Below the pieces are notes generated by a model that was given only the letters and a program-made list of their open reading frames with translations, did no database searches and was not told the DNA's origin. Below, one piece after another: positions 1-64,000 of a DNA stretch of 64,000 bases (its first letter is position 1; the number at the start of each line of letters is the position of its first letter). Source of the stretch: Rubripirellula sp. (GTDB taxonomy: Bacteria; Planctomycetota; Planctomycetia; Pirellulales; Pirellulaceae); contig JAPKCI010000002.1 in NCBI GenBank assembly GCA_028823035.1, forward strand, positions 62,001 to 126,000, written 5' to 3'. The position numbers and the translations under genes are program-made.

Positions 1-880
1 GGAGGCTTATGGTCGGTCAGCTCAAACATTGAACTATTTAAGAGCTTTGGCCGAAGGCGGTTTTGCCGACATTCATCACCCTGAGAATTGGGAACTCGAT
101 TGCGTTAGCCAAGCTGCAAGATCGCAGGAATATCACCAGATAGTTCGCGGAATCGGTGACTCATTACGATTCATCGATACCATCGGTGGCGTCACTCGCG
201 CTGATCTTTCACGAGTCGACTTTTACACCTCGCACGAGGCATTGTTGCTGCCCTATGAACAGGCTTTGACCCGCCAGGCAATCAGCGGCAACGGTTGGTA
301 CAACCTCGGAACACACTACCCATGGATCGGTGACCGCACACGAGATCTCGATGGTGCTCACGTCGAATATTTCCGAGGTATCGAAAACCCCATTGGCGTC
401 AAAGTGGGTCCTACGGCCTCACCTGCTGAATTGACTGAGTTGATCGAAGTCCTGAATCCCAATCGGCAACTCGGTCGCATGACTCTGATTTGTCGATTCG
501 GATCTGGCAAGATCCAGACCTGCTTGCCTCCACTAATTGATGCCGTGCAAAAATCGGGGCATCCTGTGCTCTGGTCCGTTGACCCCATGCATGGCAATAC
601 CATGACGACGGACAATGGAATCAAGACCCGCCACTTTGATCAGATTCTGAGTGAGGTGCGGGACTCATTTGCGATTCACCAACAGCAGGGAACGATCGTT
701 GGTGGCATTCACTTGGAACTCACTGGCAACAACGTGACCGAGTGCATTGGTGGTGCCGGGGGTCTTCAGTCAGCGGACTTGGCTCGCGCTTACGAAAGCA
801 ATGTTGACCCGAGACTCAATTACGAACAGGCGATGGAAATCGCGTTTCTGATCGCAGGGCAAGCCAGAGAATCTGCCTGA
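1..880 (+). CDS. Class II 3-deoxy-7-phosphoheptulonate (DAHP) synthase, 5'-truncated by window start
   Basis: The enzyme condenses phosphoenolpyruvate with erythrose 4-phosphate in the first step of the shikimate pathway (cytoplasm). The frame is already open at base 2 and reads EAYGRSAQTLNYLRAL before the first possible start (TTG at 29), so the gene begins outside the window. About 293 residues are visible, against roughly 450 for the class II (plant/AroG-type) family. Recognisable signatures are YEQALTR, HYPWIGDRTR, DGAHVEYFRG, NPIGVKVGP and DPMHGNT. The metal-binding His, Glu and Asp expected late in the family fit the H of PMHGNT, the E of HLELTGNN and the D of VDPRLN. The last motif is usually CDPRLN in the members I know; here Val replaces that Cys. 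The next gene starts 71 bases downstream. Confidence 0.93.
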   Translation, partial: EAYGRSAQTLNYLRALAEGGFADIHHPENWELDCVSQAARSQEYHQIVRGIGDSLRFIDTIGGVTRADLSRVDFYTSHEALLLPYEQALTRQAISGNGWYNLGTHYPWIGDRTRDLDGAHVEYFRGIENPIGVKVGPTASPAELTELIEVLNPNRQLGRMTLICRFGSGKIQTCLPPLIDAVQKSGHPVLWSVDPMHGNTMTTDNGIKTRHFDQILSEVRDSFAIHQQQGTIVGGIHLELTGNNVTECIGGAGGLQSADLARAYESNVDPRLNYEQAMEIAFLIAGQARESA

Positions 881-951
881 AGCAAAGACAGGAAAGGAAT
901 CTGAATCCAAAGGTAATCTGGCATCAGCAACAACGACAAACACACCTTCCC

Positions 952-1302
952 ATGAATCACCATCGCCACTCGCGGCAAGCATCCGCTGCCAATACCCCAG
1001 CGGGCACCGCAACACCGTTGCAAGAGGCCCTTGCAGTCGTGGTGACCAAATTGTCAGAGGGTGAAGTGGTCAGTTTTGGTGACATTGCCAAACGCGCTGG
1101 TCACCCACGGGCTGCCCGAGCCGCCGGGGCCGTGCTGGCAAACTCAGCCGACACATTACCGTGGTGGCGGGTCGTCTATTCCGACGGTCATCTGCCACCG
1201 TGCAACCCCAGTTTGCAAGCTGAACGGCTTACTGCCGAGGGTGTTCAGCTGACAGGATTTCGCGTCCTGAAGTCTCCTCTGGGACGTTTCACACATCCGT
1301 AA
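952..1302 (+). CDS. Alkyltransferase-like protein (ATL), MGMT C-terminal-domain family
   Basis: This 116-residue protein is the DNA-binding domain of O6-methylguanine-DNA methyltransferases. It has the family's VSFGDIAKRAG helix region, the AARAAGAVLANS segment and the active-site strand. The acceptor motif PCHR is replaced by PWWR (residues 70-73), so the alkyl-accepting cysteine is a tryptophan. Proteins of this kind are ATLs: they bind O6-alkylguanine without repairing it and pass the lesion to nucleotide excision repair (established for the E. coli and fission yeast members). The first 20 or so residues are polar and possibly disordered. ATG at 952 is the only good start. The gene stands alone, upstream of a sulfatase. 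Confidence 0.85.
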   Translation: MNHHRHSRQASAANTPAGTATPLQEALAVVVTKLSEGEVVSFGDIAKRAGHPRAARAAGAVLANSADTLPWWRVVYSDGHLPPCNPSLQAERLTAEGVQLTGFRVLKSPLGRFTHP

Positions 1303-1418
1303 ACCAAGATGAACTGTCCCGGTAGCGGCTCACAACATTGCCGAACCAGACTAAAATAGTCTACTGGAGGCAACTGACACCTCTCCCTTACCTGACCAAG
1401 AATAACGAACCGAGTCGA

Positions 1419-3089
1419 ATGATGATGAACCTACGAACATTCCTGTGCATTGCCCTTGCAGCCATCGGGTGCGCCGTCACAGTGGCTAATGATCGTCCTA
1501 ACATTCTGTTCATCATGTCGGACGATCATACAGCGCAAGCGGTTGGTGCCTACGCAACGCTGCTCAAAGATCTCGATCCAACGCCCAATATCGATCAACT
1601 GGCCGCCGGCGGCATCTGCTTTGACAATGCGTTTTGCACCAATGCCATCTGCACACCCTCCAGAGCATGCATCATCACGGGGCAATACAACCACATGAAT
1701 GGTGTCTTTGATTTGGGCGGCAGAATTGAGCGGGACAAACAATCGCTTCCAATGCTGATGCGAGATGCCGGTTACCAAACCGCCATGATTGGAAAATGGC
1801 ATCTCAAGGTCGAACCCAACTTTGATTACTACAAAGTCCTGCCTGGTCAAGGTAAGTATTTCAACACAGAGTTTCGTATCCAGGGCGACAAAAAATGGCC
1901 AAAAAACATCGTCAAGTATCCTGGTTCGCATTCATCGGATGTGATCACCGATGCAACACTTGATTGGTTTAAAAACCACCGTGATGCCGATAGGCCATTC
2001 TTTGTGTGCCATCAATTCAAGGCGCCACACGACTACTTTGAAAGTCACCCCCGCTACGATGGCTATCTGGCAGACACCGACATTCCCGAACCTCAGTCAT
2101 TGTGGCACAAACCAAATACATGGGGATCGCTTGCAACTCGCGGTTACAAAGACGAACTCGTTCCGCACATCGGTACATCCATCGGTCGCAGGAATCCCAG
2201 ACGTTCCTACGCAGCAGATCTGCCCATGAAATTCCCCACGGAATTCAAATGGGATTACAAGGATCCCAATCTCTCGGATGATCAAGTCAAGCGACTTTCG
2301 TACCAAGCCTACCTGAAGAAGTACCTGCGTTGCGTCAAGGGAGTCGACGACAACATGAAACGCCTGATGGACTATCTGAAAACTGCGGGACTCTACGACA
2401 ATACGCTGATTATCTATACCGGTGACCAAGGCTTTTGGCTCGGTGAAAAGGATTACCAGGATAAACGCTGGGCCTACGACGAATCAGAGCGTATGCCCTT
2501 CATTGTTCGCTACCCGAAAGCCATCCCTGCTGGAACCCGCAGTGATGCAATCATCGAGAACATCGACTATCCCGCTTTAATGCTGGATTACGCCGGTGTA
2601 AACATCCCGGCAGAGATGCAGGGACGTTCTTTCCGCCGCATTTGCGAGACCGGCAAGGAACCCAATGACTGGAAACAGGCAACCTATTACCGCTACTGGA
2701 TGCACATGGCACATCATGACAATCCGGGAGAAATGGCGATTCGCACCAAGACGCACAAATTGATCTACTTCTATGGCTGCGATTACCAGGGTAAAAAACC
2801 GACACCCCCAGCATGGGAACTCTATGACCTGACCAGCGACCCTGAAGAATTGAACAATGTCTATGACGACCCCTCCTACAATGTCATACGTCAGCAATTG
2901 AAATCCCAACTGGCCCAATTGCGACTGGACATTGGTGACGATGGATCACACTACCCCGAGTGTGAAAAAGTCGTGCAGGAGTTCTGGGACTACGATCAAG
3001 CCGATCGCAACAAAGCTATCGAGATTTCCGGAGCCTTTCGGCGAAGTCGCGAGGCAGAACTGGAACGCATGAAAAAGAACCAGAAATAA
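1419..3089 (+). CDS. Secreted type I sulfatase
   Basis: This is an arylsulfatase-superfamily hydrolase that probably removes sulfate esters from polysaccharides outside the cytoplasm. I chose the ATG at 1419 (first of three in a row) over the longer frame from 1338 because it gives a clean signal peptide (MMMNLRTFLCIALAAIGCAV, cleavage near VAN). The metal-binding strand NILFIMSDDH follows. The formylglycine motif CTPSR begins at about residue 78 (Cys-type, needing a formylglycine-generating enzyme encoded elsewhere), followed by the TGQYNHMNG loop, GKWHLK and the late metal-site strand IIYTGDQGFWLGEK. About 556 residues, normal for the family. The substrate cannot be read from the sequence. 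No sugar-utilisation genes adjoin it, so it looks like an isolated sulfatase. Confidence 0.92.
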   Translation: MMMNLRTFLCIALAAIGCAVTVANDRPNILFIMSDDHTAQAVGAYATLLKDLDPTPNIDQLAAGGICFDNAFCTNAICTPSRACIITGQYNHMNGVFDLGGRIERDKQSLPMLMRDAGYQTAMIGKWHLKVEPNFDYYKVLPGQGKYFNTEFRIQGDKKWPKNIVKYPGSHSSDVITDATLDWFKNHRDADRPFFVCHQFKAPHDYFESHPRYDGYLADTDIPEPQSLWHKPNTWGSLATRGYKDELVPHIGTSIGRRNPRRSYAADLPMKFPTEFKWDYKDPNLSDDQVKRLSYQAYLKKYLRCVKGVDDNMKRLMDYLKTAGLYDNTLIIYTGDQGFWLGEKDYQDKRWAYDESERMPFIVRYPKAIPAGTRSDAIIENIDYPALMLDYAGVNIPAEMQGRSFRRICETGKEPNDWKQATYYRYWMHMAHHDNPGEMAIRTKTHKLIYFYGCDYQGKKPTPPAWELYDLTSDPEELNNVYDDPSYNVIRQQLKSQLAQLRLDIGDDGSHYPECEKVVQEFWDYDQADRNKAIEISGAFRRSREAELERMKKNQK

Positions 3090-3392
3090 CCATCTTCACC
3101 ACACCAGAACAGCAAGATTATTTTCGGGCGGTATGACCCCGAATCACCACCCACTCGAACCGCTGGCAACCAAGGCTCTGGAGCATCGTTGCATACTATT
3201 CTGACTGGAAACCCCGATACGACACCCCCAATGCCCAGCCAGTCCTAAACTGGTTCCAGCTTATATTCGTAGACGGTCCAGCACAGGACAATATCCCGCC
3301 AAAATCAAATACCTGTCGGTGTTCTGCCTGACTCACTACTATCTGATGGTTCAAAGCGGCAGCAGCACATTCATTTCCAACGAGCCCAGCGA
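3090..3392. other. Intergenic region upstream of lepA, no feature recognised
   Basis: These 303 bases separate the sulfatase from lepA. I see no open frame with coding character, no RNA gene and no convincing terminator hairpin with a T tract. The lepA promoter should lie here, but no promoter could be assigned by eye. Confidence 0.5.
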
Positions 3393-5189
3393 ATGAAACA
3401 CATTCGGAACTTTTGCATCATTGCACACATCGACCACGGCAAGTCAACACTGGCTGATCGACTGATTCAAGCCTGTGGTGGCGTGACGCAGCGCGAGTTC
3501 CATGACCAAATGCTCGACTCGATGGACATCGAGCGGGAACGCGGCATCACGATCAAGAGCAATACCGTCTCGCTTTCCTATACAGCAAAGAACGGTGAAA
3601 ACTATCTATTGAATCTGATCGACACTCCGGGACACGTTGATTTTTCGCATGAGGTGCGGCGGTCGCTGATGGCATGTGAAGGTGCGTTGATGGTCGTTGA
3701 CGCATCACAGGGTGTTGAAGCACAAACGGTTGCCAACCTGTACCTCGCCCTGGAATACGATCTGGATCTGTTGGCAATCATCAATAAGATTGACTTGCCT
3801 GCCGCTGACGTCGACCGCGTGCGAGAAGAAATTGATGCGGACCTTGGACTGGACCCATTTGCGGCAATCCCCGTTTCCGCAAAAACAGGGATTGGCATTG
3901 AGGATGTACTTGAGGGCATCGTGGAACACCTTCCCTGTCCCGAGGGAGATCCCGAGGCACCCCTGAAGGCATTGGTTTTTGATGCCCACTTCGACAAATA
4001 TCGAGGTGTTATCCTGCAGTGCCGTGTGATGCAGGGAACACTGAAGCCGCGACAGACAATCCACTTCATGCATTCCGGTCGCGATTACAAGGTGGACGAA
4101 CTTGGATACAACCAGTTCAAACTCAACCCGAAAGAGCAACTGAGTGTTGGCGAGGTCGGCTACATTGTCGCTGGTGTAAAAAGTGTCCAGGACATTGAGA
4201 TTGGTGACACAATCACCATGCTCGATCGGCAGGCAGACAAACCAATCCCGGGTTATCAGGAAGCCAAACAGGTCGTTTTTTCATCGGTCTATCCGATGAG
4301 TACTGATGAGTATCAAGATCTGACCAAGGCTCTCGACAAGCTCGCCATCAATGACGCCGCCCTGACTTATGAGAAAGACAGTTCAGCCGCTCTGGGTTTT
4401 GGTTTCCGTTGCGGATTCCTCGGATTGCTACATCTTGATGTGATTCAAGAACGTTTACAGAGGGAATTTGACATTGGGCTTGTGATCTCCGCGCCTTCGG
4501 TTAAGTACAAACTGAATTTGAGAGACGGGACGACGATCGATGTTGATAATCCAAGCTACTGGCCTGACCCCACCAATATTGATTCAGCCTCTGAGCCGTA
4601 CATCAAAGCGTCCATTCTGACACCAGAAGAATTTGTTGGCCCCGTGATGGAACTCTGCCGAGAACATCGCTCGGAAAGTCAGACAATGAACTACCTGTCG
4701 GCTGGCCGGGTCGAAGTAACCAGCGAGATGCCACTGGGCGAAGTCCTGTTTGACTTCTATGGCAAACTAAAGATGATCACCCGCGGCTATGGTTCATTTG
4801 ATTATGCGCCGATCGAGTATCGAACCACAGATGTCGTCAAAGTCGACATCCTTGTCAATAAAGAACCGATTGACGCTTTGGCCTACCTGGTCCATCGGGA
4901 AAAGGCACGGGCTCGAGCCTTGCACTACTGTGAACAGCTCGCCGAAGCAATTCCTCGGCACCAATTCAAAATTCCGATTCAAGGGGCGATCGGCGGGACC
5001 ATCATTGCACGAGCCACGATCCAGCCCTACCGGAAGGATGTCACAGCAAAACTTTATGGTGGTGATGTGACTCGAAAGAAAAAGCTGCTTGAAAAGCAGA
5101 AAAAAGGGAAAGCCAAGATGAAACAGTTTGGCAGCGTGAACATTCCGCAACAAGCATTTGTCTCTGTACTGCGGGCAGACAAGGACTAG
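3393..5189 (+). CDS. lepA: Elongation factor 4 (LepA), ribosomal back-translocase GTPase
   Basis: LepA is a translational GTPase that binds stalled or mis-translocated ribosomes. The 598-residue length is standard. The protein opens with the GTP-binding P-loop AHIDHGKS (about residues 11-18), followed by RGITIKS (switch I), DTPGH (G3) and NKIDLP (G4). Elongation-factor domains II and III follow. The LepA-specific C-terminal domain includes YGGDVTRKKKLLEKQKKGKAKMK, with its family-typical basic tail. The ATG at 3393 gives the canonical MKHIRNFCIIAHIDHGKS start. In many bacteria lepA precedes lepB; here it is followed by a short repeat region and an unrelated Rieske oxygenase. Confidence 0.98.
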   Translation: MKHIRNFCIIAHIDHGKSTLADRLIQACGGVTQREFHDQMLDSMDIERERGITIKSNTVSLSYTAKNGENYLLNLIDTPGHVDFSHEVRRSLMACEGALMVVDASQGVEAQTVANLYLALEYDLDLLAIINKIDLPAADVDRVREEIDADLGLDPFAAIPVSAKTGIGIEDVLEGIVEHLPCPEGDPEAPLKALVFDAHFDKYRGVILQCRVMQGTLKPRQTIHFMHSGRDYKVDELGYNQFKLNPKEQLSVGEVGYIVAGVKSVQDIEIGDTITMLDRQADKPIPGYQEAKQVVFSSVYPMSTDEYQDLTKALDKLAINDAALTYEKDSSAALGFGFRCGFLGLLHLDVIQERLQREFDIGLVISAPSVKYKLNLRDGTTIDVDNPSYWPDPTNIDSASEPYIKASILTPEEFVGPVMELCREHRSESQTMNYLSAGRVEVTSEMPLGEVLFDFYGKLKMITRGYGSFDYAPIEYRTTDVVKVDILVNKEPIDALAYLVHREKARARALHYCEQLAEAIPRHQFKIPIQGAIGGTIIARATIQPYRKDVTAKLYGGDVTRKKKLLEKQKKGKAKMKQFGSVNIPQQAFVSVLRADKD

Positions 5190-5240
5190 GAGCCTGAAAA
5201 CCCAGACCAGATCAGCTAATCCCGAAGCACTCATCCCAGA

Positions 5241-5290
5241 TTGCACGCAGGTACAAAAGGTTGCACGCAGGTACAAAAGGTTGCACGCAG
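5241..5290. repeat. 20-bp direct tandem repeat, 2.5 copies
   Basis: Two identical 20-base units (ttgcacgcaggtacaaaagg) at 5241-5260 and 5261-5280 are followed by the first ten bases of a third at 5281-5290. They sit in the 231-base gap between lepA and the Rieske oxygenase gene. This looks like slipped-strand duplication; no coding or structural role is evident. Confidence 0.9.
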
Positions 5291-5420
5291 GCATCCCAAA
5301 ATCCGGTGTAGGTAGACGACAAGACTGACGACTGATAACGCGGGTACGCGGCCAGCAAATCGACACGCGTGGCTACCGAGACCCACCTATCTCATTAGCT
5401 AACCGATTGAAAATAGGCTC

Positions 5421-6521
5421 ATGACTAGATCAGCGATGGGTGCCAGAACTTTGCCGGGCGAGTATTTCACGTCGACAGAAATCCACGACCGTGAAACAGC
5501 CAACATATTTGAAAAGCAATGGATTTGTGTCGGAAGAGCATCAGCTATCCCCAACGCCGGAGATTTCTTTCTGCACGAAATGGATGGTGAAAGTCTGATC
5601 ATCGTTCGCAATGAATCAGGACAGGTCAATTGCTTCTACAACGTCTGCCGCCATCGTGGAACACGAATTCAAGAAGCTGCATGTGGACGCATCAAAAAGC
5701 GACTCCACTGTCCGTATCACGCCTGGGGCTATGACTTGGATGGAAAGCTCAAATCAGCACCGAACATGATGGGAGTGGATGGTTTTTGCGAGCAAGATCA
5801 TTCCCTTCACACTGCAGCCTGCCGTGTTTGGCAAGGCTTCATATTTATCAACCAGAAACAAGGCGGCGCGGCACTTGAAACGGACTTCCAGGGCATCCTA
5901 GATCGCTTCGATGACTGGGAACTTGAGCGTCTGGTGAGCGCTCATGAGATCACTTACAACGTGCGGGCAAACTGGAAAGTCATCTTTCAGAATTACAGTG
6001 AGTGTTACCACTGTTCTCTCGTTCATCCACAATTACGTCCCATCACATCCGTGGAAACGGCATCCAATGATTTTGAGGATGGGCAGCTTCTGGGTGGACC
6101 AATGATTCTTTCAGACGAATTCAAAACCGTGACAATGGATGGAAACCAATGTGGTGAACTGCTGTCCAAGCTCTCATCTGATGATCAGCGCCGAGTCTAC
6201 TTTTACACCCTCTGCCCTTCTCTTTTCATCAGTCCCCACCCCGACTATGTCCTCACCCATCGGATCGAGAGGCGCAGTGTCAACTCGACTCGAATTGTGT
6301 GCAACTGGCTATTTCCACCCGAAGTGATTCAACGCGACGGCTTTGATGTCGCACAGGCGGTTGAATTCTGGGATCTCACCAATCGCCAGGATTGGGACAT
6401 TTGTGAACTGACCCAACAGGGACTGCAATCCCGCGTCTACCAACCGGGCCCTTACTCCGAATTGGAAAGCATGCTGGCCGCCTTTGACCGCCACTATCTG
6501 TCCCTGATGACAGCAAGCTGA
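5421..6521 (+). CDS. Rieske [2Fe-2S] aromatic-ring-hydroxylating-type oxygenase, alpha subunit
   Basis: This is a 366-residue terminal oxygenase of the ring-hydroxylating dioxygenase alpha-subunit superfamily. The Rieske cluster ligands are C76 and H78 (CRHRG) and C97 and H100 (CPYHAWGYDLDG). The mononuclear iron site is NYSECYHCSLVH with H197 and H202; the third ligand (an Asp near the C-terminus) cannot be fixed by eye. Spacing and the NWKVIFQNYSECYHC motif resemble choline, carnitine and glycine-betaine oxygenases more than true arene dioxygenases, but the substrate is uncertain. No ferredoxin or reductase gene adjoins, so electron donors must be encoded elsewhere. The gene converges on a FAD-dependent oxidoreductase; only 67 bases separate the stop codons. 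Confidence 0.88.
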   Translation: MTRSAMGARTLPGEYFTSTEIHDRETANIFEKQWICVGRASAIPNAGDFFLHEMDGESLIIVRNESGQVNCFYNVCRHRGTRIQEAACGRIKKRLHCPYHAWGYDLDGKLKSAPNMMGVDGFCEQDHSLHTAACRVWQGFIFINQKQGGAALETDFQGILDRFDDWELERLVSAHEITYNVRANWKVIFQNYSECYHCSLVHPQLRPITSVETASNDFEDGQLLGGPMILSDEFKTVTMDGNQCGELLSKLSSDDQRRVYFYTLCPSLFISPHPDYVLTHRIERRSVNSTRIVCNWLFPPEVIQRDGFDVAQAVEFWDLTNRQDWDICELTQQGLQSRVYQPGPYSELESMLAAFDRHYLSLMTAS

Positions 6522-6556
6522 AAACACGGTCAACAAACCGAGGGTTGCTTCACTTG

Positions 6557-6595
6557 GTCGAACGGTGTTCGACGCCTGACTGATCAAATCAGGCG
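6557..6595. terminator. Two adjacent hairpins between convergent genes
   Basis: A perfect 7-bp stem with a 3-base loop (GTCGAAC / GTTCGAC, 6557-6573) is followed at once by a second 7-bp stem (CGCCTGA / TCAGGCG, 6573-6595) whose right arm includes the stop codon of the minus-strand gene. Neither is followed by a clear T tract, so a bidirectional terminator role is inferred from position. Confidence 0.5.
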
Positions 6596-8229
6596 ATCCG
6601 ATCCCGTAGTATTTCATGGGCAGCATTCCTTCCACAGGCACCCATCACGCCTCCACCGGGATGACTGGCGGCACCGCACAGGTACAAGCCGCTGATCGGC
6701 GTTCGATGATCTGCCCAACCTGGAATCGGTCGCATCATATGGAGTTGGTTGAGATTCATGGCACCTTGAAAAATATTGCCACCCGTAAGCCCATACGTTC
6801 GCTCAATGTCGACCGGGCTCAACACCTGCCGATGCTCGATCGCATTCGAAATATTGGGCGCATACTCAGCAAGCCTTTCCAGACAACGATCCGCAAATGA
6901 TTCCTTGATGTCGTCCCACACCAGTCCCTGTTTCAGTTTGTAGGGTGCATACTGCACAAACATGCTCATGATGTGCTTTCCCTCAGGAGCAATCGTCCGG
7001 TCGACGCTTGTAGGAATCGTGATTTCAAGGATCGGATCTTTGCTGGGCTCACCATACTTGGCATCGTCATATGCCCTTTCAACCTCATTCAATGTTTCGC
7101 CGATGTGAATCGTTCCATTGTGTTGGGGAGCAGCTCCCGTCGACGGCAAACATGAAAAGTTGGGCAACTCGGACAACGCCAAATTGATCTTGGCCGTTGC
7201 TGAACTGTAATCAATACGATCAACGGCAGCCCGAAACGGTGTGGGCAAATCACTCTCTTGAAGAAAATGATTGAACGTCAAATTCGCATCGACACTCGAT
7301 GCCACCGCTGATGCACTGAATTCGCGGCCGTCACTTAACAGGACGCCACGGGCCTGATTGTTCTCGACCAGAATACGGTCCACCTCACATTCCGTCTCAA
7401 TCGTCACACCCAATTGGCGGCAGACGGTTGCAATGGACTCCGACAGTGCGCCCATGCCACCTTGCACATAGCCCCAAACTCCGCGGGCGCCGCCAGCGGT
7501 TCCCATGACATGATGCAACAACACATAGGCGGTTCCCGGTTGCGAAATCGATGCGAAGGCGCCAATCACTGCATCTGTGGCCAGAGTTGTCTTCAGAACC
7601 TCTGTTTCGAACCAACGTTCCAACACGGGTCTCGCTGCAGCGGTCAATAACTCAATCCCTTCCGGGATTGTCTCTTCCATGGCAGCCAACGCCTTACGAA
7701 GCGCCCAGCCTTTCTTGAGATCCCTCAATTTTTTCCCCATGCCAATCCGACGCCAACTCCTTGGCAGAGGCAGTAAGTCGGGCGCGGCTTGATTCAGAAC
7801 CGGTTCCAAATGCATCGCGACATCCTCGAGTACTTGCTCGTAACGCGAGAACGATTCTGCATCCGATTTACTGAAACCAGCAATCTGCTCAAAATTCTGT
7901 TTCTTGTCAGCCCCCAACATCAGATGCCGACCATCCCGCATCGGTGTGAACGACGATGGGACGCGAGGCAGGATCACCAAACCGTTCTGCTTGAGTTGCA
8001 GATCGGAAATGATTTCTGGCAACAGCAAACTGACAACGTAGGACGCGGTCGACACTTTGTAACCAGGCCATAGTTCCTCGGTAACGCTGCACCCCCCCAA
8101 CATGGGCCGCCGCTCCAAGACACAGACTTGCTTTCCCTTCTTCGCAAGGTAAGCCGCCGCAATCAACCCGTTGTGACCACCACCGATGATGACACAATCA
8201 AATGTCTGGGCCTTACTCGAACTCGACAT
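6589..8229 (-). CDS. FAD-dependent oxidoreductase, phytoene desaturase / PYROXD2-like family
   Basis: The 546-residue protein begins with a Rossmann FAD-binding motif (CVIIGGGHNGLIAAAYLAKK) and the ERRPMLGG segment typical of the carotenoid-desaturase/amine-oxidase superfamily. It ends with the second FAD-contact motif (LYLCGAASHPGGGVMGACG). The length and the overall pattern (SVTEELWPGYKVS near the start, HHVMGTAGGARGVWGYVQGGMG in the middle) match the PYROXD2-like branch better than true phytoene desaturases. The reaction is unknown. No carotenoid genes are nearby, so I would not call it crtI. The start ATG at 8229 leaves a short N-terminal extension before the FAD motif. Confidence 0.85.
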   Translation of the reverse strand: MSSSSKAQTFDCVIIGGGHNGLIAAAYLAKKGKQVCVLERRPMLGGCSVTEELWPGYKVSTASYVVSLLLPEIISDLQLKQNGLVILPRVPSSFTPMRDGRHLMLGADKKQNFEQIAGFSKSDAESFSRYEQVLEDVAMHLEPVLNQAAPDLLPLPRSWRRIGMGKKLRDLKKGWALRKALAAMEETIPEGIELLTAAARPVLERWFETEVLKTTLATDAVIGAFASISQPGTAYVLLHHVMGTAGGARGVWGYVQGGMGALSESIATVCRQLGVTIETECEVDRILVENNQARGVLLSDGREFSASAVASSVDANLTFNHFLQESDLPTPFRAAVDRIDYSSATAKINLALSELPNFSCLPSTGAAPQHNGTIHIGETLNEVERAYDDAKYGEPSKDPILEITIPTSVDRTIAPEGKHIMSMFVQYAPYKLKQGLVWDDIKESFADRCLERLAEYAPNISNAIEHRQVLSPVDIERTYGLTGGNIFQGAMNLNQLHMMRPIPGWADHRTPISGLYLCGAASHPGGGVMGACGRNAAHEILRDRIA

Positions 8230-8616
8230 AATGCTTCCCGGTTTGGAACCGTAATGGGTGGATCAACGCACGCTCAATTATTCAACCATTGTGCCACAAT
8301 TCCCGCGATGCCCCTCCTGATAAATACTCGAGCTATTTTCAGTGCCAGGGTATTTTCTCTCCGGTCTTTCAAGCGTACCCGATGCCGACGGCATGGATCG
8401 CAGCACGAAAGTGACAGCAACGATGTTCCCACTGCTGCGGGGTTGCGTTTTTTCGGGGGGGGACACACACCGCACCAGAATTCGCGCAGTTCGTGAGGAA
8501 TGATCGTCAGAGGGCCCAGTAAAAACTGGCATACGCAATCAAGACTCGAATAAAAGCAATTTGGATCAACCCCCTCGTCCGCCTCTAAACCTGCACTACG
8601 GCCACGCCATTCAAGC
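8230..8616. other. Intergenic region with a G8 run, no gene recognised
   Basis: This 387-base stretch lies upstream of the FAD oxidoreductase and should carry its promoter. It contains an eight-G homopolymer near 8454. Frames open on both strands here lack recognisable domains and look like chance reading frames. Confidence 0.4.
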
Positions 8617-9021
8617 ATGTCAAAGAGTCTTCGCTCCACTTTTACGTCCTCTGAGAACACAACGGTGTGTTCAGGCGACGGGTGCATCACAACATACCGC
8701 CGCAAGCAGAAAGAGAGTCTTAACAAACAGAAAATTCAATCGGCAGACGTTTTCAGATCTCCGGCCAAAAACGCCGCACTGAGACCCAACGCAATACGAT
8801 TTCCAATCCTTCCTCTGTTGCTGCTGACACTCGCCGCGGCACTTGATCTGGCAGGTCACCAATGGATGCCAGTTTCCGTTTTTGCTGACCTGTTAGCGAT
8901 TCTGACTAACCTTATTTTGTTTAGTATCGAATTTGGTGAAATTGATGAACCACGTTGGAAATCATTAGGGGCATGCCTGTGCGTTCCCTGTGGTCTGGCC
9001 ATCATCGCAGCCTTGCTCTAA
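8617..9021 (+). CDS. Hypothetical small membrane protein
   Basis: This 134-residue frame has no recognised family. The first 65 or so residues are polar and basic. The second half is hydrophobic, with likely membrane segments FPILPLLLLTLAAALDLAG, VFADLLAILTNLILFSIEF and LCVPCGLAIIAALL. A real start may lie downstream of 8617, closer to the first membrane segment. A two- or three-helix inner-membrane protein is plausible, but there is no conserved neighbour to support it and it could be a spurious frame. Confidence 0.4.
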   Translation: MSKSLRSTFTSSENTTVCSGDGCITTYRRKQKESLNKQKIQSADVFRSPAKNAALRPNAIRFPILPLLLLTLAAALDLAGHQWMPVSVFADLLAILTNLILFSIEFGEIDEPRWKSLGACLCVPCGLAIIAALL

Positions 9022-9206
9022 TGACCCAGGTATCACCTTGCCAACACGTTTCCAGTCGTTGCTAAGTCATCTGGCTCCCTGCCTTTGGTGACAAACTTCA
9101 TGCTTTCCAGTGAGCAAGTACCATGCCATGGAAAATTGATATTGGGATTCATTGTTTGCTATATTTCCTGTAGTCATTTTGCCTCCAGCTTCCTAGGACT
9201 TCCGTC

Positions 9207-9881
9207 ATGATTCGTTCTGTATTGAGCTTCGCTGTCGTTGTCTGTCTTTATTCAGACTCGTTCGCCCAGAAGATTGTTACTGAACCCGGTATCAATCCAG
9301 ACTTGCCAAATGTTCTGTTGATCGGGGACTCCATCTCCATGGGCTATACGGTGCCGGTCCGCAAGAAAATGGCAGGCACGGCTAACGTCTTTCGTCCCAA
9401 AACCAACTGTGGCCCCACGACCAAAGGTGTAGCGGAGTTGGATAAATGGTTGGGTGATCGAAAGTGGAGCGTCATTCATTTCAATCATGGCCTGCACGAT
9501 CTTAAATACATGGGTGCCAACAATGGGAATCTGGCGGATCCCAAAGACTCAAAATCTCATCAACAAGTTCCCCCCGCCGAATATGAAGCCAACCTTAAGA
9601 AGATCGCTGAACGGTTGAAAAAAACTGGCGCTGTTGTGATCTGGTGTGAAACGACTCCTGTTCCAAAAGGGGCAAAAGGTCGAGTAGTTGGTGATAGCAA
9701 AAAGTACAATGAGATCGCAGCCAAGGTGATGAAAGAACTTGGTGACATCCAAACCAATCCACTTTGGCAGATATCAACCGAAGGGATACCAACGCGTCCT
9801 GCAAACGTCCACTACACGGCGGAAGGCTCTAACAAACTGGCTGATCAGGTCGTCTCTATCATCAAAAAAAATCTGCCCTAG
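9207..9881 (+). CDS. Secreted SGNH/GDSL-type hydrolase
   Basis: This is a 224-residue exported esterase-like protein. The signal peptide is MIRSVLSFAVVVCLYSDSFA. The nucleophile block reads VLLIGDSISMGY, with the serine of GDS. The block III region is FNHGLHDL and the C-terminal catalytic His is in RPANVHYTAEGS. In this last block the base that is often Asp (DxVH or DVH) is not in its usual place, being Ala-Asn before Val-His, so the acid of the triad may be absent or supplied elsewhere. Members of this superfamily deacetylate or de-esterify polysaccharides and lipids; the substrate is not deducible. It stands alone, 185 bases after the preceding small ORF. Confidence 0.85.
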   Translation: MIRSVLSFAVVVCLYSDSFAQKIVTEPGINPDLPNVLLIGDSISMGYTVPVRKKMAGTANVFRPKTNCGPTTKGVAELDKWLGDRKWSVIHFNHGLHDLKYMGANNGNLADPKDSKSHQQVPPAEYEANLKKIAERLKKTGAVVIWCETTPVPKGAKGRVVGDSKKYNEIAAKVMKELGDIQTNPLWQISTEGIPTRPANVHYTAEGSNKLADQVVSIIKKNLP

Positions 9882-9968
9882 AGACCTGTCAGAAGTGGCC
9901 CGCTTAAAGTATTCAGCGGCGAATGCAATTAAAAACCCCACGTAACTCCGAGTGAGTCGAGGTGTTCC

Positions 9969-11360
9969 TCACCTTAGCACCTCAGTCATTGGCCCCGTAC
10001 TATCGGCGAACTTCTTAACGGGAACATCGACAGCGTTGAGCATCGAGACAAACAGGTTGGTCAGCGGGACCTTCTTCGCGCCGACAAACTCGTGCAGATG
10101 GCCGTGGCGGAATCCGAGCTTGCTGCCGCCGGCGAGTTGGATCGGGTAGTTCTTGGTGCTGTGGGACGCGTGCGGGTGGGCGGAGCCCCAAAGGACGAGG
10201 GTGCGGTCGAGCATGTTGCCGTCGCCTTCGGGAGTGTCGCGCAGGCGTTGGAGGAAGTAGGCGTGTTGTTTGGCGCGCCACTGGTCCCACTGTCCGGAGT
10301 AGTCAGCCGGCCGTTTGTGGGCGATGTCGTGGGTGGCACCTTTGTAGCCGAGTACGTAGGTGGCGTAGTTCCACATTTCGCTGCTGGACGATTGTTCGCT
10401 TTCGAGCATCAGGGTGGCGAAGCGAGTCGAGTCGGTCTGGAAGGCGAGGTAGATCAGGTCATACATGCAGCGGATGTATTCCTCCGGGTCTTTGTGAGAG
10501 ACTTCGAGGTTCAGTCCTTTGGTGTCGATCTCGGGAAGTGGTTGGTGGCTCCACTTACTGGTACGTTCCACCCGTTGTTCCAGAGCGCGGATCGAGTCGA
10601 GGTATTCATCCACCTTCCCCTGGTCCTGTCGTCCCAGACGGTTCTTGAAGCTTTGGCTGTGTTCGAGCACGAGGTCGAGGATGCTAGCATCGCGTTTCAG
10701 TCCAGCACGGACTTGCTCAACACCTTTGCCGGCATAGGGATTGAACAGTCGGTTGAAGATTTCCTGGGGCTTGTGCATCGACAGAATTGGGCGTCCTGGG
10801 CCTCGGTGTGAGAGCGTTTTGCAGGAGCCGTAAGAGCCGGTGCCACCTTCTGTACCGAGCACGAGTGCTGAGTAGCGGGTTTTGTGGCCGTGCCTTTGGG
10901 CAGCGACTTGATCGATGGAGATGTTGTTGGTTTTTTCCGCCCCCATCATGTCGGCGCCGGTGGCAAAGACGTCACCAGAGCTGTGGCCGCCGAGTTTCCA
11001 GCCGCCAGCGTGGTCGAGTCCGCGCAGATACGAGATGTTGTCTTTGAGAAGAGCGAAAGGAGCGGAGGATTTGTTAAAGCTCAGTGGACCGGCATCCTTG
11101 CACGGCCACCAGCTCCACTGGTGGTGTTCGTTTTTCGGGTCGTTTTTTTTCCGGGCAGGGACACCCGACGGGCCGTCTGGCATGTAGGCACCGTAGGCGA
11201 AGTAACTCACTAACATCCGTTTGGGCATCCCGCCCTCTCCGGGTGCTTTGGACATGGCGCCCATGGCCTTGCCCATGCCGTTGAGAAGCGGGAGTGCGAG
11301 TGCGACGCCTCCACCCTTGAGGAGTTCGCGCCGGTCAAGGTGCCAGGATTTGTGTTTCAT
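9969..11360 (-). CDS. DUF1552 family protein with twin-arginine-type signal
   Basis: This is a 463-residue planctomycete/verrucomicrobial DUF1552 protein of unknown biochemical function. The frame is open back to 11426, but I place the start at the ATG at 11360 (MKHKSWHLDRRELLKGGGVA). That start gives a Tat-like signal (DRRELLKGG followed by VALALPLLNG) and follows the upstream stop closely. DUF1552 genes usually accompany DUF1592-family cytochromes, as here: the upstream gene ends 16 bases before this start, so the pair is an operon. Visible landmarks are ISYLRGLDHAGGW, SIDQVAAQRHG, LEQRVERTSKW and the C-terminal HGHLHEFVGAKKVPLTNLF. The junction with the upstream gene carries a 17-bp tandem duplication. 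Confidence 0.88.
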   Translation of the reverse strand: MKHKSWHLDRRELLKGGGVALALPLLNGMGKAMGAMSKAPGEGGMPKRMLVSYFAYGAYMPDGPSGVPARKKNDPKNEHHQWSWWPCKDAGPLSFNKSSAPFALLKDNISYLRGLDHAGGWKLGGHSSGDVFATGADMMGAEKTNNISIDQVAAQRHGHKTRYSALVLGTEGGTGSYGSCKTLSHRGPGRPILSMHKPQEIFNRLFNPYAGKGVEQVRAGLKRDASILDLVLEHSQSFKNRLGRQDQGKVDEYLDSIRALEQRVERTSKWSHQPLPEIDTKGLNLEVSHKDPEEYIRCMYDLIYLAFQTDSTRFATLMLESEQSSSSEMWNYATYVLGYKGATHDIAHKRPADYSGQWDQWRAKQHAYFLQRLRDTPEGDGNMLDRTLVLWGSAHPHASHSTKNYPIQLAGGSKLGFRHGHLHEFVGAKKVPLTNLFVSMLNAVDVPVKKFADSTGPMTEVLR

Positions 11361-11382
11361 TACTTCTTGTGTTTCATTACTT
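11350..11382 (-). repeat. 17-bp-offset tandem duplication across the stop/start junction
   Basis: An identical 16-base string (ttgtgtttcattactt) occurs at 11350-11365 and 11367-11382. On the minus strand each copy reads TAATGAAACACAA, so both carry a TAATG stop/start overlap. The copy next to the upstream gene opens a five-codon frame (M-K-H-K-K) whose TAA overlaps the ATG that starts the DUF1552 gene. Confidence 0.9.
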
Positions 11383-13938
11383 GTTGTTGGTGGCGCCACG
11401 GAAGGTGGAGCTTTGGCAGATGGCAACGATCATGTCCTGGAGAAGAAAACCGTTTTCTCTGGATAGAGAGAGAATTTTTTCGACATCAGAGCGGTCGCGG
11501 TAGTTGAGTTCGCGGCCGATGCCATAGGTGAGCAGGCGGCGGATGACGTTCTCGGCGATGTCGTGCTTGCGTGACTTGAGCAGGTGAGCTTTGAGTTGAG
11601 GCATACTATCGACATTGGGGCCGTGCGGGACCCGGGCGTTGGCTTGCACTTCCTGCATGTTGACGCTCTCGACGTATTCGGTGTAGCCGGCGAGGTCATT
11701 GTCCTTCTTTTTATCAAATCCACGGACGCGGGTCCCCTCTTTGGGGACCAAGGGCTGATATTTGCCGATGGCGTTGTAACGCTCGAAGGGGATGCCCCAG
11801 GGGTCGAGGCGGACGTGGCAGTCGTTGCAGCTTTCCACGGTGCGGTGTTTGGCGAGCAGGTCCTTAATGCTGAGGGCCTGCTCGGCGGAATCGCCTGCCG
11901 AGTCAGTGAGGGCGGGAACTTCGGCAGGCGGTGCTTTCACCTGATCGCCGAGGATGGCTTCACGCAGCCAGACGGCGCGGTAAATCGGATGGGGAGCGGA
12001 ACCGGTACCATTACCAATGAGCACCGAACCGTGGGTCAGCAGGCCGCCGAGGTGGTGATCGGGTTTGATCGGAACGGGGCGGATGCGATGCCCTTCCACT
12101 CCCTCGACGCCGTAGTGAGCCGCGAGCGGCTGATTGAGCATGGCGAAATCGGAATCGACTAGATTGGTCACGCTGGCATTGCGGCGGATAAGCTCAGCGA
12201 TGAACGCGACGGTTTCATCGATCATGTGGTCGCGGATCGTCGGGATGTAAGGCTTTTCCGTGCCGGCGCGTTCTCCGGCTTCAACGTAGTAGAGGAATCT
12301 GGGAAAGAGGTCCCGGTTGATCGGGACGGTTTTCATTTTCGGCAAACTAAGCCATTGGTTGGTGAAGTTCGAGACAAAATCGTTTGAGCGCGGGTCGGCG
12401 AGCATGCGGCGCACCTGCTTGGCGAGCACGGCGGAATCGTTGAGGTCACCACTCGACGCGAGTTCAATGAGCTCCTTGTCCGGCATGCTGCCCCAGAGGA
12501 AGTAGGAGAGTGCGGAGGCAAGTTCGAACTCATGGCCGATGACTTCGCCGTCGGCTTTGGTGTGAAGCAGAAATTGGGGTGTCACTAACACCATCGCGAG
12601 GGTTTCTCGCATGGTGGCCTCGATGGTGCCTAACTCCGGTTTCAACAGATCATGAACCTTCAAGAACCGGTTCACCTCCTCCGTGGTGGCAGGGCGGCGG
12701 TAGGCGCGCGACATGAAACGCGAGAGGACTTCGTGGACGTATTTCCTGGGCTCACTTTGACGCAGGGGTGAATCGAACAGGATGCGGGTGTGGTGCTCTG
12801 GTGGCCAAACTTCGGTGATCGGAGCTTCGAATTCGATCCAGTCGATCACGGCGCGTGGCATATCTGGCTGGCGCGGCCAGTAGAGGAAGCGATTGTCGTC
12901 GTTGAGGGTGCCGTCGTCGTAAATGTTCTGGGGGGTGATCGTCAACGTGTCCGGCCGACGTTTGCCTTTGTGAACCTTGCCTAACTGAACGGGATAGTTT
13001 TCGATACGCCCACCCAGTTCGTAGATTTGCGGGTTATCGCGCGGGCTACGCAGGTGGACAACACCGACGGGGGTGACCTCTTGGGTTGAGCTATTGATAT
13101 TGAGGCTGTAGCCCATGACGAAGCGGAGTGGGAGTTCAGTGGCTCCGTTGGGGAAGACGGCGGAGGCTTGGAAGCGGATGCGGAATTCACCCGTCCTGGG
13201 GAAATCTCTGACGCCCATGCCTTGGCCCGGGGTGCCACGGCGTGAGTTCTGGATAGCAATCTCGTTGCGATTGAGGCTTTTGGCGAAGCCTTTGTTGGAT
13301 TCCCCGGAATCCCATTCCTGTCGAGACTTGTGGGTTTCAGGTTTCTCGGGATCGACGATCGCACTGGCCATGGCGGTGCGGGCGACTTGCAGGTATCGGT
13401 CGATTTGTTCCGGGCCGAGCAGCATGAACTCGGCAGTGTTGTTGAAGTGGTAGGGTTTGAGCGGGTCTTTTGGGAGGTCCTGGATGAGGTTGAGGTCGAC
13501 ATCCAGAAGATCCCTCATGGTGTTCTCGTATTCGAAGTTGGTAAGCCGTCGCGCCGTGGTGGCCGGGGCTTCCCTGCTGGCTTTTTCAACGTAGATGCCC
13601 AGGCCCTTGTTGATCCAGTCGGTGACTACCTTGCGTTCGGCCTCGTCCGGCTGAGGCTCGTCCTCCGGCGGCATTTCGACAGATTCCAACGCCTCGAGCA
13701 CATCCTCCCATCGCTCAAGCCCCCGTCCCGACGCCAGGTCGCCATCCAATGTGTGCAATGTCAGCCCACCCTTGCTGTTATCGGGACCATGGCACTTGAT
13801 GCAGTACGCTTTGAAAAACGGCCTCACACGAGCATCGTACTCGTCCGTGCCTGGCGCGATCGGCGTAGCCCCAAAAGCGACCAGCGGACACAGCAAAGTC
13901 AACTGGAAGAACACGATGGCCTGACTCCAACTCGTCAT
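11377..13938 (-). CDS. DUF1592/DUF1588/DUF1585 planctomycete cytochrome protein
   Basis: This 853-residue exported protein has the standard order of planctomycete cytochrome-associated domains. A signal peptide is followed by a class I cytochrome c heme motif, C46-I-K-C49-H50. Then come the DUF1587 region (LTNFEYENTMRDLLDVDL), the DUF1595 region (RFMSRAYRRPATTEEV), the DUF1592 region (VLVTPQFLLHT to SALSYFLWGSMPD), the DUF1588 region (GGLLTHGSVLIGNGTGSAP) with a second CxxCH (CNDCH), and DUF1585 at the C-terminus (NVIRRLLTYGIGRELNYRD). The role is unknown; an extracytoplasmic electron-transfer or polymer-degrading function has been suggested for the family. It is the first gene of a two-gene operon with the DUF1552 gene. 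Long antisense frames inside it reflect GC-rich third positions. Confidence 0.9.
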   Translation of the reverse strand: MTSWSQAIVFFQLTLLCPLVAFGATPIAPGTDEYDARVRPFFKAYCIKCHGPDNSKGGLTLHTLDGDLASGRGLERWEDVLEALESVEMPPEDEPQPDEAERKVVTDWINKGLGIYVEKASREAPATTARRLTNFEYENTMRDLLDVDLNLIQDLPKDPLKPYHFNNTAEFMLLGPEQIDRYLQVARTAMASAIVDPEKPETHKSRQEWDSGESNKGFAKSLNRNEIAIQNSRRGTPGQGMGVRDFPRTGEFRIRFQASAVFPNGATELPLRFVMGYSLNINSSTQEVTPVGVVHLRSPRDNPQIYELGGRIENYPVQLGKVHKGKRRPDTLTITPQNIYDDGTLNDDNRFLYWPRQPDMPRAVIDWIEFEAPITEVWPPEHHTRILFDSPLRQSEPRKYVHEVLSRFMSRAYRRPATTEEVNRFLKVHDLLKPELGTIEATMRETLAMVLVTPQFLLHTKADGEVIGHEFELASALSYFLWGSMPDKELIELASSGDLNDSAVLAKQVRRMLADPRSNDFVSNFTNQWLSLPKMKTVPINRDLFPRFLYYVEAGERAGTEKPYIPTIRDHMIDETVAFIAELIRRNASVTNLVDSDFAMLNQPLAAHYGVEGVEGHRIRPVPIKPDHHLGGLLTHGSVLIGNGTGSAPHPIYRAVWLREAILGDQVKAPPAEVPALTDSAGDSAEQALSIKDLLAKHRTVESCNDCHVRLDPWGIPFERYNAIGKYQPLVPKEGTRVRGFDKKKDNDLAGYTEYVESVNMQEVQANARVPHGPNVDSMPQLKAHLLKSRKHDIAENVIRRLLTYGIGRELNYRDRSDVEKILSLSRENGFLLQDMIVAICQSSTFRGATNNK

Positions 13939-14520
13939 TTGCTCTCCTCGATCAGCTCGAGCATGACTTGAACATAAGAAGAAGACAAATTACTGAAAGC
14001 TCCTCGGGGATTGGAGGCCAACTCAGGGGACGGTGCTAAAGATGTGCCGGTCCATCAAATTATAACCGCACGAAAGATTCAATTAATACCGCGATCTTGC
14101 GTGTTTTCACCCAACCTCGGACTCATTGCCGTATGGGAATCTGAATAACGGTCCTTTCTTGACGCATCTCACGCCGCACGGATTTATGAGACGATCCGCA
14201 TCCTTGCCGACGAGGCAGCTAGGCCTTACTGCTCGGCACCGAAGGTCGTCTAAGATTCATCCTCGCGGCGTGTGTGAACTCCGGATTTCTAACGAGCGTG
14301 GACGTCGGCTGGGCATATTGACGGTACCTTCGCTGGTCACGTTCCCCGACAGAGCGGCACGGGAGGACGACACAATCATTTTCTGATGTTCTTGATCGCT
14401 CGAGTGAGACCTGGCTCCGAACTGACAGGCTAGACGCGATAGCGTTAAGTGCTCGGGTCCGTAGCAACTCGATACGCTTCCGCGATTTCGTCTGTTCCCG
14501 AGATGGTAACGTCCACGATC
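13939..14520. other. Intergenic region, no gene recognised
   Basis: About 580 bases upstream of the minus-strand cytochrome operon should hold its promoter. The short frames present show no domain or signal. The region merges on the right with a decayed FemAB-type gene, so part of it may be the eroded beginning of that gene. Confidence 0.4.
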
Positions 14521-15300
14521 GTTCAGCAAGCCGTTTTTAATACGGTAGATCCAACCATGGACCGCAAGCGACTGGCCTCGCTCTCAGGCTTCCTGAACAA
14601 TCGTGGTGTGACAAACGTTAAGTGCACGTCCGATCACATTCAACTCACAGAGTCGATCCAGACGCATCGCATCGTCAAGCGGAGCAAACACTTCAGCGTG
14701 CTTTTGACGCACGTCACGAACGTGACGCACCAATTGTCAATCAGTCTGTCGCACGGGATGCAGGGCTGACTGCCGATACTGCCGTCCGCAATTCGCATAA
14801 ACGATGCACCCGCATGCAATCGGTTGATGGGTTCTATCGACTGCACGTCGTGACGAGAAAAAGATTGGGCCTGCCGGTTCAGACCAGGATCTGCTTTCGT
14901 CGTTGGCACTCAATGATAATCGAAAGCAGTCCTGAATTTGTCGGCATTGTGCGTGCCGGACGTCTGCCCGTGGCCGCTGCCATATTCATTACTGACGACA
15001 GAACAATGATGTACAAGTACGGGGCTTCCGATCCTTCCGCATTGGGACTTCGCCCAAATGATTTTTTGTTTTTCAATGCCATGTAAGTAGCAGCACGCAA
15101 ATGCCAGTTTTTTCATTTTGGCGTGAGCCATGCCATAAACGCAGGACTGTGTCGGTTCAAACGGAAATGGGTGCTGATGAGGAAGAGATTTGTGATGTCA
15201 GTATCGCTGGCAAGCCGCATGTATTTATCGGAGAATCGCTTGCTGTGAAGTCAGCCTCCGCGATGATTCGGCGTTCCCCAACCTTGCTGTGTCGCGAGTT
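14521..15300 (+). pseudogene. Decayed FemAB/GNAT-type aminoacyl- or acyltransferase
   Basis: Pieces of one protein are spread over three frames in the expected order. Frame 1 (to about 14690) reads RKRLASLSGFLNNRGVTNVK and QTHRIVKRSKHFSVLL. Frame 3 reads GFYRLHVVTRKRLGLPVQ and AAIFITDDRTMMYKYGASD, then reaches a TAA at 15084 inside NAM-stop-VAARKCQFFHFG and resumes with NAGLCRFKRKW. A further shift to frame 2 near 15150 gives GADEEEI and later IRRSPTLLCRELGHLF. These match the C-terminal landmarks of FemAB-related proteins found in exopolysaccharide/exosortase loci. At least two frameshifts and one stop mean it cannot make a normal product. It lies upstream of, and in the same direction as, the hydroxylase and ligase genes. 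Confidence 0.72.
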
Positions 15301-15554
15301 GGGTCACTTATTCACCGATCCGATGTTTGAGTCCGGGCTCGGAATGACGTTGAATCGCTGATTCTTTTTGACGCAGTAGCTTTCTGCCCGTAGTTTATTC
15401 AAAGTCGACGCATCAGTCAGTTGATCGATGTTCGGAAAAGGTGAGGCCGTGGCTAGGAAACGAATTGGTGGTGCTTACAATGGTAGGCTGCCGCGTCCAA
15501 TGAGTCACACGTGGGCAAAAGGCATTAATTTCGCAAAAACTTGGTGGAATCGCT

Positions 15555-16430
15555 GTGGCCGCGGAACAAACATATGAATATCGCAAGCCGTTACGTCGCC
15601 GTGTGTATGACGTTCTGAAAGTGCCTGCACGGGCAGTGCGAGATCGCTATCTCTATCACAGGGCTAAAGGTTTTTTCGACCAGGCGGTCGAGCAATCCGA
15701 GTATTCTTGGACCGATTTGGGGCGATTCAAGGAATACTTCGAGTACGCATTCAGCCGGCGCAAACCTCACTTTCCCAATTCTCTGCAGCGACCTCGTCGG
15801 TATTTTCCCGGATTGCGTGCCCAACCTGTCTGGGATCCCAACGAATTTGAATTCGTCCCTGAACTGTTGCGAAGCCGCGAGGTCATTCGGAGCGAATTTA
15901 ATGGCTATCGACAAAACGCCGAATTGATGGTTCACCACCAGCGACTCAATGCTGTTGGCAAGTGGAACATCTTGTACTTGCATGCCGCAGGCAATCCCAA
16001 CGTTGGGATTCGCGAGTTCTTTCCCGAATCGATTAAGGCAACCGGTTCAGTGCCCGGCATGGGCGTCGTCGGACAAGCTTACTTTTCGTTGCTCGCCCCG
16101 GGCACGCACATTCCGGCACATTGTGGCCCAACCAACACAAAGTTGCGTTTGCAGTTACGTCTGGATGTGCCGGAAGGTTGTGAGATGCGGATTGGGGACC
16201 ATCTGCACAAGTGGGATGAGGGCCACGAAATCCTTGTTTTTGATGACTCTTTTGAACACGAAGTCTGGATACGTGGCCAGGGCGAACGTAGCGTCCTGAT
16301 TTTCGATTTCTGGCACCCAGATCTGACGTCCGCCGAATTATGGGCGTTGGAAACAATTGAGTGCTGGACGCCAGATCGTCGTCGCTACAGGAGAATATCG
16401 AAGAAGCTCTTGAAGCCCACGACGACCTAA
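15555..16430 (+). CDS. Aspartyl/asparaginyl beta-hydroxylase family 2-oxoglutarate dioxygenase
   Basis: The protein has 291 residues with a cytoplasmic, non-secreted N-terminus. The C-terminal half is the ASPH-type double-stranded beta-helix: SLLAPGTHIPAHCGPTN, LRLQLRLDVPEGC, then ILVFDDSFEHEVW and FDFWHPDLT. The two iron ligands are H189 (HCGPTN) and H235 (FEHEVW), 46 residues apart as in mammalian ASPH, so the site looks intact. The family hydroxylates the beta carbon of Asp or Asn residues; bacterial members also act on peptidyl or small-molecule substrates. The start is GTG at 15555, as no in-frame ATG is nearby. Two ATP-grasp genes follow in the same direction, suggesting a common biosynthetic pathway. 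Confidence 0.88.
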   Translation: MAAEQTYEYRKPLRRRVYDVLKVPARAVRDRYLYHRAKGFFDQAVEQSEYSWTDLGRFKEYFEYAFSRRKPHFPNSLQRPRRYFPGLRAQPVWDPNEFEFVPELLRSREVIRSEFNGYRQNAELMVHHQRLNAVGKWNILYLHAAGNPNVGIREFFPESIKATGSVPGMGVVGQAYFSLLAPGTHIPAHCGPTNTKLRLQLRLDVPEGCEMRIGDHLHKWDEGHEILVFDDSFEHEVWIRGQGERSVLIFDFWHPDLTSAELWALETIECWTPDRRRYRRISKKLLKPTTT

Positions 16431-16547
16431 GTAGTCAAGATGCCTGGGTGTTTGGCTGCTGCACCCACGGGGCAACATGAAGCAGTGTTCTCGCTGGTAG
16501 CGTCCACTCAACTCTCCAAAAAAACACACCGTCAGTTGATCCCTGAT

Positions 16548-17780
16548 ATGCAATCCCAAGGTAAAGCTGCACGGGTATTGCAAGAACGGAACAGTGATTT
16601 TTCTGCGCCGGTTGTCATTGTCGGCATCGATGATGAGCGGGGCGTCCACGTCGCCCGAACGATGGCTCGCCATGGGATCAAAACGATTGCCCTTGCGAAA
16701 AACGCAAAGTCGGTGGGTGCACGCACCAGAACGTGTCGGAAGATTCTGGTTGCCAATACAGACAGCGACGATGTCATCAACAAACTTGTTGAGTTGGGAG
16801 AATCATTAACAAGTAAAGCTGTTTTGATTCCGTGTTTTGACACGGTCGTATCGCTAATTTCGCAGCATCGTGACCGACTTGCCGGTCTGTACCACTTGGC
16901 ATTGCCCCATGCGGACACGATTGATCTTATCAGGGACAAAGCCCGCTTCTACGAATTTGCCGAAGCAAATGATTACGTGGTGCCCAAGACAGTACTATTA
17001 CGCGGCCCTGATGATCTGAACGAGGTGTCTAGGCAACTTCGGTTCCCCTGCATTATTAAGCCTGTGGACAGTAAGTCACTACGATGGCAAGCCGTCACTC
17101 ATATCAAGGCGTTCCTAGCCGACAATGAAACGGTGCTCAGAGAGCTCTACGAACGCTATCGTGATGCAGCTGACATCTTGATCGCTCAGGAAATGGTAGA
17201 AGGAAACGACTCGTCAATCTACACGTGCCTTGGCTACTACAACGCTCAGTCAGAACCGCTGGTTGAATTCACGTCGCGAAAACTGCGGCAATGGCCGCCT
17301 CGCACCGGTGTGGGATGTCTAGCAGAGGAAGTGAGGCAGGACGAGGTGCGTGAAACTGCCCGTCGTTTATTGAAGCAACTTCAATTCCGTGGACTTTGTT
17401 CGCTGGAAATGAAACAAGACGCTTGCGACGGCAAGTTCTATATCATCGAGGCAAATATCGGCCGGCCGACCGGGCGTAGTGCACATGCCGAAGCATGTGG
17501 TGTGGAATTGTTATTGACTTTGTATTGTGATGCTCAGGGACTTCCACCTCCAGAACAACGTATTCAGTCTTTTGAGCGACGGAAATGGATGAACATCCGC
17601 CGCGACGCAATGTCATCCCTGAGCTATTGGTGGCGTGGCGAGTTGAAATTCCTGGAATGGTGGAGATCCATCCAGGGAGACATGTCCTACGCGCTGTTCT
17701 CATGGCGCGACCCCGGTCCGTTCCTAGGTGAAATCACAAACACATTTCGACGGGCCCTGAAGAAACTGTTTCGCAAGTAA
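16548..17780 (+). CDS. ATP-grasp carboxylate-amine ligase, first of two tandem paralogues
   Basis: This is a predicted ATP-dependent ligase of the COG3919-like ATP-grasp group (411 residues). The frame is open back to 16440, but the ATG at 16548 starts just before the conserved core. The N-terminal pre-ATP-grasp domain begins with APVVIVGIDDERGVHVARTMARHG. The ATP-binding region contains FPCIIKPVDSKS and ILIAQEMVEGND, and the metal-binding end reads FYIIEANIGRPTGRS. ATP-grasp enzymes couple a carboxylate to an amine or thiol through an acyl-phosphate. A Trp-rich tail (YWWRGELKFLEWWRS, SWRDPGPF) is shared with the next gene and may be a membrane-interaction segment. The substrate is unknown. 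Confidence 0.85.
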   Translation: MQSQGKAARVLQERNSDFSAPVVIVGIDDERGVHVARTMARHGIKTIALAKNAKSVGARTRTCRKILVANTDSDDVINKLVELGESLTSKAVLIPCFDTVVSLISQHRDRLAGLYHLALPHADTIDLIRDKARFYEFAEANDYVVPKTVLLRGPDDLNEVSRQLRFPCIIKPVDSKSLRWQAVTHIKAFLADNETVLRELYERYRDAADILIAQEMVEGNDSSIYTCLGYYNAQSEPLVEFTSRKLRQWPPRTGVGCLAEEVRQDEVRETARRLLKQLQFRGLCSLEMKQDACDGKFYIIEANIGRPTGRSAHAEACGVELLLTLYCDAQGLPPPEQRIQSFERRKWMNIRRDAMSSLSYWWRGELKFLEWWRSIQGDMSYALFSWRDPGPFLGEITNTFRRALKKLFRK

Positions 17781-17880
17781 TTGGCATCGCACGCAGACAT
17801 TTTGCGGCGTGATTGAGAGAGCTCCAACGTTACCCCATCGTGCTTGGAACGTCTCCGCTAGACACACCAAAGTTCAAGTC

Positions 17881-19119
17881 ATGATTAGCCGTCGCTCAAA
17901 CCCGAAATTGCCACCGGCCGTCGTCGTTGGAATGGATGATCTGCGGGGCGTCTATGCGGCGCGCACACTGGCCCGACATCATGTGACCGTGATCGGTATC
18001 GCCAAAAACCCAAAATCCTACGGCGCACGAAGTCGTGCGTGTCGTCGAATCATTACGTCCGACACAAGCGGCCAAGCACTGTTGGATACGCTTGTCACGC
18101 TGGGACCGCAACTGGATGGCAGGCCGATCATCGTTCCATGCAATGACATGAGTGTAGTAACGCTCTCGCGCCACCGAGACCACCTCAGCAAATGGTACGC
18201 TTTGGCGTTGCCATCGGTTGAGTCGGTTGAATTGTTAACCGACAAGGTTCGATTCTTCACGTACGCGCAGCAGAACAACCTGCCCGTTCCAGAAACGCGT
18301 ATCCTCTACTCCCGCGAGGACGCGGAAAAGGCTGCAGAAGAACTTGCATTTCCATGTGCCGTGAAGCCGCCTGACAGCAAATCGGGGCGTTGGCTCAGTA
18401 AGACCCATCTAAAAGCAATGAAGGTTGATGGTGGCGCAGATTTACTGTCGTTCTATGACCAGTTCAGACCGTATGCAGAGGCGCTAATAGTACAGCAATG
18501 GATAGAGGGTGCTGACGAGGATCACTATACGTGCAACTGCTACATGAACAGCGACGGGCAGCCTCTTGTTACGTTCGTGTCCCGTAAGTTGCGACAGTGG
18601 CCACCACTTACCGGTGATGGCAGCTTGAACGAAGAGTGCCGGGCGGACGACATCCTAAGGACAACGCTGCAGCTTTTCCAGAATTTTGAGTTTCATGGCT
18701 TGGGCGAAGTCGAATTTAAACGCGACGCAGTCTCCAGTAAACAACTCATTGTCGAGCCGAACATTGGGCGCGCGACCGGACGATGTGGGTTGGCCGAAGG
18801 TAGTGGCGTCGAACTGCTCTACACGATGTACTGTGATCTCGCGGGTTTACCGCTACCAGTGCAGCGAGAACAAGCGTACCGCGGAACAAAATGGGTATTT
18901 TTGCGCCGCGACATGATGTCAGGATTCCATTACTGGCGCAAAGGCGAGATCTCTCTCTTGGATTGGTTCAGATCGCTGCGTGGGCGTAAGGTCTATGCGT
19001 TGTTCTCGTGGACTGATCCTGTTCCGTTTTTGGCGGATCTGGTTCGGGCGGCTTTTCTTGTGCTCTTCCGCAACGAACGAAGAAAACGCGCGCGGGACAG
19101 CCGATCCCTTAAACAATGA
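17881..19119 (+). CDS. ATP-grasp carboxylate-amine ligase, second of two tandem paralogues
   Basis: This 412-residue paralogue of the preceding gene is collinear along its whole length. It has PAVVVGMDDLRGVYAARTLARH, FPCAVKPPDSKSGRW, ALIVQQWIEGAD, VSRKLRQWPPLTG and LIVEPNIGRATGRC, then the same type of tail (FHYWRKGEISLLDWFRS, FSWTDPVPF). I prefer the ATG at 17881 to the longer open frame from 17809 because it aligns with the start of its twin. The pair arose by tandem duplication and has since diverged, so the two enzymes may act on different donors or acceptors. The C-terminal 20 residues are strongly basic. Confidence 0.85.
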   Translation: MISRRSNPKLPPAVVVGMDDLRGVYAARTLARHHVTVIGIAKNPKSYGARSRACRRIITSDTSGQALLDTLVTLGPQLDGRPIIVPCNDMSVVTLSRHRDHLSKWYALALPSVESVELLTDKVRFFTYAQQNNLPVPETRILYSREDAEKAAEELAFPCAVKPPDSKSGRWLSKTHLKAMKVDGGADLLSFYDQFRPYAEALIVQQWIEGADEDHYTCNCYMNSDGQPLVTFVSRKLRQWPPLTGDGSLNEECRADDILRTTLQLFQNFEFHGLGEVEFKRDAVSSKQLIVEPNIGRATGRCGLAEGSGVELLYTMYCDLAGLPLPVQREQAYRGTKWVFLRRDMMSGFHYWRKGEISLLDWFRSLRGRKVYALFSWTDPVPFLADLVRAAFLVLFRNERRKRARDSRSLKQ

Positions 19120-19127
19120 CTTACCGC

Positions 19128-19399
19128 AGAATTCGGCCACGTCGCGCGATCGTGTGTTAAGGGCGCATCGGAGCACGACGCGAAGCCCTCATTCGATCGT
19201 CCTCTGGTATGCGACCAGTGAATCGACGACGATTCGAGCTGCCGAATATTTTACTCGCTTCAATACCAATAAATTGACCGTCACACTTGGTGCCGAACCT
19301 GTGTATCGCGTCAAAGAATTCGACCAGTGGCATGAGCGTTCCTTACCCTACGCCATCTTCCAACGATTGCGGGACGATCCCGCATTCGACATCGAGTGA
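19128..19399 (+). pseudogene. Orphan coding tail of an unidentified protein
   Basis: Immediately after the second ATP-grasp gene, a different frame reads about 88 residues with good codon character (SIVLWYATSESTTIRAAEYF, VYRVKEFDQWHERSLPYAIF, ending DPAFDIE). It has no start codon of its own outside the ligase gene. It looks like the C-terminal remnant of a gene whose front is lost, or a badly truncated last gene of the cluster. I do not recognise the family. The stop codon lies in the first unit of the 13-bp tandem repeat that follows. Confidence 0.4.
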
Positions 19400-19458
19400 C
19401 GACATCGAGTGACGACATCGAGTGACAACATCGAGTGACAACATCGAGTGACAACATC
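19390..19458. repeat. 13-bp tandem repeat, five copies plus four bases
   Basis: The unit catcgagtgacga occurs twice (19390, 19403) and catcgagtgacaa three times (19416, 19429, 19442), followed by catc. The first unit contains the last codons and stop (ATC GAG TGA) of the preceding frame, so the array expanded from a gene end. There are no spacers and the unit is too short for CRISPR. Confidence 0.92.
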
Positions 19459-19581
19459 TTACGGAGCCTCAACCGCCCACTTCGGGTCAGGGGCCTCCCA
19501 TTCGAATTCCTTCCAACCCAGCCATCACTCTCTCCTTCAATTGCCACGCAACCACCCTGGTGGTCGCGTTTCAGGAGAGCC

Positions 19582-19621
19582 CAAAACAAAAGGGCTCACG
19601 GAATCGTACCGTGAACCCTTT
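19582..19621 (-). terminator. Rho-independent terminator of tRNA-Leu
   Basis: On the minus strand, 23 bases after the tRNA 3' end, a 13-bp stem forms (AAAGGGTTCACGG pairing with CCGTGAGCCCTTT, one G-U pair) around a 7-base loop. It is followed directly by a T-rich tract (TTGTTTT). This is the clearest intrinsic terminator in the window and fits termination of the tRNA transcript. Confidence 0.85.
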
Positions 19622-19644
19622 GTTAATCCAGTGTTTCACTGGAG

Positions 19645-19728
19645 TACCGAAGGTGGGACTTGAACCCACATGAGGTTGCCCTCACCGGATTTTGAATCCG
19701 GCGCGTCTGCCAATTCCGCCACTTCGGC
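19645..19728 (-). tRNA. tRNA-Leu (anticodon CAA)
   Basis: The 84-base minus-strand gene folds as a class II tRNA. The acceptor stem is GCCGAAG with CTTCGGT, with a G-U closing pair and discriminator A. The D arm is TGGCGGAATTGGCAGA-like. The anticodon stem CCGGA/TCCGG encloses loop TTCAAAA, giving anticodon CAA. A short variable arm (GAGGGCAACCTC) and the T arm GTGGG-TTCAAGT-CCCAC follow. CCA is not encoded. A perfect copy of bases 1-43 lies 1.34 kb away at 21064-21106. Confidence 0.95.
19686..19728. repeat. Putative att site, left copy (within tRNA-Leu)
   Basis: These 43 bases are identical to 21064-21106. They correspond to tRNA positions 1-43 on the minus strand. The flanking bases differ on both sides, so these are the exact limits of identity. 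Confidence 0.85.
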
Positions 19729-19983
19729 AAATGGTCAAAAACACAGTATAGATGGCGTTTTTCGGTTCTTCTAGGGGATGGGATTCAATGTCCACCTTCG
19801 TTTTTACGGCAGTATTACGGCAAAAGTCAGACATTGTTGTGCAGTGACCTATTTGCTGGTTCGTTGTGCCTAGTATCTCAAAGAGATACGAGTCCGATTG
19901 GATTGAGGTAAGGAAGTTGGTGATGTTTGAGTATGAAAGCGATCCAGTCTTTCAATACATGCGGACGAATTCGTCTTGGCTTT

Positions 19984-20526
19984 TTAGCTCTGTGGCCGCT
20001 TGAGTTCTTTCAGTTGCTCAGAGAGCAACCAACGAATGTGATTAGCAACTTCGCTGATCCAGCCAAAGAAAAGGGAAAAAATGGCAGTGGAAGAAGACGA
20101 AATACAGAATGCAAAAGCGAGAGAACTGCCTGAAACGAAGGCGAATAGTGATACTAGAGCGATCAACAGGTTCGCTGCTGCAACGAAATACCAAAAGCCA
20201 GACCAAGCCGTCGATATGTCAAACTGTGTCTGGTAATTACTTTCCTCTGGAACCCACCCGTCTCGATATGGAGCGAGTGGTGGTTTCCCCGGAGTTTTTG
20301 GTTGGCCTCTAGATCCAGATGCCATTTTCTCTAGAAACAGCCCTTCGCCTCCCATGCGGATTTTCCAGCGATACTGGAGGAATCCTCGTTGGCACTCTAG
20401 GTAGTAATTCTCCTTTAAGGATCCTTCCTTTATGAGCCTCTCAACCTCCTGCCCCAATTCCTCAAAGGACTCCATTTTGACCTTGCCTGCACATTTACCC
20501 GCTGGGTCATAAACTATTACGTTCAT
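19984..20526 (-). CDS. Hypothetical two-helix membrane protein inside the putative element
   Basis: I recognise no family in this 180-residue protein. Starting at the ATG at 20526 (MNVIVYDPAGKCAGKVKMES) it has a charged soluble N-terminal half with a segment LGQEVERLIKEG. A glycine/proline-rich linker follows (GSRGQPKTPGKPPLAPY). Two hydrophobic stretches, FWYFVAAANLLIALVSLFAF and SSLAFAFCISSSSTAIFSLF, come next, then a short amphipathic tail. The frame is open to 20562, giving an alternative start 12 residues earlier. It is the only gene I would call inside the tRNA-Leu element and may be its cargo. Confidence 0.55.
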   Translation of the reverse strand: MNVIVYDPAGKCAGKVKMESFEELGQEVERLIKEGSLKENYYLECQRGFLQYRWKIRMGGEGLFLEKMASGSRGQPKTPGKPPLAPYRDGWVPEESNYQTQFDISTAWSGFWYFVAAANLLIALVSLFAFVSGSSLAFAFCISSSSTAIFSLFFGWISEVANHIRWLLSEQLKELKRPQS

Positions 20527-20562
20527 AATATATTTCCAGTTGCAAAGAATTAAGAAACACAT

Positions 20563-21063
20563 TCATCCAACTACAGGATCAACAACATACTTAGGCTTGC
20601 ATTTTTTGCTCCATACCAAGAGACAAAAGGGGCGATAATGCTTCAACTTCTGTCTAGTCTGATTAGATGGTGGGGGCTTTTTTGTCCAAAATTGTTGGGT
20701 ACTTGCCTCTCTTGATTTCGCCATGGTGGTATGTGTGAAGGCGGCATGTTGTCGGCGCGTGTATTGGCTAAACTTCTCAGATTGAACCTGAGTGTAATTT
20801 AGGTCTCCCACTATAAAGAATGCAGTTTGACAATGTATTTAAGTATCAAGATTAGTAATAAAAGGTGCAGCAACCGCACAGAGCCGCAAGAAGAAGGAAG
20901 CAGGAGTTTGAGATAGCTGTACAGCAACTGTACGGCAAAATAAGTCGTACTCTAGTTCTGCTAAACGAGCAACATTCAGCAACAAGAAGTTGTAAGTAAT
21001 TGTTGTTGGCTCACTTACGGTGTTTGGTCTGCTGTCACTACGACAAGTGACTAACGGGAGTAA
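20563..21063. other. Right part of the element, no confident gene
   Basis: A minus-strand frame of 82 residues (20811-20563, MGDLNYTQVQSEKFSQYTRR at its start) is basic and lacks recognisable motifs. It could be a small gene upstream of the membrane protein, but nothing supports it. The rest is AT-rich and shows no RNA fold I can defend. Confidence 0.35.
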
Positions 21064-21106
21064 CGGATTTTGAATCCGGCGCGTCTGCCAATTCCGCCAC
21101 TTCGGC
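21064..21106. repeat. Putative att site, right copy (tRNA-Leu 5' half)
   Basis: This is a perfect 43-base copy of the 5' half of tRNA-Leu(CAA). It lacks the variable arm, T arm and acceptor 3' strand, so it cannot make a tRNA. It marks the outer end of the inserted segment. Confidence 0.85.
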
Positions 21107-21120
21107 TCAGAAGGCTCTTG

Positions 21121-21139
21121 TTCAGGCCCGGGGCCTGAA
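21121..21139. terminator. Hairpin between the element and the macroglobulin gene
   Basis: A perfect 8-bp stem (TTCAGGCC / GGCCTGAA) with a 3-base loop lies 15 bases beyond the right att copy. No T tract follows directly. It may be an old terminator or a chance palindrome; the remaining 210 bases up to the next gene show nothing recognisable. Confidence 0.35.
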
Positions 21140-21429
21140 ACCAGACCGATTCATGACATCACAAGATGAATCCGAATCGCAGACAAAACATGCAAGCCGG
21201 GGACTTTTTTCCTAAGAACCTACCTTCACGCTCGTTGACTTTTACGCGTCGCTAGCCGACTTTGTGTCCGGTCACCTCAGCTAGTACTCAAAAACTCGTC
21301 TTTAGCGTTCTCAATCACGGCTCAAAATCGTAGTCCCGGCTCTTTTCATCGGTGAGAAAGCCTAAACTGACCATTGCCAGATCATTCGGCGAAGCCGAAT
21401 TCTCAGCTTTTCCCCAAAGGTTCACCAAA

Positions 21430-24400
21430 GTGTCTCGCTCCCGAAAATTACTCTCCACGTTGGCTGCACTGCTTGGTATCTCCATTTTGCTGGCTGCTTC
21501 ACCCAACGAGGCAGACTGGAAACAGGTGCAGGATGCGATGAACCGTGGACTGCCGAAAACCGCCATTGAGAAACTGGATCCAATCATCCAGCAGGCCACG
21601 AAAAGCAAGAACTACGACGAGGCGATCAAGGCGATCGCCATGAAAATTTCGCTGGAAGGCGACATTCAGGGAGGAAAGGCTGAGGAAAAAATCACACGAA
21701 TGCGGGCCGCGATTAAAAAAGCGCCCAACGAGATGAAACCAGCGATGGATGCCATCCTCGCCAATTGGTTCTGGAATTATTTTCAACAAAATCAATGGCG
21801 ATTCATGAACCGCACCCAAGTCGATGCTCCCCCGGGTAAAGACATCACGACTTGGGACCTGACCCAGATCCTGTCGGAAATCGACACCCAATTTCAGAAA
21901 GCGCTCGCACAACCCGCCAAGCTGAAAGCCATTCCCATTGCGACGTATGACGAGTTGCTCGAGAAAGGTACGGCACCCGATTCCTATCGCCCCACCCTGT
22001 TCGATTTCCTAGCTCACAATGCCATCGACTTTTATGCTTCGGGAGCACAGGCTGGCAATCGGCAACAGGATGCTTTCGATCTGGCGGCAGAGAGCCCTGT
22101 CTTTGGTTCAACGGCTGATTTTATCAATTGGAATCCGGAAACCAACGACAAGTCTTCGTTAACTCTCCGTGCCATCAAACTTTACCAACAACTTCTAGCG
22201 TTTCACAAAGCAGACGCCGAGCAGTCAGCTTTTCTGGACAACGATCTGGCGCGGTTACGTTTTGGTCACAACAAAGCCTTCGGTGAAGAAAAAACGTCGC
22301 GTTACAAAGCTGCTCTTGTTCGTTTTGCGGATCAGCATGCCGACAGTGTCATCTCGTCCCGTGCACTGCATCAATTGGCAACTGTCATTCAGGGTGAAGG
22401 CGACTTCGTCAAAGCTCATGAGATTGCCACCACCGGGATGAATCGTTTTCCGGATTCGATTGGCGGCCGAAGTTGTTTCAACTTGATCCAGTCCATCGAG
22501 GCGTGGCAAATTCGCGTCACCACCGAACGTGTATGGAATGATCCTCGACCCACGATCGATGTCTACTATCGCAACGCCACCAAAATTTACTTTCGCATGG
22601 TGCCCTATCGTTTCGATGACTATATCAAAGCATCCCGCTGGAGCCCTGAACAACTCGATGGGAATGCACGCAAAGACCTTCTAGCTCGAAAACCAGTGTT
22701 TGCCTGGTCCGCTGACTTGCCCGCTACTGAGGACTACAAAGAGCGTCTCGAACGTATTCCATCGCCCGATGATCTTGCCAGTGGGTCGTATTACCTGATC
22801 GCAAGTCACAACAAAGCATTCAGCGAAACGGATAACCAGATTTCATTCTGTGAAGTTTGGGAAAGCAAACTGGCGGTTATCATTCGTAATAATCCAGGCC
22901 GGGGATTTCTGGACGGATTCGTGCTGGATGCTAAAACGGGCGACCCGATTGGTGAAGCGACTGTCCAAGTCTGGCGTCGGGAACGCAACCGGTACATCGC
23001 CCTTCCCAATGCTACATCGGACCCCGATGGGCTCTTCAAAGTGAATGTGCCTGACCGTCAGCAGATCATGTTTCTGGTAAACCACGAAGATCAGTCTCTT
23101 GCAACCTTCACTGGCATAACCTCCTACAAGAACAAGCCGCAGACAAAGCGTGAACAGACAATGTTGTTCGCGGACAGATCGATTTATCGCCCTGGACAAA
23201 CGATCCAGTACAAGGGCATTTGCATGTCATTTGATACCGCGACGAACGACTATCACACCCTCGATAAGCGTAATGTCACTCTTGTATTCAGTGACCGCAA
23301 CGGGAAGGAAATAGAACTTAAGAAACACCGCACCAACGACTACGGTGGCTTCAATGGCAGTGTTACGGCTCCCCGTGATCGACTGATGGGAAGAATGATG
23401 CTGCGGGTTCAGAACGGTCCGACTGGCTCTGCCGCTGTCACAGTCGAAGAATACAAGCGTCCCAAGTTTCAAGTCGAACTGGAAGCACCCGAACAGGCAA
23501 CCAAATTGAATGCTGATGTTCAGATCGCTGGCTCTGCCAACGCCTACACTGGCGCCGCCATCAATGATGCCAAAGTCACTTGGCGAGTCGTGCGGAATGT
23601 GCAATATCCAGTTTGGTGGTTCAGCAGATGCTGGTGGATGCCGCCGCAACAGGGGGGCAGCCAGGAAATTGCTCACGGCACAACAACAACCAACGCAAAT
23701 GGCAAGTTTAACATCACGTTCAAAGCCACTCCCGACCTTCAGGTATTGAAGGAATCAGAACCTACCTTCCGCTATACCATTCATGCCGACGTCACAGACA
23801 GCACCGGTGAAACCCGTTCCGGCGATCGGAATGTCAACGTTGGATACACTGCCCTGTCTGCATCCATCACTCCGCCGCAGTGGTTGACCGCCGACAAAGC
23901 CATTGAACTCAGCATCCGAACCACAACGCTCGACGGTGAACCTCAAGCAGCTAGTGGTACCCTTCAGGTCTATGAAGTTGTCCAGCCGGACAAAGTAACG
24001 CGTGCCTCTCTTTCAGGACGCTACTATGGCCCTCCGACAGTCGAGCGAACACCAGATCCTTCCAATCCGAACTCGTGGCCGGTTGGCGAGATGCTGGAAG
24101 AGCTTGATTTTGAGACGGCAGCCAATGGCATCACAAACGTTGCTACTGAGTTAAGTGCTGGTATCTATCGTGTCAAATTAAAGACCAAAGATCGCTATGG
24201 CGCTCCTGTTACCGCCGAAGCACAACTGCAGGTCCTTGCCCCGAAAGCAGCCAAACTGGCGATCAAAATCCCGAACTTGTACGCCGCGCCGACGCAAACA
24301 ATCGAACCCGGGAACGAATACTTTGCCATCTGGGGCAGTGGCTATGCCCGTGCCAAGGCCTATATCGAAGTCATGCATCAGGGCAAGCTACTTCAGAAAT

Positions 24401-27387
24401 ACTGGACCAAACCAAACGTTACGCAAAACGTCATCAAGCAGCAAGTCGATGAAGCCATGCGGGGTGGATTCAATATCCGGACAACGATGGTTCGCGAAAA
24501 CCGCTCCTACGTGCACACTCAATACGTGAGTGTGCCATGGACCAATAAGCAATTGAGCGTGAAATGGGAGCACATGGTATCCAAACTGGAACCTGGGGCA
24601 AAAGAGAAGTGGACGGCGATCATCACGGGTGCCGATGCGGAAAAGCGGGTCGCCGAAATGGTGGCCACCATGTACGACGCTTCGCTTGATGCTTATCTGC
24701 CTCACTCATGGCCCTCTGCCATCACTGGATTCCGACGAGATCAGTCTTACACGCAATCCTACTTCCAAAACCAGCAAAAGCATCTGCAAACGATTTTCAA
24801 CCATCGGAACACCGCCAGAAAAACTGTTAATTTGAGCTATCGTCACTGGCCGTCCCGAATCAGTCGTAGTCTTGTGAATAATAGTTTTGCGAAAGGCAGA
24901 AAAATGATGCGAGGTGGTGGTGGCGCACGCATGGAAATGATGGCGATGGATGCCGCCGCGCCGGAGAGCGCCATGCTGGGTGCTCCCGAGACGGAGGATC
25001 AGAAGTTGTCAATGGGAAACACGGACAAGAACAATCAAGGCGAAACCAAGTCACCCCAAAAGGCTGATCCGAATCTGTCCTCGGTCACGATTCGTAAAAA
25101 CTTGAACGAGACAGCCTTCTTCTTCCCCAACCTTGTCTCCGATGACGAGGGCGTTGTTCGGATGGAATTCACGATGCCAGAAGCCTTGACTGAATGGCGG
25201 TTCCTCGGCTTTGCCCATGACCAAAAACTACGTTCGGGGTTCCTGACCGGTACCACGGTGACAGCCAAGGACTTGATGGTGCAACCGAACCCACCACGAT
25301 TCCTGCGTGAGGGAGATCAGATCGAGTTTACTGTCAAGGTCAGCAATCAATCAGCGACACAGCAAACCGGCACCGTCCAATTGACTTTTGCTGATGCGAG
25401 AACAAACAAACAAGTCGACTCCAAGATCGGGAACAACAAGCCAAACCAGCAATTCGAACTCGCTGCTGGCGAATCCAAATCCTACTCCTGGCGTTTGAAG
25501 ATTCCGGACGATCTGGGTTTCCTGACCTACAAGGCTGTCGGATCTACCGGAAAACTCGATGATGGCGAGATTGGTTATCTGCCCATTCTGTCACGAAGAA
25601 TCCTTGTCACCGAGTCCTTGCCATTGCCCATTCGAGGACCAGCAACCGATCAATTCACGTTTGAGAAGCTGTTGAAATCGGGTGAGTCGAAGTCATTGAA
25701 GCACCAATCCCTGACCGTGCAAATGACTTCGAACCCGTCATGGTACGCCGTCATGGCCCTGCCGTATTTGATGGAGTACCCGTACCAATGCAGCGAACAA
25801 ACGTTCAATCGACTGTATGCCAACGCATTGGCACGACACATTGCCAACAGTGATCCCAAAATCCACCGCGTTTTCGAACAGTGGCGGAACACCCCGGCAC
25901 TCGACAGTCCATTGCAGAAAAACCAGGATCTGAAATCGTTGATGATCGAGGAAACCCCTTGGTATCGACAGTCGCAAAGTGAAAGTCAGGCACGCCGAGA
26001 TGTCGGAATCCTTTTTGATGACAACCGGCTCGATATGGAAACAAGCAAGGCATTGCTGAAAATCTCACAGATGCAATTACCCGATGGATCCTGGCCGTGG
26101 TTTGCCGGGGGACGGTCCAACAGTTACATCACCCTGTACATCACAACCGGTTTTGGCCGCATGCGTCACCTGGGTGTGGATGTTGATGTCAAGGCAGCCC
26201 TGAAATCGCTGTCGCATCTCGATGCCTGGGCGACGGAGCGATACAACAGAATTAAACCCGAGAACCGCGACGGGAACCATCTGTCTTCAACCATTGCACT
26301 CTATCTGTACGGTCGAAGTTTCTTTCTGAAAGATCAACCTGTCGGACAGCAAAACAAAGTGGCGTTCGATTTCTGGGTATCGCAGGCCAAAGCTCATTGG
26401 CTCGCACTGGGTTACCGACAATCGCAGGCACATCTTGCCATTGCCTTGAAACGTCTTGACGAAACAGAAACGGCCAAAGCAATCATGGCTTCCATCAAAG
26501 AGCATTCCGTCACCGATGACGAAATGGGAATGTTCTGGCGTGACACCGAATTGTCCTGGTGGTGGTACCGAGCACCCATCGAAACTCAGGCCATGATGAT
26601 TGAAGCGTTTGACGAAGTCATGAACGATCAGAAATCAGTCGAGGACTGCAAAGTCTGGTTGCTCAAACAGAAACAGACCCAGGATTGGAAAACCACCAAG
26701 GCGACCGCTGATGCAGTCTACTCGCTGCTACTGCGTGGCAGCGACCTGCTGGCATCTGATGAAATCGTTCAGGTCTCTCTGGCTGGAAAACAGATCAAGC
26801 CGCAGGACATCGAAGCGGGGACTGGATTCTACGAAGCTCGGATCGTCGGTTCGGATGTCAAAGCAAAACAGGGCAACATCGTCGTCAAGAAAGAGGACAA
26901 GGGCGTCGCGTGGGGAAGTGTCCACTGGCAATACATGGAGGACATGTCCAAGGTCACCGCCTATGAGGGCACGCCCCTAACACTGACCAAGGAACTGTTC
27001 ATTAAAAAGAACACTGCCAGCGGCCCCGAACTCGAACCCGTCAAGGGTCCGGTCGCGGTAGGTGATGAACTTGTAGTCCGCGTTGTGCTGCGGACCGATC
27101 GAGACATGGAATACATCCACCTGAAAGACTACCGAGGCAGTGGCACAGAGCCAGTCAACGTACTGTCTCGCTACAAGTTTCAGGATGGACTCGCCTATTA
27201 CGAGTCGACCCGAGACACGGCCAGCCACTTCTTCATCGACTACCTTCCAAAAGGTACCTACGTCTTTGAATATTCAACCCGTGTACAACTGCGAGGCAAA
27301 TACCAGACTGGTGTCGCCGAGATTCGGTGCATGTACGCACCTGAGTTCAATAGTCATTCCGCGAGCCTGCCCATCAGCGTGGAATAG
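21430..27387 (+). CDS. Bacterial alpha-2-macroglobulin family protein with thioester motif
   Basis: This giant exported protein (1,985 residues from the GTG at 21430; the frame is open from a GTG at 21352) begins with a signal-like segment, RSRKLLSTLAALLGISILLA. An alpha-helical N-terminal region precedes the macroglobulin domains; the MG2-like stretch includes MLFADRSIYRPGQTIQYKG. A low-complexity Met/Gly/Ala/Glu-rich stretch (from about residue 1157) sits just before NETAFFFPNLVSDDEG, where a protease bait region would be expected. The complement-like domain carries the thioester motif CSEQ (Cys about residue 1454, in YPYQCSEQTFNRL). Such proteins trap attacking proteases in the periplasm. 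No penicillin-binding protein 1C gene adjoins, unlike in enterobacteria. The alternative start at 21352 would bury the signal peptide. Confidence 0.9.
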   Translation: MSRSRKLLSTLAALLGISILLAASPNEADWKQVQDAMNRGLPKTAIEKLDPIIQQATKSKNYDEAIKAIAMKISLEGDIQGGKAEEKITRMRAAIKKAPNEMKPAMDAILANWFWNYFQQNQWRFMNRTQVDAPPGKDITTWDLTQILSEIDTQFQKALAQPAKLKAIPIATYDELLEKGTAPDSYRPTLFDFLAHNAIDFYASGAQAGNRQQDAFDLAAESPVFGSTADFINWNPETNDKSSLTLRAIKLYQQLLAFHKADAEQSAFLDNDLARLRFGHNKAFGEEKTSRYKAALVRFADQHADSVISSRALHQLATVIQGEGDFVKAHEIATTGMNRFPDSIGGRSCFNLIQSIEAWQIRVTTERVWNDPRPTIDVYYRNATKIYFRMVPYRFDDYIKASRWSPEQLDGNARKDLLARKPVFAWSADLPATEDYKERLERIPSPDDLASGSYYLIASHNKAFSETDNQISFCEVWESKLAVIIRNNPGRGFLDGFVLDAKTGDPIGEATVQVWRRERNRYIALPNATSDPDGLFKVNVPDRQQIMFLVNHEDQSLATFTGITSYKNKPQTKREQTMLFADRSIYRPGQTIQYKGICMSFDTATNDYHTLDKRNVTLVFSDRNGKEIELKKHRTNDYGGFNGSVTAPRDRLMGRMMLRVQNGPTGSAAVTVEEYKRPKFQVELEAPEQATKLNADVQIAGSANAYTGAAINDAKVTWRVVRNVQYPVWWFSRCWWMPPQQGGSQEIAHGTTTTNANGKFNITFKATPDLQVLKESEPTFRYTIHADVTDSTGETRSGDRNVNVGYTALSASITPPQWLTADKAIELSIRTTTLDGEPQAASGTLQVYEVVQPDKVTRASLSGRYYGPPTVERTPDPSNPNSWPVGEMLEELDFETAANGITNVATELSAGIYRVKLKTKDRYGAPVTAEAQLQVLAPKAAKLAIKIPNLYAAPTQTIEPGNEYFAIWGSGYARAKAYIEVMHQGKLLQKYWTKPNVTQNVIKQQVDEAMRGGFNIRTTMVRENRSYVHTQYVSVPWTNKQLSVKWEHMVSKLEPGAKEKWTAIITGADAEKRVAEMVATMYDASLDAYLPHSWPSAITGFRRDQSYTQSYFQNQQKHLQTIFNHRNTARKTVNLSYRHWPSRISRSLVNNSFAKGRKMMRGGGGARMEMMAMDAAAPESAMLGAPETEDQKLSMGNTDKNNQGETKSPQKADPNLSSVTIRKNLNETAFFFPNLVSDDEGVVRMEFTMPEALTEWRFLGFAHDQKLRSGFLTGTTVTAKDLMVQPNPPRFLREGDQIEFTVKVSNQSATQQTGTVQLTFADARTNKQVDSKIGNNKPNQQFELAAGESKSYSWRLKIPDDLGFLTYKAVGSTGKLDDGEIGYLPILSRRILVTESLPLPIRGPATDQFTFEKLLKSGESKSLKHQSLTVQMTSNPSWYAVMALPYLMEYPYQCSEQTFNRLYANALARHIANSDPKIHRVFEQWRNTPALDSPLQKNQDLKSLMIEETPWYRQSQSESQARRDVGILFDDNRLDMETSKALLKISQMQLPDGSWPWFAGGRSNSYITLYITTGFGRMRHLGVDVDVKAALKSLSHLDAWATERYNRIKPENRDGNHLSSTIALYLYGRSFFLKDQPVGQQNKVAFDFWVSQAKAHWLALGYRQSQAHLAIALKRLDETETAKAIMASIKEHSVTDDEMGMFWRDTELSWWWYRAPIETQAMMIEAFDEVMNDQKSVEDCKVWLLKQKQTQDWKTTKATADAVYSLLLRGSDLLASDEIVQVSLAGKQIKPQDIEAGTGFYEARIVGSDVKAKQGNIVVKKEDKGVAWGSVHWQYMEDMSKVTAYEGTPLTLTKELFIKKNTASGPELEPVKGPVAVGDELVVRVVLRTDRDMEYIHLKDYRGSGTEPVNVLSRYKFQDGLAYYESTRDTASHFFIDYLPKGTYVFEYSTRVQLRGKYQTGVAEIRCMYAPEFNSHSASLPISVE

Positions 27388-27420
27388 GCCCTGATTGGCA
27401 TCCCCGGCTTGGCATTCTTA

Positions 27421-27444
27421 GTTCCTTCCCGATGGGGAAGGAAC
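27421..27444. terminator. Bidirectional terminator-like hairpin
   Basis: A perfect 10-bp stem (GTTCCTTCCC / GGGAAGGAAC) with loop GATG lies in the 67-base gap between the convergent macroglobulin gene and glpF. There is no T tract on either side, so function is inferred from strength and position. Confidence 0.6.
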
Positions 27445-27454
27445 GGGCGGAGTT

Positions 27455-28204
27455 CTAAATTGAAATCAACTTGAACACCAAGGCTGCCAGAATCGCACCT
27501 GCCAGCGGTCCGGCAACCGGTACCCAGGCGTAACTCCAATCACTATCCCGCTTACCCGGAATTTTCAACAACGCATGGATAATTCGCGGCCCAAGGTCGC
27601 GAGCCGGATTGATTGCGTATCCCGTGGTACCGCCAAGCGACATACCAATCCCAAACACCAACAAGCCCACCGGTAGTAACCCGAGGGACCCCAAACCCAA
27701 GGTTGGATCCGAAGCAGCTGGCTCAGTCCCGTGCACCAACTCGGGGGCAGCGATCAGAAAAATCGGGAGTATCAAAGCAAAGGTCCCGACCATCTCACAA
27801 AAGAAAGCTTGGACTGAGTTGCGAATATTGGGTGCCGTCGAGAAACAGGCAAGCTTGGCATCGGCATCCGACGTGACATGAAAATGCTCGCGGTAAAACA
27901 GATAGACCAGAGTCGCTCCGACCATCGCCCCTGCGAATTGGGCAAGAATGTATCCAGCACCTGTCGAGAGTGTCTCAACACCCTGGAGCATGAGCGCCAC
28001 GGTAACAGCAGGATTGAGTTGAGCACCGCTATACTCATAGCTGCAGAATGCGCCGACATACACAGCGACACCCCAACCCGCTGATATCACAATCCAACCG
28101 GCATCGTGCCCTTTGGTGCGTGTCAGCAGAACATTGGCGACGACACCATTTCCAAACAGAATCAACAGCATGGTTCCAATGAATTCAGCAACGTACGGAC
28201 TCAT
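27455..28204 (-). CDS. glpF: Glycerol uptake facilitator (aquaglyceroporin)
   Basis: This is a 249-residue six-helix MIP-family channel in the inner membrane. The two half-helix pore motifs are NPAVTVAL in the first half and NPARDLGPR in the second. The Asp after NPAR is the mark of glycerol-conducting members as opposed to water-specific aquaporins. It is the last gene of a glpK-glpD-glpF unit on the minus strand, starting 41 bases after glpD. Glycerol entering here would be phosphorylated by GlpK and oxidised by GlpD. Confidence 0.93.
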   Translation of the reverse strand: MSPYVAEFIGTMLLILFGNGVVANVLLTRTKGHDAGWIVISAGWGVAVYVGAFCSYEYSGAQLNPAVTVALMLQGVETLSTGAGYILAQFAGAMVGATLVYLFYREHFHVTSDADAKLACFSTAPNIRNSVQAFFCEMVGTFALILPIFLIAAPELVHGTEPAASDPTLGLGSLGLLPVGLLVFGIGMSLGGTTGYAINPARDLGPRIIHALLKIPGKRDSDWSYAWVPVAGPLAGAILAALVFKLISI

Positions 28205-28245
28205 GTTTCCCTCGGTGAATAGCGGTCATTTTCGTTCGCGCCCCT

Positions 28246-29811
28246 TCAGGACGCCGGTAGATAGTTTTCTGCAACCAGACGAAACTCGTTCACCTGATTT
28301 TCACACCACTCGCTGTCATGGCCAAGTTCCTCAGCCAACAAAGCGGCGACGTCCGGAGCCATGGCAACTGCCGCTCGGGAATCAAGAAATAAAGCCCGGG
28401 TCCGCCTCGCCAGCACATCCTCGACAGTTCGCGCCATCTCCTGCCGTACAGCCCAGATGACTTGCGCTGGTGTGATGCCAAATGCGGCTGACATTGGTTT
28501 CGCCAGCGTCGGTTGGTCTCGTTCCAATTGTTGGATATGTGCAAGGTCCGTTCCATAAACAGCACGTTCATCGGTCACAACAACTTTGTCCGACGCGCCA
28601 TGTAACCTGTAATTCTCTGTGCTGCATGGCTGAGCCTTCAGTTGGTGCAACTGAATCGCTTTATCCACGCAATCTTCGGCCATTTTCCGGACTGTCGTCC
28701 ACTTGCCACCAGCGATCGTGATCAAGCCAGCCGTCGATACCCGAATGACATGGTCACGGGACAGCGATGCTGTTCGTGCAGACTTGTCACCCTTGACCAG
28801 AGGTCGCACACCCGTGAAATAACCAAGCACGTCGTCGGGTTCAGGTGCTCGTTCAAGGTAATCAGCCGCAGTCGTGAGCAGAAACTGTATTTCGTCTTGC
28901 TGTGGCTTAGGTTCGAGGCAGGCTTCGGCAATCGGCGTGTCGGTTGTCCCAATGATGACATGTTCATGCCACGGGATAATGAAGATTACTCTTCCGTCCG
29001 AGGTCTTTGGCACAATCATCGCCGTTGCGCCCGGGTAAAGAGCACGTGGCAAAACCAGATGCACCCCCTGACTCGGTGCAATCATGGATTCCTGCGTGGA
29101 ATCTTCCATTGCGCGGATCGCATCGCTGAATGGCCCAGCAGCATTAATCACAGCTCGGCCTTCGATTCTCGCCTCCTCTCCCGACTCGGCATCACAAACA
29201 CAGACACCCTCAATGCGTTGATCTTGACCACGAATCAAACTGGTCACCCGCATATAATTTAAAAGACACGCCCCTGCATCATGCCCTGTTCGCACCATGC
29301 TGATCAACAATCGAGCATCATCGAATTGGCCATCGTGATACAGAACTCCACCCTTGAGTCGATCCCTGCTCAGCACCGGCACGGCTTGCATCGTTTGGGA
29401 AACCGAAAGATTACGCGAGCGCCCAAAACTGTTGCCCACGGCAAGAAAGTCATAGACCTTCAATCCCGTTCCGTAGAAAAAACGCTGCCACCAACTTCGA
29501 CATGGAATCACAAATGGCAAGTCATGAACCAGATGTGGTGCGTTTAATCTCAGTAAAGTGCGTTCCCTCAGGGCATCACGGACAAGTGTGATGTTGCCCT
29601 GTTGCAGATAACGGACCCCACCATGAACCAGTTTGGTACTGCGACTGGATGTCCCTTTTCCAAAATCTGACTGCTCGACCAGAACAACACTCAATCCACG
29701 AATCGCTGCGTCCATGGCGACAGCCACGCCAGTGGCTCCACCTCCGATCACAACCACATCCCACGCACCCTCGTGAGCATGAAAGCGTTTCAGAGCATCC
29801 GCGCGATCCAT
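28246..29811 (-). CDS. glpD: Aerobic glycerol-3-phosphate dehydrogenase
   Basis: This FAD-dependent membrane-associated enzyme oxidises glycerol 3-phosphate to dihydroxyacetone phosphate and passes electrons to quinone. The N-terminus carries the FAD motif DVVVIGGGATGVAVAMDAA. Family signatures are FGKGTSSRSTKLVHGGVRYL, HDLPFVIPC and, late, TIAGGKWTTVRKMAED, and a C-terminal helical domain follows. I place the start at the ATG at 29811 (MDRADALKRF), eleven bases after the glpK stop; the frame is open to 29841, which would overlap glpK. About 521 residues, normal for GlpD. Confidence 0.95.
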   Translation of the reverse strand: MDRADALKRFHAHEGAWDVVVIGGGATGVAVAMDAAIRGLSVVLVEQSDFGKGTSSRSTKLVHGGVRYLQQGNITLVRDALRERTLLRLNAPHLVHDLPFVIPCRSWWQRFFYGTGLKVYDFLAVGNSFGRSRNLSVSQTMQAVPVLSRDRLKGGVLYHDGQFDDARLLISMVRTGHDAGACLLNYMRVTSLIRGQDQRIEGVCVCDAESGEEARIEGRAVINAAGPFSDAIRAMEDSTQESMIAPSQGVHLVLPRALYPGATAMIVPKTSDGRVIFIIPWHEHVIIGTTDTPIAEACLEPKPQQDEIQFLLTTAADYLERAPEPDDVLGYFTGVRPLVKGDKSARTASLSRDHVIRVSTAGLITIAGGKWTTVRKMAEDCVDKAIQLHQLKAQPCSTENYRLHGASDKVVVTDERAVYGTDLAHIQQLERDQPTLAKPMSAAFGITPAQVIWAVRQEMARTVEDVLARRTRALFLDSRAAVAMAPDVAALLAEELGHDSEWCENQVNEFRLVAENYLPAS

Positions 29812-29822
29812 TCCTGATTGAC

Positions 29823-31316
29823 TCACGAGGCTGGTTCCCAATTACCGGCACGACCCAACGCGTCCTGCCAGCGACCACGTCGATAGGTAACTTCGTCAGC
29901 CGACATCGACGGTTCGAACACGCGATCCGTCTGCCACACACTCGCGATTTCGGTCGTGCTGTTCCAAAAACCGACGGCCAGACCTGCAAGAAACGCTGCC
30001 CCCAGAGCCGTTGTCTCGATGACCTTCGGGCGAATCACAGGAACCTGGGAGATATCGGACTGAAACTGCATCAACAGATCATTGGCTGATGCGCCACCAT
30101 CAACTCGCAATTCTGTCATCGGCATCCCCGAATCGGTCTTCATGGCATCCAGAACATCTGCCACCTGAAATGCGATTCCCTCCAGTGCGGCTCTGGCAAT
30201 ATGGGCACGCGTCGTGCCGCGTGTGATGCCAACAATTGCACCACGTGCATAGGCATCCCAATAAGGTGCCCCAAGACCTGCGAAGGCGGGGACCATGTAT
30301 ACCCCGTCACTATCGGACACACTCGCCGCTAACGTCTCGACCTCGGGCGCCGAGTCAATCATCTGCAGGCCATCCCGTAGCCATTGCACGGCAGCTCCGG
30401 CGATAAAAACACTTCCCTCCAGTGCATACTGGCGGCCCTGATCCAGGCCGCAAGCCACGGTGGTCAGTAGTTTGCTCTTGGACGGCACAGGCGTGTCACC
30501 CACATTCATCAACATGAAACAGCCGGTTCCGTAAGTATTCTTGGCCATCCCATGCTCAGTACAGTTTTGCCCAAACAGAGCGGACTGTTGGTCTCCTGCA
30601 GCCCCACCAAGCTTGATCGAAGCCCCCAACAAATCAGCATCCGACTCACCATACAGATGGCTCGATGGCAAGACTTCTGGCAACATCGACATTGGAATCC
30701 CGAACAAGTCGAGCAAGTCATCATCCCACTGGCAGGTTTCGATATTCAACAACATGGTGCGTGAGGCGTTGGTGACATCGGTGGCGTGCACTCGTCCACC
30801 GGTCAGGTTCCAGAGCAACCAACTGTCGATCGTTCCGAATACCAATTCGCCCCGCTCTGCCCTGCCCCGCGCGTCAGGGACATTGTCAAGAATCCAGCGG
30901 ATCTTGGTGGCGCAGAAATAAGCATCAATCAGTAACCCTGTCTTGGCCTGCACCTGCTCAGAATGTCCTGCCTCCCGCAGCGCATCACAGTACGGCGCCG
31001 TGCGACGATCCTGCCAAACAATGGCGTTCGCGATGGGCTGACCCGTGGCACGATCCCAGACGACGGTTGTTTCTCTCTGATTGGTAATTCCAATCGCGAC
31101 AACGTCATCAGCCGACACACCAGTCTGATCCAGCACTTCACGTCCGACGGCCAATTGGGTCTGCCAAATTTCATTGGCGTCATGCTCGACCCAACCCGAC
31201 GCGGGATAATGCTGTTCAAATTCCCTCTGTGCGACACCGACTATCGACCCACTGTGATCAAACAGAATCGCACGGGAACTGGTCGTCCCTTGATCAAATG
31301 CCATCACTACTTGCAT
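29823..31316 (-). CDS. glpK: Glycerol kinase
   Basis: This FGGY-family kinase forms sn-glycerol 3-phosphate from glycerol and ATP. The ATG at 31316 gives the family-typical start [20 protein letters not shown]; the frame is open to 31349. Landmarks include [44 protein letters not shown] and the second FGGY signature region around [20 protein letters not shown]. The length, 497 residues, is standard. It heads the glp operon on the minus strand, and a 218-base divergent region separates it from a sulfatase gene. No glpR-type repressor is nearby. Confidence 0.96.
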
Positions 31317-31534
31317 GAGTTGTCCTCGCTGTTGACCCTGACTGGGCATGATTATTCTGTATCTGCTGCGGCCCCGAAAAAATCCCCGCTGGCATCCTGA
31401 TCACTGATCCGGTAGGCACCCAGTTCAGGCCACCGGCTGTCATGTCAACAGAATCGGTCATTCTGGTAGGCATCGCGTTGGTCATCAGACTAACATTTAT
31501 GGATTCCTCCATGTCCTCCAGCCGTATAAAACTT

Positions 31535-33010
31535 ATGAGAACCCTTTGTTTCGCTGTTGCAAGCCTTGCTCTGATAACGACCACGCTGGCGTCAGAATCA
31601 ACCAGACCCAATGTGCTATTCATTTCGATTGACGACCTGAATGACTGGCTAGGTTGTTACGGCGGACATCCCCAGGTGCAAACGCCCCACATTGATCGTT
31701 TGGCGCAACAGGGCGTGCTGTTTTCAAACGCGCACTGTCAGGCACCGATTTGTAATCCTTCGCGGGTAAGCATGTTTCTGGGAAAGCTGCCATCCACAAC
31801 GGGCATGTATTTTCTTGGACCCAACTTTCGAACGGTCGAACCAACGCGTAGCGATCAAACTTTGTTTCAGACCTTTCGCGACCATGGATACTTTGTCTCA
31901 ACCCGGGGGAAAATTTTCCACGGAAAAGCAGATACTGCTTCGTTTGATCATGTTGAAAAATCGACGGGTTGGAGACGAGGGTCTGAAAAGTTGCGGTACA
32001 CACTGGCCAAGACACACCCACTCTGGGACTGGGGCCAGGTTGACGTCCCCGATGAAGAACAGCGGGATTACCAGACAGCGGCGTGGGCCGCACAGGAACT
32101 ACCCAAGCTGGCCGCCGGGGAGAAGCCTTTTTTTCTGGCCGTGGGATTTCACCTTCCCCATGTACCAATCTATGCCTCGAAACGCTGGTTCGACCTGTAT
32201 CCCCTGGATAGCTTGCAGTTGCCTGAGACGGTAACCGTCGATCGTGATGACCTTCCTGAAATCGCAAAACAACTGACGTTAAACCCGACAGCACCGCGAC
32301 ATTCCTGGATGGTCGAGAGTGGTGAGTGGAAACACGCCGTGCGATCTTACCTGGCTGCCAACAGTTTTGTTGACCACATGGTAGGCATGCTGTTAAAAAG
32401 CCTCGCTAACAGCGATGCAGCCGACAATACCATCGTTGTTCTCTGGAGCGATCATGGTTTTCACCTCGGAGAAAAGCTTCGCTGGGCCAAACGCACACTT
32501 TGGGAAGAAACAACCCGCGTTCCCTTGATCTTTGCAGGACCGGGTATTGCTACAGATCAGTTATGCCCTCGACCAGTCGGACTGATTGATGTTTTCCCGA
32601 CGCTACTGGATTTAGCCAGCCTTCCCCCAAGGGCGGACCTCGAAGGTAAAAGCCTGCAACCACTTCTTAAGAATCCCAAAGCAAAATGGAATCGTCCGAC
32701 AATTTGCACGTTTGGACCCAACAACCATAGTTTGCGTGGTGAACGCTACCGATACACTCTTTACGCCGACGGTAGCGAAGAACTTTATGACCACATGAAT
32801 GATCCCAATGAATGGAATAACCTGCTAGCGATCAAAGAACCCGGCGTGGAACATCGACAAGTTGCCGATCGCTTGAAACACTGGTTGCCAACCTACAACG
32901 CTGATCCAGTCGCAGGCAGCGCTGGATCCGACTCGCCCATCTACGGTGAAGGGAAAATCTCACTGAGTGAGGCGATGAAGAGAGGAGAAGCCAAACGAAA
33001 AGCAAAGTAA
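31535..33010 (+). CDS. Secreted sulfatase, iduronate-2-sulfatase-like
   Basis: This 491-residue exported sulfatase starts at the ATG at 31535 (signal peptide MRTLCFAVASLALITTTLAS); the frame is open from 31442 but the longer form would mask the signal. The metal site NVLFISIDDLNDWLGCYGG and the spacing up to CNPSR (formylglycine Cys at about residue 73) resemble the iduronate-2-sulfatase group. Late motifs are VLWSDHGFHLGEK and KRTLWEETTRVPLIF. The substrate is probably a sulfated polysaccharide, but this is inferred from the family. It is not in an operon: it diverges from glpK and converges with the redoxin/PHM gene. Confidence 0.92.
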   Translation: MRTLCFAVASLALITTTLASESTRPNVLFISIDDLNDWLGCYGGHPQVQTPHIDRLAQQGVLFSNAHCQAPICNPSRVSMFLGKLPSTTGMYFLGPNFRTVEPTRSDQTLFQTFRDHGYFVSTRGKIFHGKADTASFDHVEKSTGWRRGSEKLRYTLAKTHPLWDWGQVDVPDEEQRDYQTAAWAAQELPKLAAGEKPFFLAVGFHLPHVPIYASKRWFDLYPLDSLQLPETVTVDRDDLPEIAKQLTLNPTAPRHSWMVESGEWKHAVRSYLAANSFVDHMVGMLLKSLANSDAADNTIVVLWSDHGFHLGEKLRWAKRTLWEETTRVPLIFAGPGIATDQLCPRPVGLIDVFPTLLDLASLPPRADLEGKSLQPLLKNPKAKWNRPTICTFGPNNHSLRGERYRYTLYADGSEELYDHMNDPNEWNNLLAIKEPGVEHRQVADRLKHWLPTYNADPVAGSAGSDSPIYGEGKISLSEAMKRGEAKRKAK

Positions 33011-33082
33011 CGTCCATGGACGATCCGCTTTTAAGGCATTCGCACTCCACCACTTATAAGCACTGACAACACAACCCTTGAG

Positions 33083-34924
33083 CTATTTTCCACCACTGAT
33101 CTGCCCGGCTGTTCGGGGAACAGAATAGTGGAAATAGCCAATCATCATTTCGTCGTCGGTCTGGTCGCCCCAATACACATCCGCCTCCCAATTGGGATTA
33201 CTGAGGTTATTCTCACTGTTGTCGTAAACAGCCTCACTACGAATTCGGCTACCGGAAGCAACTGGGATCGGGTTTTTTAACACATAGGTTGTCTGCCAAT
33301 TGAAGTCGTAGTTCGGAACGTTTAACAACATCCGTGACTCCCCACGGGGAGTCACCAATTCGTAGTTAAATGATTTTCCACGCGTATGCATGTGTGGGCT
33401 GAATGCCAACAGCTTTGCCCCAGCCGGCAAGGACTCACTTTTCGCAGTGATCCTATGCGCTTCGGCTCCCTGTGGGATAGCGTTTCGCATCCGGATTCCG
33501 TTTCGCTGAGAGCCGCGGAAATCTCGTGTCCACGCGCTATCAGTCTTGACCTCATGAGTCACCTTGGCTGGATCGGCAAATACCAAACCGAGATGGCTTT
33601 GGTCTTTCTGAGGAGTGCCATTTGGGGTGTAGTGTACTTGGAAATATATTCGACTACCTGCCGGTATCTTCTTCGCGTGGCCGGGTGGAAATGGTTCCAC
33701 TCGGGACCCAGGAACGAAACCAAAAAAATAGGTACGGACTGCAGCAGAAAGAACTTTCCGTTCCTGCCCCGGCGGCACCACGAATGCGAGGATGTGGTGA
33801 ACCACCTCGCGATTCCCTGGCCGCAATTCCGCGGCCGTCACCCATTTGTCTTCCTTGAACCCGGGATCCTGCATAAAGAAACGGTATCGCTCTTCTCCTG
33901 TCGCCCGAATTGACTCTGGAACGAAGGTCACCGGCACCACCAGATCTGGTTCCCGCGGTAGTTGCCAACCCTCAGGCTTTTCTGACAGGGGAGGCAACTC
34001 CAGGTCGACACCCAGTGGACCTCCAGCATCCGCCCATTTCTGAATCAGGTTTTTTTCTTCATCACTAAGATTTCGATCATTCGATAACTTTTCGTATTCG
34101 TCAGTTGCATGCCATGGTGGCATTCGCCCATCGCGGACAACTTCTGCAATCATGTCCGCCCAACACGCCGCATCTTCGCCATTGGTCAAAGCAAATGGGG
34201 CAATCTCACCTTCTCGATGGCAGCCAATGCAGTTCTTTCGCAAAATTTTGGCAATGTGGCTTCCATAAGTGACTTCGCTCTCTGTGTCCACTTTCTTGGT
34301 TCGGCTGATGATGCAACCTGATGCCTCGGTACGAGCGACGGTCACCTCTTTGCCCTCTAGCAAGTCGTCTAGAGCTAACTGCAAATCACGACGACGTGGT
34401 TCGTCAAGTTTGTGACTGACACCCCATTGATCGTCTACACGGCCTCGATATCGGAGATTTCGTTTTTCATCATAGACAAACACCTCTGGAGTTCGTTTGG
34501 CACCAACCTGATCCGCGAATAAATTGGAGGGGTCTTTCAGGACCGGATAGGTAAGCTTCTGTCGCAATACGAACGCTTCAATCTCTTCGAGGGAATCCTG
34601 ACGATTACTCATGATCGCCAAAACTTGAACAGATTTTGAATCGTAGACTCTCGCGATTGACTTCAAACGGTTCGCGTAGTGTTTTGCAAGTGGGCACTCC
34701 GTTCCGAGGAAAGCCACCACGAGAAATGAATCATCGGAAAAATCCTGGAGCTTGAACTCACGACCACGGAAGTCCTTCAAATCAAGACTTTCCAGCTTGA
34801 TTGGCTCGATCGCGGGAGCAGCGGCGTGCACACCGGGCTCACCTGTCACTACGGACAAGCAAGCTGCCAGCCACAACAACCAGCCCTTCCCAACCACGCT
34901 GCCAAATGCCTTACGCCAACACAT
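33083..34924 (-). CDS. Redoxin / c-heme / PHM-like copper monooxygenase fusion
   Basis: The 613-residue exported protein has three parts. After a signal peptide, a thioredoxin-fold redoxin domain (about residues 45-200) has the single-cysteine motif GTECPLAKHY. A c-type heme motif CIGCH (about residue 232) opens a short cytochrome segment with the PPWHA motif downstream. The C-terminal half resembles copper type II ascorbate-dependent monooxygenases (peptidylglycine hydroxylase fold), with candidate copper-binding histidines in VVHHILAFV, QVHYTPNG and SPHMHTRG. The combination recurs in Planctomycetes; the substrate is unknown. A 46-base piece of this gene is also present at 35158-35203, upstream of its start. 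Confidence 0.85.
   Translation of the reverse strand: MCWRKAFGSVVGKGWLLWLAACLSVVTGEPGVHAAAPAIEPIKLESLDLKDFRGREFKLQDFSDDSFLVVAFLGTECPLAKHYANRLKSIARVYDSKSVQVLAIMSNRQDSLEEIEAFVLRQKLTYPVLKDPSNLFADQVGAKRTPEVFVYDEKRNLRYRGRVDDQWGVSHKLDEPRRRDLQLALDDLLEGKEVTVARTEASGCIISRTKKVDTESEVTYGSHIAKILRKNCIGCHREGEIAPFALTNGEDAACWADMIAEVVRDGRMPPWHATDEYEKLSNDRNLSDEEKNLIQKWADAGGPLGVDLELPPLSEKPEGWQLPREPDLVVPVTFVPESIRATGEERYRFFMQDPGFKEDKWVTAAELRPGNREVVHHILAFVVPPGQERKVLSAAVRTYFFGFVPGSRVEPFPPGHAKKIPAGSRIYFQVHYTPNGTPQKDQSHLGLVFADPAKVTHEVKTDSAWTRDFRGSQRNGIRMRNAIPQGAEAHRITAKSESLPAGAKLLAFSPHMHTRGKSFNYELVTPRGESRMLLNVPNYDFNWQTTYVLKNPIPVASGSRIRSEAVYDNSENNLSNPNWEADVYWGDQTDDEMMIGYFHYSVPRTAGQISGGK
33888..33933. repeat. 46-bp direct repeat, copy inside the redoxin/PHM gene
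   Basis: These 46 bases are identical to 35158-35203. On the minus strand they encode VTFVPESIRATGEER of the fusion protein. Confidence 0.9.
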
Positions 34925-35336
34925 AAACGTTTCCAGATAAATACGGTAGTTTTCTTTCGATAACAGCCCTTAAGGTACTCCATCATGCCGTGGATGAGAG
35001 GATCATCTTTGCGTAACAATCTGTTGCCAAACCCCGCAAATCATGACAATCGCCTTGAAAGCCCTGTGGCACGGTTTTGGTCGAGCCTGATGATTGTATT
35101 ACCCCAGCAAGCTCAATGGCAGGGATTCTCTATTTCATAGCAGTAAAGCCGACCATCCGCTCTTCTCCTGTCGCCCGAATTGACTCTGGAACGAAGGTCA
35201 CCGCGATGAGCCCGACTCAGACCAGTCGCGTTAGACTGATGACCGCATTGGCCAACGTTGCACCCTTCGGATACAGATTTGATACAAAGCATTCGCCACT
35301 CGCGGCCGTGCGATCTTGAACAGGTCTGGAACAAAG
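34925..35336. other. Intergenic region with a displaced gene fragment
   Basis: This 412-base stretch lies between the divergent redoxin/PHM and CinA-like genes and should hold both promoters. It contains a perfect 46-bp copy of an internal piece of the redoxin/PHM gene. No other gene or RNA was recognised. Confidence 0.5.
35158..35203. repeat. 46-bp direct repeat, displaced intergenic copy
   Basis: This is identical to 33888-33933 and in the same orientation. The minus-strand frame reads VTFVPESIRATGEER then MVGFTAMK and a stop, so it no longer belongs to an intact gene. Identity ends sharply on both sides. Confidence 0.9.
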
Positions 35337-35981
35337 ATGACAAAGACGCTTGAATTCATGACTCCCGAATCGCAATGGGAACGGACACTCAAGAACATCG
35401 CGACAACGCGGTTGCAGATAGCCATGGTGATTACGGGAGGTGGCACTGGGGCAGTTTCGCGGTGCTTCCGTCGCTCCGGAGCCTCCATCAATTTCCTCGA
35501 AGCTGTCGTGCCCTACTCTCGTCTCTCGACTCACCAATACCTTGGCCGCGAACCAACCGAGGGTTACGCCGCACCAAAGACTGCCCAAGCTCTGGCCGAG
35601 GTTGCGTATTGCCGCGCCAATTCACAAGGCGACCGACCGGAACAAGCAATGGGGATCTCACTGACCGCATCGTTACCTACCCATACCACAATCTCCGACG
35701 CAGCAGACGTCCAATCCGCAGTCGCTCACAACGCCTCGAGTCAGAATGCGTGCATCCACGTTGCATCACATGGCGTTCGGGACCAGCGGATCTGGTCACT
35801 CCGATTCCCCATCGATACCTACAACCGTGAGGCGTCCGAAGCGATCGCAGAACAGATGTTCTTGATCGCACTACGTGAATCACTCACTCAAAGTGATCTC
35901 GACCGTGATCTCGACCGTGATCTCGATCCTCTGACACCCTTGCGTGAGGCAGGGCTTATCGTAACAAGCATGGCAAGCTGA
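35337..35981 (+). CDS. CinA C-terminal-domain-like protein
   Basis: This 214-residue protein resembles the nicotinamide-nucleotide amidohydrolase (PncC/CinA C-terminal) fold: MVITGGGTGAVSRCFRRSGAS, FLEAVVPYS, then ALAEVAYCRA. It lacks the deamidase's conserved lysine context (YSNxAK becomes YSRLSTH) and the GxAGP loop, which here reads GISLTASLPT. It therefore belongs to a divergent branch whose activity is unknown. I chose the ATG at 35337; starts at 35316 and 35358 are also possible. Near the C-terminus a 12-base repeat encodes DLDRDLDRDLD. It converges on purF with 11 bases between the stop codons. Confidence 0.7.
   Translation: MTKTLEFMTPESQWERTLKNIATTRLQIAMVITGGGTGAVSRCFRRSGASINFLEAVVPYSRLSTHQYLGREPTEGYAAPKTAQALAEVAYCRANSQGDRPEQAMGISLTASLPTHTTISDAADVQSAVAHNASSQNACIHVASHGVRDQRIWSLRFPIDTYNREASEAIAEQMFLIALRESLTQSDLDRDLDRDLDPLTPLREAGLIVTSMAS
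35895..35930. repeat. 12-bp in-frame tandem repeat
   Basis: Two exact units of gatctcgaccgt and one variant unit lie near the 3' end of the CinA-like gene and encode DLDRDLDRDLDP. The repeat length keeps the frame. Confidence 0.85.
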
Positions 35982-35992
35982 ATCACCAACGT

Positions 35993-37606
35993 TCAATTGC
36001 CTGCGATAGCAGCGGCCAGTTGCTCGTAGGTTCGTTTGCTGTCCATTCTGGTACCGCGATTATCGAGGGCAATTTGGTACAAATGCTGACCGCAACTCGT
36101 CGGGTAAATTCCTGTCACGCAGGCCTGGCAGAGATGATCTGCTGGCTTGCCGATCGCACGTGAAATGGCCTCCACGGGCAGATACCTGAGCGAGTCGGCC
36201 CCCAAGTCATCAGCCATACGCTGCTGGGCTTCCTCCGTCAGCAATCCTATTGGTGAGAAATACTTGGGTGCAATCAACTGATCAATCGTACTCATATCGA
36301 TCCCATAAAAGCAGGGCGCGACGATGGGTGGACAAGCGACCCGAACATGAATTTCCCTCGCTCCACCCACCTCTCTAATCCGATCCAGCAATACGTTCAT
36401 GGTCGTGCTGCGAACAATCGAATCCTCCACCAGAATCACTCGTTTATCTTTGAGTACTTCCCTCAGGGGTGTGTACTTGGTTGCAGCCTTTGCTTTTCGC
36501 GCCCGCCCGGCCTCGATAAAGGTGCGACCCGCATAACGATTACGAATCAAGCCTTCGCGACTCGGGATGGCAAGTTCATAGGCCATCGAGTCCGCCGCTG
36601 CTTTGCTGGTATCGGGAACGGGTACGATGATCGTGTCTTCGGGATTCAAATCGACTCCACCATATTCACGTTCCGCCTTGGCAAGTTCAACGCCAAGCTT
36701 AGTACGACTCAGATAGACACTGCGATCATCCAAGGTACTGGCAACATTCGCGAAATAGATCCATTCGAAAAAGCAGTGCTTCGGTTTTTGCTCGGGAGCA
36801 AATCGCTCCATCCGGAATCCGTTCTTGGGGTCAATCACGATCGCATTGCCCGGCGGCAGTGACTTGATCTGATCATTCTCGAAACCGAGATTGAGCAGCG
36901 CGACACTTTCACTGGCAGCGGCAAACAACGGTCCTTCGTGGACATAGCACATTGGCTTGATGCCCAAAGGATCGCGGGCCACGATCATCTCGCCCTCGGC
37001 AGTCAGCAAGGCAATGCTGTAAGCCCCATCGAATCCGGCGGTGGTTTTTCGCAGCACGTCGATCCAGTCGATTCGGGACTGTGACTTGCTAAGCAAGCGA
37101 CCGAACTCGTGAAGAATAATCTCAGTATCTGTGTCGAGCGCCAGGTGATGATCACCATCGGCCAGAAGACGTTCTTTCAAGATACCATAATTTGATAACT
37201 GCCCATTGAAGCAAAAACTGAACCACTTTCGTTTGTGAATGTGTTTGCGTTCAAATGGTTGGGCGTAGTTGCGGTCATCCTGACCACAGGTGGCGTAACG
37301 GACATGCCCGATTGCAGCACGTCCCGCCAATGACTTCATCAAGGACTCTGCCTTGGCACGGTGATTCAGGCGAAAGACCTCCGTGACCGTGCCGACATCC
37401 TTGCGATTTTTGAGTAGCGAGGGGCAATCCGGGTCAAATGTCGTCATCCCAGCTGCAAGCTGCCCCCGGTTTTGGATATCCAACAACATCCTCGGCAGCA
37501 ACCTGGAAATGTGCCGGGGTCCATCATCGGTGCAGAGTGGACTGCGGCCGCGACCAGACAAATGGTAAATCGCTGCAACACCACACTCGTGATGTAGTTC
37601 GCTCAT
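35993..37606 (-). CDS. purF: Amidophosphoribosyltransferase
   Basis: This enzyme transfers glutamine-derived ammonia to PRPP, the first committed step of purine synthesis. The N-terminal Ntn-type glutaminase domain begins [16 protein letters not shown]; the catalytic Cys is residue 8, so a short propeptide must be removed. The glutaminase motifs include NRGQLAAGM (more usually NRGQEAAG) and GHVRYATCG. The C-terminal phosphoribosyltransferase domain carries the PRPP loop [12 protein letters not shown]. At 537 residues it is somewhat longer than E. coli PurF. It is not next to other purine genes. It diverges from proB across 220 bases. Confidence 0.92.
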
Positions 37607-37826
37607 ATCAAGGGTATTCCCATGGAGATCAACACCGGCGTGATCACCGCCAGCGTGAGATTAATATATCGCTTTCATTCAACGTACAGCATTCCAAAGT
37701 ACAGCGGGCTTCCAAGGTCGTCGATTCCCCATGACAATTGAACTTATCCTGGCGATCCATTTTTCCCGCCGTGGGCAGTAAAATCACTTAAAAACGCACG
37801 AAAAAATCATTTCCCCCGACCGACCT

Positions 37827-38990
37827 ATGGATACACCTACGACCAAGGCACTACGGCGAGCAGCCATTGAACGTGCCCGCAGTGTTGTCGTCAAAGTGGG
37901 AACCCGTGTCATTACGACAACCGACGGGAAATTGGACCGACATCGCATCGATCTACTCTCAGCACAATTGTGTCGAATCGCCGACACAGGCCGTCAAACC
38001 GTCATGGTCAGCAGCGGAGCCGTGGGCGCTGGCATGGGCAAACTGGGCCTCAAACAGCGTCCTGCCGGTTTGGCGCAACTTCAGGCAGTTGCCGCTATCG
38101 GCCAAACCGATCTGATGCAGGCGTACCAAGCATCTCTGGCAAAGATGAGTCGCCACGCGTCGCAGGTCCTGCTGACCGCAGAAGATCTGCGCCGACGCAG
38201 CGGCTACCTGAATGTCCGCAATGCTTTGATTCAAATTCATGCCTACAATGCCATCGCCATTGTCAATGAAAATGACTCTGTTGCCGTATCTGAGTTGATG
38301 ACGACCTTTGGCGACAATGACCGTCTCGCTGCGCAGGTCGCTGGTCTGCTGCCTGATGCAATGCTGATCATCCTTTCGGACATCGACGGACTCTATGACG
38401 GTCCGCCCGATCATCCGGATAGCAAGCGGATTGAGTTGGTAGAAACCATTGACGATTCGACCATGGCGTTGGCACAGGATCAACAGAGCACACACAGCAA
38501 GGGCGGCATGTCCAGTAAGCTCGAGGCTGCGCAGGTGGCAACTTCGCATGGGCAAACGACCATCATTGCCCCCGGACGGGATGATCAAGTGCTCGACAAG
38601 ATTTTCTCGGATGTGCCGATCGGAACGCTGTTCATTCCACCCGAAAAATCAATCCGTGGCCGACGGCGCTGGATCAGCAGCGCGGCTCGCGTATCCGGCT
38701 CTTTGACGCTCGATCAAGGGGCAGTCGATGCAGTCTGCAACCAAGGTCGCAGCTTGCTCGCTATCGGCATCACTGATAGTTCCGGAGCATACCAGCAAGG
38801 TAGCGTTGTTTCCATTCACAACACGACTGGTCAGGAAATTGCCCGAGGCCTGACCAACTATCCATCCAGTGACGTCGACAAAATCATCGGCCAACCCAGC
38901 GAATGCATTTCTGAAATCCTTGGACATCGTCCCTACGAGAACGTCGTCCATCGCGACAATCTAGTACTCAGTAACCAACCCGAGTCGTGA
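37827..38990 (+). CDS. proB: Glutamate 5-kinase
   Basis: This enzyme phosphorylates glutamate to gamma-glutamyl phosphate, the first step of proline synthesis and the point of proline feedback. The amino-acid-kinase domain has SVVVKVGTRVIT, VSSGAVGAGMGKLGL, NENDSVAV, FGDNDRLAAQVA and GGMSSKLEAAQVA. A C-terminal PUA domain follows (RRWISSAARVSGSLTLDQGAVDAV). The length of 387 residues is standard for the two-domain form. The ATG at 37827 precedes a short polar lead. proA is not in the window. Confidence 0.96.
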   Translation: MDTPTTKALRRAAIERARSVVVKVGTRVITTTDGKLDRHRIDLLSAQLCRIADTGRQTVMVSSGAVGAGMGKLGLKQRPAGLAQLQAVAAIGQTDLMQAYQASLAKMSRHASQVLLTAEDLRRRSGYLNVRNALIQIHAYNAIAIVNENDSVAVSELMTTFGDNDRLAAQVAGLLPDAMLIILSDIDGLYDGPPDHPDSKRIELVETIDDSTMALAQDQQSTHSKGGMSSKLEAAQVATSHGQTTIIAPGRDDQVLDKIFSDVPIGTLFIPPEKSIRGRRRWISSAARVSGSLTLDQGAVDAVCNQGRSLLAIGITDSSGAYQQGSVVSIHNTTGQEIARGLTNYPSSDVDKIIGQPSECISEILGHRPYENVVHRDNLVLSNQPES

Positions 38991-39011
38991 TTCAGATACG
39001 AATGATTCCAC

Positions 39012-39026
39012 GGGGCATCGTGCCCC
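39012..39026. terminator. Short hairpin between convergent proB and nth
   Basis: A 6-bp perfect stem (GGGGCA / TGCCCC) with a 3-base loop starts 21 bases after proB. It lacks a T tract. A second, stronger palindrome lies at 39096-39115 in the same gap. Confidence 0.4.
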
Positions 39027-39095
39027 CCAGGGTGCTCGTGGCAAAGCCCATTATTATGCTGCGGAGAATGAGTGCCGGTATCCGCTTGAAAATCA

Positions 39096-39115
39096 CACCA
39101 ACATCGATGTTGGTG
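39096..39115. other. Perfect 20-bp palindrome
   Basis: CACCAACATC is followed directly by its reverse complement GATGTTGGTG in the 158-base gap between convergent proB and nth. It could be the cruciform arm of a bidirectional terminator or a dyad-type protein site. Confidence 0.6.
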
Positions 39116-39148
39116 CCCAACAAATGCGAGAAAAAGACAGGCAACCGA

Positions 39149-39802
39149 TCATGGTTTTCTCCAGATCACCGGCTTCCGCCGTCTGGGGTATAACTCCAGG
39201 CACAATGGGCATTTTGTTCCGTCACAACCGCGAGCAGTGCAGTACTCGCGGCCGTAAAAAATGATTTGCAAATGCAGATCATTCCATGCTGACTCTGGAA
39301 ACACTTTTTTTAAATCGCGTTCTGTTTGTACTACATTTTTTCCGCTGGAAAGTCCCCAACGCTGCGACAGGCGATGAATATGGGTGTCGACCGGAAACGC
39401 CGGGACACCAAACGCCTGAGCCATCACCACGCTGGCGGTTTTGTGACCAACGCCCGGCAACCCCTCGAGGCCTTCAAATGACGGTGGCACTTTGCCTTCA
39501 TACGCATCGATCAGAATCGCCGAAAGACCTGCAAGGCTTCTGGCTTTCTGCTTTGATAGCCCGAGTGGACGAATGATGGCCAGAATATTTTTTTCACCCA
39601 GTTCGCGCATGGACCGAGGTGTGGGCGCGATTCTAAACAGCTCTGGTGTGACTTCATTTACCTTTTTGTCTGTACACTGTGCACTGAGCAACACAGCAAC
39701 CAACAGAGTAAATTCGTCGTGATGATCCAACGGAATTGGTGTCTCTGGATAGAGTTTTGCCAACCGTGTGCGAATCAGATCTGCTCGTTCCTGCTTTTTC
39801 AT
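39149..39802 (-). CDS. nth: Endonuclease III (base-excision repair glycosylase/AP lyase)
   Basis: This enzyme removes oxidised pyrimidines and cleaves the abasic site. From the ATG at 39802 (MKKQERADLI) it has 217 residues; the frame is open to 39913. The helix-hairpin-helix motif is LEGLPGVGHKTASVVM with the catalytic Lys, and the catalytic Asp is in PVDTHIHRLSQRWGL. The C-terminal cysteines read C-X4-C-X4-C-X2-C (YCTARGCDGTKCPLC), not the C-X6-C-X2-C-X5-C of E. coli Nth, so cluster ligation may differ. It overlaps no gene if the downstream plus-strand gene starts at 39850. Confidence 0.92.
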   Translation of the reverse strand: MKKQERADLIRTRLAKLYPETPIPLDHHDEFTLLVAVLLSAQCTDKKVNEVTPELFRIAPTPRSMRELGEKNILAIIRPLGLSKQKARSLAGLSAILIDAYEGKVPPSFEGLEGLPGVGHKTASVVMAQAFGVPAFPVDTHIHRLSQRWGLSSGKNVVQTERDLKKVFPESAWNDLHLQIIFYGREYCTARGCDGTKCPLCLELYPRRRKPVIWRKP

Positions 39803-39849
39803 TCGTTGAATTCCTACACTCTGTATGTCAACAGACAAAGCATAACCGC

Positions 39850-41988
39850 ATGTCAGCACAACGTAATGCCCTTCACCGACGCGTGGCCAAAGGCAGAGCA
39901 CTGGTCGTGACACTGATGTTGATGGCGTCCCTGCATCTCTCAGTCAGCGTCAATATCGTCATGGCTGATCCAGTCACGACCATTCAAACGCTTGGCCAAC
40001 CCTTCCGAAGTCACGACATTGAACTTAGCGAACAGAATGGCAGTCTGGTCATCAGGACGACCGGCAATGATCCCTTTTTGGTCTGGCAGTGGAGCGAACC
40101 ACTGCAACCAGATCAGCGCGTGCTGGCATTCGACTATTTCTGTGCTGATGGCATTCAGCAATTATCGATATTCGCGGGCCCTCCCATCACGGCCTCGACA
40201 CAACTTCAACTGCCAGATTTGGCCATTGCCGAGGGCTGGCAGGAATACTCTGTTGAGTTATCCGCACCCCAAGGGGTTGAACTTCCACAGCGAATGACGC
40301 TACTGCGTCTTGATCTTGGAAATGAACCTGACCATCGCATTCGACTTCGCAACATTCGAATCCGATCGCCCACTCAACGGGAACTCGATCAGACCGCCAA
40401 TCGACTCGCGATTCGCAAAGAGAAAATACAGGGAGCAAACGCGATAGGCAGTTACCTTGATACGTCTTTTCCGGTCAAGTTTGAAGACGTGACAGTGGCG
40501 GAAAAAACAGTGACGCTGCGAGGTGAAATCTCACCCACCCTACCGACTTCGACATGGAAACGAATCCAACTCGTAGAGTACCCTGCCCATGTCCAAATCG
40601 ACCAGAATGGGATCCCATTAAGTGACTCCATTCAGTTTCAAGGCAACCAGCTTGTCGTAACAGTGCCGCGAAATCTGGAGAATCGCGACCGTCTGTACAG
40701 CGGGTGGCGTCTGAAGATTAGTCAGCCCGACGAAACGGTCGGCCGCTTTGTGTCGGCACGACATTACGCAAGTGCATTTCAAACAATCTCATCCAACGCC
40801 AAGGTTTCTCCGACTCGGCCTGCAAGCCAAAAAGGCCTGAGCGCTTTCAGCAATCGTGGCCCCCATACCGATTTGGTTGAACTGGGCGTCAGCGCGGTCA
40901 CGTTGAATCTGGTCTTGAATCGGTTTCTCACCAACGTTGATGGGCCGCAAAGGGATCGCATCGCAACCACAGGTCCACCAATCTATTTCAATCCTGCCGC
41001 GTTTGATGCCATCGATCTGCTCGTTAATTTTTGCCGCCGACACGAAATCGTTGTGACGGCAGTCGTGTTGATCCCACGCTCGAAGAATAGTAGATCGCAA
41101 TCGGTGCTGGTGCATCCAGAAACCGATGGCGGAGTTTATGCCATGCCCGACTTGGCAACATCGCGCGGCGCGATCATTTATGGTTCGGTGCTACAGCGAA
41201 TTTCTCAACGTTACAGCGACCCAAATCAACCTCCCGGTCTGATAGCCAACTGGATCGCACACAACGAAGTCGATTACCATCCGGTCTGGACCAACATGGG
41301 AAAGCAGCCAGACGAGATCTGCGTCGAAACTTACTATCGATCCATGCGGATGATTCACAATGCAGCTCGTTCCCATAATCCACATGCCTGCGTTTTCATC
41401 TCATTGACCCACAATTGGCAGGTTCCACACGCAAACCCTTGGGGTCAACTCTCCCCCAGAGCAACGCTGGAAACTCTGCAACGTTATGCGATACAGGAAG
41501 GTGACTTCGCTTGGGGCGTCGCCTACCATCCCTATCCTCAAAGCCTCTTCGCAAACGTGGCCTGGCAAGACAACAAGGTCGGTAATGACTTTGACACACC
41601 TCTGATCACGATTCAAAACATTCACGTACTGGGTGAGTTCCTGAAACAGGACTCCATGAAGAACTCGAACGGACAAATGCGACCCGTCCTACTAAGCGAA
41701 CAGGGATTCCACACTCCGTCCTATGAACAAGATGCTCAAGACAGACAGGCAGGATCCCTGCTTTACGCTATGAAGAAAATTCAATCTTTTCCGTGGATCG
41801 AATCGTTTCATTATCACCGTTGGATAGACCACCCGGCTGAAGGAGGCCTGATGCTTGGGCTCCGGACGCTACCCACCAAGAACGAACCTCATGGACAACG
41901 CAAACGTGCATGGGAGATTTATCAGGCAATCGGCACCCAAACTGAGGCCGAAGCGACTGCTGGCCTGCCTCAACCAGACCAACCGTGA
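39850..41988 (+). CDS. Exported DUF5722-like protein, putative TIM-barrel glycosidase
   Basis: From the ATG at 39850 the protein has 712 residues; the open frame from 39736 would overlap the nth coding region on the other strand. A basic N-terminus and a hydrophobic segment (ALVVTLMLMASLHLSVSVNIV) form a signal peptide. The first half is beta-rich and could be a carbohydrate-binding domain. The second half (from SAFSNRGPHTDLVELG) looks like a (beta/alpha)8 barrel. IAHNEVDYH and VLLSEQGFH sit where clan GH-A enzymes have the acid/base and nucleophile glutamates. I associate it with DUF5722, often found in Planctomycetes; the glycosidase activity is inference. Confidence 0.65.
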   Translation: MSAQRNALHRRVAKGRALVVTLMLMASLHLSVSVNIVMADPVTTIQTLGQPFRSHDIELSEQNGSLVIRTTGNDPFLVWQWSEPLQPDQRVLAFDYFCADGIQQLSIFAGPPITASTQLQLPDLAIAEGWQEYSVELSAPQGVELPQRMTLLRLDLGNEPDHRIRLRNIRIRSPTQRELDQTANRLAIRKEKIQGANAIGSYLDTSFPVKFEDVTVAEKTVTLRGEISPTLPTSTWKRIQLVEYPAHVQIDQNGIPLSDSIQFQGNQLVVTVPRNLENRDRLYSGWRLKISQPDETVGRFVSARHYASAFQTISSNAKVSPTRPASQKGLSAFSNRGPHTDLVELGVSAVTLNLVLNRFLTNVDGPQRDRIATTGPPIYFNPAAFDAIDLLVNFCRRHEIVVTAVVLIPRSKNSRSQSVLVHPETDGGVYAMPDLATSRGAIIYGSVLQRISQRYSDPNQPPGLIANWIAHNEVDYHPVWTNMGKQPDEICVETYYRSMRMIHNAARSHNPHACVFISLTHNWQVPHANPWGQLSPRATLETLQRYAIQEGDFAWGVAYHPYPQSLFANVAWQDNKVGNDFDTPLITIQNIHVLGEFLKQDSMKNSNGQMRPVLLSEQGFHTPSYEQDAQDRQAGSLLYAMKKIQSFPWIESFHYHRWIDHPAEGGLMLGLRTLPTKNEPHGQRKRAWEIYQAIGTQTEAEATAGLPQPDQP

Positions 41989-42008
41989 GTTGCACGGGAC
42001 GCAGTCAG

Positions 42009-43181
42009 TTACCACGATTGCCAGGCGGCATCAGCGTTGGTACTGGCCAGGCACAGTTGCATGAATCGAACACCATCTGCTCCAGCAGCCACACCGGGAT
42101 AAAGGGCGGATGCTGAATCAATGGTCTCGCCACGAATGGCTCGACGCATGTCCGTGAAGGCATCTCGATACACATTCGCAAACGCCTCAAAGAATGCTTC
42201 GGGGTGCCCGCCGGGAAGCCGGCACGCCGCCACGGTTGATGGCAAACTGTAAGCAGCGTTTGGATTTCGTTCATAGATTTTGATTGGCTGCCCCAATGCA
42301 CGAACAACCAGCTGATTGGGTTGTTCCTGCCGCCATGCCAAGGATGCCTTCGTGCCGTCGACTTCAATTGACAAATCATTCAAACGCCCATGTGATACCT
42401 GGCTCCAAGTGACCATCCCAGTTGCACCTCGGTCAAACTGCAGCATCGCATGACCATAATCATCCAACTCATGGTGAGGTGAATACGAATTCATGTAGCT
42501 AAGGAGTCTCGACGGCGTCAAACCTGTTATGAATTGAACGAGGTGAAATGCATGAGTCCCCACATCCCCGAGTGATCCAGCGCGACCATTCCTGTTTGGA
42601 TCAGACTTCCACGCGCCTCGCGTTGGTGTTTCGTGAGGGTCCATTCCATGCATCCAACCCTGCGCGTAATTGGCTCTGACAGCGAGTAAGTCACCCAGTT
42701 CGTTCATCGCAATCAACTCCCGTGCCTGACGAACAAGGGGATAGCCCGAGTAGTTGTGCGTTAGCGCGAAAACAGATCGCGATTCATTCACCGCTGCGAT
42801 CATGGCTTCCGCGTCCGATACGCTGATCGTCATCGGTTTGTCACAGACCACGTGAAAGCCAGCCTCGAGCGCCGCACAAGCGATTTCACGGTGCGTGTGA
42901 TTGGGGGTTGCGATCGAAACAAAATCGATACGATCGTCAACTGGACGCGCCATTTCTGAATCAATCAATTCACGGAATGACCGATATGCCCTCTCGGGTG
43001 CGATCCCCATTGCCACCGCCGCCTTACGAGCACGGTCAGGGTTCGAAGAAACGGCACCTGCAACCAATTCCGCTTGACGATCAAGTGTCGCCGCCGTGAC
43101 ATGCACCTTGCCGATAAATCCAGTTCCCCCGCCGCCAATCAATCCCATCCGCAAGGGTCGATCACTTTCCTGTGCCATCAT
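42009..43181 (-). CDS. Gfo/Idh/MocA family NAD(P)-dependent oxidoreductase
   Basis: This 390-residue sugar-oxidoreductase-type protein has an N-terminal Rossmann domain (MGLIGGGGTGFIGKVHVTAA) and the ATPNHTH and EAGFHVVCDKPMT motifs that end the nucleotide domain. The C-terminal alpha/beta domain includes GRAGSLGDVGTHAFHLVQFITG. It has no export signal, so it should act in the cytoplasm. The substrate is likely a sugar or inositol derivative but cannot be told. It converges on the preceding putative glycosidase gene, with 20 bases between stop codons. Confidence 0.9.
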   Translation of the reverse strand: MMAQESDRPLRMGLIGGGGTGFIGKVHVTAATLDRQAELVAGAVSSNPDRARKAAVAMGIAPERAYRSFRELIDSEMARPVDDRIDFVSIATPNHTHREIACAALEAGFHVVCDKPMTISVSDAEAMIAAVNESRSVFALTHNYSGYPLVRQARELIAMNELGDLLAVRANYAQGWMHGMDPHETPTRGAWKSDPNRNGRAGSLGDVGTHAFHLVQFITGLTPSRLLSYMNSYSPHHELDDYGHAMLQFDRGATGMVTWSQVSHGRLNDLSIEVDGTKASLAWRQEQPNQLVVRALGQPIKIYERNPNAAYSLPSTVAACRLPGGHPEAFFEAFANVYRDAFTDMRRAIRGETIDSASALYPGVAAGADGVRFMQLCLASTNADAAWQSW

Positions 43182-43301
43182 TGGTTCTCCGTAGTCTCCA
43201 CCAGACGTTCTCTCAGCCCGCCAACGGCTGCAAGCCTGATCATGAAGTTCATTGCTCTCGTGATCCGACTACCATCACACCCGATTGAGTGAGACGCGGA
43301 T

Positions 43302-46286
43302 TCAATTCCTGCCGGGAATCTGCCCGGGTATCGAACCATCAAGATAACGCCAGTTTTTCAGATACGAGAGCAGATCAGACATTTGCGATGGACTGATCGT
43401 TTGTTCAAAACCCTCAGGCATGAGAGAAATACCCGGTGCTTGCAGCCGCTCAATGTCATCACGTGCAATACTCACTCGCTGCCCACCTTTTTGCTGAAGA
43501 GTCACTGCCGCAGCCGTTTCACCCACCAACAGTCCATCCAGGATGCGACCGTCGACGGTAAGCACGCTGTATTGGATAAAAGCTGCATCAATCGCTACGT
43601 TTGGATCGAGAATGGAAGTCAACAAAGCCTCTGGAGTCTTTGTCCGCGAGTCACTGATATCTGGTCCCACATTCGTTCCCTTACCCGCAATCTGATGACA
43701 GACTGAGCAGTGCTCGGTGAACAGTTTCTTACCCATGTTTGCATCACCCAGGTTGGTTGCCGATGCAGCATACGATTTCAATACCTTTGCCCGATTGGGG
43801 TCCGTAGCCAAAAGCCGATCCGCAGCGGACTTGATCCCTTCATCGGGATGCTGCCGCAGCTTTTTGGCCGTTGCTGGATCGACCACTGTGCGTGGAAAAC
43901 CACCCGCTTCAATCTGCTGCAACAACCACTTGGCATCCGCAGTACTTCGTACACAGGCCGATACAGCCGCAGACCGCACTGACAGGGTCATGCCGGTCAA
44001 GTGCTTTAAAAGATACTCCCGCGTCCACTGCTGATCATTACGGAGGTTCAACGGCAGTGCGGCGGCGCGTACAACCGGCGGCGATTCATCACTGACAAGC
44101 TCACGCAATGCCTCGTTAGCATGCCCAAAGTCGGCAGCCAGGAGCAGACAATTCGCTCGTAAGTTTGCGTCGGCCACAGCATTTCTGGCTGTTTCAATCG
44201 CCATTGAAATCAAATTTTGGCAACTTGCTTTCAACGGTTCTGGAAAATCCTCACTCACCTTCACCACCGACTGCCGCGATTTCCTGACACCTCGCACCCA
44301 TGCCCGCAGCAGATCGACTTGACGCGTGCTAAGGGAAGAAATATTCACGTCGTCAGTATCGGCCTTGACGATCAGAGTGGCGGACTCCTGGGGTGATTCG
44401 ATTGCAATCCGTTCGACCAAATGATTCAGTAACTGCCAGTCAATCTGTTCTTTCATGACGAGTTTCTTGGCCAGACCTATCAGCAATGCTCGGTCACCGC
44501 TGGCCAAAGTTCGCCGAATCCAGGGATCCTTGGCCGACCACTGATTGGCAATGACGAGCATCGCCTGAATGCGTGCTGCTGAATGGTCCGATGCCGAGGT
44601 CGCCTCCACAGCAACGTGCCGCACGACCAACGGATCCACATCGCCTGCCATTGCCTGCATTCTTTTCAGCAGCCCACTTTTCCCCAGCGACAACTGCACA
44701 CCTAACGCTCGTAAACGAGCGTCGCTGGAATCCATCATGGCAGCACGGTGTTGATCTGTCAGAGCATCCTGTCTCTGAAGCAGCCAAGCTGCTCGTGCCC
44801 TACCTGCTGGCATCACATCGCGAGAGAGAAGTATCCCGCTTAGTGGTTCGAGAACCGTTCTACCCCTTTCAAATAAAAACTGCGAAGCTGATGCCCGTTG
44901 CCATGAAGATTCCGAACTCAACCATTGAATGGCTTGCTCTGCTGTTTGCAGCGGGTCGACTTTTTGCAGCGGGTCGACCGAGTGCGGCGCAGATTCGTGA
45001 GTCACTTGCCAGATTCTTCCCAACGAAAGTCCATCACGCTGATCAGGTCTTGACTTGAGTTCGCTTGGCATAAAGTCAGGATGCTCGATCACCGCTCGCG
45101 CCATATCAACTACCAATACTGAACCCTGCGGACCAGCAGTGATATCAACTGGGCGAAACCATGTATCACTTGATGATAAAAACTCATCGTCGACCGGTTC
45201 TCGACGTGACGCCCAGACACTGCCATCCCGCACCAATTTCTGACGCTGGACCAAGTAGGCTGTCGGTTCACAGGCCAGCAACCACTCACCACCAGCATCA
45301 CTCCATCCGGGAGCAAAGACCCCGCAAGCCGCGCTAAACTGCCCGGAATGCAGATTACTGGTGGTCCAAGCATCAGCACTGGGAAACACCTGCGACTTCT
45401 CAGCAGACAGTGCGACGTCATGAATGGCATCACGAGCAACGAGCAGTGGGTCCCGCTCAACCGCAGCCAACGACAAGACGGACATCATGGCCGGATTGCG
45501 ATTACTGCAACCAAATCGTCTGCCGAAATCATCTACGGTGACTCCAAACTGACTCTTACCTGGAATGGCTCCCCACCATCCCCCTTCCGGATCGAAACAG
45601 AAATCCCGATCTCGCAAGTCTACAGGTTCCACACGCGGGTCGTAACGGGCATCAAGTGCTTTGACTGATCCACCTCGCAATCCACCGGCTACGTAAATCA
45701 GGCCATCGGGGCCAAGGGTCGGATGATTAGCTCGCAACTGTTGGTTCTGTTCTGCAAATCCCTGGAAAAGCTCGATCACTTCGTCCGCCTGATCATCCCC
45801 ATCACGGTCGCGCATGAACGAAATTTTCCCGGCCGACGTCACAAATACTCCATCCCGATAGGGTTGTACTCCGGTAGCAAACAGTAATCCTTCCGCAAAC
45901 ACGGTTGCCTGATCAAAGACCCCATCACGATCACCATCCGTAAGAATCTTGATTCGACCACTCGGGCGACTGCCCTCAGGCGGGCCGACAGGATAATCGG
46001 GCATTTCAACAACCCATAACCTGCCCCTGTGGTCGAGGCGGGCACTGACAGGATCAGCGATAAGAGGCTCCGTGGCAATCGCCTGAACAGAGTACCCCGT
46101 GCGCACTTTCAATGCTTCACGAACATGACTCACACTATGTGCAGAATCCGCATCACCACGCTGTTTCGCGACCACAGTGATGTCAACTGGCTCATCCCCG
46201 AAGGTGATCCCACCATTCAAGCCCGCCAATAAAAACACAACTGCCACCAATCCTCGTAGGAAAAATCCCAAGCGATGAACTTTCAT
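43302..46286 (-). CDS. PVC-type heme-binding CxxCH protein (sorbosone-dehydrogenase-like)
   Basis: This large exported protein (994 residues from the ATG at 46286; the frame is open to 46304) has a signal peptide (LRGLVAVVFLLAGLNGG). It continues with a beta-propeller dehydrogenase-like domain (GRLWVVEMPDYPVGP, IKILTDGDRDGVFD, LGPDGLIYVAGG). The middle is helical, HEAT-like (about residues 430-840). The C-terminal cytochrome domain has CSVCH followed by GTNVGPDIS and the typical tail ILDPNVAIDAAFIQY to GRILDGLLVGE. An 18-base repeat encodes VDPLQKVDPLQ. Such proteins are abundant in Planctomycetes; the oxidised substrate is not established. It follows the giant gene pair on the same strand after 135 bases. 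Confidence 0.87.
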   Translation of the reverse strand: MKVHRLGFFLRGLVAVVFLLAGLNGGITFGDEPVDITVVAKQRGDADSAHSVSHVREALKVRTGYSVQAIATEPLIADPVSARLDHRGRLWVVEMPDYPVGPPEGSRPSGRIKILTDGDRDGVFDQATVFAEGLLFATGVQPYRDGVFVTSAGKISFMRDRDGDDQADEVIELFQGFAEQNQQLRANHPTLGPDGLIYVAGGLRGGSVKALDARYDPRVEPVDLRDRDFCFDPEGGWWGAIPGKSQFGVTVDDFGRRFGCSNRNPAMMSVLSLAAVERDPLLVARDAIHDVALSAEKSQVFPSADAWTTSNLHSGQFSAACGVFAPGWSDAGGEWLLACEPTAYLVQRQKLVRDGSVWASRREPVDDEFLSSSDTWFRPVDITAGPQGSVLVVDMARAVIEHPDFMPSELKSRPDQRDGLSLGRIWQVTHESAPHSVDPLQKVDPLQTAEQAIQWLSSESSWQRASASQFLFERGRTVLEPLSGILLSRDVMPAGRARAAWLLQRQDALTDQHRAAMMDSSDARLRALGVQLSLGKSGLLKRMQAMAGDVDPLVVRHVAVEATSASDHSAARIQAMLVIANQWSAKDPWIRRTLASGDRALLIGLAKKLVMKEQIDWQLLNHLVERIAIESPQESATLIVKADTDDVNISSLSTRQVDLLRAWVRGVRKSRQSVVKVSEDFPEPLKASCQNLISMAIETARNAVADANLRANCLLLAADFGHANEALRELVSDESPPVVRAAALPLNLRNDQQWTREYLLKHLTGMTLSVRSAAVSACVRSTADAKWLLQQIEAGGFPRTVVDPATAKKLRQHPDEGIKSAADRLLATDPNRAKVLKSYAASATNLGDANMGKKLFTEHCSVCHQIAGKGTNVGPDISDSRTKTPEALLTSILDPNVAIDAAFIQYSVLTVDGRILDGLLVGETAAAVTLQQKGGQRVSIARDDIERLQAPGISLMPEGFEQTISPSQMSDLLSYLKNWRYLDGSIPGQIPGRN

Positions 46287-46421
46287 TGCAGTACACGTTC
46301 CCATAATTTATGTGTTGATGGTTGAGTCCGAATGGGATGCCACCTTGGATCGAGCCCCCACCAGTGACATCAAAAAGACCGCCGACCGAGTATCTGTCAT
46401 GCATACTGAATTCTAACGTCT

Positions 46422-49400
46422 TCAGCTGGACAATGACGAGCGACGAGTGGGAAACACAGGCAGAGATATTGCAACCAGAAGGATCGCACCTGCAACAGGC
46501 ACCGGAGCGACAGCAAACCCAAATACGCCCACCAACGCGAGCCAGAAAGCAGGGTGGCTGACAACAGGGACGATAAATCGCCGCAAAGGTCCAACACACG
46601 TCAGCAACGCCATGATCACGATCAAAGTAATTCCATTGACGATCAGGTTACGTAAACCGGTATTTCCACCAGATGCCACTTGAACTGTCGGACCGGAACC
46701 ATTTCCCACCAAATGTGTGATGCGTTGCGGATGGAATCCATCAAAGCCACCAACATCAAACAGGAACGGCTTGGCATCACGAGCGTCTAAAATTTCCTCT
46801 TCGCTTAGAAATCTAGCAACGAAAACGCCCATTCGGGCATCGAGTTCCTGCCATTGCAAACTTTCGATGGACGAGATCTGGTCCTTGGACTTTAAGTTGG
46901 ACGGGCTCGCCAACGTGGTCTCAGTCAAGTCGAGTTTAGGACCAAACTGAACCTGATGCCCCGATGCCTCAGCAATCATCCGATATCGTTTCAACCACAA
47001 TTGCAACCAAGCGGCAATCTCTGTCCCCGGACGCTGTGATAGTCGATCGAGTGACTCCACCGACTCAACCGCCGAACGGGCAATCGCCAAACCCCTTTCG
47101 GATAGCCTTTCCGGCATTGAATCAGAACTGCTCCGCTTCCTGACCCCCGCTCCAAAATTGGCCACCCACCGATCACTAACAGGAATCTCTTTCAAATTCG
47201 GCAGGTAATCTCCACGCTTTGCTGCCGACGCAGACGCCTCCAGTAACAATTCGATCGGTTGCCCCAATCGTGTCAACGCCAAAGGCACCCTGACCGACTG
47301 GGACTGCTGATCGTTGCTTGAACTTTGCACTGGCTCTGCCACAACCGCTCGACCCGCAGCCCAAGCTGCCAGCAATTTCGTATCCGGTGGCAAGTTCACT
47401 ACTACAGAATCCAGTCCTCCGGGAAACAGATCCCAGTGCGACAGAACAAGAATGCCATCGTTTTGAGGAAACACCTCGACATCGCAGCCAAAGAGCTCGG
47501 GCGCCACATCCACTTCTGGCAAGGGAGCCAAATCAACCGACCAGGAAGATCCTATATTCCGCAACATCACTCGTCCGGCAGTTTCGGGACCGACTGCTTT
47601 TACCACTTTCTTGCGCCATTGCAAATTTTCATTCCCCAATTGCTTGGGAACATCAATCGTGACTCGACGCAATCCAATCCCCAGTACACGCACGGGAGGA
47701 ACGCTGACTCTCGCTGACTCAGCGCCCATCAACTGTCCACGAATGACGAGGCCTTGCTCAATTATTTCCTCAGAATCAAAAGCTATACGGATGATCTGCC
47801 GGGATGGATCCGCCGACGGTTGTTTCGTCCATAACGTGGAATTTTCAACACTCAACGTGTCAAATCCACACCACCTGGTAGGAATTTCAACATCGATAAA
47901 TTCGGGCGATGGTGCAGACAGAAATTTGACAGTTGTTTTCATGTTCCAGAGACCGCCAACCCGATCAAGGACAATCTTCTGATCACAATCAAATTTAATG
48001 GTTCGTTTCGCAACCTCATAGAGCCCGCCCAAGCTGTTGGATTCCAAGTTTGTACCTGGTGGAATGAACCAAGTGGCTTCAGGAATCCAACCGTCAGCAA
48101 GAGACTGCTCAGTAAAAGAACGAAGCGGCTCGATTACTTTCTGTAGTGGTAATTCAATAGCGGTCAGGGTGGTGGATCGATCGTGGGAGATCATGTATTG
48201 ATCCAGCGTTGCGATGTCCGGTTCGAGAGTGATGCGGGGTGGCGAAAAACTTCCCGGTTTTGCACTCGTACGCAACCTTAATCTTTGCACTGCTATCGCG
48301 CTGATCTGAATCACCTCACCTTCCACCATGCTTGCCTGTGGAAAACTGCCAAGGGGAATTTCCTGATAGCCACTTTTGGCTATCGGCTTTTCGGACAGCG
48401 GTATTCCGTTGACCATAATATCCAACAATTCCATCCTCCGCGGCACACGCAGGGAATACCTCTGGCTTAGATCCGCACCGAGAGTCAGGCTTGCGCTGTA
48501 ACTGAGTTCCAGACGATCAGCCACGACCCTCAAGTCATGTTGCTGAGTCACCGTCGGCGGACTGGTAGCTTTTGCCCGAAGCACCAGCGATGGTAAATCA
48601 CCAGAAATCACATAAGATCGGTGATTGATCTTTTCGGGATATCCCTGCCACTTGCCGTTGAAATCATCCACCGAAAAAGAATCGCTGCTCTTGGCATCGA
48701 GAGAATCAAATTGCAGAGTCGAATCGCTATACAAAGCCAGCCAGGGATCGCCATTCTCGCCAAAGGTTGCTGTCACTTCTGGAATCTGGATCTCGCCCGA
48801 TTCACCACTTTGTTCGTCAGCGATCGGCGGAGCCTGGGTCCATAGCAGGCCAATCGGACTGGGATTGTCTTTGAGGCAGGTAAGAATCATCTGCCTGCGA
48901 CTGGGACTCTTGAGTTCACTACTATCGAGCCTCCAGTCTCTTGACGTAACGCGAGGCATCGCGGCGTCACGAATGTCAAACTGAAATGCTTCACCTTCGG
49001 CGATTAAGCCAGGCGGATCAACTTCACAATCAATCGTTACCTGCCTGCGTCCGGCATTCACACGGTACCGCCGCCCAAGCTTCCTTGGAATTTCCGTTTT
49101 GGCAGTCAACAACGTCCGAAACTCGATCTCCAACTCGGTGCGGGGTCCGAGTTCTTCTGTCCAACGCCGTAACTCCGTTTCCTCCAGCAACCTGCCTCCC
49201 ACCCTTAAGGCACTTACGTTCTGCTCTGATTCGACCACCAATCCGGAAGACGCCACCGGGGGAATTCCCAGGGCCACTCTAACCCATGGTTTTTCCGTGC
49301 TGACAGTGGGAATCAGGGCCACTCGTATACGAGCGGAAACGCCAGCCGGCAGCGTAGCGATTGCCCAACCGTCGCGATCGGCTTCAAATCGAATGATGCG

Positions 49401-52400
49401 ACTAACGTCACTGACCAATTCAAGGGTACGAATCGCCTTAGCCGCGATTGGCAGGCGAACAACATTCGCGCCCCGCTCGCCGTCCTCAAGGTGGATCAGG
49501 TACTCCGCTTCGATGACCAAACCTTCAATTCGGTCCGTTTCAACCAACTCTGGCTCAAGAGTGACCCGATAATTTGCCCATGCAATCCGGGCGTTTTTTG
49601 GCTCCGCGCGATTCACCCGTTTAAACAACTGCGTGTGAACGCTGCCGGGGATGTACACCATGGATCCAAGGCGTTTACCAGCTTGGTCCATTGGCACGAG
49701 CACCTTGACTTCATTGAGCCCTGCAGTCGATGGCGGAACCTGAGTTTGCTCTCCTTCCTGCGCCGTCACCATCGCCGAGAGAAACAACGAAACCGCAATC
49801 AGTACGCCGATGATTTTGGCGGCTGATTCAACCGAAAACTCATAAGATGCGTCCTCGACCCTTCTACCCGGCAATCCGCCAGTTGGCGATTTCCCATTAC
49901 CGTTATGGCCAGATTCGCCAAACCAATACCAGTGACGAGCCGTCGCCAGCGTCGCTGCTGTGATTGCGGGGATAATCAACCAACCAATAATAGCCAGTTT
50001 CCATGGCCACCACAGAAACAGGATTGCAGTAAAAACCACGACCAATCCGGTGACCATGTACGGCGATCTTTCCGAAATAAACCAACACAAGGCAAAGACA
50101 AGCAAAGCAAGCAGCCAACCCATCGCCAAGGCAACGTTACGGCGAACCAGTATTACAGATTCGCCCAACCGCATGGCAACCACCGCAGCCACTCCTTGGC
50201 TCGCCTGCTCACCTCTGATCAATGCTATTGGTGCAAATGTGTCAGATGCCGCAACCAGCCGGTGCTCGGACTTCAGGACAGTGCCTGAAACATCAATTTT
50301 CGGAAACTTGCAGTCACGCAGCCAACTTGAACCATATTGACTGCGATTCCAGACAACTCGAATACTTTCCGTATCCGACCTCGGTTCCAACACCAAAGGT
50401 CGTCGCAGAATCGTCATCAGATCGACAGGCTCGTTGTCACGCTCTACTGATTCCAACTGCAGATCGGGTTCGTAGGAAATGATCAAAGGCGCCGTCGGAG
50501 AAACACGATAAACTGCCTCAATTCGATCGGTGCCGCGACTGGAAGCCTCAACACTGATCTGTTCTCGCCAAACGATAGTTACATTGGGATTTACGTCCGA
50601 ACGTTTGACAGTGATGACCGGCAATTGGATGGTGTCATATCGCAGTCTGGTGCTGCCATCCACAGCCATAGTTTCCATATCATTTCCATTGCCCACCGCA
50701 ATATTCGCCTCACCATCTGGACCAAAGTCACTTGCGACTGCTTCTCCCGACTTCCGCGGTGACAGGACCGCCGGCACCTGCTGAACATCAAGCGGCTTAT
50801 GACTCACCAAAAGTCCTACACCAATGATTGCCTCAGCACTCTGTGACGAAGCACCACTGACATTGGGCAATTTCATTTTGAGCGAATCAGGAGTGCTGTA
50901 ACGGCGTGTTGCAATCAGTTTTTTTCCACGCAGATTCCTGTCCGAAACGTCAATTGAGTATGTCTCTGCCGTCGCTGAAACATCGGACGCGGGCAGACCG
51001 ATCGTCGAAGCATCACCGCTGTCACTGATCGACCAGAGATAGGGGCCACGACCTTCCAGGCTGCCTGTCCGGACTTGCAAGTTTTTGAGAGATTGCCCAT
51101 CAGATTCAATTTCGATTTGGAGCGTTTCAACAACTTCATCACCCACGCGGCGCACATCAAACAATGTCGTCGCATTGAAGGCGACACTCGGGTCCAGCAA
51201 CAACAATTCAGGTGTCCGCCCCGCAACCGGTCGAAACCAAAGCGTCTCAGGACTCAGTCCCGAAAAAAACTGCCGCTGTTCCTCGGTCAACGAAGCCTGA
51301 TCCACGGAATCCCGCTGCATTGCGACTTCGCCACTCCAATTTAGATTTTTGGGCGGCATGACCGCAGCAATCATCTGCCCACGCACGCCGCTCGGTCGAA
51401 GGAACCAGCTTGCTGGCACCCGGGTTGCAGTCGCCCTGATCCCTGCATCTTTGTTGTTCTCAGGAAGCTCTCTTTCAAGAACGAAAATGCCCTCAGCTTC
51501 AAGCACAATGCTGGAGTTGCTGATGTCATCCGTTTCTGGCCAAACCACAATCACTCGCCCGTTAACCTTTGGACTCTCGATCACGCGTCCGGAACTTAGC
51601 AAGGTGATTGACTCACACGTCCAGTCTTCCTCAACCAACAAACGCACAGGTTCAATTCTGTCTGAATCGAGTTTGATGGCGATTCTTGCTTTCGCAAGCA
51701 ATCTGCTGTCAGCCACATTCAACCGCAGCGCGGTTTCACTCGCTGGGAACACTGAGCGATCGACAACCTGCACGCGCGACCAACTGCCACCAGCCGAAGT
51801 ATTCCTCTTCGCCTGACCAACCCCAAAACGTGGAGCGAACGCTGGTCCCTGAGCACTCAGAGTCGTTACCCCATCATCAACCATCTGGGGGCCGGATTGC
51901 TGCCAATCATCTGGCAATTCCCAAGCAATGACCCGCAACGGATCCCGCACGGAAACGACTGCGTCATCGACAACGGCAGCGTGTATCACAGCGTCACCGT
52001 CCCAGACCGGCATGGGAAGATTGCACCAACCACTCCGCTCGTTCCAACGGGTATACCCCGTAACCACAACATCCAAAAACGCGTCTGATGCAGCCAACAA
52101 ATCATCTGACGGATTGAGCCGCAGTTGCCGAACACGACCGTCGGCAACGCTACTCGAAAACGGGATTTCCTCGGACCTGACCTTGATCGACGTCACCGTC
52201 GTCCCACCGACGACCAAGTTAGGAAAACTCTGTCCCTCTGGCAGTTGTACGACCATTTTGCTGGTCCACGTCAAACCACTACGGTCAGCTTTGTACTCCA
52301 TATCGGAGCGTCGAACCACAAAGCTGCCACTTGATGCATTATCCACTTCCGGGTGAGCATGGATCGTGGCTAAATCGAGTCCACCAGCATCCAGCTCGTA

Positions 52401-53369
52401 CCATCTTAAGTCGCTCGACCTCTGTGTTTGGCTGGCATCGGGAGGTGGATCGGGGCGACTCCTCAATACACCATCATCGGAGCGAATCGAGATTCCGGGT
52501 GGCGCCGAGAAAACAAACCTGGCTTGCGGAGCTCGTGGGAACTGCATTTTGAATACATACCCATTCCCTGACTTTGTTCCACGCAAGCGCCATTTGTATT
52601 CGATTCCAAAACGATTGTCAGTTTCACCATCGCCACGAAAGACAGCCACAAGATTGCCATCAGCTTCTGATTCCAACCGTGGCAGAACGCTCGTTCCCGG
52701 CAACAACCCGCGTGGTTGCTCAACGGCCAGATTGACTTTTCCCAGCGACCGACGAACTTGCTCCGTCCGGTCTGATTCGATATTAAGAATGCTACGGTCA
52801 CTGACCAACGTATCGCCAACGAGCTGTACCCAATAAATCGCATCCTTCAAACGACTCGTTTGATCATCGGTTGCACGCGCAGTCCATTTTGCCACCGCTT
52901 CGTTAAGTTGATCTATCGACACGGGCCGGTAATCCTCCGGTACCAACTCATCCATCTGTGACTGATACATTCCAATCGGAATGAGCCTGCGGCCATCTGG
53001 CAAGGCGGTAGGTATCGACATGGTCCCAGTTGCTGGTCCCGTGTCGCTCTTGGTAGAGAAGCCATCCCGGCTCTTTTCAGCAGATCCAGCTTTTCCAGAT
53101 GAAGGCGTCTGGGCCGTAGCCGAATTTACTGACGGATCGGCAGCTTCGCCAACTTGTTGTGCCGTTGCCCATTGAGATTCCGATCCCCGTGGCCCCATCA
53201 TGACCCACATAGTATTGAAAATCAGCAAACCCAACAGCATGTGGCTCAGCCTTGGGCAACGCAGCAAATAACCTGGTTGCCGGATATTCCGTCTCAGGAG
53301 ATGCCGAATTTGCATTAGCCGCTTTTGGCCGGAATTTCCGAGGACTGGACCGTGCGTCATTCGACTCAC
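46422..53369 (-). CDS. Giant multi-module envelope protein, 2315 residues, unknown function
   Basis: I recognise no named family. The N-terminus has a membrane anchor or signal (LSHMLLGLLIFNTMWVMMG, about residues 43-61) and a low-complexity Ser/Ala linker. About a thousand beta-rich residues follow. A membrane region (about 1080-1150) has several hydrophobic segments (WLLALLVFALCWFI, MVTGLVVVFTAILFLWW). A signal-like helix (IIGVLIAVSLFLSAMVTAQEG, about 1190-1205) then restarts a second beta-rich module to about 2220. The C-terminus holds further helices (LIVIMALLTCVG, FWLALVGVFGFAVAPVPV). The second module resembles the start of the upstream 1181-residue protein. The first four bases (ATGA) overlap the stop of that gene, so translation is probably coupled. 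Confidence 0.85.
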   Translation of the reverse strand: MSRMTHGPVLGNSGQKRLMQIRHLLRRNIRQPGYLLRCPRLSHMLLGLLIFNTMWVMMGPRGSESQWATAQQVGEAADPSVNSATAQTPSSGKAGSAEKSRDGFSTKSDTGPATGTMSIPTALPDGRRLIPIGMYQSQMDELVPEDYRPVSIDQLNEAVAKWTARATDDQTSRLKDAIYWVQLVGDTLVSDRSILNIESDRTEQVRRSLGKVNLAVEQPRGLLPGTSVLPRLESEADGNLVAVFRGDGETDNRFGIEYKWRLRGTKSGNGYVFKMQFPRAPQARFVFSAPPGISIRSDDGVLRSRPDPPPDASQTQRSSDLRWYELDAGGLDLATIHAHPEVDNASSGSFVVRRSDMEYKADRSGLTWTSKMVVQLPEGQSFPNLVVGGTTVTSIKVRSEEIPFSSSVADGRVRQLRLNPSDDLLAASDAFLDVVVTGYTRWNERSGWCNLPMPVWDGDAVIHAAVVDDAVVSVRDPLRVIAWELPDDWQQSGPQMVDDGVTTLSAQGPAFAPRFGVGQAKRNTSAGGSWSRVQVVDRSVFPASETALRLNVADSRLLAKARIAIKLDSDRIEPVRLLVEEDWTCESITLLSSGRVIESPKVNGRVIVVWPETDDISNSSIVLEAEGIFVLERELPENNKDAGIRATATRVPASWFLRPSGVRGQMIAAVMPPKNLNWSGEVAMQRDSVDQASLTEEQRQFFSGLSPETLWFRPVAGRTPELLLLDPSVAFNATTLFDVRRVGDEVVETLQIEIESDGQSLKNLQVRTGSLEGRGPYLWSISDSGDASTIGLPASDVSATAETYSIDVSDRNLRGKKLIATRRYSTPDSLKMKLPNVSGASSQSAEAIIGVGLLVSHKPLDVQQVPAVLSPRKSGEAVASDFGPDGEANIAVGNGNDMETMAVDGSTRLRYDTIQLPVITVKRSDVNPNVTIVWREQISVEASSRGTDRIEAVYRVSPTAPLIISYEPDLQLESVERDNEPVDLMTILRRPLVLEPRSDTESIRVVWNRSQYGSSWLRDCKFPKIDVSGTVLKSEHRLVAASDTFAPIALIRGEQASQGVAAVVAMRLGESVILVRRNVALAMGWLLALLVFALCWFISERSPYMVTGLVVVFTAILFLWWPWKLAIIGWLIIPAITAATLATARHWYWFGESGHNGNGKSPTGGLPGRRVEDASYEFSVESAAKIIGVLIAVSLFLSAMVTAQEGEQTQVPPSTAGLNEVKVLVPMDQAGKRLGSMVYIPGSVHTQLFKRVNRAEPKNARIAWANYRVTLEPELVETDRIEGLVIEAEYLIHLEDGERGANVVRLPIAAKAIRTLELVSDVSRIIRFEADRDGWAIATLPAGVSARIRVALIPTVSTEKPWVRVALGIPPVASSGLVVESEQNVSALRVGGRLLEETELRRWTEELGPRTELEIEFRTLLTAKTEIPRKLGRRYRVNAGRRQVTIDCEVDPPGLIAEGEAFQFDIRDAAMPRVTSRDWRLDSSELKSPSRRQMILTCLKDNPSPIGLLWTQAPPIADEQSGESGEIQIPEVTATFGENGDPWLALYSDSTLQFDSLDAKSSDSFSVDDFNGKWQGYPEKINHRSYVISGDLPSLVLRAKATSPPTVTQQHDLRVVADRLELSYSASLTLGADLSQRYSLRVPRRMELLDIMVNGIPLSEKPIAKSGYQEIPLGSFPQASMVEGEVIQISAIAVQRLRLRTSAKPGSFSPPRITLEPDIATLDQYMISHDRSTTLTAIELPLQKVIEPLRSFTEQSLADGWIPEATWFIPPGTNLESNSLGGLYEVAKRTIKFDCDQKIVLDRVGGLWNMKTTVKFLSAPSPEFIDVEIPTRWCGFDTLSVENSTLWTKQPSADPSRQIIRIAFDSEEIIEQGLVIRGQLMGAESARVSVPPVRVLGIGLRRVTIDVPKQLGNENLQWRKKVVKAVGPETAGRVMLRNIGSSWSVDLAPLPEVDVAPELFGCDVEVFPQNDGILVLSHWDLFPGGLDSVVVNLPPDTKLLAAWAAGRAVVAEPVQSSSNDQQSQSVRVPLALTRLGQPIELLLEASASAAKRGDYLPNLKEIPVSDRWVANFGAGVRKRSSSDSMPERLSERGLAIARSAVESVESLDRLSQRPGTEIAAWLQLWLKRYRMIAEASGHQVQFGPKLDLTETTLASPSNLKSKDQISSIESLQWQELDARMGVFVARFLSEEEILDARDAKPFLFDVGGFDGFHPQRITHLVGNGSGPTVQVASGGNTGLRNLIVNGITLIVIMALLTCVGPLRRFIVPVVSHPAFWLALVGVFGFAVAPVPVAGAILLVAISLPVFPTRRSSLSS

Positions 53370-56300
53370 ATCGTCACCTCAGTGGGTGACGGTGGCGGCA
53401 ACGGTTCTGATGCTGTCACCCCGGTGTGGTCTGCACCTACCGATTTCAGCGACCGTGTTGATGGTGGACGAGGCAGATCAGAAGACGTTGTTGTCGTCGA
53501 GAATACACGGCCATTCCTAGTTGGAGAAATCAACACGCGAACCGCAATCATCACGACGACTAACACCAACGCAATGATTCCAAACTGTCCCGCCAGCACA
53601 GCCGCGTCGGGTGCAATCGCAAGCAATCCACCGAATAACACCGCAAGAACCACGGCAGAAAGAGGATGACGAGCCTTCGGAAAATTCGTCAGAAGAACAG
53701 CAACGCACAACACAACTGAGCCGATCAAGATCCATAACACCACACGGGATACGATCACCACTTCAAATGAACGCAAATCGGAGCCGATATACAGGTAACG
53801 GTTTCCTGGTGGAGACGATATGGAAGTTGCGCCGACCAGTTCCATGAGTTTGCGATCGTCGTGACTGGGCTGTCGGTAAAGTTTCCAACGATCGAATCGC
53901 CAACTCATGCTTCGACCCAACGTTGGGGATGCCCACAAGACGTGACCGTCGAGCGGAGCGATGATCTGCCAATAAACACGCCCCACACCGAATGGCAAAC
54001 GCAAAACTGGTTCGATCGTTGCAAAGGACGACGGTGTCTCGCGTGCGATCCAAACCTGCAGGTCAACTTCGTGGCTGTTCTTATCACGCGGTAAAAGCAC
54101 GGTCAAAGTGTCGTCCTCACGCCTGACGGTACTTCTGATCCCGTCAATGAAGGCCTGTACCGAAACATCCGTGGCATCCGCTGGCAAACCCACCCGAAAA
54201 CTATCGCCGCCCTGCACTTTGGCGTGAACACTTTCCTGACGCAGGTTGCGGCCAACCACCGTCCGAACCACCGTCTTGCGAACCGTTAGCTCCTCAGGAC
54301 TGGTCAGACGGGACAGCAATTTCAAACGCAACGGATCACGAGGGAAAGTCACCAGATCCAGCGGACTCTTCGTCTGACGATCAGCCGACACCAGATCCAG
54401 TCGTCGATCACCGCGTAATGTGACACCCATCGTGCCACGAACAGTCACATCCGAAATCCCGGGACTCGGCAACGGCACTAAAACAGTCGCACCGTCACCA
54501 ATTGCTGTAGTCAAATCCTGTACGCGACGCCATTCAATCTCCATCGAGTCCATCGACAACCGTTCCGAGATCAACTCATAACGATCACCATCCAGAAACC
54601 GTAGGCGCGCCGGAGCACCATTGACCATCACAACCCAAGGCTCAGCCTGCTTCGCTTCCCTCTGGCGTTGAGCACTCGCCGTAGCATCCTCAGGATCCTG
54701 ACCCTCGTCGGGTGTCTGACGCTCTCCAGCAGTCTGGCTATTTCCAGCCAACTCGTTGGCAATCCCATTCTCGGCGAGAACAACCGGACTGCTGGCGTCC
54801 GGAATACGGACAGGCAGAATTCCTTCCAGATCCAGACTCGAAGTCACGGTCCAATTCACGCTGGTTCGTAATTGATCACCCGACAGTTCGATCGCTGCTT
54901 CGCTCGCCAGACTGATTCTGGGTGGTTGTGCGACCAAAGCACCGGAAACCCTGAGTTCCTTTTCCTGAGTTTGCAGTTGAAAGCTGGCCGTGGATGATCG
55001 CGCAGATGCATCACCCCCAGTAACTACGCGCCTTGTCAAACCAGCCGAAGCCTCCAAATCCACTACCAGTACCGAACGACCGTTGCTGATGATGTCCAAG
55101 GTCGCCTTCTGAACCCGTGCCGCTCCATCTGCGTCAGTTACCGTCGGAAGAAAAAATTCAACATCACCGTTATCGGGAGCCAGTTGCAATTCAGCAAGGA
55201 TCCGTATCTGAGCGGCATCACCGTTCCCGAAATTTTTCATATTCATGAAGCGGTCATTGTCCTCGAACGGATCGAGTAATTCACCTGTCTCTGGATTCTG
55301 GATCTCGCTGATCTGCCAGCCCGCATCATTAAATTTCAGACCCTCAGAAACCTGTCCGTTGATCGAGATTGTCATGTCGAGATTCGCAGTGGAATCGTAG
55401 ACAGTGAGCTGGGAATTACTGGTCATCCGCAACTGCCGACCTTTTTCGCCCAGCCAAAGTGGCAACTCGAAAGAAGCACGCTCGAAACGGAACTCGTAGG
55501 TGCGTCCTGACGTCGCTGACTCCTCAACTGACTCGCCCAATACACGATCAACCCATGGCCGGCTCAACCAGCGCAACCGATAGTCGCTACCCGTGCGAAC
55601 AGCAATCACACCGTTATGCCGAAGTGAACCCACAACCTCGGCAATATGAAAATTCAGCGGATTGGTTTCGGATGCATCGTTGTTTGCCAGTTGCAATTCA
55701 AAGTTCAGATCAATCCGCGATTGGCGTTCTTCCTCTGGAATGATCACATCGCGTATCTCGCTATCACGACCCTGGATCGGATCACCCAGTTCAATGGTCT
55801 GACCACTGTTACCAAGCCGGGGAGAATCAAGAACAACTGAGCCTCGAGGCAAACGCAACTGGAAAGAATCAATGGATCCACGAACGTTTTCAACCGTCAA
55901 CAGTACGTCCGCGATAGGTGGATCCTGCGGCGAATCCCAACGCACGTTGATCCGACTTTCAGCCTCCAGCAAAGCCACACCATCCTTTGATCGGGACGAA
56001 CTGCCCCAACGCAACGCATAATTGCCGCCGCCACTTTCGATCAAAAATTTCGTCGCACGTTCAGGGTTCCCTTTTGTTTTCAAGACCTCGTCACCGCGTC
56101 CCAAAATTTCTCCTTCAATGCTGTCAGCATCTACATCCACATCAACCTTCGAGGGCACATCAGGCAGTTGAAAATCGAGTGTCCTAGCGACTGAACTCTC
56201 TACAACCCGCGCGGACACCTGCATCCGCAACGTGGCCTCCTGTTGCTTGTCTGTTTTCACCAACAACAAGTGTCCACTGCCATCCGGAGTGAGGGTCATG

Positions 56301-56911
56301 AAGTACTCATCAACGCCAGTCACATCTGGTGGTGCCAGTCGATGAAAATTACCCATTCGCAATGGAATCCTGATCCACTGACCTTGCGTAGGTGCTATCA
56401 AAACCTGAATCACAACCTCCCCCTCAAACCGTTCCTGATCAGCGTCTCCTTTGATCGTCAATGACTGGTAGCTGAAGGACTGTTGCTTCGCATCGACTGC
56501 TGAATCGGGATTCGAAAGACGTTCAAATTCTTCCCAAGACAATCCCGGCATCAAAACGACGTTGTCTGACTCACTCAGAAACATGAAGGCCCGAATCGGT
56601 AAACCCTGTGAATCAACCCCATCTTCCTGTTGTTGTTCGAATACGTCCTTGGTCGGCGTAGTTCCGGGCGGTTGCGCAAACCCAACCGGAGCCTGGGACA
56701 CCAGTCCGGCTAGGACCAATATCAACAGCAAAGGATGGAAACACGACTCAGAGTAAGAGTTTCTCGTTGTTCCCTTCGGGCTTGGTCTCGTTAGCCCGTA
56801 GCTTCCCCACAGACGCAACCGAGGCGTCTTCAGGTCGGAACTGCGATGAGGAGACAAGAATCGCATTCGTCTGGCTTGGAAGAGAAAATGTGCTACCCGG
56901 ACCAGATCCAT
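53366..56911 (-). CDS. Large envelope protein, 1181 residues, partner of the giant gene
   Basis: There is no named family. A long basic N-terminus precedes a hydrophobic signal segment (HPLLLILVLAGLVSQAPVGFA, about residues 59-79), so the true start may be an internal ATG (M16 is one option). The body is rich in beta strands with alternating hydrophobic residues (for example RFEGEVVIQVLIAPTQGQW and ELPLWLGEKGRQLRMTS). A proline/glutamate-rich linker lies near residue 740. The C-terminus has three predicted membrane helices (VSRVVLWILIGSVVLCVAVL, LSAVVLAVLFGGLLAIA, FGIIALVLVVVMIAVRVLI) and a short Thr/Ser/Pro cytoplasmic tail. It is first in a two-gene unit with a 4-base overlap. Confidence 0.83.
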   Translation of the reverse strand: MDLVRVAHFLFQARRMRFLSPHRSSDLKTPRLRLWGSYGLTRPSPKGTTRNSYSESCFHPLLLILVLAGLVSQAPVGFAQPPGTTPTKDVFEQQQEDGVDSQGLPIRAFMFLSESDNVVLMPGLSWEEFERLSNPDSAVDAKQQSFSYQSLTIKGDADQERFEGEVVIQVLIAPTQGQWIRIPLRMGNFHRLAPPDVTGVDEYFMTLTPDGSGHLLLVKTDKQQEATLRMQVSARVVESSVARTLDFQLPDVPSKVDVDVDADSIEGEILGRGDEVLKTKGNPERATKFLIESGGGNYALRWGSSSRSKDGVALLEAESRINVRWDSPQDPPIADVLLTVENVRGSIDSFQLRLPRGSVVLDSPRLGNSGQTIELGDPIQGRDSEIRDVIIPEEERQSRIDLNFELQLANNDASETNPLNFHIAEVVGSLRHNGVIAVRTGSDYRLRWLSRPWVDRVLGESVEESATSGRTYEFRFERASFELPLWLGEKGRQLRMTSNSQLTVYDSTANLDMTISINGQVSEGLKFNDAGWQISEIQNPETGELLDPFEDNDRFMNMKNFGNGDAAQIRILAELQLAPDNGDVEFFLPTVTDADGAARVQKATLDIISNGRSVLVVDLEASAGLTRRVVTGGDASARSSTASFQLQTQEKELRVSGALVAQPPRISLASEAAIELSGDQLRTSVNWTVTSSLDLEGILPVRIPDASSPVVLAENGIANELAGNSQTAGERQTPDEGQDPEDATASAQRQREAKQAEPWVVMVNGAPARLRFLDGDRYELISERLSMDSMEIEWRRVQDLTTAIGDGATVLVPLPSPGISDVTVRGTMGVTLRGDRRLDLVSADRQTKSPLDLVTFPRDPLRLKLLSRLTSPEELTVRKTVVRTVVGRNLRQESVHAKVQGGDSFRVGLPADATDVSVQAFIDGIRSTVRREDDTLTVLLPRDKNSHEVDLQVWIARETPSSFATIEPVLRLPFGVGRVYWQIIAPLDGHVLWASPTLGRSMSWRFDRWKLYRQPSHDDRKLMELVGATSISSPPGNRYLYIGSDLRSFEVVIVSRVVLWILIGSVVLCVAVLLTNFPKARHPLSAVVLAVLFGGLLAIAPDAAVLAGQFGIIALVLVVVMIAVRVLISPTRNGRVFSTTTTSSDLPRPPSTRSLKSVGADHTGVTASEPLPPPSPTEVTM

Positions 56912-57335
56912 TACGCAACACGATCAGCTCTTGGGCGACAAAATCAAAAGCTCTTTCACGAAGGAACCGGGTCCCTACAGTCTACGCAAACACCGCAATC
57001 AGTGACAGTAAAAGCGGAATACTGAGAGACTGAATTCAGATAGCAGGCGGGTACCCATCGTAAACATCTCGACCAATCGTTACGATCGGTCCCGATTTAC
57101 CACCTCAGTGTGGCTCCAGAGACAAATTGAACGACTGCAGCCCAATCGCCCACAGATAGACTCAATTCGGGCCAGCGACGATCTGAACCCCCTTTTCTGC
57201 CCACTGGTCGCTTCCATTCGTAGAGCGTCGCCCCCATACGTCACCGAGAGGGAATCAAGCCTCAACGAACACCATAGGGAGCCTTTCTCGATCGCCTACA
57301 GCCACCTGGATTCCCCAACTGCAGCCTAGAACGAA
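56912..57335. other. Intergenic region upstream of the giant operon
   Basis: These 424 bases follow the stop of the cytochrome/WD40 gene and precede the start of the 1181-residue protein on the same strand. The promoter of the giant pair is expected here. I see no RNA gene, repeat or clear terminator. Confidence 0.45.
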
Positions 57336-60300
57336 TTAGGCTCCATAGACCGATTTAAAGAATTCTGCCTTTTCCTCTGACGCCCGAGCTGCCTCCTCGG
57401 CAGCCTCGGCAGCGGCTTCCAATTCATTCAGCTTGGCGCGGTTGGCATCCAGCGTACCCCGATCCGCGGCTTGTGCCTTCGTCAGACCTCCCAAATCGGC
57501 CTGCAGCTTTGCCATTGCCGCCGCCATCTGTTTCATCTGAGCCTCTCGAGCTGAGATCGCCTCTGCTGTCTTGGTCGCGACGGTCTGGACAGGCTCAACA
57601 GCTTTTCGCTTGGACTCCGCTGCAGCAACTGTAGCCTGCAGTTCTGCCGCCAGTTGCTCACCCTGTTGCTGAAATGAAACGAGCTCGGACTCAATCCCTT
57701 CCAGCACAGCAGTCTTTTCCGACAAGTGATTGCGGGCAACCTCAGTAGCAGCCTTCGTGGTCGCAAAAGCGGCAGCGGCGTCATCCATATTTTTCTTTGC
57801 AACCACGATCTGCTTGTCAAGTTCCGGAACCGCAGCGGTCAATTGCTTGACTTCTGCCGCATACTTTGCCACCACTTCTGGTTGTGCCTTTAGCTTACCA
57901 GCAACATCTTTCAGCTTGGCTGTCACTGCCGTCAGCTGAACTCGACTGGTATCAAGTTTCGGCTTGGCCGATGCAACCGATTTCGTACCCTCCGCGACCT
58001 TTGCCTCTGCAGCTGTTCGAGTCGATTCTTCACGGGCTATCGTGGCCACGACCGCGTTGTGCTTTCCAGTCAGTCCTGCCTCTTCTTTGCCGAGCACAGC
58101 CATCTTCTGAATGGACTCATCCTTCATCTTTTTCGCTGCGTCAACTTGGCTCGCAATTTGAGTTAACTGGACATCAAACGCCACCTTTTGTTTGGCTGCA
58201 GCATCTCGCGCAGTCGTATGAACAAGAAGCTGCTTTTTCGTACTTTCGCTCTTGCCCTTCAGAGCCGTCTGCTGCGTCTTCGTGGCCGCCATTTTCACAT
58301 TTGCATCAGCAATCGCCTTGGTAGCGTTTTCTTTCAACACTTTTTTCGCAGCAACTGCCTTCTCGGCCTCGGTTTTTTGACCATTTGCTGTGTTCAGTGC
58401 AGCCTCCGCCTGGGCTAGTAGATCGGCAGCCGCTTTCTTCTGCGGTTCATCTTTCGCTTCGGTTTGTTGCTTCTTTGCACTTGCAACCAGATCGGTTTTG
58501 GCTTGAATTGCCTTACGAGCAGCCTCTAATCTCCCCATAGCCGCTGCTTCGCCTTCCTCTGAATTCTTAAGTTGTTCACCAGCTGTTGCCAGCTGTTGCG
58601 TGCTGGTCTGTAGCGTTTTGACAGCCGCAGCGATTTCACCAGTGATTTGATTCAAGCTTGCCTCGGCAGCTTTTCTGGCAATTTCCGATTCGGCCCCAAC
58701 ACTCACGACCACCTGTTTCATGGCAGCGACTTCAACCTCACGGGAGATAAGTTGCGAAACAGATGCAACGGCCGCCACTTTCAACTGTTCACGCTGTTTT
58801 TTGACCTTTTCGATTTCGGCGGCAATCGCAACTTTCTCAGCCTTAGCTTTATCTCGACGGACACCAGCCTCAGCCATGAGCGTCTGTTGTGTCTTGACCA
58901 GCGTTTCGCCGTCCGCAACCTGTTTTTCCATCGCCGTCACGGACGATTGTGCAACCGCCATTTCCTTGTCAATGGATGCTTTTTGCGTTTGCAAATCAGT
59001 CATCATTTTTTCATTGGCAACCTTGCTGCCATTCGCTTTGGCTAGCCCTGTTTTTGTCTGGGCTAATTTTGCAACCAAACCCGCGTGACCGACTTTGGCA
59101 GCATCGAACACTTTTTGCTGCGACGTCTCGCCAGCTAACGTCGTGGTCAGTGTCGCATTCAACTGAGCGATTTGAGCTGCGACGGTCGCCTTGTAATCTT
59201 CCAAACTGGGCGGGTTCGGAGCGAGATCGATTGATTTTTTGGGATCGGCGACGTCCCACATCACAGTGCGACCTGTCCAATCACCACCAATGATCTTTGT
59301 GCCATCATGGTTGATCACCGCTTCCAAAGCAGCCTCAGTGAACGCTGGCATCGTCGCGATCGCTCCGCCGTCCGCATTCCATAGTTTGACTGTTCTGTCT
59401 TTCCCGGAAGTCACCATACGGCCATCTTTGGCCATCACGACACCCGTGGCACCGCCGCCATGGGCGTTGAAGCTTTTCAGCTGTTTTCCGTTGTTCATTT
59501 CCCACACCTTAACGGTGCCATCTTCACTCGCGCTCACGAGAACATTGGAGTCCGCTCTCCATGAGAGGCCGCGCACTGCACCCTTGTGTCCCACGAGATC
59601 CAGGTAAATTCGTCCAGTATCCGCTTCCCAGACATGCAGACCACCCGATCGGTCACCGGAGGCAAGCAGCACCCCATCAGGACTGAAGTCAACACAATAA
59701 ACCCAGTCGGTATGCTTCTTAAGATCAAAAAGTGAATCGCCAGAAGCCGTATCAAAGATCCGCACGACTTTTTGTGGGCCACCCATGGCCACCTTGCTCA
59801 AGTCGTTGTTCACATCGGCACCGAACACGGTATCGAGTTCATCACCAACCAGCAGCAGCCGTTCGCCTGTTCTTACGTTGTAAACAGAGGCGACGCCTTT
59901 GGAGGCATGCGCCCCACCGGCAACCATCAGGTAACCACCGTCCACGCTAAACCGAAGCACCTGCGGAATACCCTCCGGAAACGGAATGATTCCTTCGAGC
60001 TTGCCAGTTTCAGTGTTATAGATAGACACTTGCTTTTGCCCGGCTACTGCGACCAAAGGAGCCCACGGGCTGGCTGCCAACGCAGAAGAAGCTGCTGCTC
60101 GCTTGGAGACAACCACTGGGATGCGCCAAAGACTTTCTGGCATCACGATCTCAGACGGTTTCCCACCTTCCATTGCTGTGAAACTGAGCGACGGACCCTT
60201 ACGTTTTTTCGCTTTGCTTCCGCTATTCTCAAGTAATCCCCCGTCGATCCATTTACGAATCACTTCGATTTTTTCTGCCGCCACCGCATCCTGATTTGGC

Positions 60301-60596
60301 GGCATCGTGGGTTCTTCCGCGTGCGTCATCACCAGATAAAGTCGGCTGCCAGCTGAGTCACCGGCAGTCACAGCGTCTCCACTACCTCCACCTTCCATCA
60401 AAGCTCCGTAGCTATCGATGGCCAAACCAGCTTCTGCATCATTGCTATTGTGACACTTCAAACAATGCTCACGGAAAATCGGCAGCACATGGTCCGTAAA
60501 ATTGGGGCTCGCTTGTTCCGGCTTTTTTTCCTGACCCAAAGCAGGGAGCAATGAAATGAGAAACAGTCCGGAGGTCAAAGATACTCGAATGATCAT
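57336..60596 (-). CDS. Cytochrome c / WD40 propeller / long coiled-coil protein
   Basis: From the ATG at 60596 the protein has 1,086 residues with a signal peptide (MIIRVSLTSGLFLISLLPAL). A planctomycete-type cytochrome domain follows, with heme motif C45-L-K-C48-H49 and the MPPNQDAV segment. Residues of about 160-470 form a WD40 propeller; repeats are visible as HTDWVYCVDFSPDGVLLASG, HKGAVRGLSWRADSNVLVSA and GRMVTSGKDRTVKLWN. The remaining 600 or so residues are a highly charged Ala/Lys/Glu/Gln-rich coiled coil without Pro, ending in FFKSVYGA. It is exported, so the coiled coil should extend in the periplasm or at the surface. The start at 60662 is less likely because it hides the signal. 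It is the last gene of the unit with the DUF1549/DUF1553 gene. Confidence 0.87.
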   Translation of the reverse strand: MIIRVSLTSGLFLISLLPALGQEKKPEQASPNFTDHVLPIFREHCLKCHNSNDAEAGLAIDSYGALMEGGGSGDAVTAGDSAGSRLYLVMTHAEEPTMPPNQDAVAAEKIEVIRKWIDGGLLENSGSKAKKRKGPSLSFTAMEGGKPSEIVMPESLWRIPVVVSKRAAASSALAASPWAPLVAVAGQKQVSIYNTETGKLEGIIPFPEGIPQVLRFSVDGGYLMVAGGAHASKGVASVYNVRTGERLLLVGDELDTVFGADVNNDLSKVAMGGPQKVVRIFDTASGDSLFDLKKHTDWVYCVDFSPDGVLLASGDRSGGLHVWEADTGRIYLDLVGHKGAVRGLSWRADSNVLVSASEDGTVKVWEMNNGKQLKSFNAHGGGATGVVMAKDGRMVTSGKDRTVKLWNADGGAIATMPAFTEAALEAVINHDGTKIIGGDWTGRTVMWDVADPKKSIDLAPNPPSLEDYKATVAAQIAQLNATLTTTLAGETSQQKVFDAAKVGHAGLVAKLAQTKTGLAKANGSKVANEKMMTDLQTQKASIDKEMAVAQSSVTAMEKQVADGETLVKTQQTLMAEAGVRRDKAKAEKVAIAAEIEKVKKQREQLKVAAVASVSQLISREVEVAAMKQVVVSVGAESEIARKAAEASLNQITGEIAAAVKTLQTSTQQLATAGEQLKNSEEGEAAAMGRLEAARKAIQAKTDLVASAKKQQTEAKDEPQKKAAADLLAQAEAALNTANGQKTEAEKAVAAKKVLKENATKAIADANVKMAATKTQQTALKGKSESTKKQLLVHTTARDAAAKQKVAFDVQLTQIASQVDAAKKMKDESIQKMAVLGKEEAGLTGKHNAVVATIAREESTRTAAEAKVAEGTKSVASAKPKLDTSRVQLTAVTAKLKDVAGKLKAQPEVVAKYAAEVKQLTAAVPELDKQIVVAKKNMDDAAAAFATTKAATEVARNHLSEKTAVLEGIESELVSFQQQGEQLAAELQATVAAAESKRKAVEPVQTVATKTAEAISAREAQMKQMAAAMAKLQADLGGLTKAQAADRGTLDANRAKLNELEAAAEAAEEAARASEEKAEFFKSVYGA

Positions 60597-60800
60597 TTCG
60601 ATTCTGTGGTGGATTGAATTGCACAGTAGTTCTGTGCGATTGGTAATTGCAGAAAATCGCAACAGGCAACAGTGAACCCGGGGAGCACCCGCACCTCACT
60701 GCAAGCCCAGCCTCATTCGAGCGTTGCTTCGAACGGCGAAAAACTCATGTTCGCAACTTCAAATCAACGTCGAAGATGCGATTCTCCCTATGCCAGGAAA

Positions 60801-63272
60801 TCAGTGGTTGAACACAAATTCCCGGCTGTTCAATACGGCCCAGAACACGTCCTCGAGACCCTCTGTTGAGTTCGGAGCCTGCTCAACCGCAGCCAACAAT
60901 TCCGCGTATTCCGTTTCCGTCGGGTAGCGTGAAAGGCAACGAACATACAGTCTGTCGAGCGCGTCTTTCGGAGTCGCGTCATTCTCGAGCAGTTCGGCAA
61001 TCACCTTGCCCTGCGCAATTTTACCACTGGTCGCACTACCGTTCAGCAGATGTAACGCCTGTGACAACGAAGGATCGGTTGACGCTTCACAATCACAAAC
61101 GGTATCTCGAGGAGCCCGACCGAAGGTATCCAAGAAGTAGGTACTGGTTCCCCCGTCGGCAATCTGGACTGCTCTGGCACCCAACGGCAAACCACGGAAC
61201 TTCTCTTTCGTATTAGTCACCTGACCGACACAGTCAAGCATCATTTCCGCAGGAATACGTCGAACAGTCGCATACGCATAGTTCCGCGTGTCACTTTTGT
61301 TACTCTCGTTAGGAGTGGCACTTCTCTGGTACGCATTACTGTTGCAGATGTCCCGGACCAACTGGCGGAAATCAAATTTGTACCCCGCAAGCATGTCACC
61401 CAGTTTTTGGAACAACTCGGGATTGGTCGCAGGGTTGCTAACACGAATGTCGTCCACCGGTTCCACAATTCCAATGCCCATGAAGTGGGCCCAAACGCGG
61501 TTCGCGATACTCGTCGAGAAGTAAGGATTCTCTGAACTGGTCAACCACTCGGCCATGACAACGCGACGGTCTTTTCCTTTTGTGTCAGCCAATCCACCAC
61601 CCAGAAACTTGGGCGTCATGACCTCACCGGTCACTTTATGTTTGACCTCACCACTGCGTCTGTCATAGATAATCTTTTCTCGATAGTCTTCGGCGTTCTT
61701 GGTTGCTGTCTGACAAAAGAATGCAGCGAACCCGTAGTAGTCATTCATTGTCCAACGATCCAATGGATGGTTATGACATTGGGCACACTGGGTACGAATA
61801 CCCATGAAGACCTGAGCGGCATTTTCTGCCCGCTTCAGTGTATCACGTTCAATCTGATAGTAATTGGTTGCCGGGTTTCGGAACGTCCCGCCTGTTGCAC
61901 CGAACAACTCACGGACCATTTCGTCAATCGGCACATTCTTTGCGAACTTGTCGGTCAGCCACTGGTTGTACAGGAACGCCGACTTGTAACTGACCTGATT
62001 CGTGCTCTTGATCATCAACAACTGGGCAAATTTCATTGCCCAGATTTCGCTGAATTCTTTACGACTCAACAAGCGTTCAATCAACGCTGGTCGTTTGTCG
62101 ACAGCAACATCATTAACAAACAGGCGATACTCATCTTCCGTTGGCAGCATTCCGGTGATGTCAATTGTGACACGACGCAGGAACTCCTCATCGGTACACA
62201 AATCACTCGGCAGAATGCGGAGTTGATTCAGTTTTTTGCCAACAAGCTGATCAATGTAGTTACCCGTAACCTCGGGAACCTCATACTTAAGATCCTTCGG
62301 CAAGACCAGAACTTGACGTCCCTCTGTCTTGGTTTCAAAGCGAGCCATGATAAAGGCTTCTCCTCGGGCACCTGCAGTGACATTCCCATCATTGTCAACC
62401 GCCGCGGAGGTTTCGTTGTTGGTCATGAAAGCAGACAAGTTCGTCACATCACGAGTCGTCCCGTCGGAATAATGGGCCACCGAAATGAAACGTTGGGTAC
62501 TTCCCTCTCCCTCAATCACAGATTGAGCGGGATAAATCTCCAGCTTGTCGACGCTGGGCGGTGGGGTCTCATCCTTCGGAGCACCAGCCTGCAACCACTC
62601 CAACATCATGGCGTAGTAAACGCTGTCGCCGCCGAAGAGTTTCCCTCCCGAATGGGGAACTCTACCGACCGATTTGGTCAAAAACAGACTGTCCTCGGGG
62701 ACGGCCAAATTGACGCGTCTCATGCCGATCTGGCGTGTGATCCGCGTGTAGTCACCCGCTGGATCGTAACCAAACAGACTGATCATGAATCCATCTTTTC
62801 CGCGTGCTGCTCCATGACAACTGCCTGTATTACAACCACTGCGGGTCATAATGGGGACAATGTCTTTTTCAAAACTGATTGGCAGACTTTCGCTACTACG
62901 GCTGACTTTCACTGGGACCCTGAGTTGGGTCGAACCCAAATCACAGATCAACTCTGTGTCACCGTCAGCAACAGGAACAACACGATTGGCTTCAATCTTC
63001 GCAATAGTGGGATCGGCAATATTCCATTTCGCTGTTGCGGTCACGTCCTGAGTGATGCCATCGGCTCGCTGCGTCGTGGCAACAAACGACTGGTAGTCTC
63101 GAGCCGTATCGAGCTGAATCGCCTCAGGAAAAACGGCGAGAATGACCTTTGCTTTCGCGGCTCCGCTCGAAGCCGATGCAGCAGCAGGGGCCGCCGGAAC
63201 GGGTTCAGCCGCCACACCAATCGAAGCGGTGAACAGAGCGAGAGTCAAGGTCACGGATAGTCGACGCATCAT
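60801..63272 (-). CDS. DUF1549/DUF1553 planctomycete protein with Ig-like and heme motifs
   Basis: This exported protein of about 823 residues starts at the ATG at 63272 (MMRRLSVTLTLALFTASIGVA); the open frame to 63320 would mask the signal. After an Ala/Pro linker there is a BIG2-like Ig domain (about residues 45-140), a CNTGSCHG motif, and a second Ig-like segment (EIYPAQSVIEGEGSTQRF). DUF1549 follows (YIDQLVGKKLNQLRILPS, RRVTIDITGMLPTEDEY) with CAQCHNHPLDRW. DUF1553 closes the protein (SIANRVWAHFMGIGIVEPVDD, RRIPAEMMLDCVGQV, LFVRCLSRYPTETE-like end). Function is unknown for the family. It lies between the KPA-tailed protein gene (29-base gap between frames) and the cytochrome/WD40 gene. 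Confidence 0.9.
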   Translation of the reverse strand: MMRRLSVTLTLALFTASIGVAAEPVPAAPAAASASSGAAKAKVILAVFPEAIQLDTARDYQSFVATTQRADGITQDVTATAKWNIADPTIAKIEANRVVPVADGDTELICDLGSTQLRVPVKVSRSSESLPISFEKDIVPIMTRSGCNTGSCHGAARGKDGFMISLFGYDPAGDYTRITRQIGMRRVNLAVPEDSLFLTKSVGRVPHSGGKLFGGDSVYYAMMLEWLQAGAPKDETPPPSVDKLEIYPAQSVIEGEGSTQRFISVAHYSDGTTRDVTNLSAFMTNNETSAAVDNDGNVTAGARGEAFIMARFETKTEGRQVLVLPKDLKYEVPEVTGNYIDQLVGKKLNQLRILPSDLCTDEEFLRRVTIDITGMLPTEDEYRLFVNDVAVDKRPALIERLLSRKEFSEIWAMKFAQLLMIKSTNQVSYKSAFLYNQWLTDKFAKNVPIDEMVRELFGATGGTFRNPATNYYQIERDTLKRAENAAQVFMGIRTQCAQCHNHPLDRWTMNDYYGFAAFFCQTATKNAEDYREKIIYDRRSGEVKHKVTGEVMTPKFLGGGLADTKGKDRRVVMAEWLTSSENPYFSTSIANRVWAHFMGIGIVEPVDDIRVSNPATNPELFQKLGDMLAGYKFDFRQLVRDICNSNAYQRSATPNESNKSDTRNYAYATVRRIPAEMMLDCVGQVTNTKEKFRGLPLGARAVQIADGGTSTYFLDTFGRAPRDTVCDCEASTDPSLSQALHLLNGSATSGKIAQGKVIAELLENDATPKDALDRLYVRCLSRYPTETEYAELLAAVEQAPNSTEGLEDVFWAVLNSREFVFNH

Positions 63273-63349
63273 GTTGATACCTTCGGGTCTTTCCATCATT
63301 GTTGGTACTTTACGCACCAACCGGGTTAGTGAATTATTTAAGGATTGTA

Positions 63350-64000
63350 CTATTCAGCCTGCTCGGTCTTTCCCTGCCGCAGCAATCGCAGTTGCTCAAG
63401 TCGAGTTAGCGGCTTTTTCTTGACGGGAGCGGGTGGTTTGGCGGCCGGTTTGGCAGCCGGTTTGGCGACCATTTTTGCCGGTACCGGCTTTGCAACCGGC
63501 GCTGGAATTGGCTTGTCGATTTGCAACGTACCGGTTCCCTCTGTCTGTTTGATCAGCCCCTTTTCGTGGCTCACCGCGGCGTGAACAACCAGCGTCTTGT
63601 GCTGACCAACGCGAGATTTCTCACCCACTTTGACGGAAAAGCTGACTTGTTCCGTATCTTTCGTCAGTGGTGCTTTGCTAGTTTCGCAGGTCACACCTGC
63701 CGGCAAGCCTACCAGTTCAATTTCGCAAGTTCCTTCGAAGTCACGAAGCACCTCGATATCCACCAGGATGAAAGCATCTGCATTCAGCTCCGTGGAGGTT
63801 TTGGGGAATTCAAATGCAAACAATCGATCCTCGATAGTGAGCGTGGATGGTTCGGTCGCGATTTCATTGCCACCGACCGTTGCGTAAACAATGACGGGCC
63901 ACTCACCGATGGCAGCTGACCCGTTCGCCGTCAGCGAAATGGTTGCCTCGCTCTTGTCTTTCGGGATCGTCACGCTGGCAGCTGAGCCAATACCGGGCGG
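63350..64000 (-). CDS. C-terminal part of a secreted protein with a Lys/Pro/Ala-rich tail, cut by window end
   Basis: The minus-strand frame is open to the last base of the window (it reads PPGIGSAASVTIPKDKSE at the edge), so the start is outside. About 216 residues are visible. They look like beta-sandwich domains of the kind found at the ends of planctomycete pre-peptidase (PPC)-type exported proteins: GEWPVIVYATVGGNE, AFILVDIEVLRDFEGTCEIE, and VGQHKTLVVHAAVSHEKG. The protein ends in a low-complexity tail (KPVPAKMVAKPAAKPAAKP), partly encoded by 12-base repeats, then LTRLEQLRLLRQGK. In this phylum such genes commonly precede DUF1549/DUF1553 genes, as here. Confidence 0.7.
   Translation of the reverse strand, partial: PPGIGSAASVTIPKDKSEATISLTANGSAAIGEWPVIVYATVGGNEIATEPSTLTIEDRLFAFEFPKTSTELNADAFILVDIEVLRDFEGTCEIELVGLPAGVTCETSKAPLTKDTEQVSFSVKVGEKSRVGQHKTLVVHAAVSHEKGLIKQTEGTGTLQIDKPIPAPVAKPVPAKMVAKPAAKPAAKPPAPVKKKPLTRLEQLRLLRQGKTEQAE

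Follow-up and report, generated by a model that had tools for sequence, protein, structure and literature searches.

Ost1, a subunit of the oligosaccharyltransferase (OST) complex, is described in part of a review as having two similar luminal beta domains, binding glycosylated peptides and carrying a single helix (PMC7226087), and a portion of a 2016 study reports the non-catalytic OST subunits to be without a promising prokaryotic homologue (PMC4973528). Planctomycete membranes are heavily invaginated, according to a passage of a further paper (PMC8567305). A stretch of 64,000 nucleotides from Rubripirellula sp. (contig JAPKCI010000002.1, positions 62,001 to 126,000), referred to here as the window, was analysed for two giant genes, A and B, which probably form part of the cell envelope and likely have a joint function, best read as that of a scaffold or binding array in the periplasm, anchored in the inner membrane. 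To our knowledge, the building parts of the invaginated membranes are poorly known.

Gene pair and modules

Both giant minus-strand ORFs listed in an earlier note on this DNA were present, as gene A (53366..56911, 1181 aa), which encodes one module, and gene B (46422..53369, 2315 aa), which encodes two modules within a single frame. The frames overlap at 53366..53369; the 4-bp length given in the earlier note held, and the letters were read as GTGA instead of ATGA, with A closing on ATG-TGA, B starting on GTG and the earliest ATG of B at codon 4. A 4-bp NTGA start/stop overlap was possible in 27/33 first-mapped pairs (window included) and in 47/82 adjacent module pairs overall, both raw counts without a chance expectation. 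A chance origin of the two frames was excluded because homologous long frames recur in the same order and on the same strand within the order as well as in other classes.

Each module consists of an anchor segment, about 1000 aa and three hydrophobic helices. By profile comparison, A, module 1 of B (B1, residues 1-1164, 49878..53369) and module 2 of B (B2, residues 1165-2315, 46422..49877) are three homologous modules, with hhalign probabilities of 99.9 for B1 against A (913 columns), 99.7 for B2 against A and 99.8 for B2 against B1 (overall 99.7-99.9, 818-913 columns, scores 251-321), against <=35.7% and scores <=49.6 for the reversed-profile controls. Two genomes of other classes (L110/L133 and L143) carry a related system as three consecutive single-module genes, which grouped in the module tree with phylum-type A (support 0.888), B1 (0.999) and B2 (0.936). 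Order-type modules fell into clades of their own, and the tree gave no settled match of these clades to phylum-type A, B1 or B2. Eighteen of 163 modules were left out of the tree for low coverage, window B1 and B2 among them, so that the assignment of the window's own B modules rests on hhalign and not on the tree.

Exported or membrane-anchored proteins closed by helix clusters had been proposed, and simple hydropathy of A and B supported this. In A, an N-terminal hydrophobic segment lies at residues 54-72 (56696..56752) and three C-terminal hydrophobic helices lie at residues 1046-1128 (53528..53776), the latter also seen in the structure model. Three helices close B1 (residues 1072-1143, 49941..50156), a signal-like segment opens B2 (residues 1183-1201, 49767..49823) and three helices end it (residues 2242-2303, 46461..46646); the N-terminal segment of window B was below threshold in simple hydropathy. 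Among relatives, window included, A proteins had the three C-terminal segments in 28/33 cases and the N-terminal segment in 26/33, and the end cluster of full-length B comprised three segments in 10/30, two in 17/30 and one in 3/30.

The region between anchor and helices is repetitive, with about five repeats of about 176 aa per module and about fifteen copies across A and B. When the broad profile was aligned to itself, offsets near 176, 352 and 527 were obtained at a probability of 87-99.7%; an offset near 705 was rejected as a repeat signal (probability 1%). The signal was weaker in B1, where the best off-diagonal reached 86%. The repeat region of A spans residues 131-1000 (53912..56521, self profile comparison and mapping), with cuts mapped from the family profile near residues 131, 305, 490, 658 and 858, and those of B1 (residues 157-1055, 50205..52901) and B2 (residues 1250-2066, 47172..49622) were mapped from A. 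A repeat HMM detected the copy at residues 302-486 of A; in all, it matched just three stretches of window A and four of window B, several of them weakly. The two-module nature of B and the repeat makeup of the modules had been missed at first reading.

As the earlier note had proposed, neither protein has a named family: Pfam and NCBIfam gave no significant match, the sole Pfam line for A and B being DUF5073 (E=0.087, below its cut-off) and NCBIfam giving no line. In Pfam scans of alignments, TgpA_N (4.7e-5 in 1/27), M50B (0.0036 in 1/21) and DUF5693 (4/19, best 0.014) were attributed to chance or to hydrophobic helices. Profile searches against PDB sequences gave nothing credible, and no account of the A/B family was found in the literature search, as far as the text of its sources was covered.

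Spread, neighbours and paralogues

Searches were run on genomes of Planctomycetota, plus plasmid records queried with one protein; in the latter, no relative of one phylum-type module was found at E<=1e-3. A-type genes were present in 59/60 order genomes and, when a broader profile was used, in 46/119 phylum-spread genomes, the window's own genome being included in both counts. Narrower A searches gave 46/60 and 4/119, and B alone as a single-protein query gave 26/60 order genomes; the broader profiles show that the narrow searches understated the spread. Judged from sequence, A/B relatives are spread over the phylum, beyond their own order. Longest-frame ORF selection masked A in L082 and chose antisense frames covering it in L145, L151, L161 and L162; profile searches place A in all five. 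Lack of adjacency in related genomes, named in the earlier note as a refutation, was not seen in the order: a same-strand ORF lies directly downstream of A in 32/32 mapped loci, of full B size in 29/32, the other three being cut by contig ends.

Upstream of A in the window are two further minus-strand genes, W (57336..60662), which encodes a PSCyt1, WD40 and coiled-coil protein, and P (60801..63320), which encodes a PSCyt2/PSD1 (DUF1549/DUF1553) protein, both assigned by Pfam; downstream of B, on the same strand, is H (43302..46304), a PVC-type heme-binding CxxCH protein by Pfam and NCBIfam. W lies upstream of A in 10/10 fetched genus loci and its cluster in 0/22 other loci, and it is probably not part of the A/B system. 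The P cluster occurs in 12/32 loci, including all 10 genus loci, and H lies downstream of B in 6/10 fetched genus loci. The PSCyt/WD40 neighbours were rejected as partners, since they cluster with the pair in the genus only. An inositol-monophosphatase neighbour in 12/32 loci and a GNAT neighbour in 6 loci may reflect position rather than function.

A different context was found for single-gene, two-module paralogues, which have a vWA/YfbK-like gene directly upstream in 11/11 loci with the upstream gene in view; together with two pair loci, this arrangement occurs on the same strand in 13 loci, with vWA/YfbK_C domains confirmed by Pfam in seven. In 4/4 checked loci, the gene preceding the vWA gene is an ECF sigma gene with sigma-70 region 2/4 (Pfam), and one vWA-type protein (L156) has a zf-HC2 finger. 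The window's own genome holds one such two-module paralogue behind a vWA/YfbK-like gene. This arrangement would favour a reading in which every member, the window pair among them, serves as a sensor arm of an ECF/anti-sigma-vWA route, the sigma and anti-sigma genes of that pair lying elsewhere in the genome. Such a general role is unlikely, as no mapped order-type (window-type) locus has a vWA gene upstream, neither an ECF nor a vWA gene flanks A/B in the window, and 29/31 fetched phylum-type loci, some of them contig-cut or masked by ORF selection, show no vWA gene, which was seen at the other two. The scaffold or binding array preferred here would assign the sensory link to the paralogues, perhaps as binding partners of a vWA sensor for the state of the envelope.

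Predicted fold and function

Fold comparisons covered repeats 1 and 2 of module A, for which a first structure model (mean pLDDT 48.9, pTM 0.28) and a second (mean pLDDT 56.2, pTM 0.44) were both weak; the beta-rich character that had been claimed for the proteins agrees with the low-confidence model. From these models, the repeats are predicted to adopt the beta-saddle fold seen in the N-terminal domain of M1 aminopeptidases, a fold that occurs in tandem in Ost1/ribophorin I. In the low-confidence models, repeat 2 matched LTA4H 6enb_A with Z 12.9 (3.3 A, 167 residues), and repeat 1 (second model) matched M1 aminopeptidases in all of the best 50 rows listed (Z 8.8-9.8). The HExxH zinc site is absent from A and B, Peptidase_M1_N was not among the families listed for 87 repeats (best 25 of 33), and hhalign of repeats against eight planctomycete M1_N domains, with a thin profile, gave <=6.4%.

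The two repeats together were placed on OST chains by both Foldseek and VIA, at an rmsd of about 10 A and low model confidence. The top six Foldseek rows were OST-complex chains (E 2.1e-7 to 5.0e-6, probability 1.00, low-confidence model), and 6ezn_A of yeast OST gave Z 13.2 with a superposition rmsd of about 10 A, so that the domain orientation is not supported. The titles of these chains give the complex name only, and we take them to be Ost1/ribophorin I. Foldseek also listed inter-alpha-inhibitor heavy chain 1 (probability 1.00, E 1.1e-3) and, as low-probability rows, alpha-2-macroglobulin and integrins.

A holdase-like role has been proposed for Ost1 beside oligosaccharyltransferase. A periplasmic counterpart, whose saddle arrays would keep freshly exported and perhaps glycosylated polypeptides close to a membrane enzyme while they mature, would account for the OST chains at the head of the Foldseek list and would agree with the two similar luminal domains and the peptide binding that the review describes, in the part covered, for Ost1; that same part gives Ost1 a single helix (PMC7226087), where each module of the window has three. 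Ribophorin_I (PF04597) was matched in 0/16 family-carrying planctomycete genomes at E<=10, and no glycosylation or Sec genes were among the recurring neighbours identified in the annotated part of the clusters, which makes a holdase quite unlikely.

The preferred reading, to which we give about an even chance, is that A and B are one three-module envelope system of M1N-type saddle repeats, an inner-membrane-anchored, non-enzymatic periplasmic scaffold and ligand-binding array whose paralogues perhaps partner a vWA sensor. The two coupled proteins would assemble in the inner membrane, three arms with about fifteen beta saddles would project into the periplasm, and these arms would be non-catalytic, forming a scaffold and an array for ligand binding in the planctomycete envelope; paralogues behind ECF sigma/vWA genes would form the same kind of array. 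More tentatively, a three-armed complex of about fifteen ribophorin/M1N-type saddles could be a structural and sensory periplasmic layer across much of the phylum, with paralogues coupled to ECF sigma factors by anti-sigma proteins that bear vWA domains, which is possible though doubtful.

Adhesion is a frequent role of long, repetitive exported beta proteins. A role of A and B at the cell surface or in adhesion, for instance as part of a matrix or of crateriform pits, is nevertheless improbable: each module has several hydrophobic helices, and presence in the order is near-universal, both of which suit a core component of the membrane more than a variable adhesin. A periplasm-spanning transporter or lipid-transfer bridge, which the membrane helices and long predicted periplasmic region would allow, is speculative and very improbable, with no ATPase, permease or outer-membrane channel among the recurring neighbours identified in the annotated part of the clusters.

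The unnamed 10-kb pair is near-universal in one order, has related genes in other parts of the phylum and follows a clear modular logic, which makes it a concrete candidate core component of the envelope. If true, the occurrence of one tandem fold both in a subunit of eukaryotic glycosylation and in a giant array of bacteria would be notable, even as a fold-only resemblance, and the position of the paralogues behind vWA and sigma genes opens a signalling role to testing.

Comparison with known systems

Operons of vWA/YfbK_C and ECF sigma genes have B paralogues directly behind them, whereas the window pair has no such gene at its locus. Bacterial alpha-2-macroglobulin is likewise a giant multi-beta-domain protein and gave one low-probability Foldseek row (5a42, prob 0.16), but A and B are without an MG/A2M Pfam domain; MG, A2M and bMG10 were found neither in A or B nor among the families of 27 A-type and 21 B-type members (E<=0.01). 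A separate A2M-type protein lies in the window at 21352-27387. The N-terminal domain of M1 aminopeptidases (PF17900; LTA4H, APN, ERAP1) would share with A the fold predicted for two repeats, and A/B differ from these enzymes in having neither HExxH nor a detectable sequence relation. The likeness to Ost1/ribophorin I (PF04597) would consist of tandem beta domains of similar predicted fold on the exported side and a C-terminal membrane anchor. The A/B proteins are bacterial and without a sequence match to it, and where Ost1/ribophorin I has two domains and one helix per protein, A and B have about five repeats and a helix cluster in each of three modules.

The gene pair and its modules

Genes A (53366-56911, minus strand, 1181 aa) and B (46422-53369, minus strand, 2315 aa) lie where the earlier note had placed two giant open reading frames, and the 4-bp overlap claimed for them is present, with the sequence GTGA rather than ATGA: the TGA stop of A lies within ATGTGA, and B starts with GTG. 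An NTGA overlap is possible in 27 of the first 33 pairs and in 47/82 adjacent module pairs overall (raw counts). Neither protein was named by Pfam or NCBIfam, in keeping with the note, and the sole Pfam line was DUF5073 (E=0.087), under the Pfam cut-off. Hydropathy gave one N-terminal hydrophobic segment and three C-terminal helices for A, and a three-segment mid-protein cluster, one more segment, and three at the end for B. Three C-terminal segments were seen in 28 of 33 A proteins, and the B end cluster (n=30) had three segments in 10, two in 17, and one in 3. B was split at residue 1164/1165 into B1 and B2 for profile comparison, and A matched B1 (probability 99.9, 913 columns) and B2 (99.7, 818 columns), while B1 matched B2 (99.8, 822 columns), with forward scores of 251-321 against <=35.7% and a score of 49.6 for reversed-profile controls.

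Self-comparison of the broad profile gave off-diagonal matches near 176, 352, and 527 columns (87-99.7%) and a non-significant offset near 705 columns (1%). The repeated span of ~860 columns thus corresponds to about five repeats per module, and the pair would hold some fifteen. The same offsets were obtained with the Pirellulales profiles of A and B2 (95-98% for the first two), and weaker ones with that of B1 (86% and below). A repeat HMM placed 4-5 copies in 66/91 shorter ORFs and 8-9 copies in 49/79 longer ORFs (fragments and paralogues counted), and just three stretches in A and four in B in the window.

Two genomes of other classes carry three consecutive single-module genes (L110/L133: 1202, 1419, and 1470 aa; L143: 1128, 1237, and 1138 aa). 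Of 163 modules gathered for a tree, 18 were dropped; on the tree of the other 145, these genes clustered, in order, with the A (0.888), B1 (0.999), and B2 (0.936) modules of phylum-type loci (relatives from the phylum-spread genomes). Order-type modules, the window's type, formed their own separate A, B1, and B2 clades, which this tree does not place relative to the phylum-type modules. The locus-type names are labels coined in this analysis.

Conservation of the pair

A was found in 46/60 Pirellulales genomes by single-protein search and in 59/60 using a 27-row profile to which many of these genomes themselves contributed rows (own genome counted in both). A same-strand ORF directly followed A in 32/32 fetched, mapped order loci, with 2206-2962 aa in 29 and cut by contig ends in three (L064, L068, L093). 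The assignment of L067 was initially based on ORF size and was then borne out by a profile match. A adjoins B by profile at L082, which stands outside the 32 because the ORF picker hid A. Among phylum-spread genomes, 46/119 were matched by a 19-row profile including rows from other classes (own genome counted). Twenty phylum-spread loci (L143-L162) were fetched for good matches and are a selected sample: an A-sized gene lay directly before a double-length gene in 14/20, A was located by profile search in 4 further loci where the ORF picker had taken an antisense frame, and the remaining loci had three single-module genes (one) or two (one). The A-B adjacency, raised in the earlier note as a matter of synteny, recurs in the order and in other classes, and the anatomy and conservation of the pair are established by these data. 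At L153 (minus strand), another module-type gene (1286 aa) comes after the pair and may be a fourth module.

Paralogues and genomic neighbours

The genome to which the window belongs holds a second relative, a two-module protein (2382 aa, L114:8810-15958), which the end of contig C131 severs from its upstream neighbour. Among fetched loci with both modules in a single gene, a vWA/YfbK profile match was the directly upstream, same-strand gene in 11/11 with an upstream gene visible; five of these supplied rows to that profile, and in those five vWF_A, VWA, and YfbK_C were confirmed by Pfam. L114 and L167 end at the paralogue gene and so fall outside the 11, the fragments L128 and L129 were left out of the count, and no vWA match was found at L169 and L170, which encode the two modules as separate genes. 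An upstream vWA gene is also present at L109 and L156, two loci of other classes with an A+B pair, that of L156 carrying a zf-HC2 finger; such a gene was found in 2/31 fetched phylum-type loci and in none of the mapped order-type loci, and at L157 a 45-bit vWA match is on the opposite strand. A sigma-70 region 2/4 gene precedes the vWA gene in 4/4 Pfam-checked loci (L109, L163, L165, L126). At L109:11196-17434, in another class, an ECF sigma gene and a gene for a 1897-aa vWA/YfbK protein lie directly upstream of the pair.

A PSCyt1-WD40 gene was upstream in 10/10 fetched genus loci and an inositol-monophosphatase gene in 12/22 other order loci (12/32 overall; one member Pfam-checked), and neither accompanies the pair at every locus. 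Within part of the order, a GNAT acetyltransferase gene is also repeatedly found downstream (6 loci); examples of these inositol-monophosphatase and GNAT neighbours are L083:12894-13718 and L066:3827-4480. Elsewhere in the window, a 2011-aa alpha-2-macroglobulin-type protein (MG2, A2M, bMG10; 21352-27387, plus strand) was not matched by the module profiles, and a 540-aa open frame (61638-63260, plus strand) antisense within the DUF1549/DUF1553 gene (60801-63320) is probably a shadow ORF.

Predicted fold and proposed role

Structures were predicted using the window proteins and L099-L107 as input. The whole-A model (nine rows) had a mean pLDDT of 48.9, with ten-residue blocks averaging 48-81, mostly >60, over residues 141-440. 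The repeat ending at residue 490 (start 240 or 312) matched 6enb_A, the N-terminal domain of LTA4 hydrolase (167 residues at 3.3 A, Z 12.9). Residues 141-491 (two repeats) matched the oligosaccharyltransferase (OST) chains 6ezn_A (Z 13.2, rmsd 9.5 A) and 8pn9_E (Z 13.2, rmsd 10.9 A), which we take to be Ost1/ribophorin I. The top six Foldseek matches were OST-complex chains (E 2.1e-7 to 5.0e-6, probability 1.00). Lower-ranked matches included M1 peptidases and inter-alpha-inhibitor heavy chain 1, both with a probability close to 1, as well as low-probability matches to alpha-2-macroglobulin and integrins. A second model (A residues 131-501, 24 rows) had a mean pLDDT of 56.2 and blocks of 64-91 over its residues 11-130, within repeat 1; this repeat led to M1 aminopeptidases in 50/50 matches listed at Z 8.8-9.8, in a tool where a best Z of 7-8 is often reached when no true relative exists. 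On this basis, two repeats, each from its own model, may tentatively be said to share one fold, and sequence comparisons of the repeats with the fold-matched families detected no relation.

Gene overlap, synteny, and hydropathy suggest that A and B would act jointly as an inner-membrane-anchored periplasmic array. The corresponding fold in M1 enzymes is non-catalytic. For Ost1, PMC7226087 likewise presents it as non-catalytic. This, together with the absence of the HExxH motif from A and B, points to a possible binding or scaffold role, and a sensor role could be proposed by analogy with the vWA-linked paralogues, from which the link is drawn. No description of the family was found in the open-access papers searched. 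A and B may be likened to membrane-anchored tandem beta-domain proteins.
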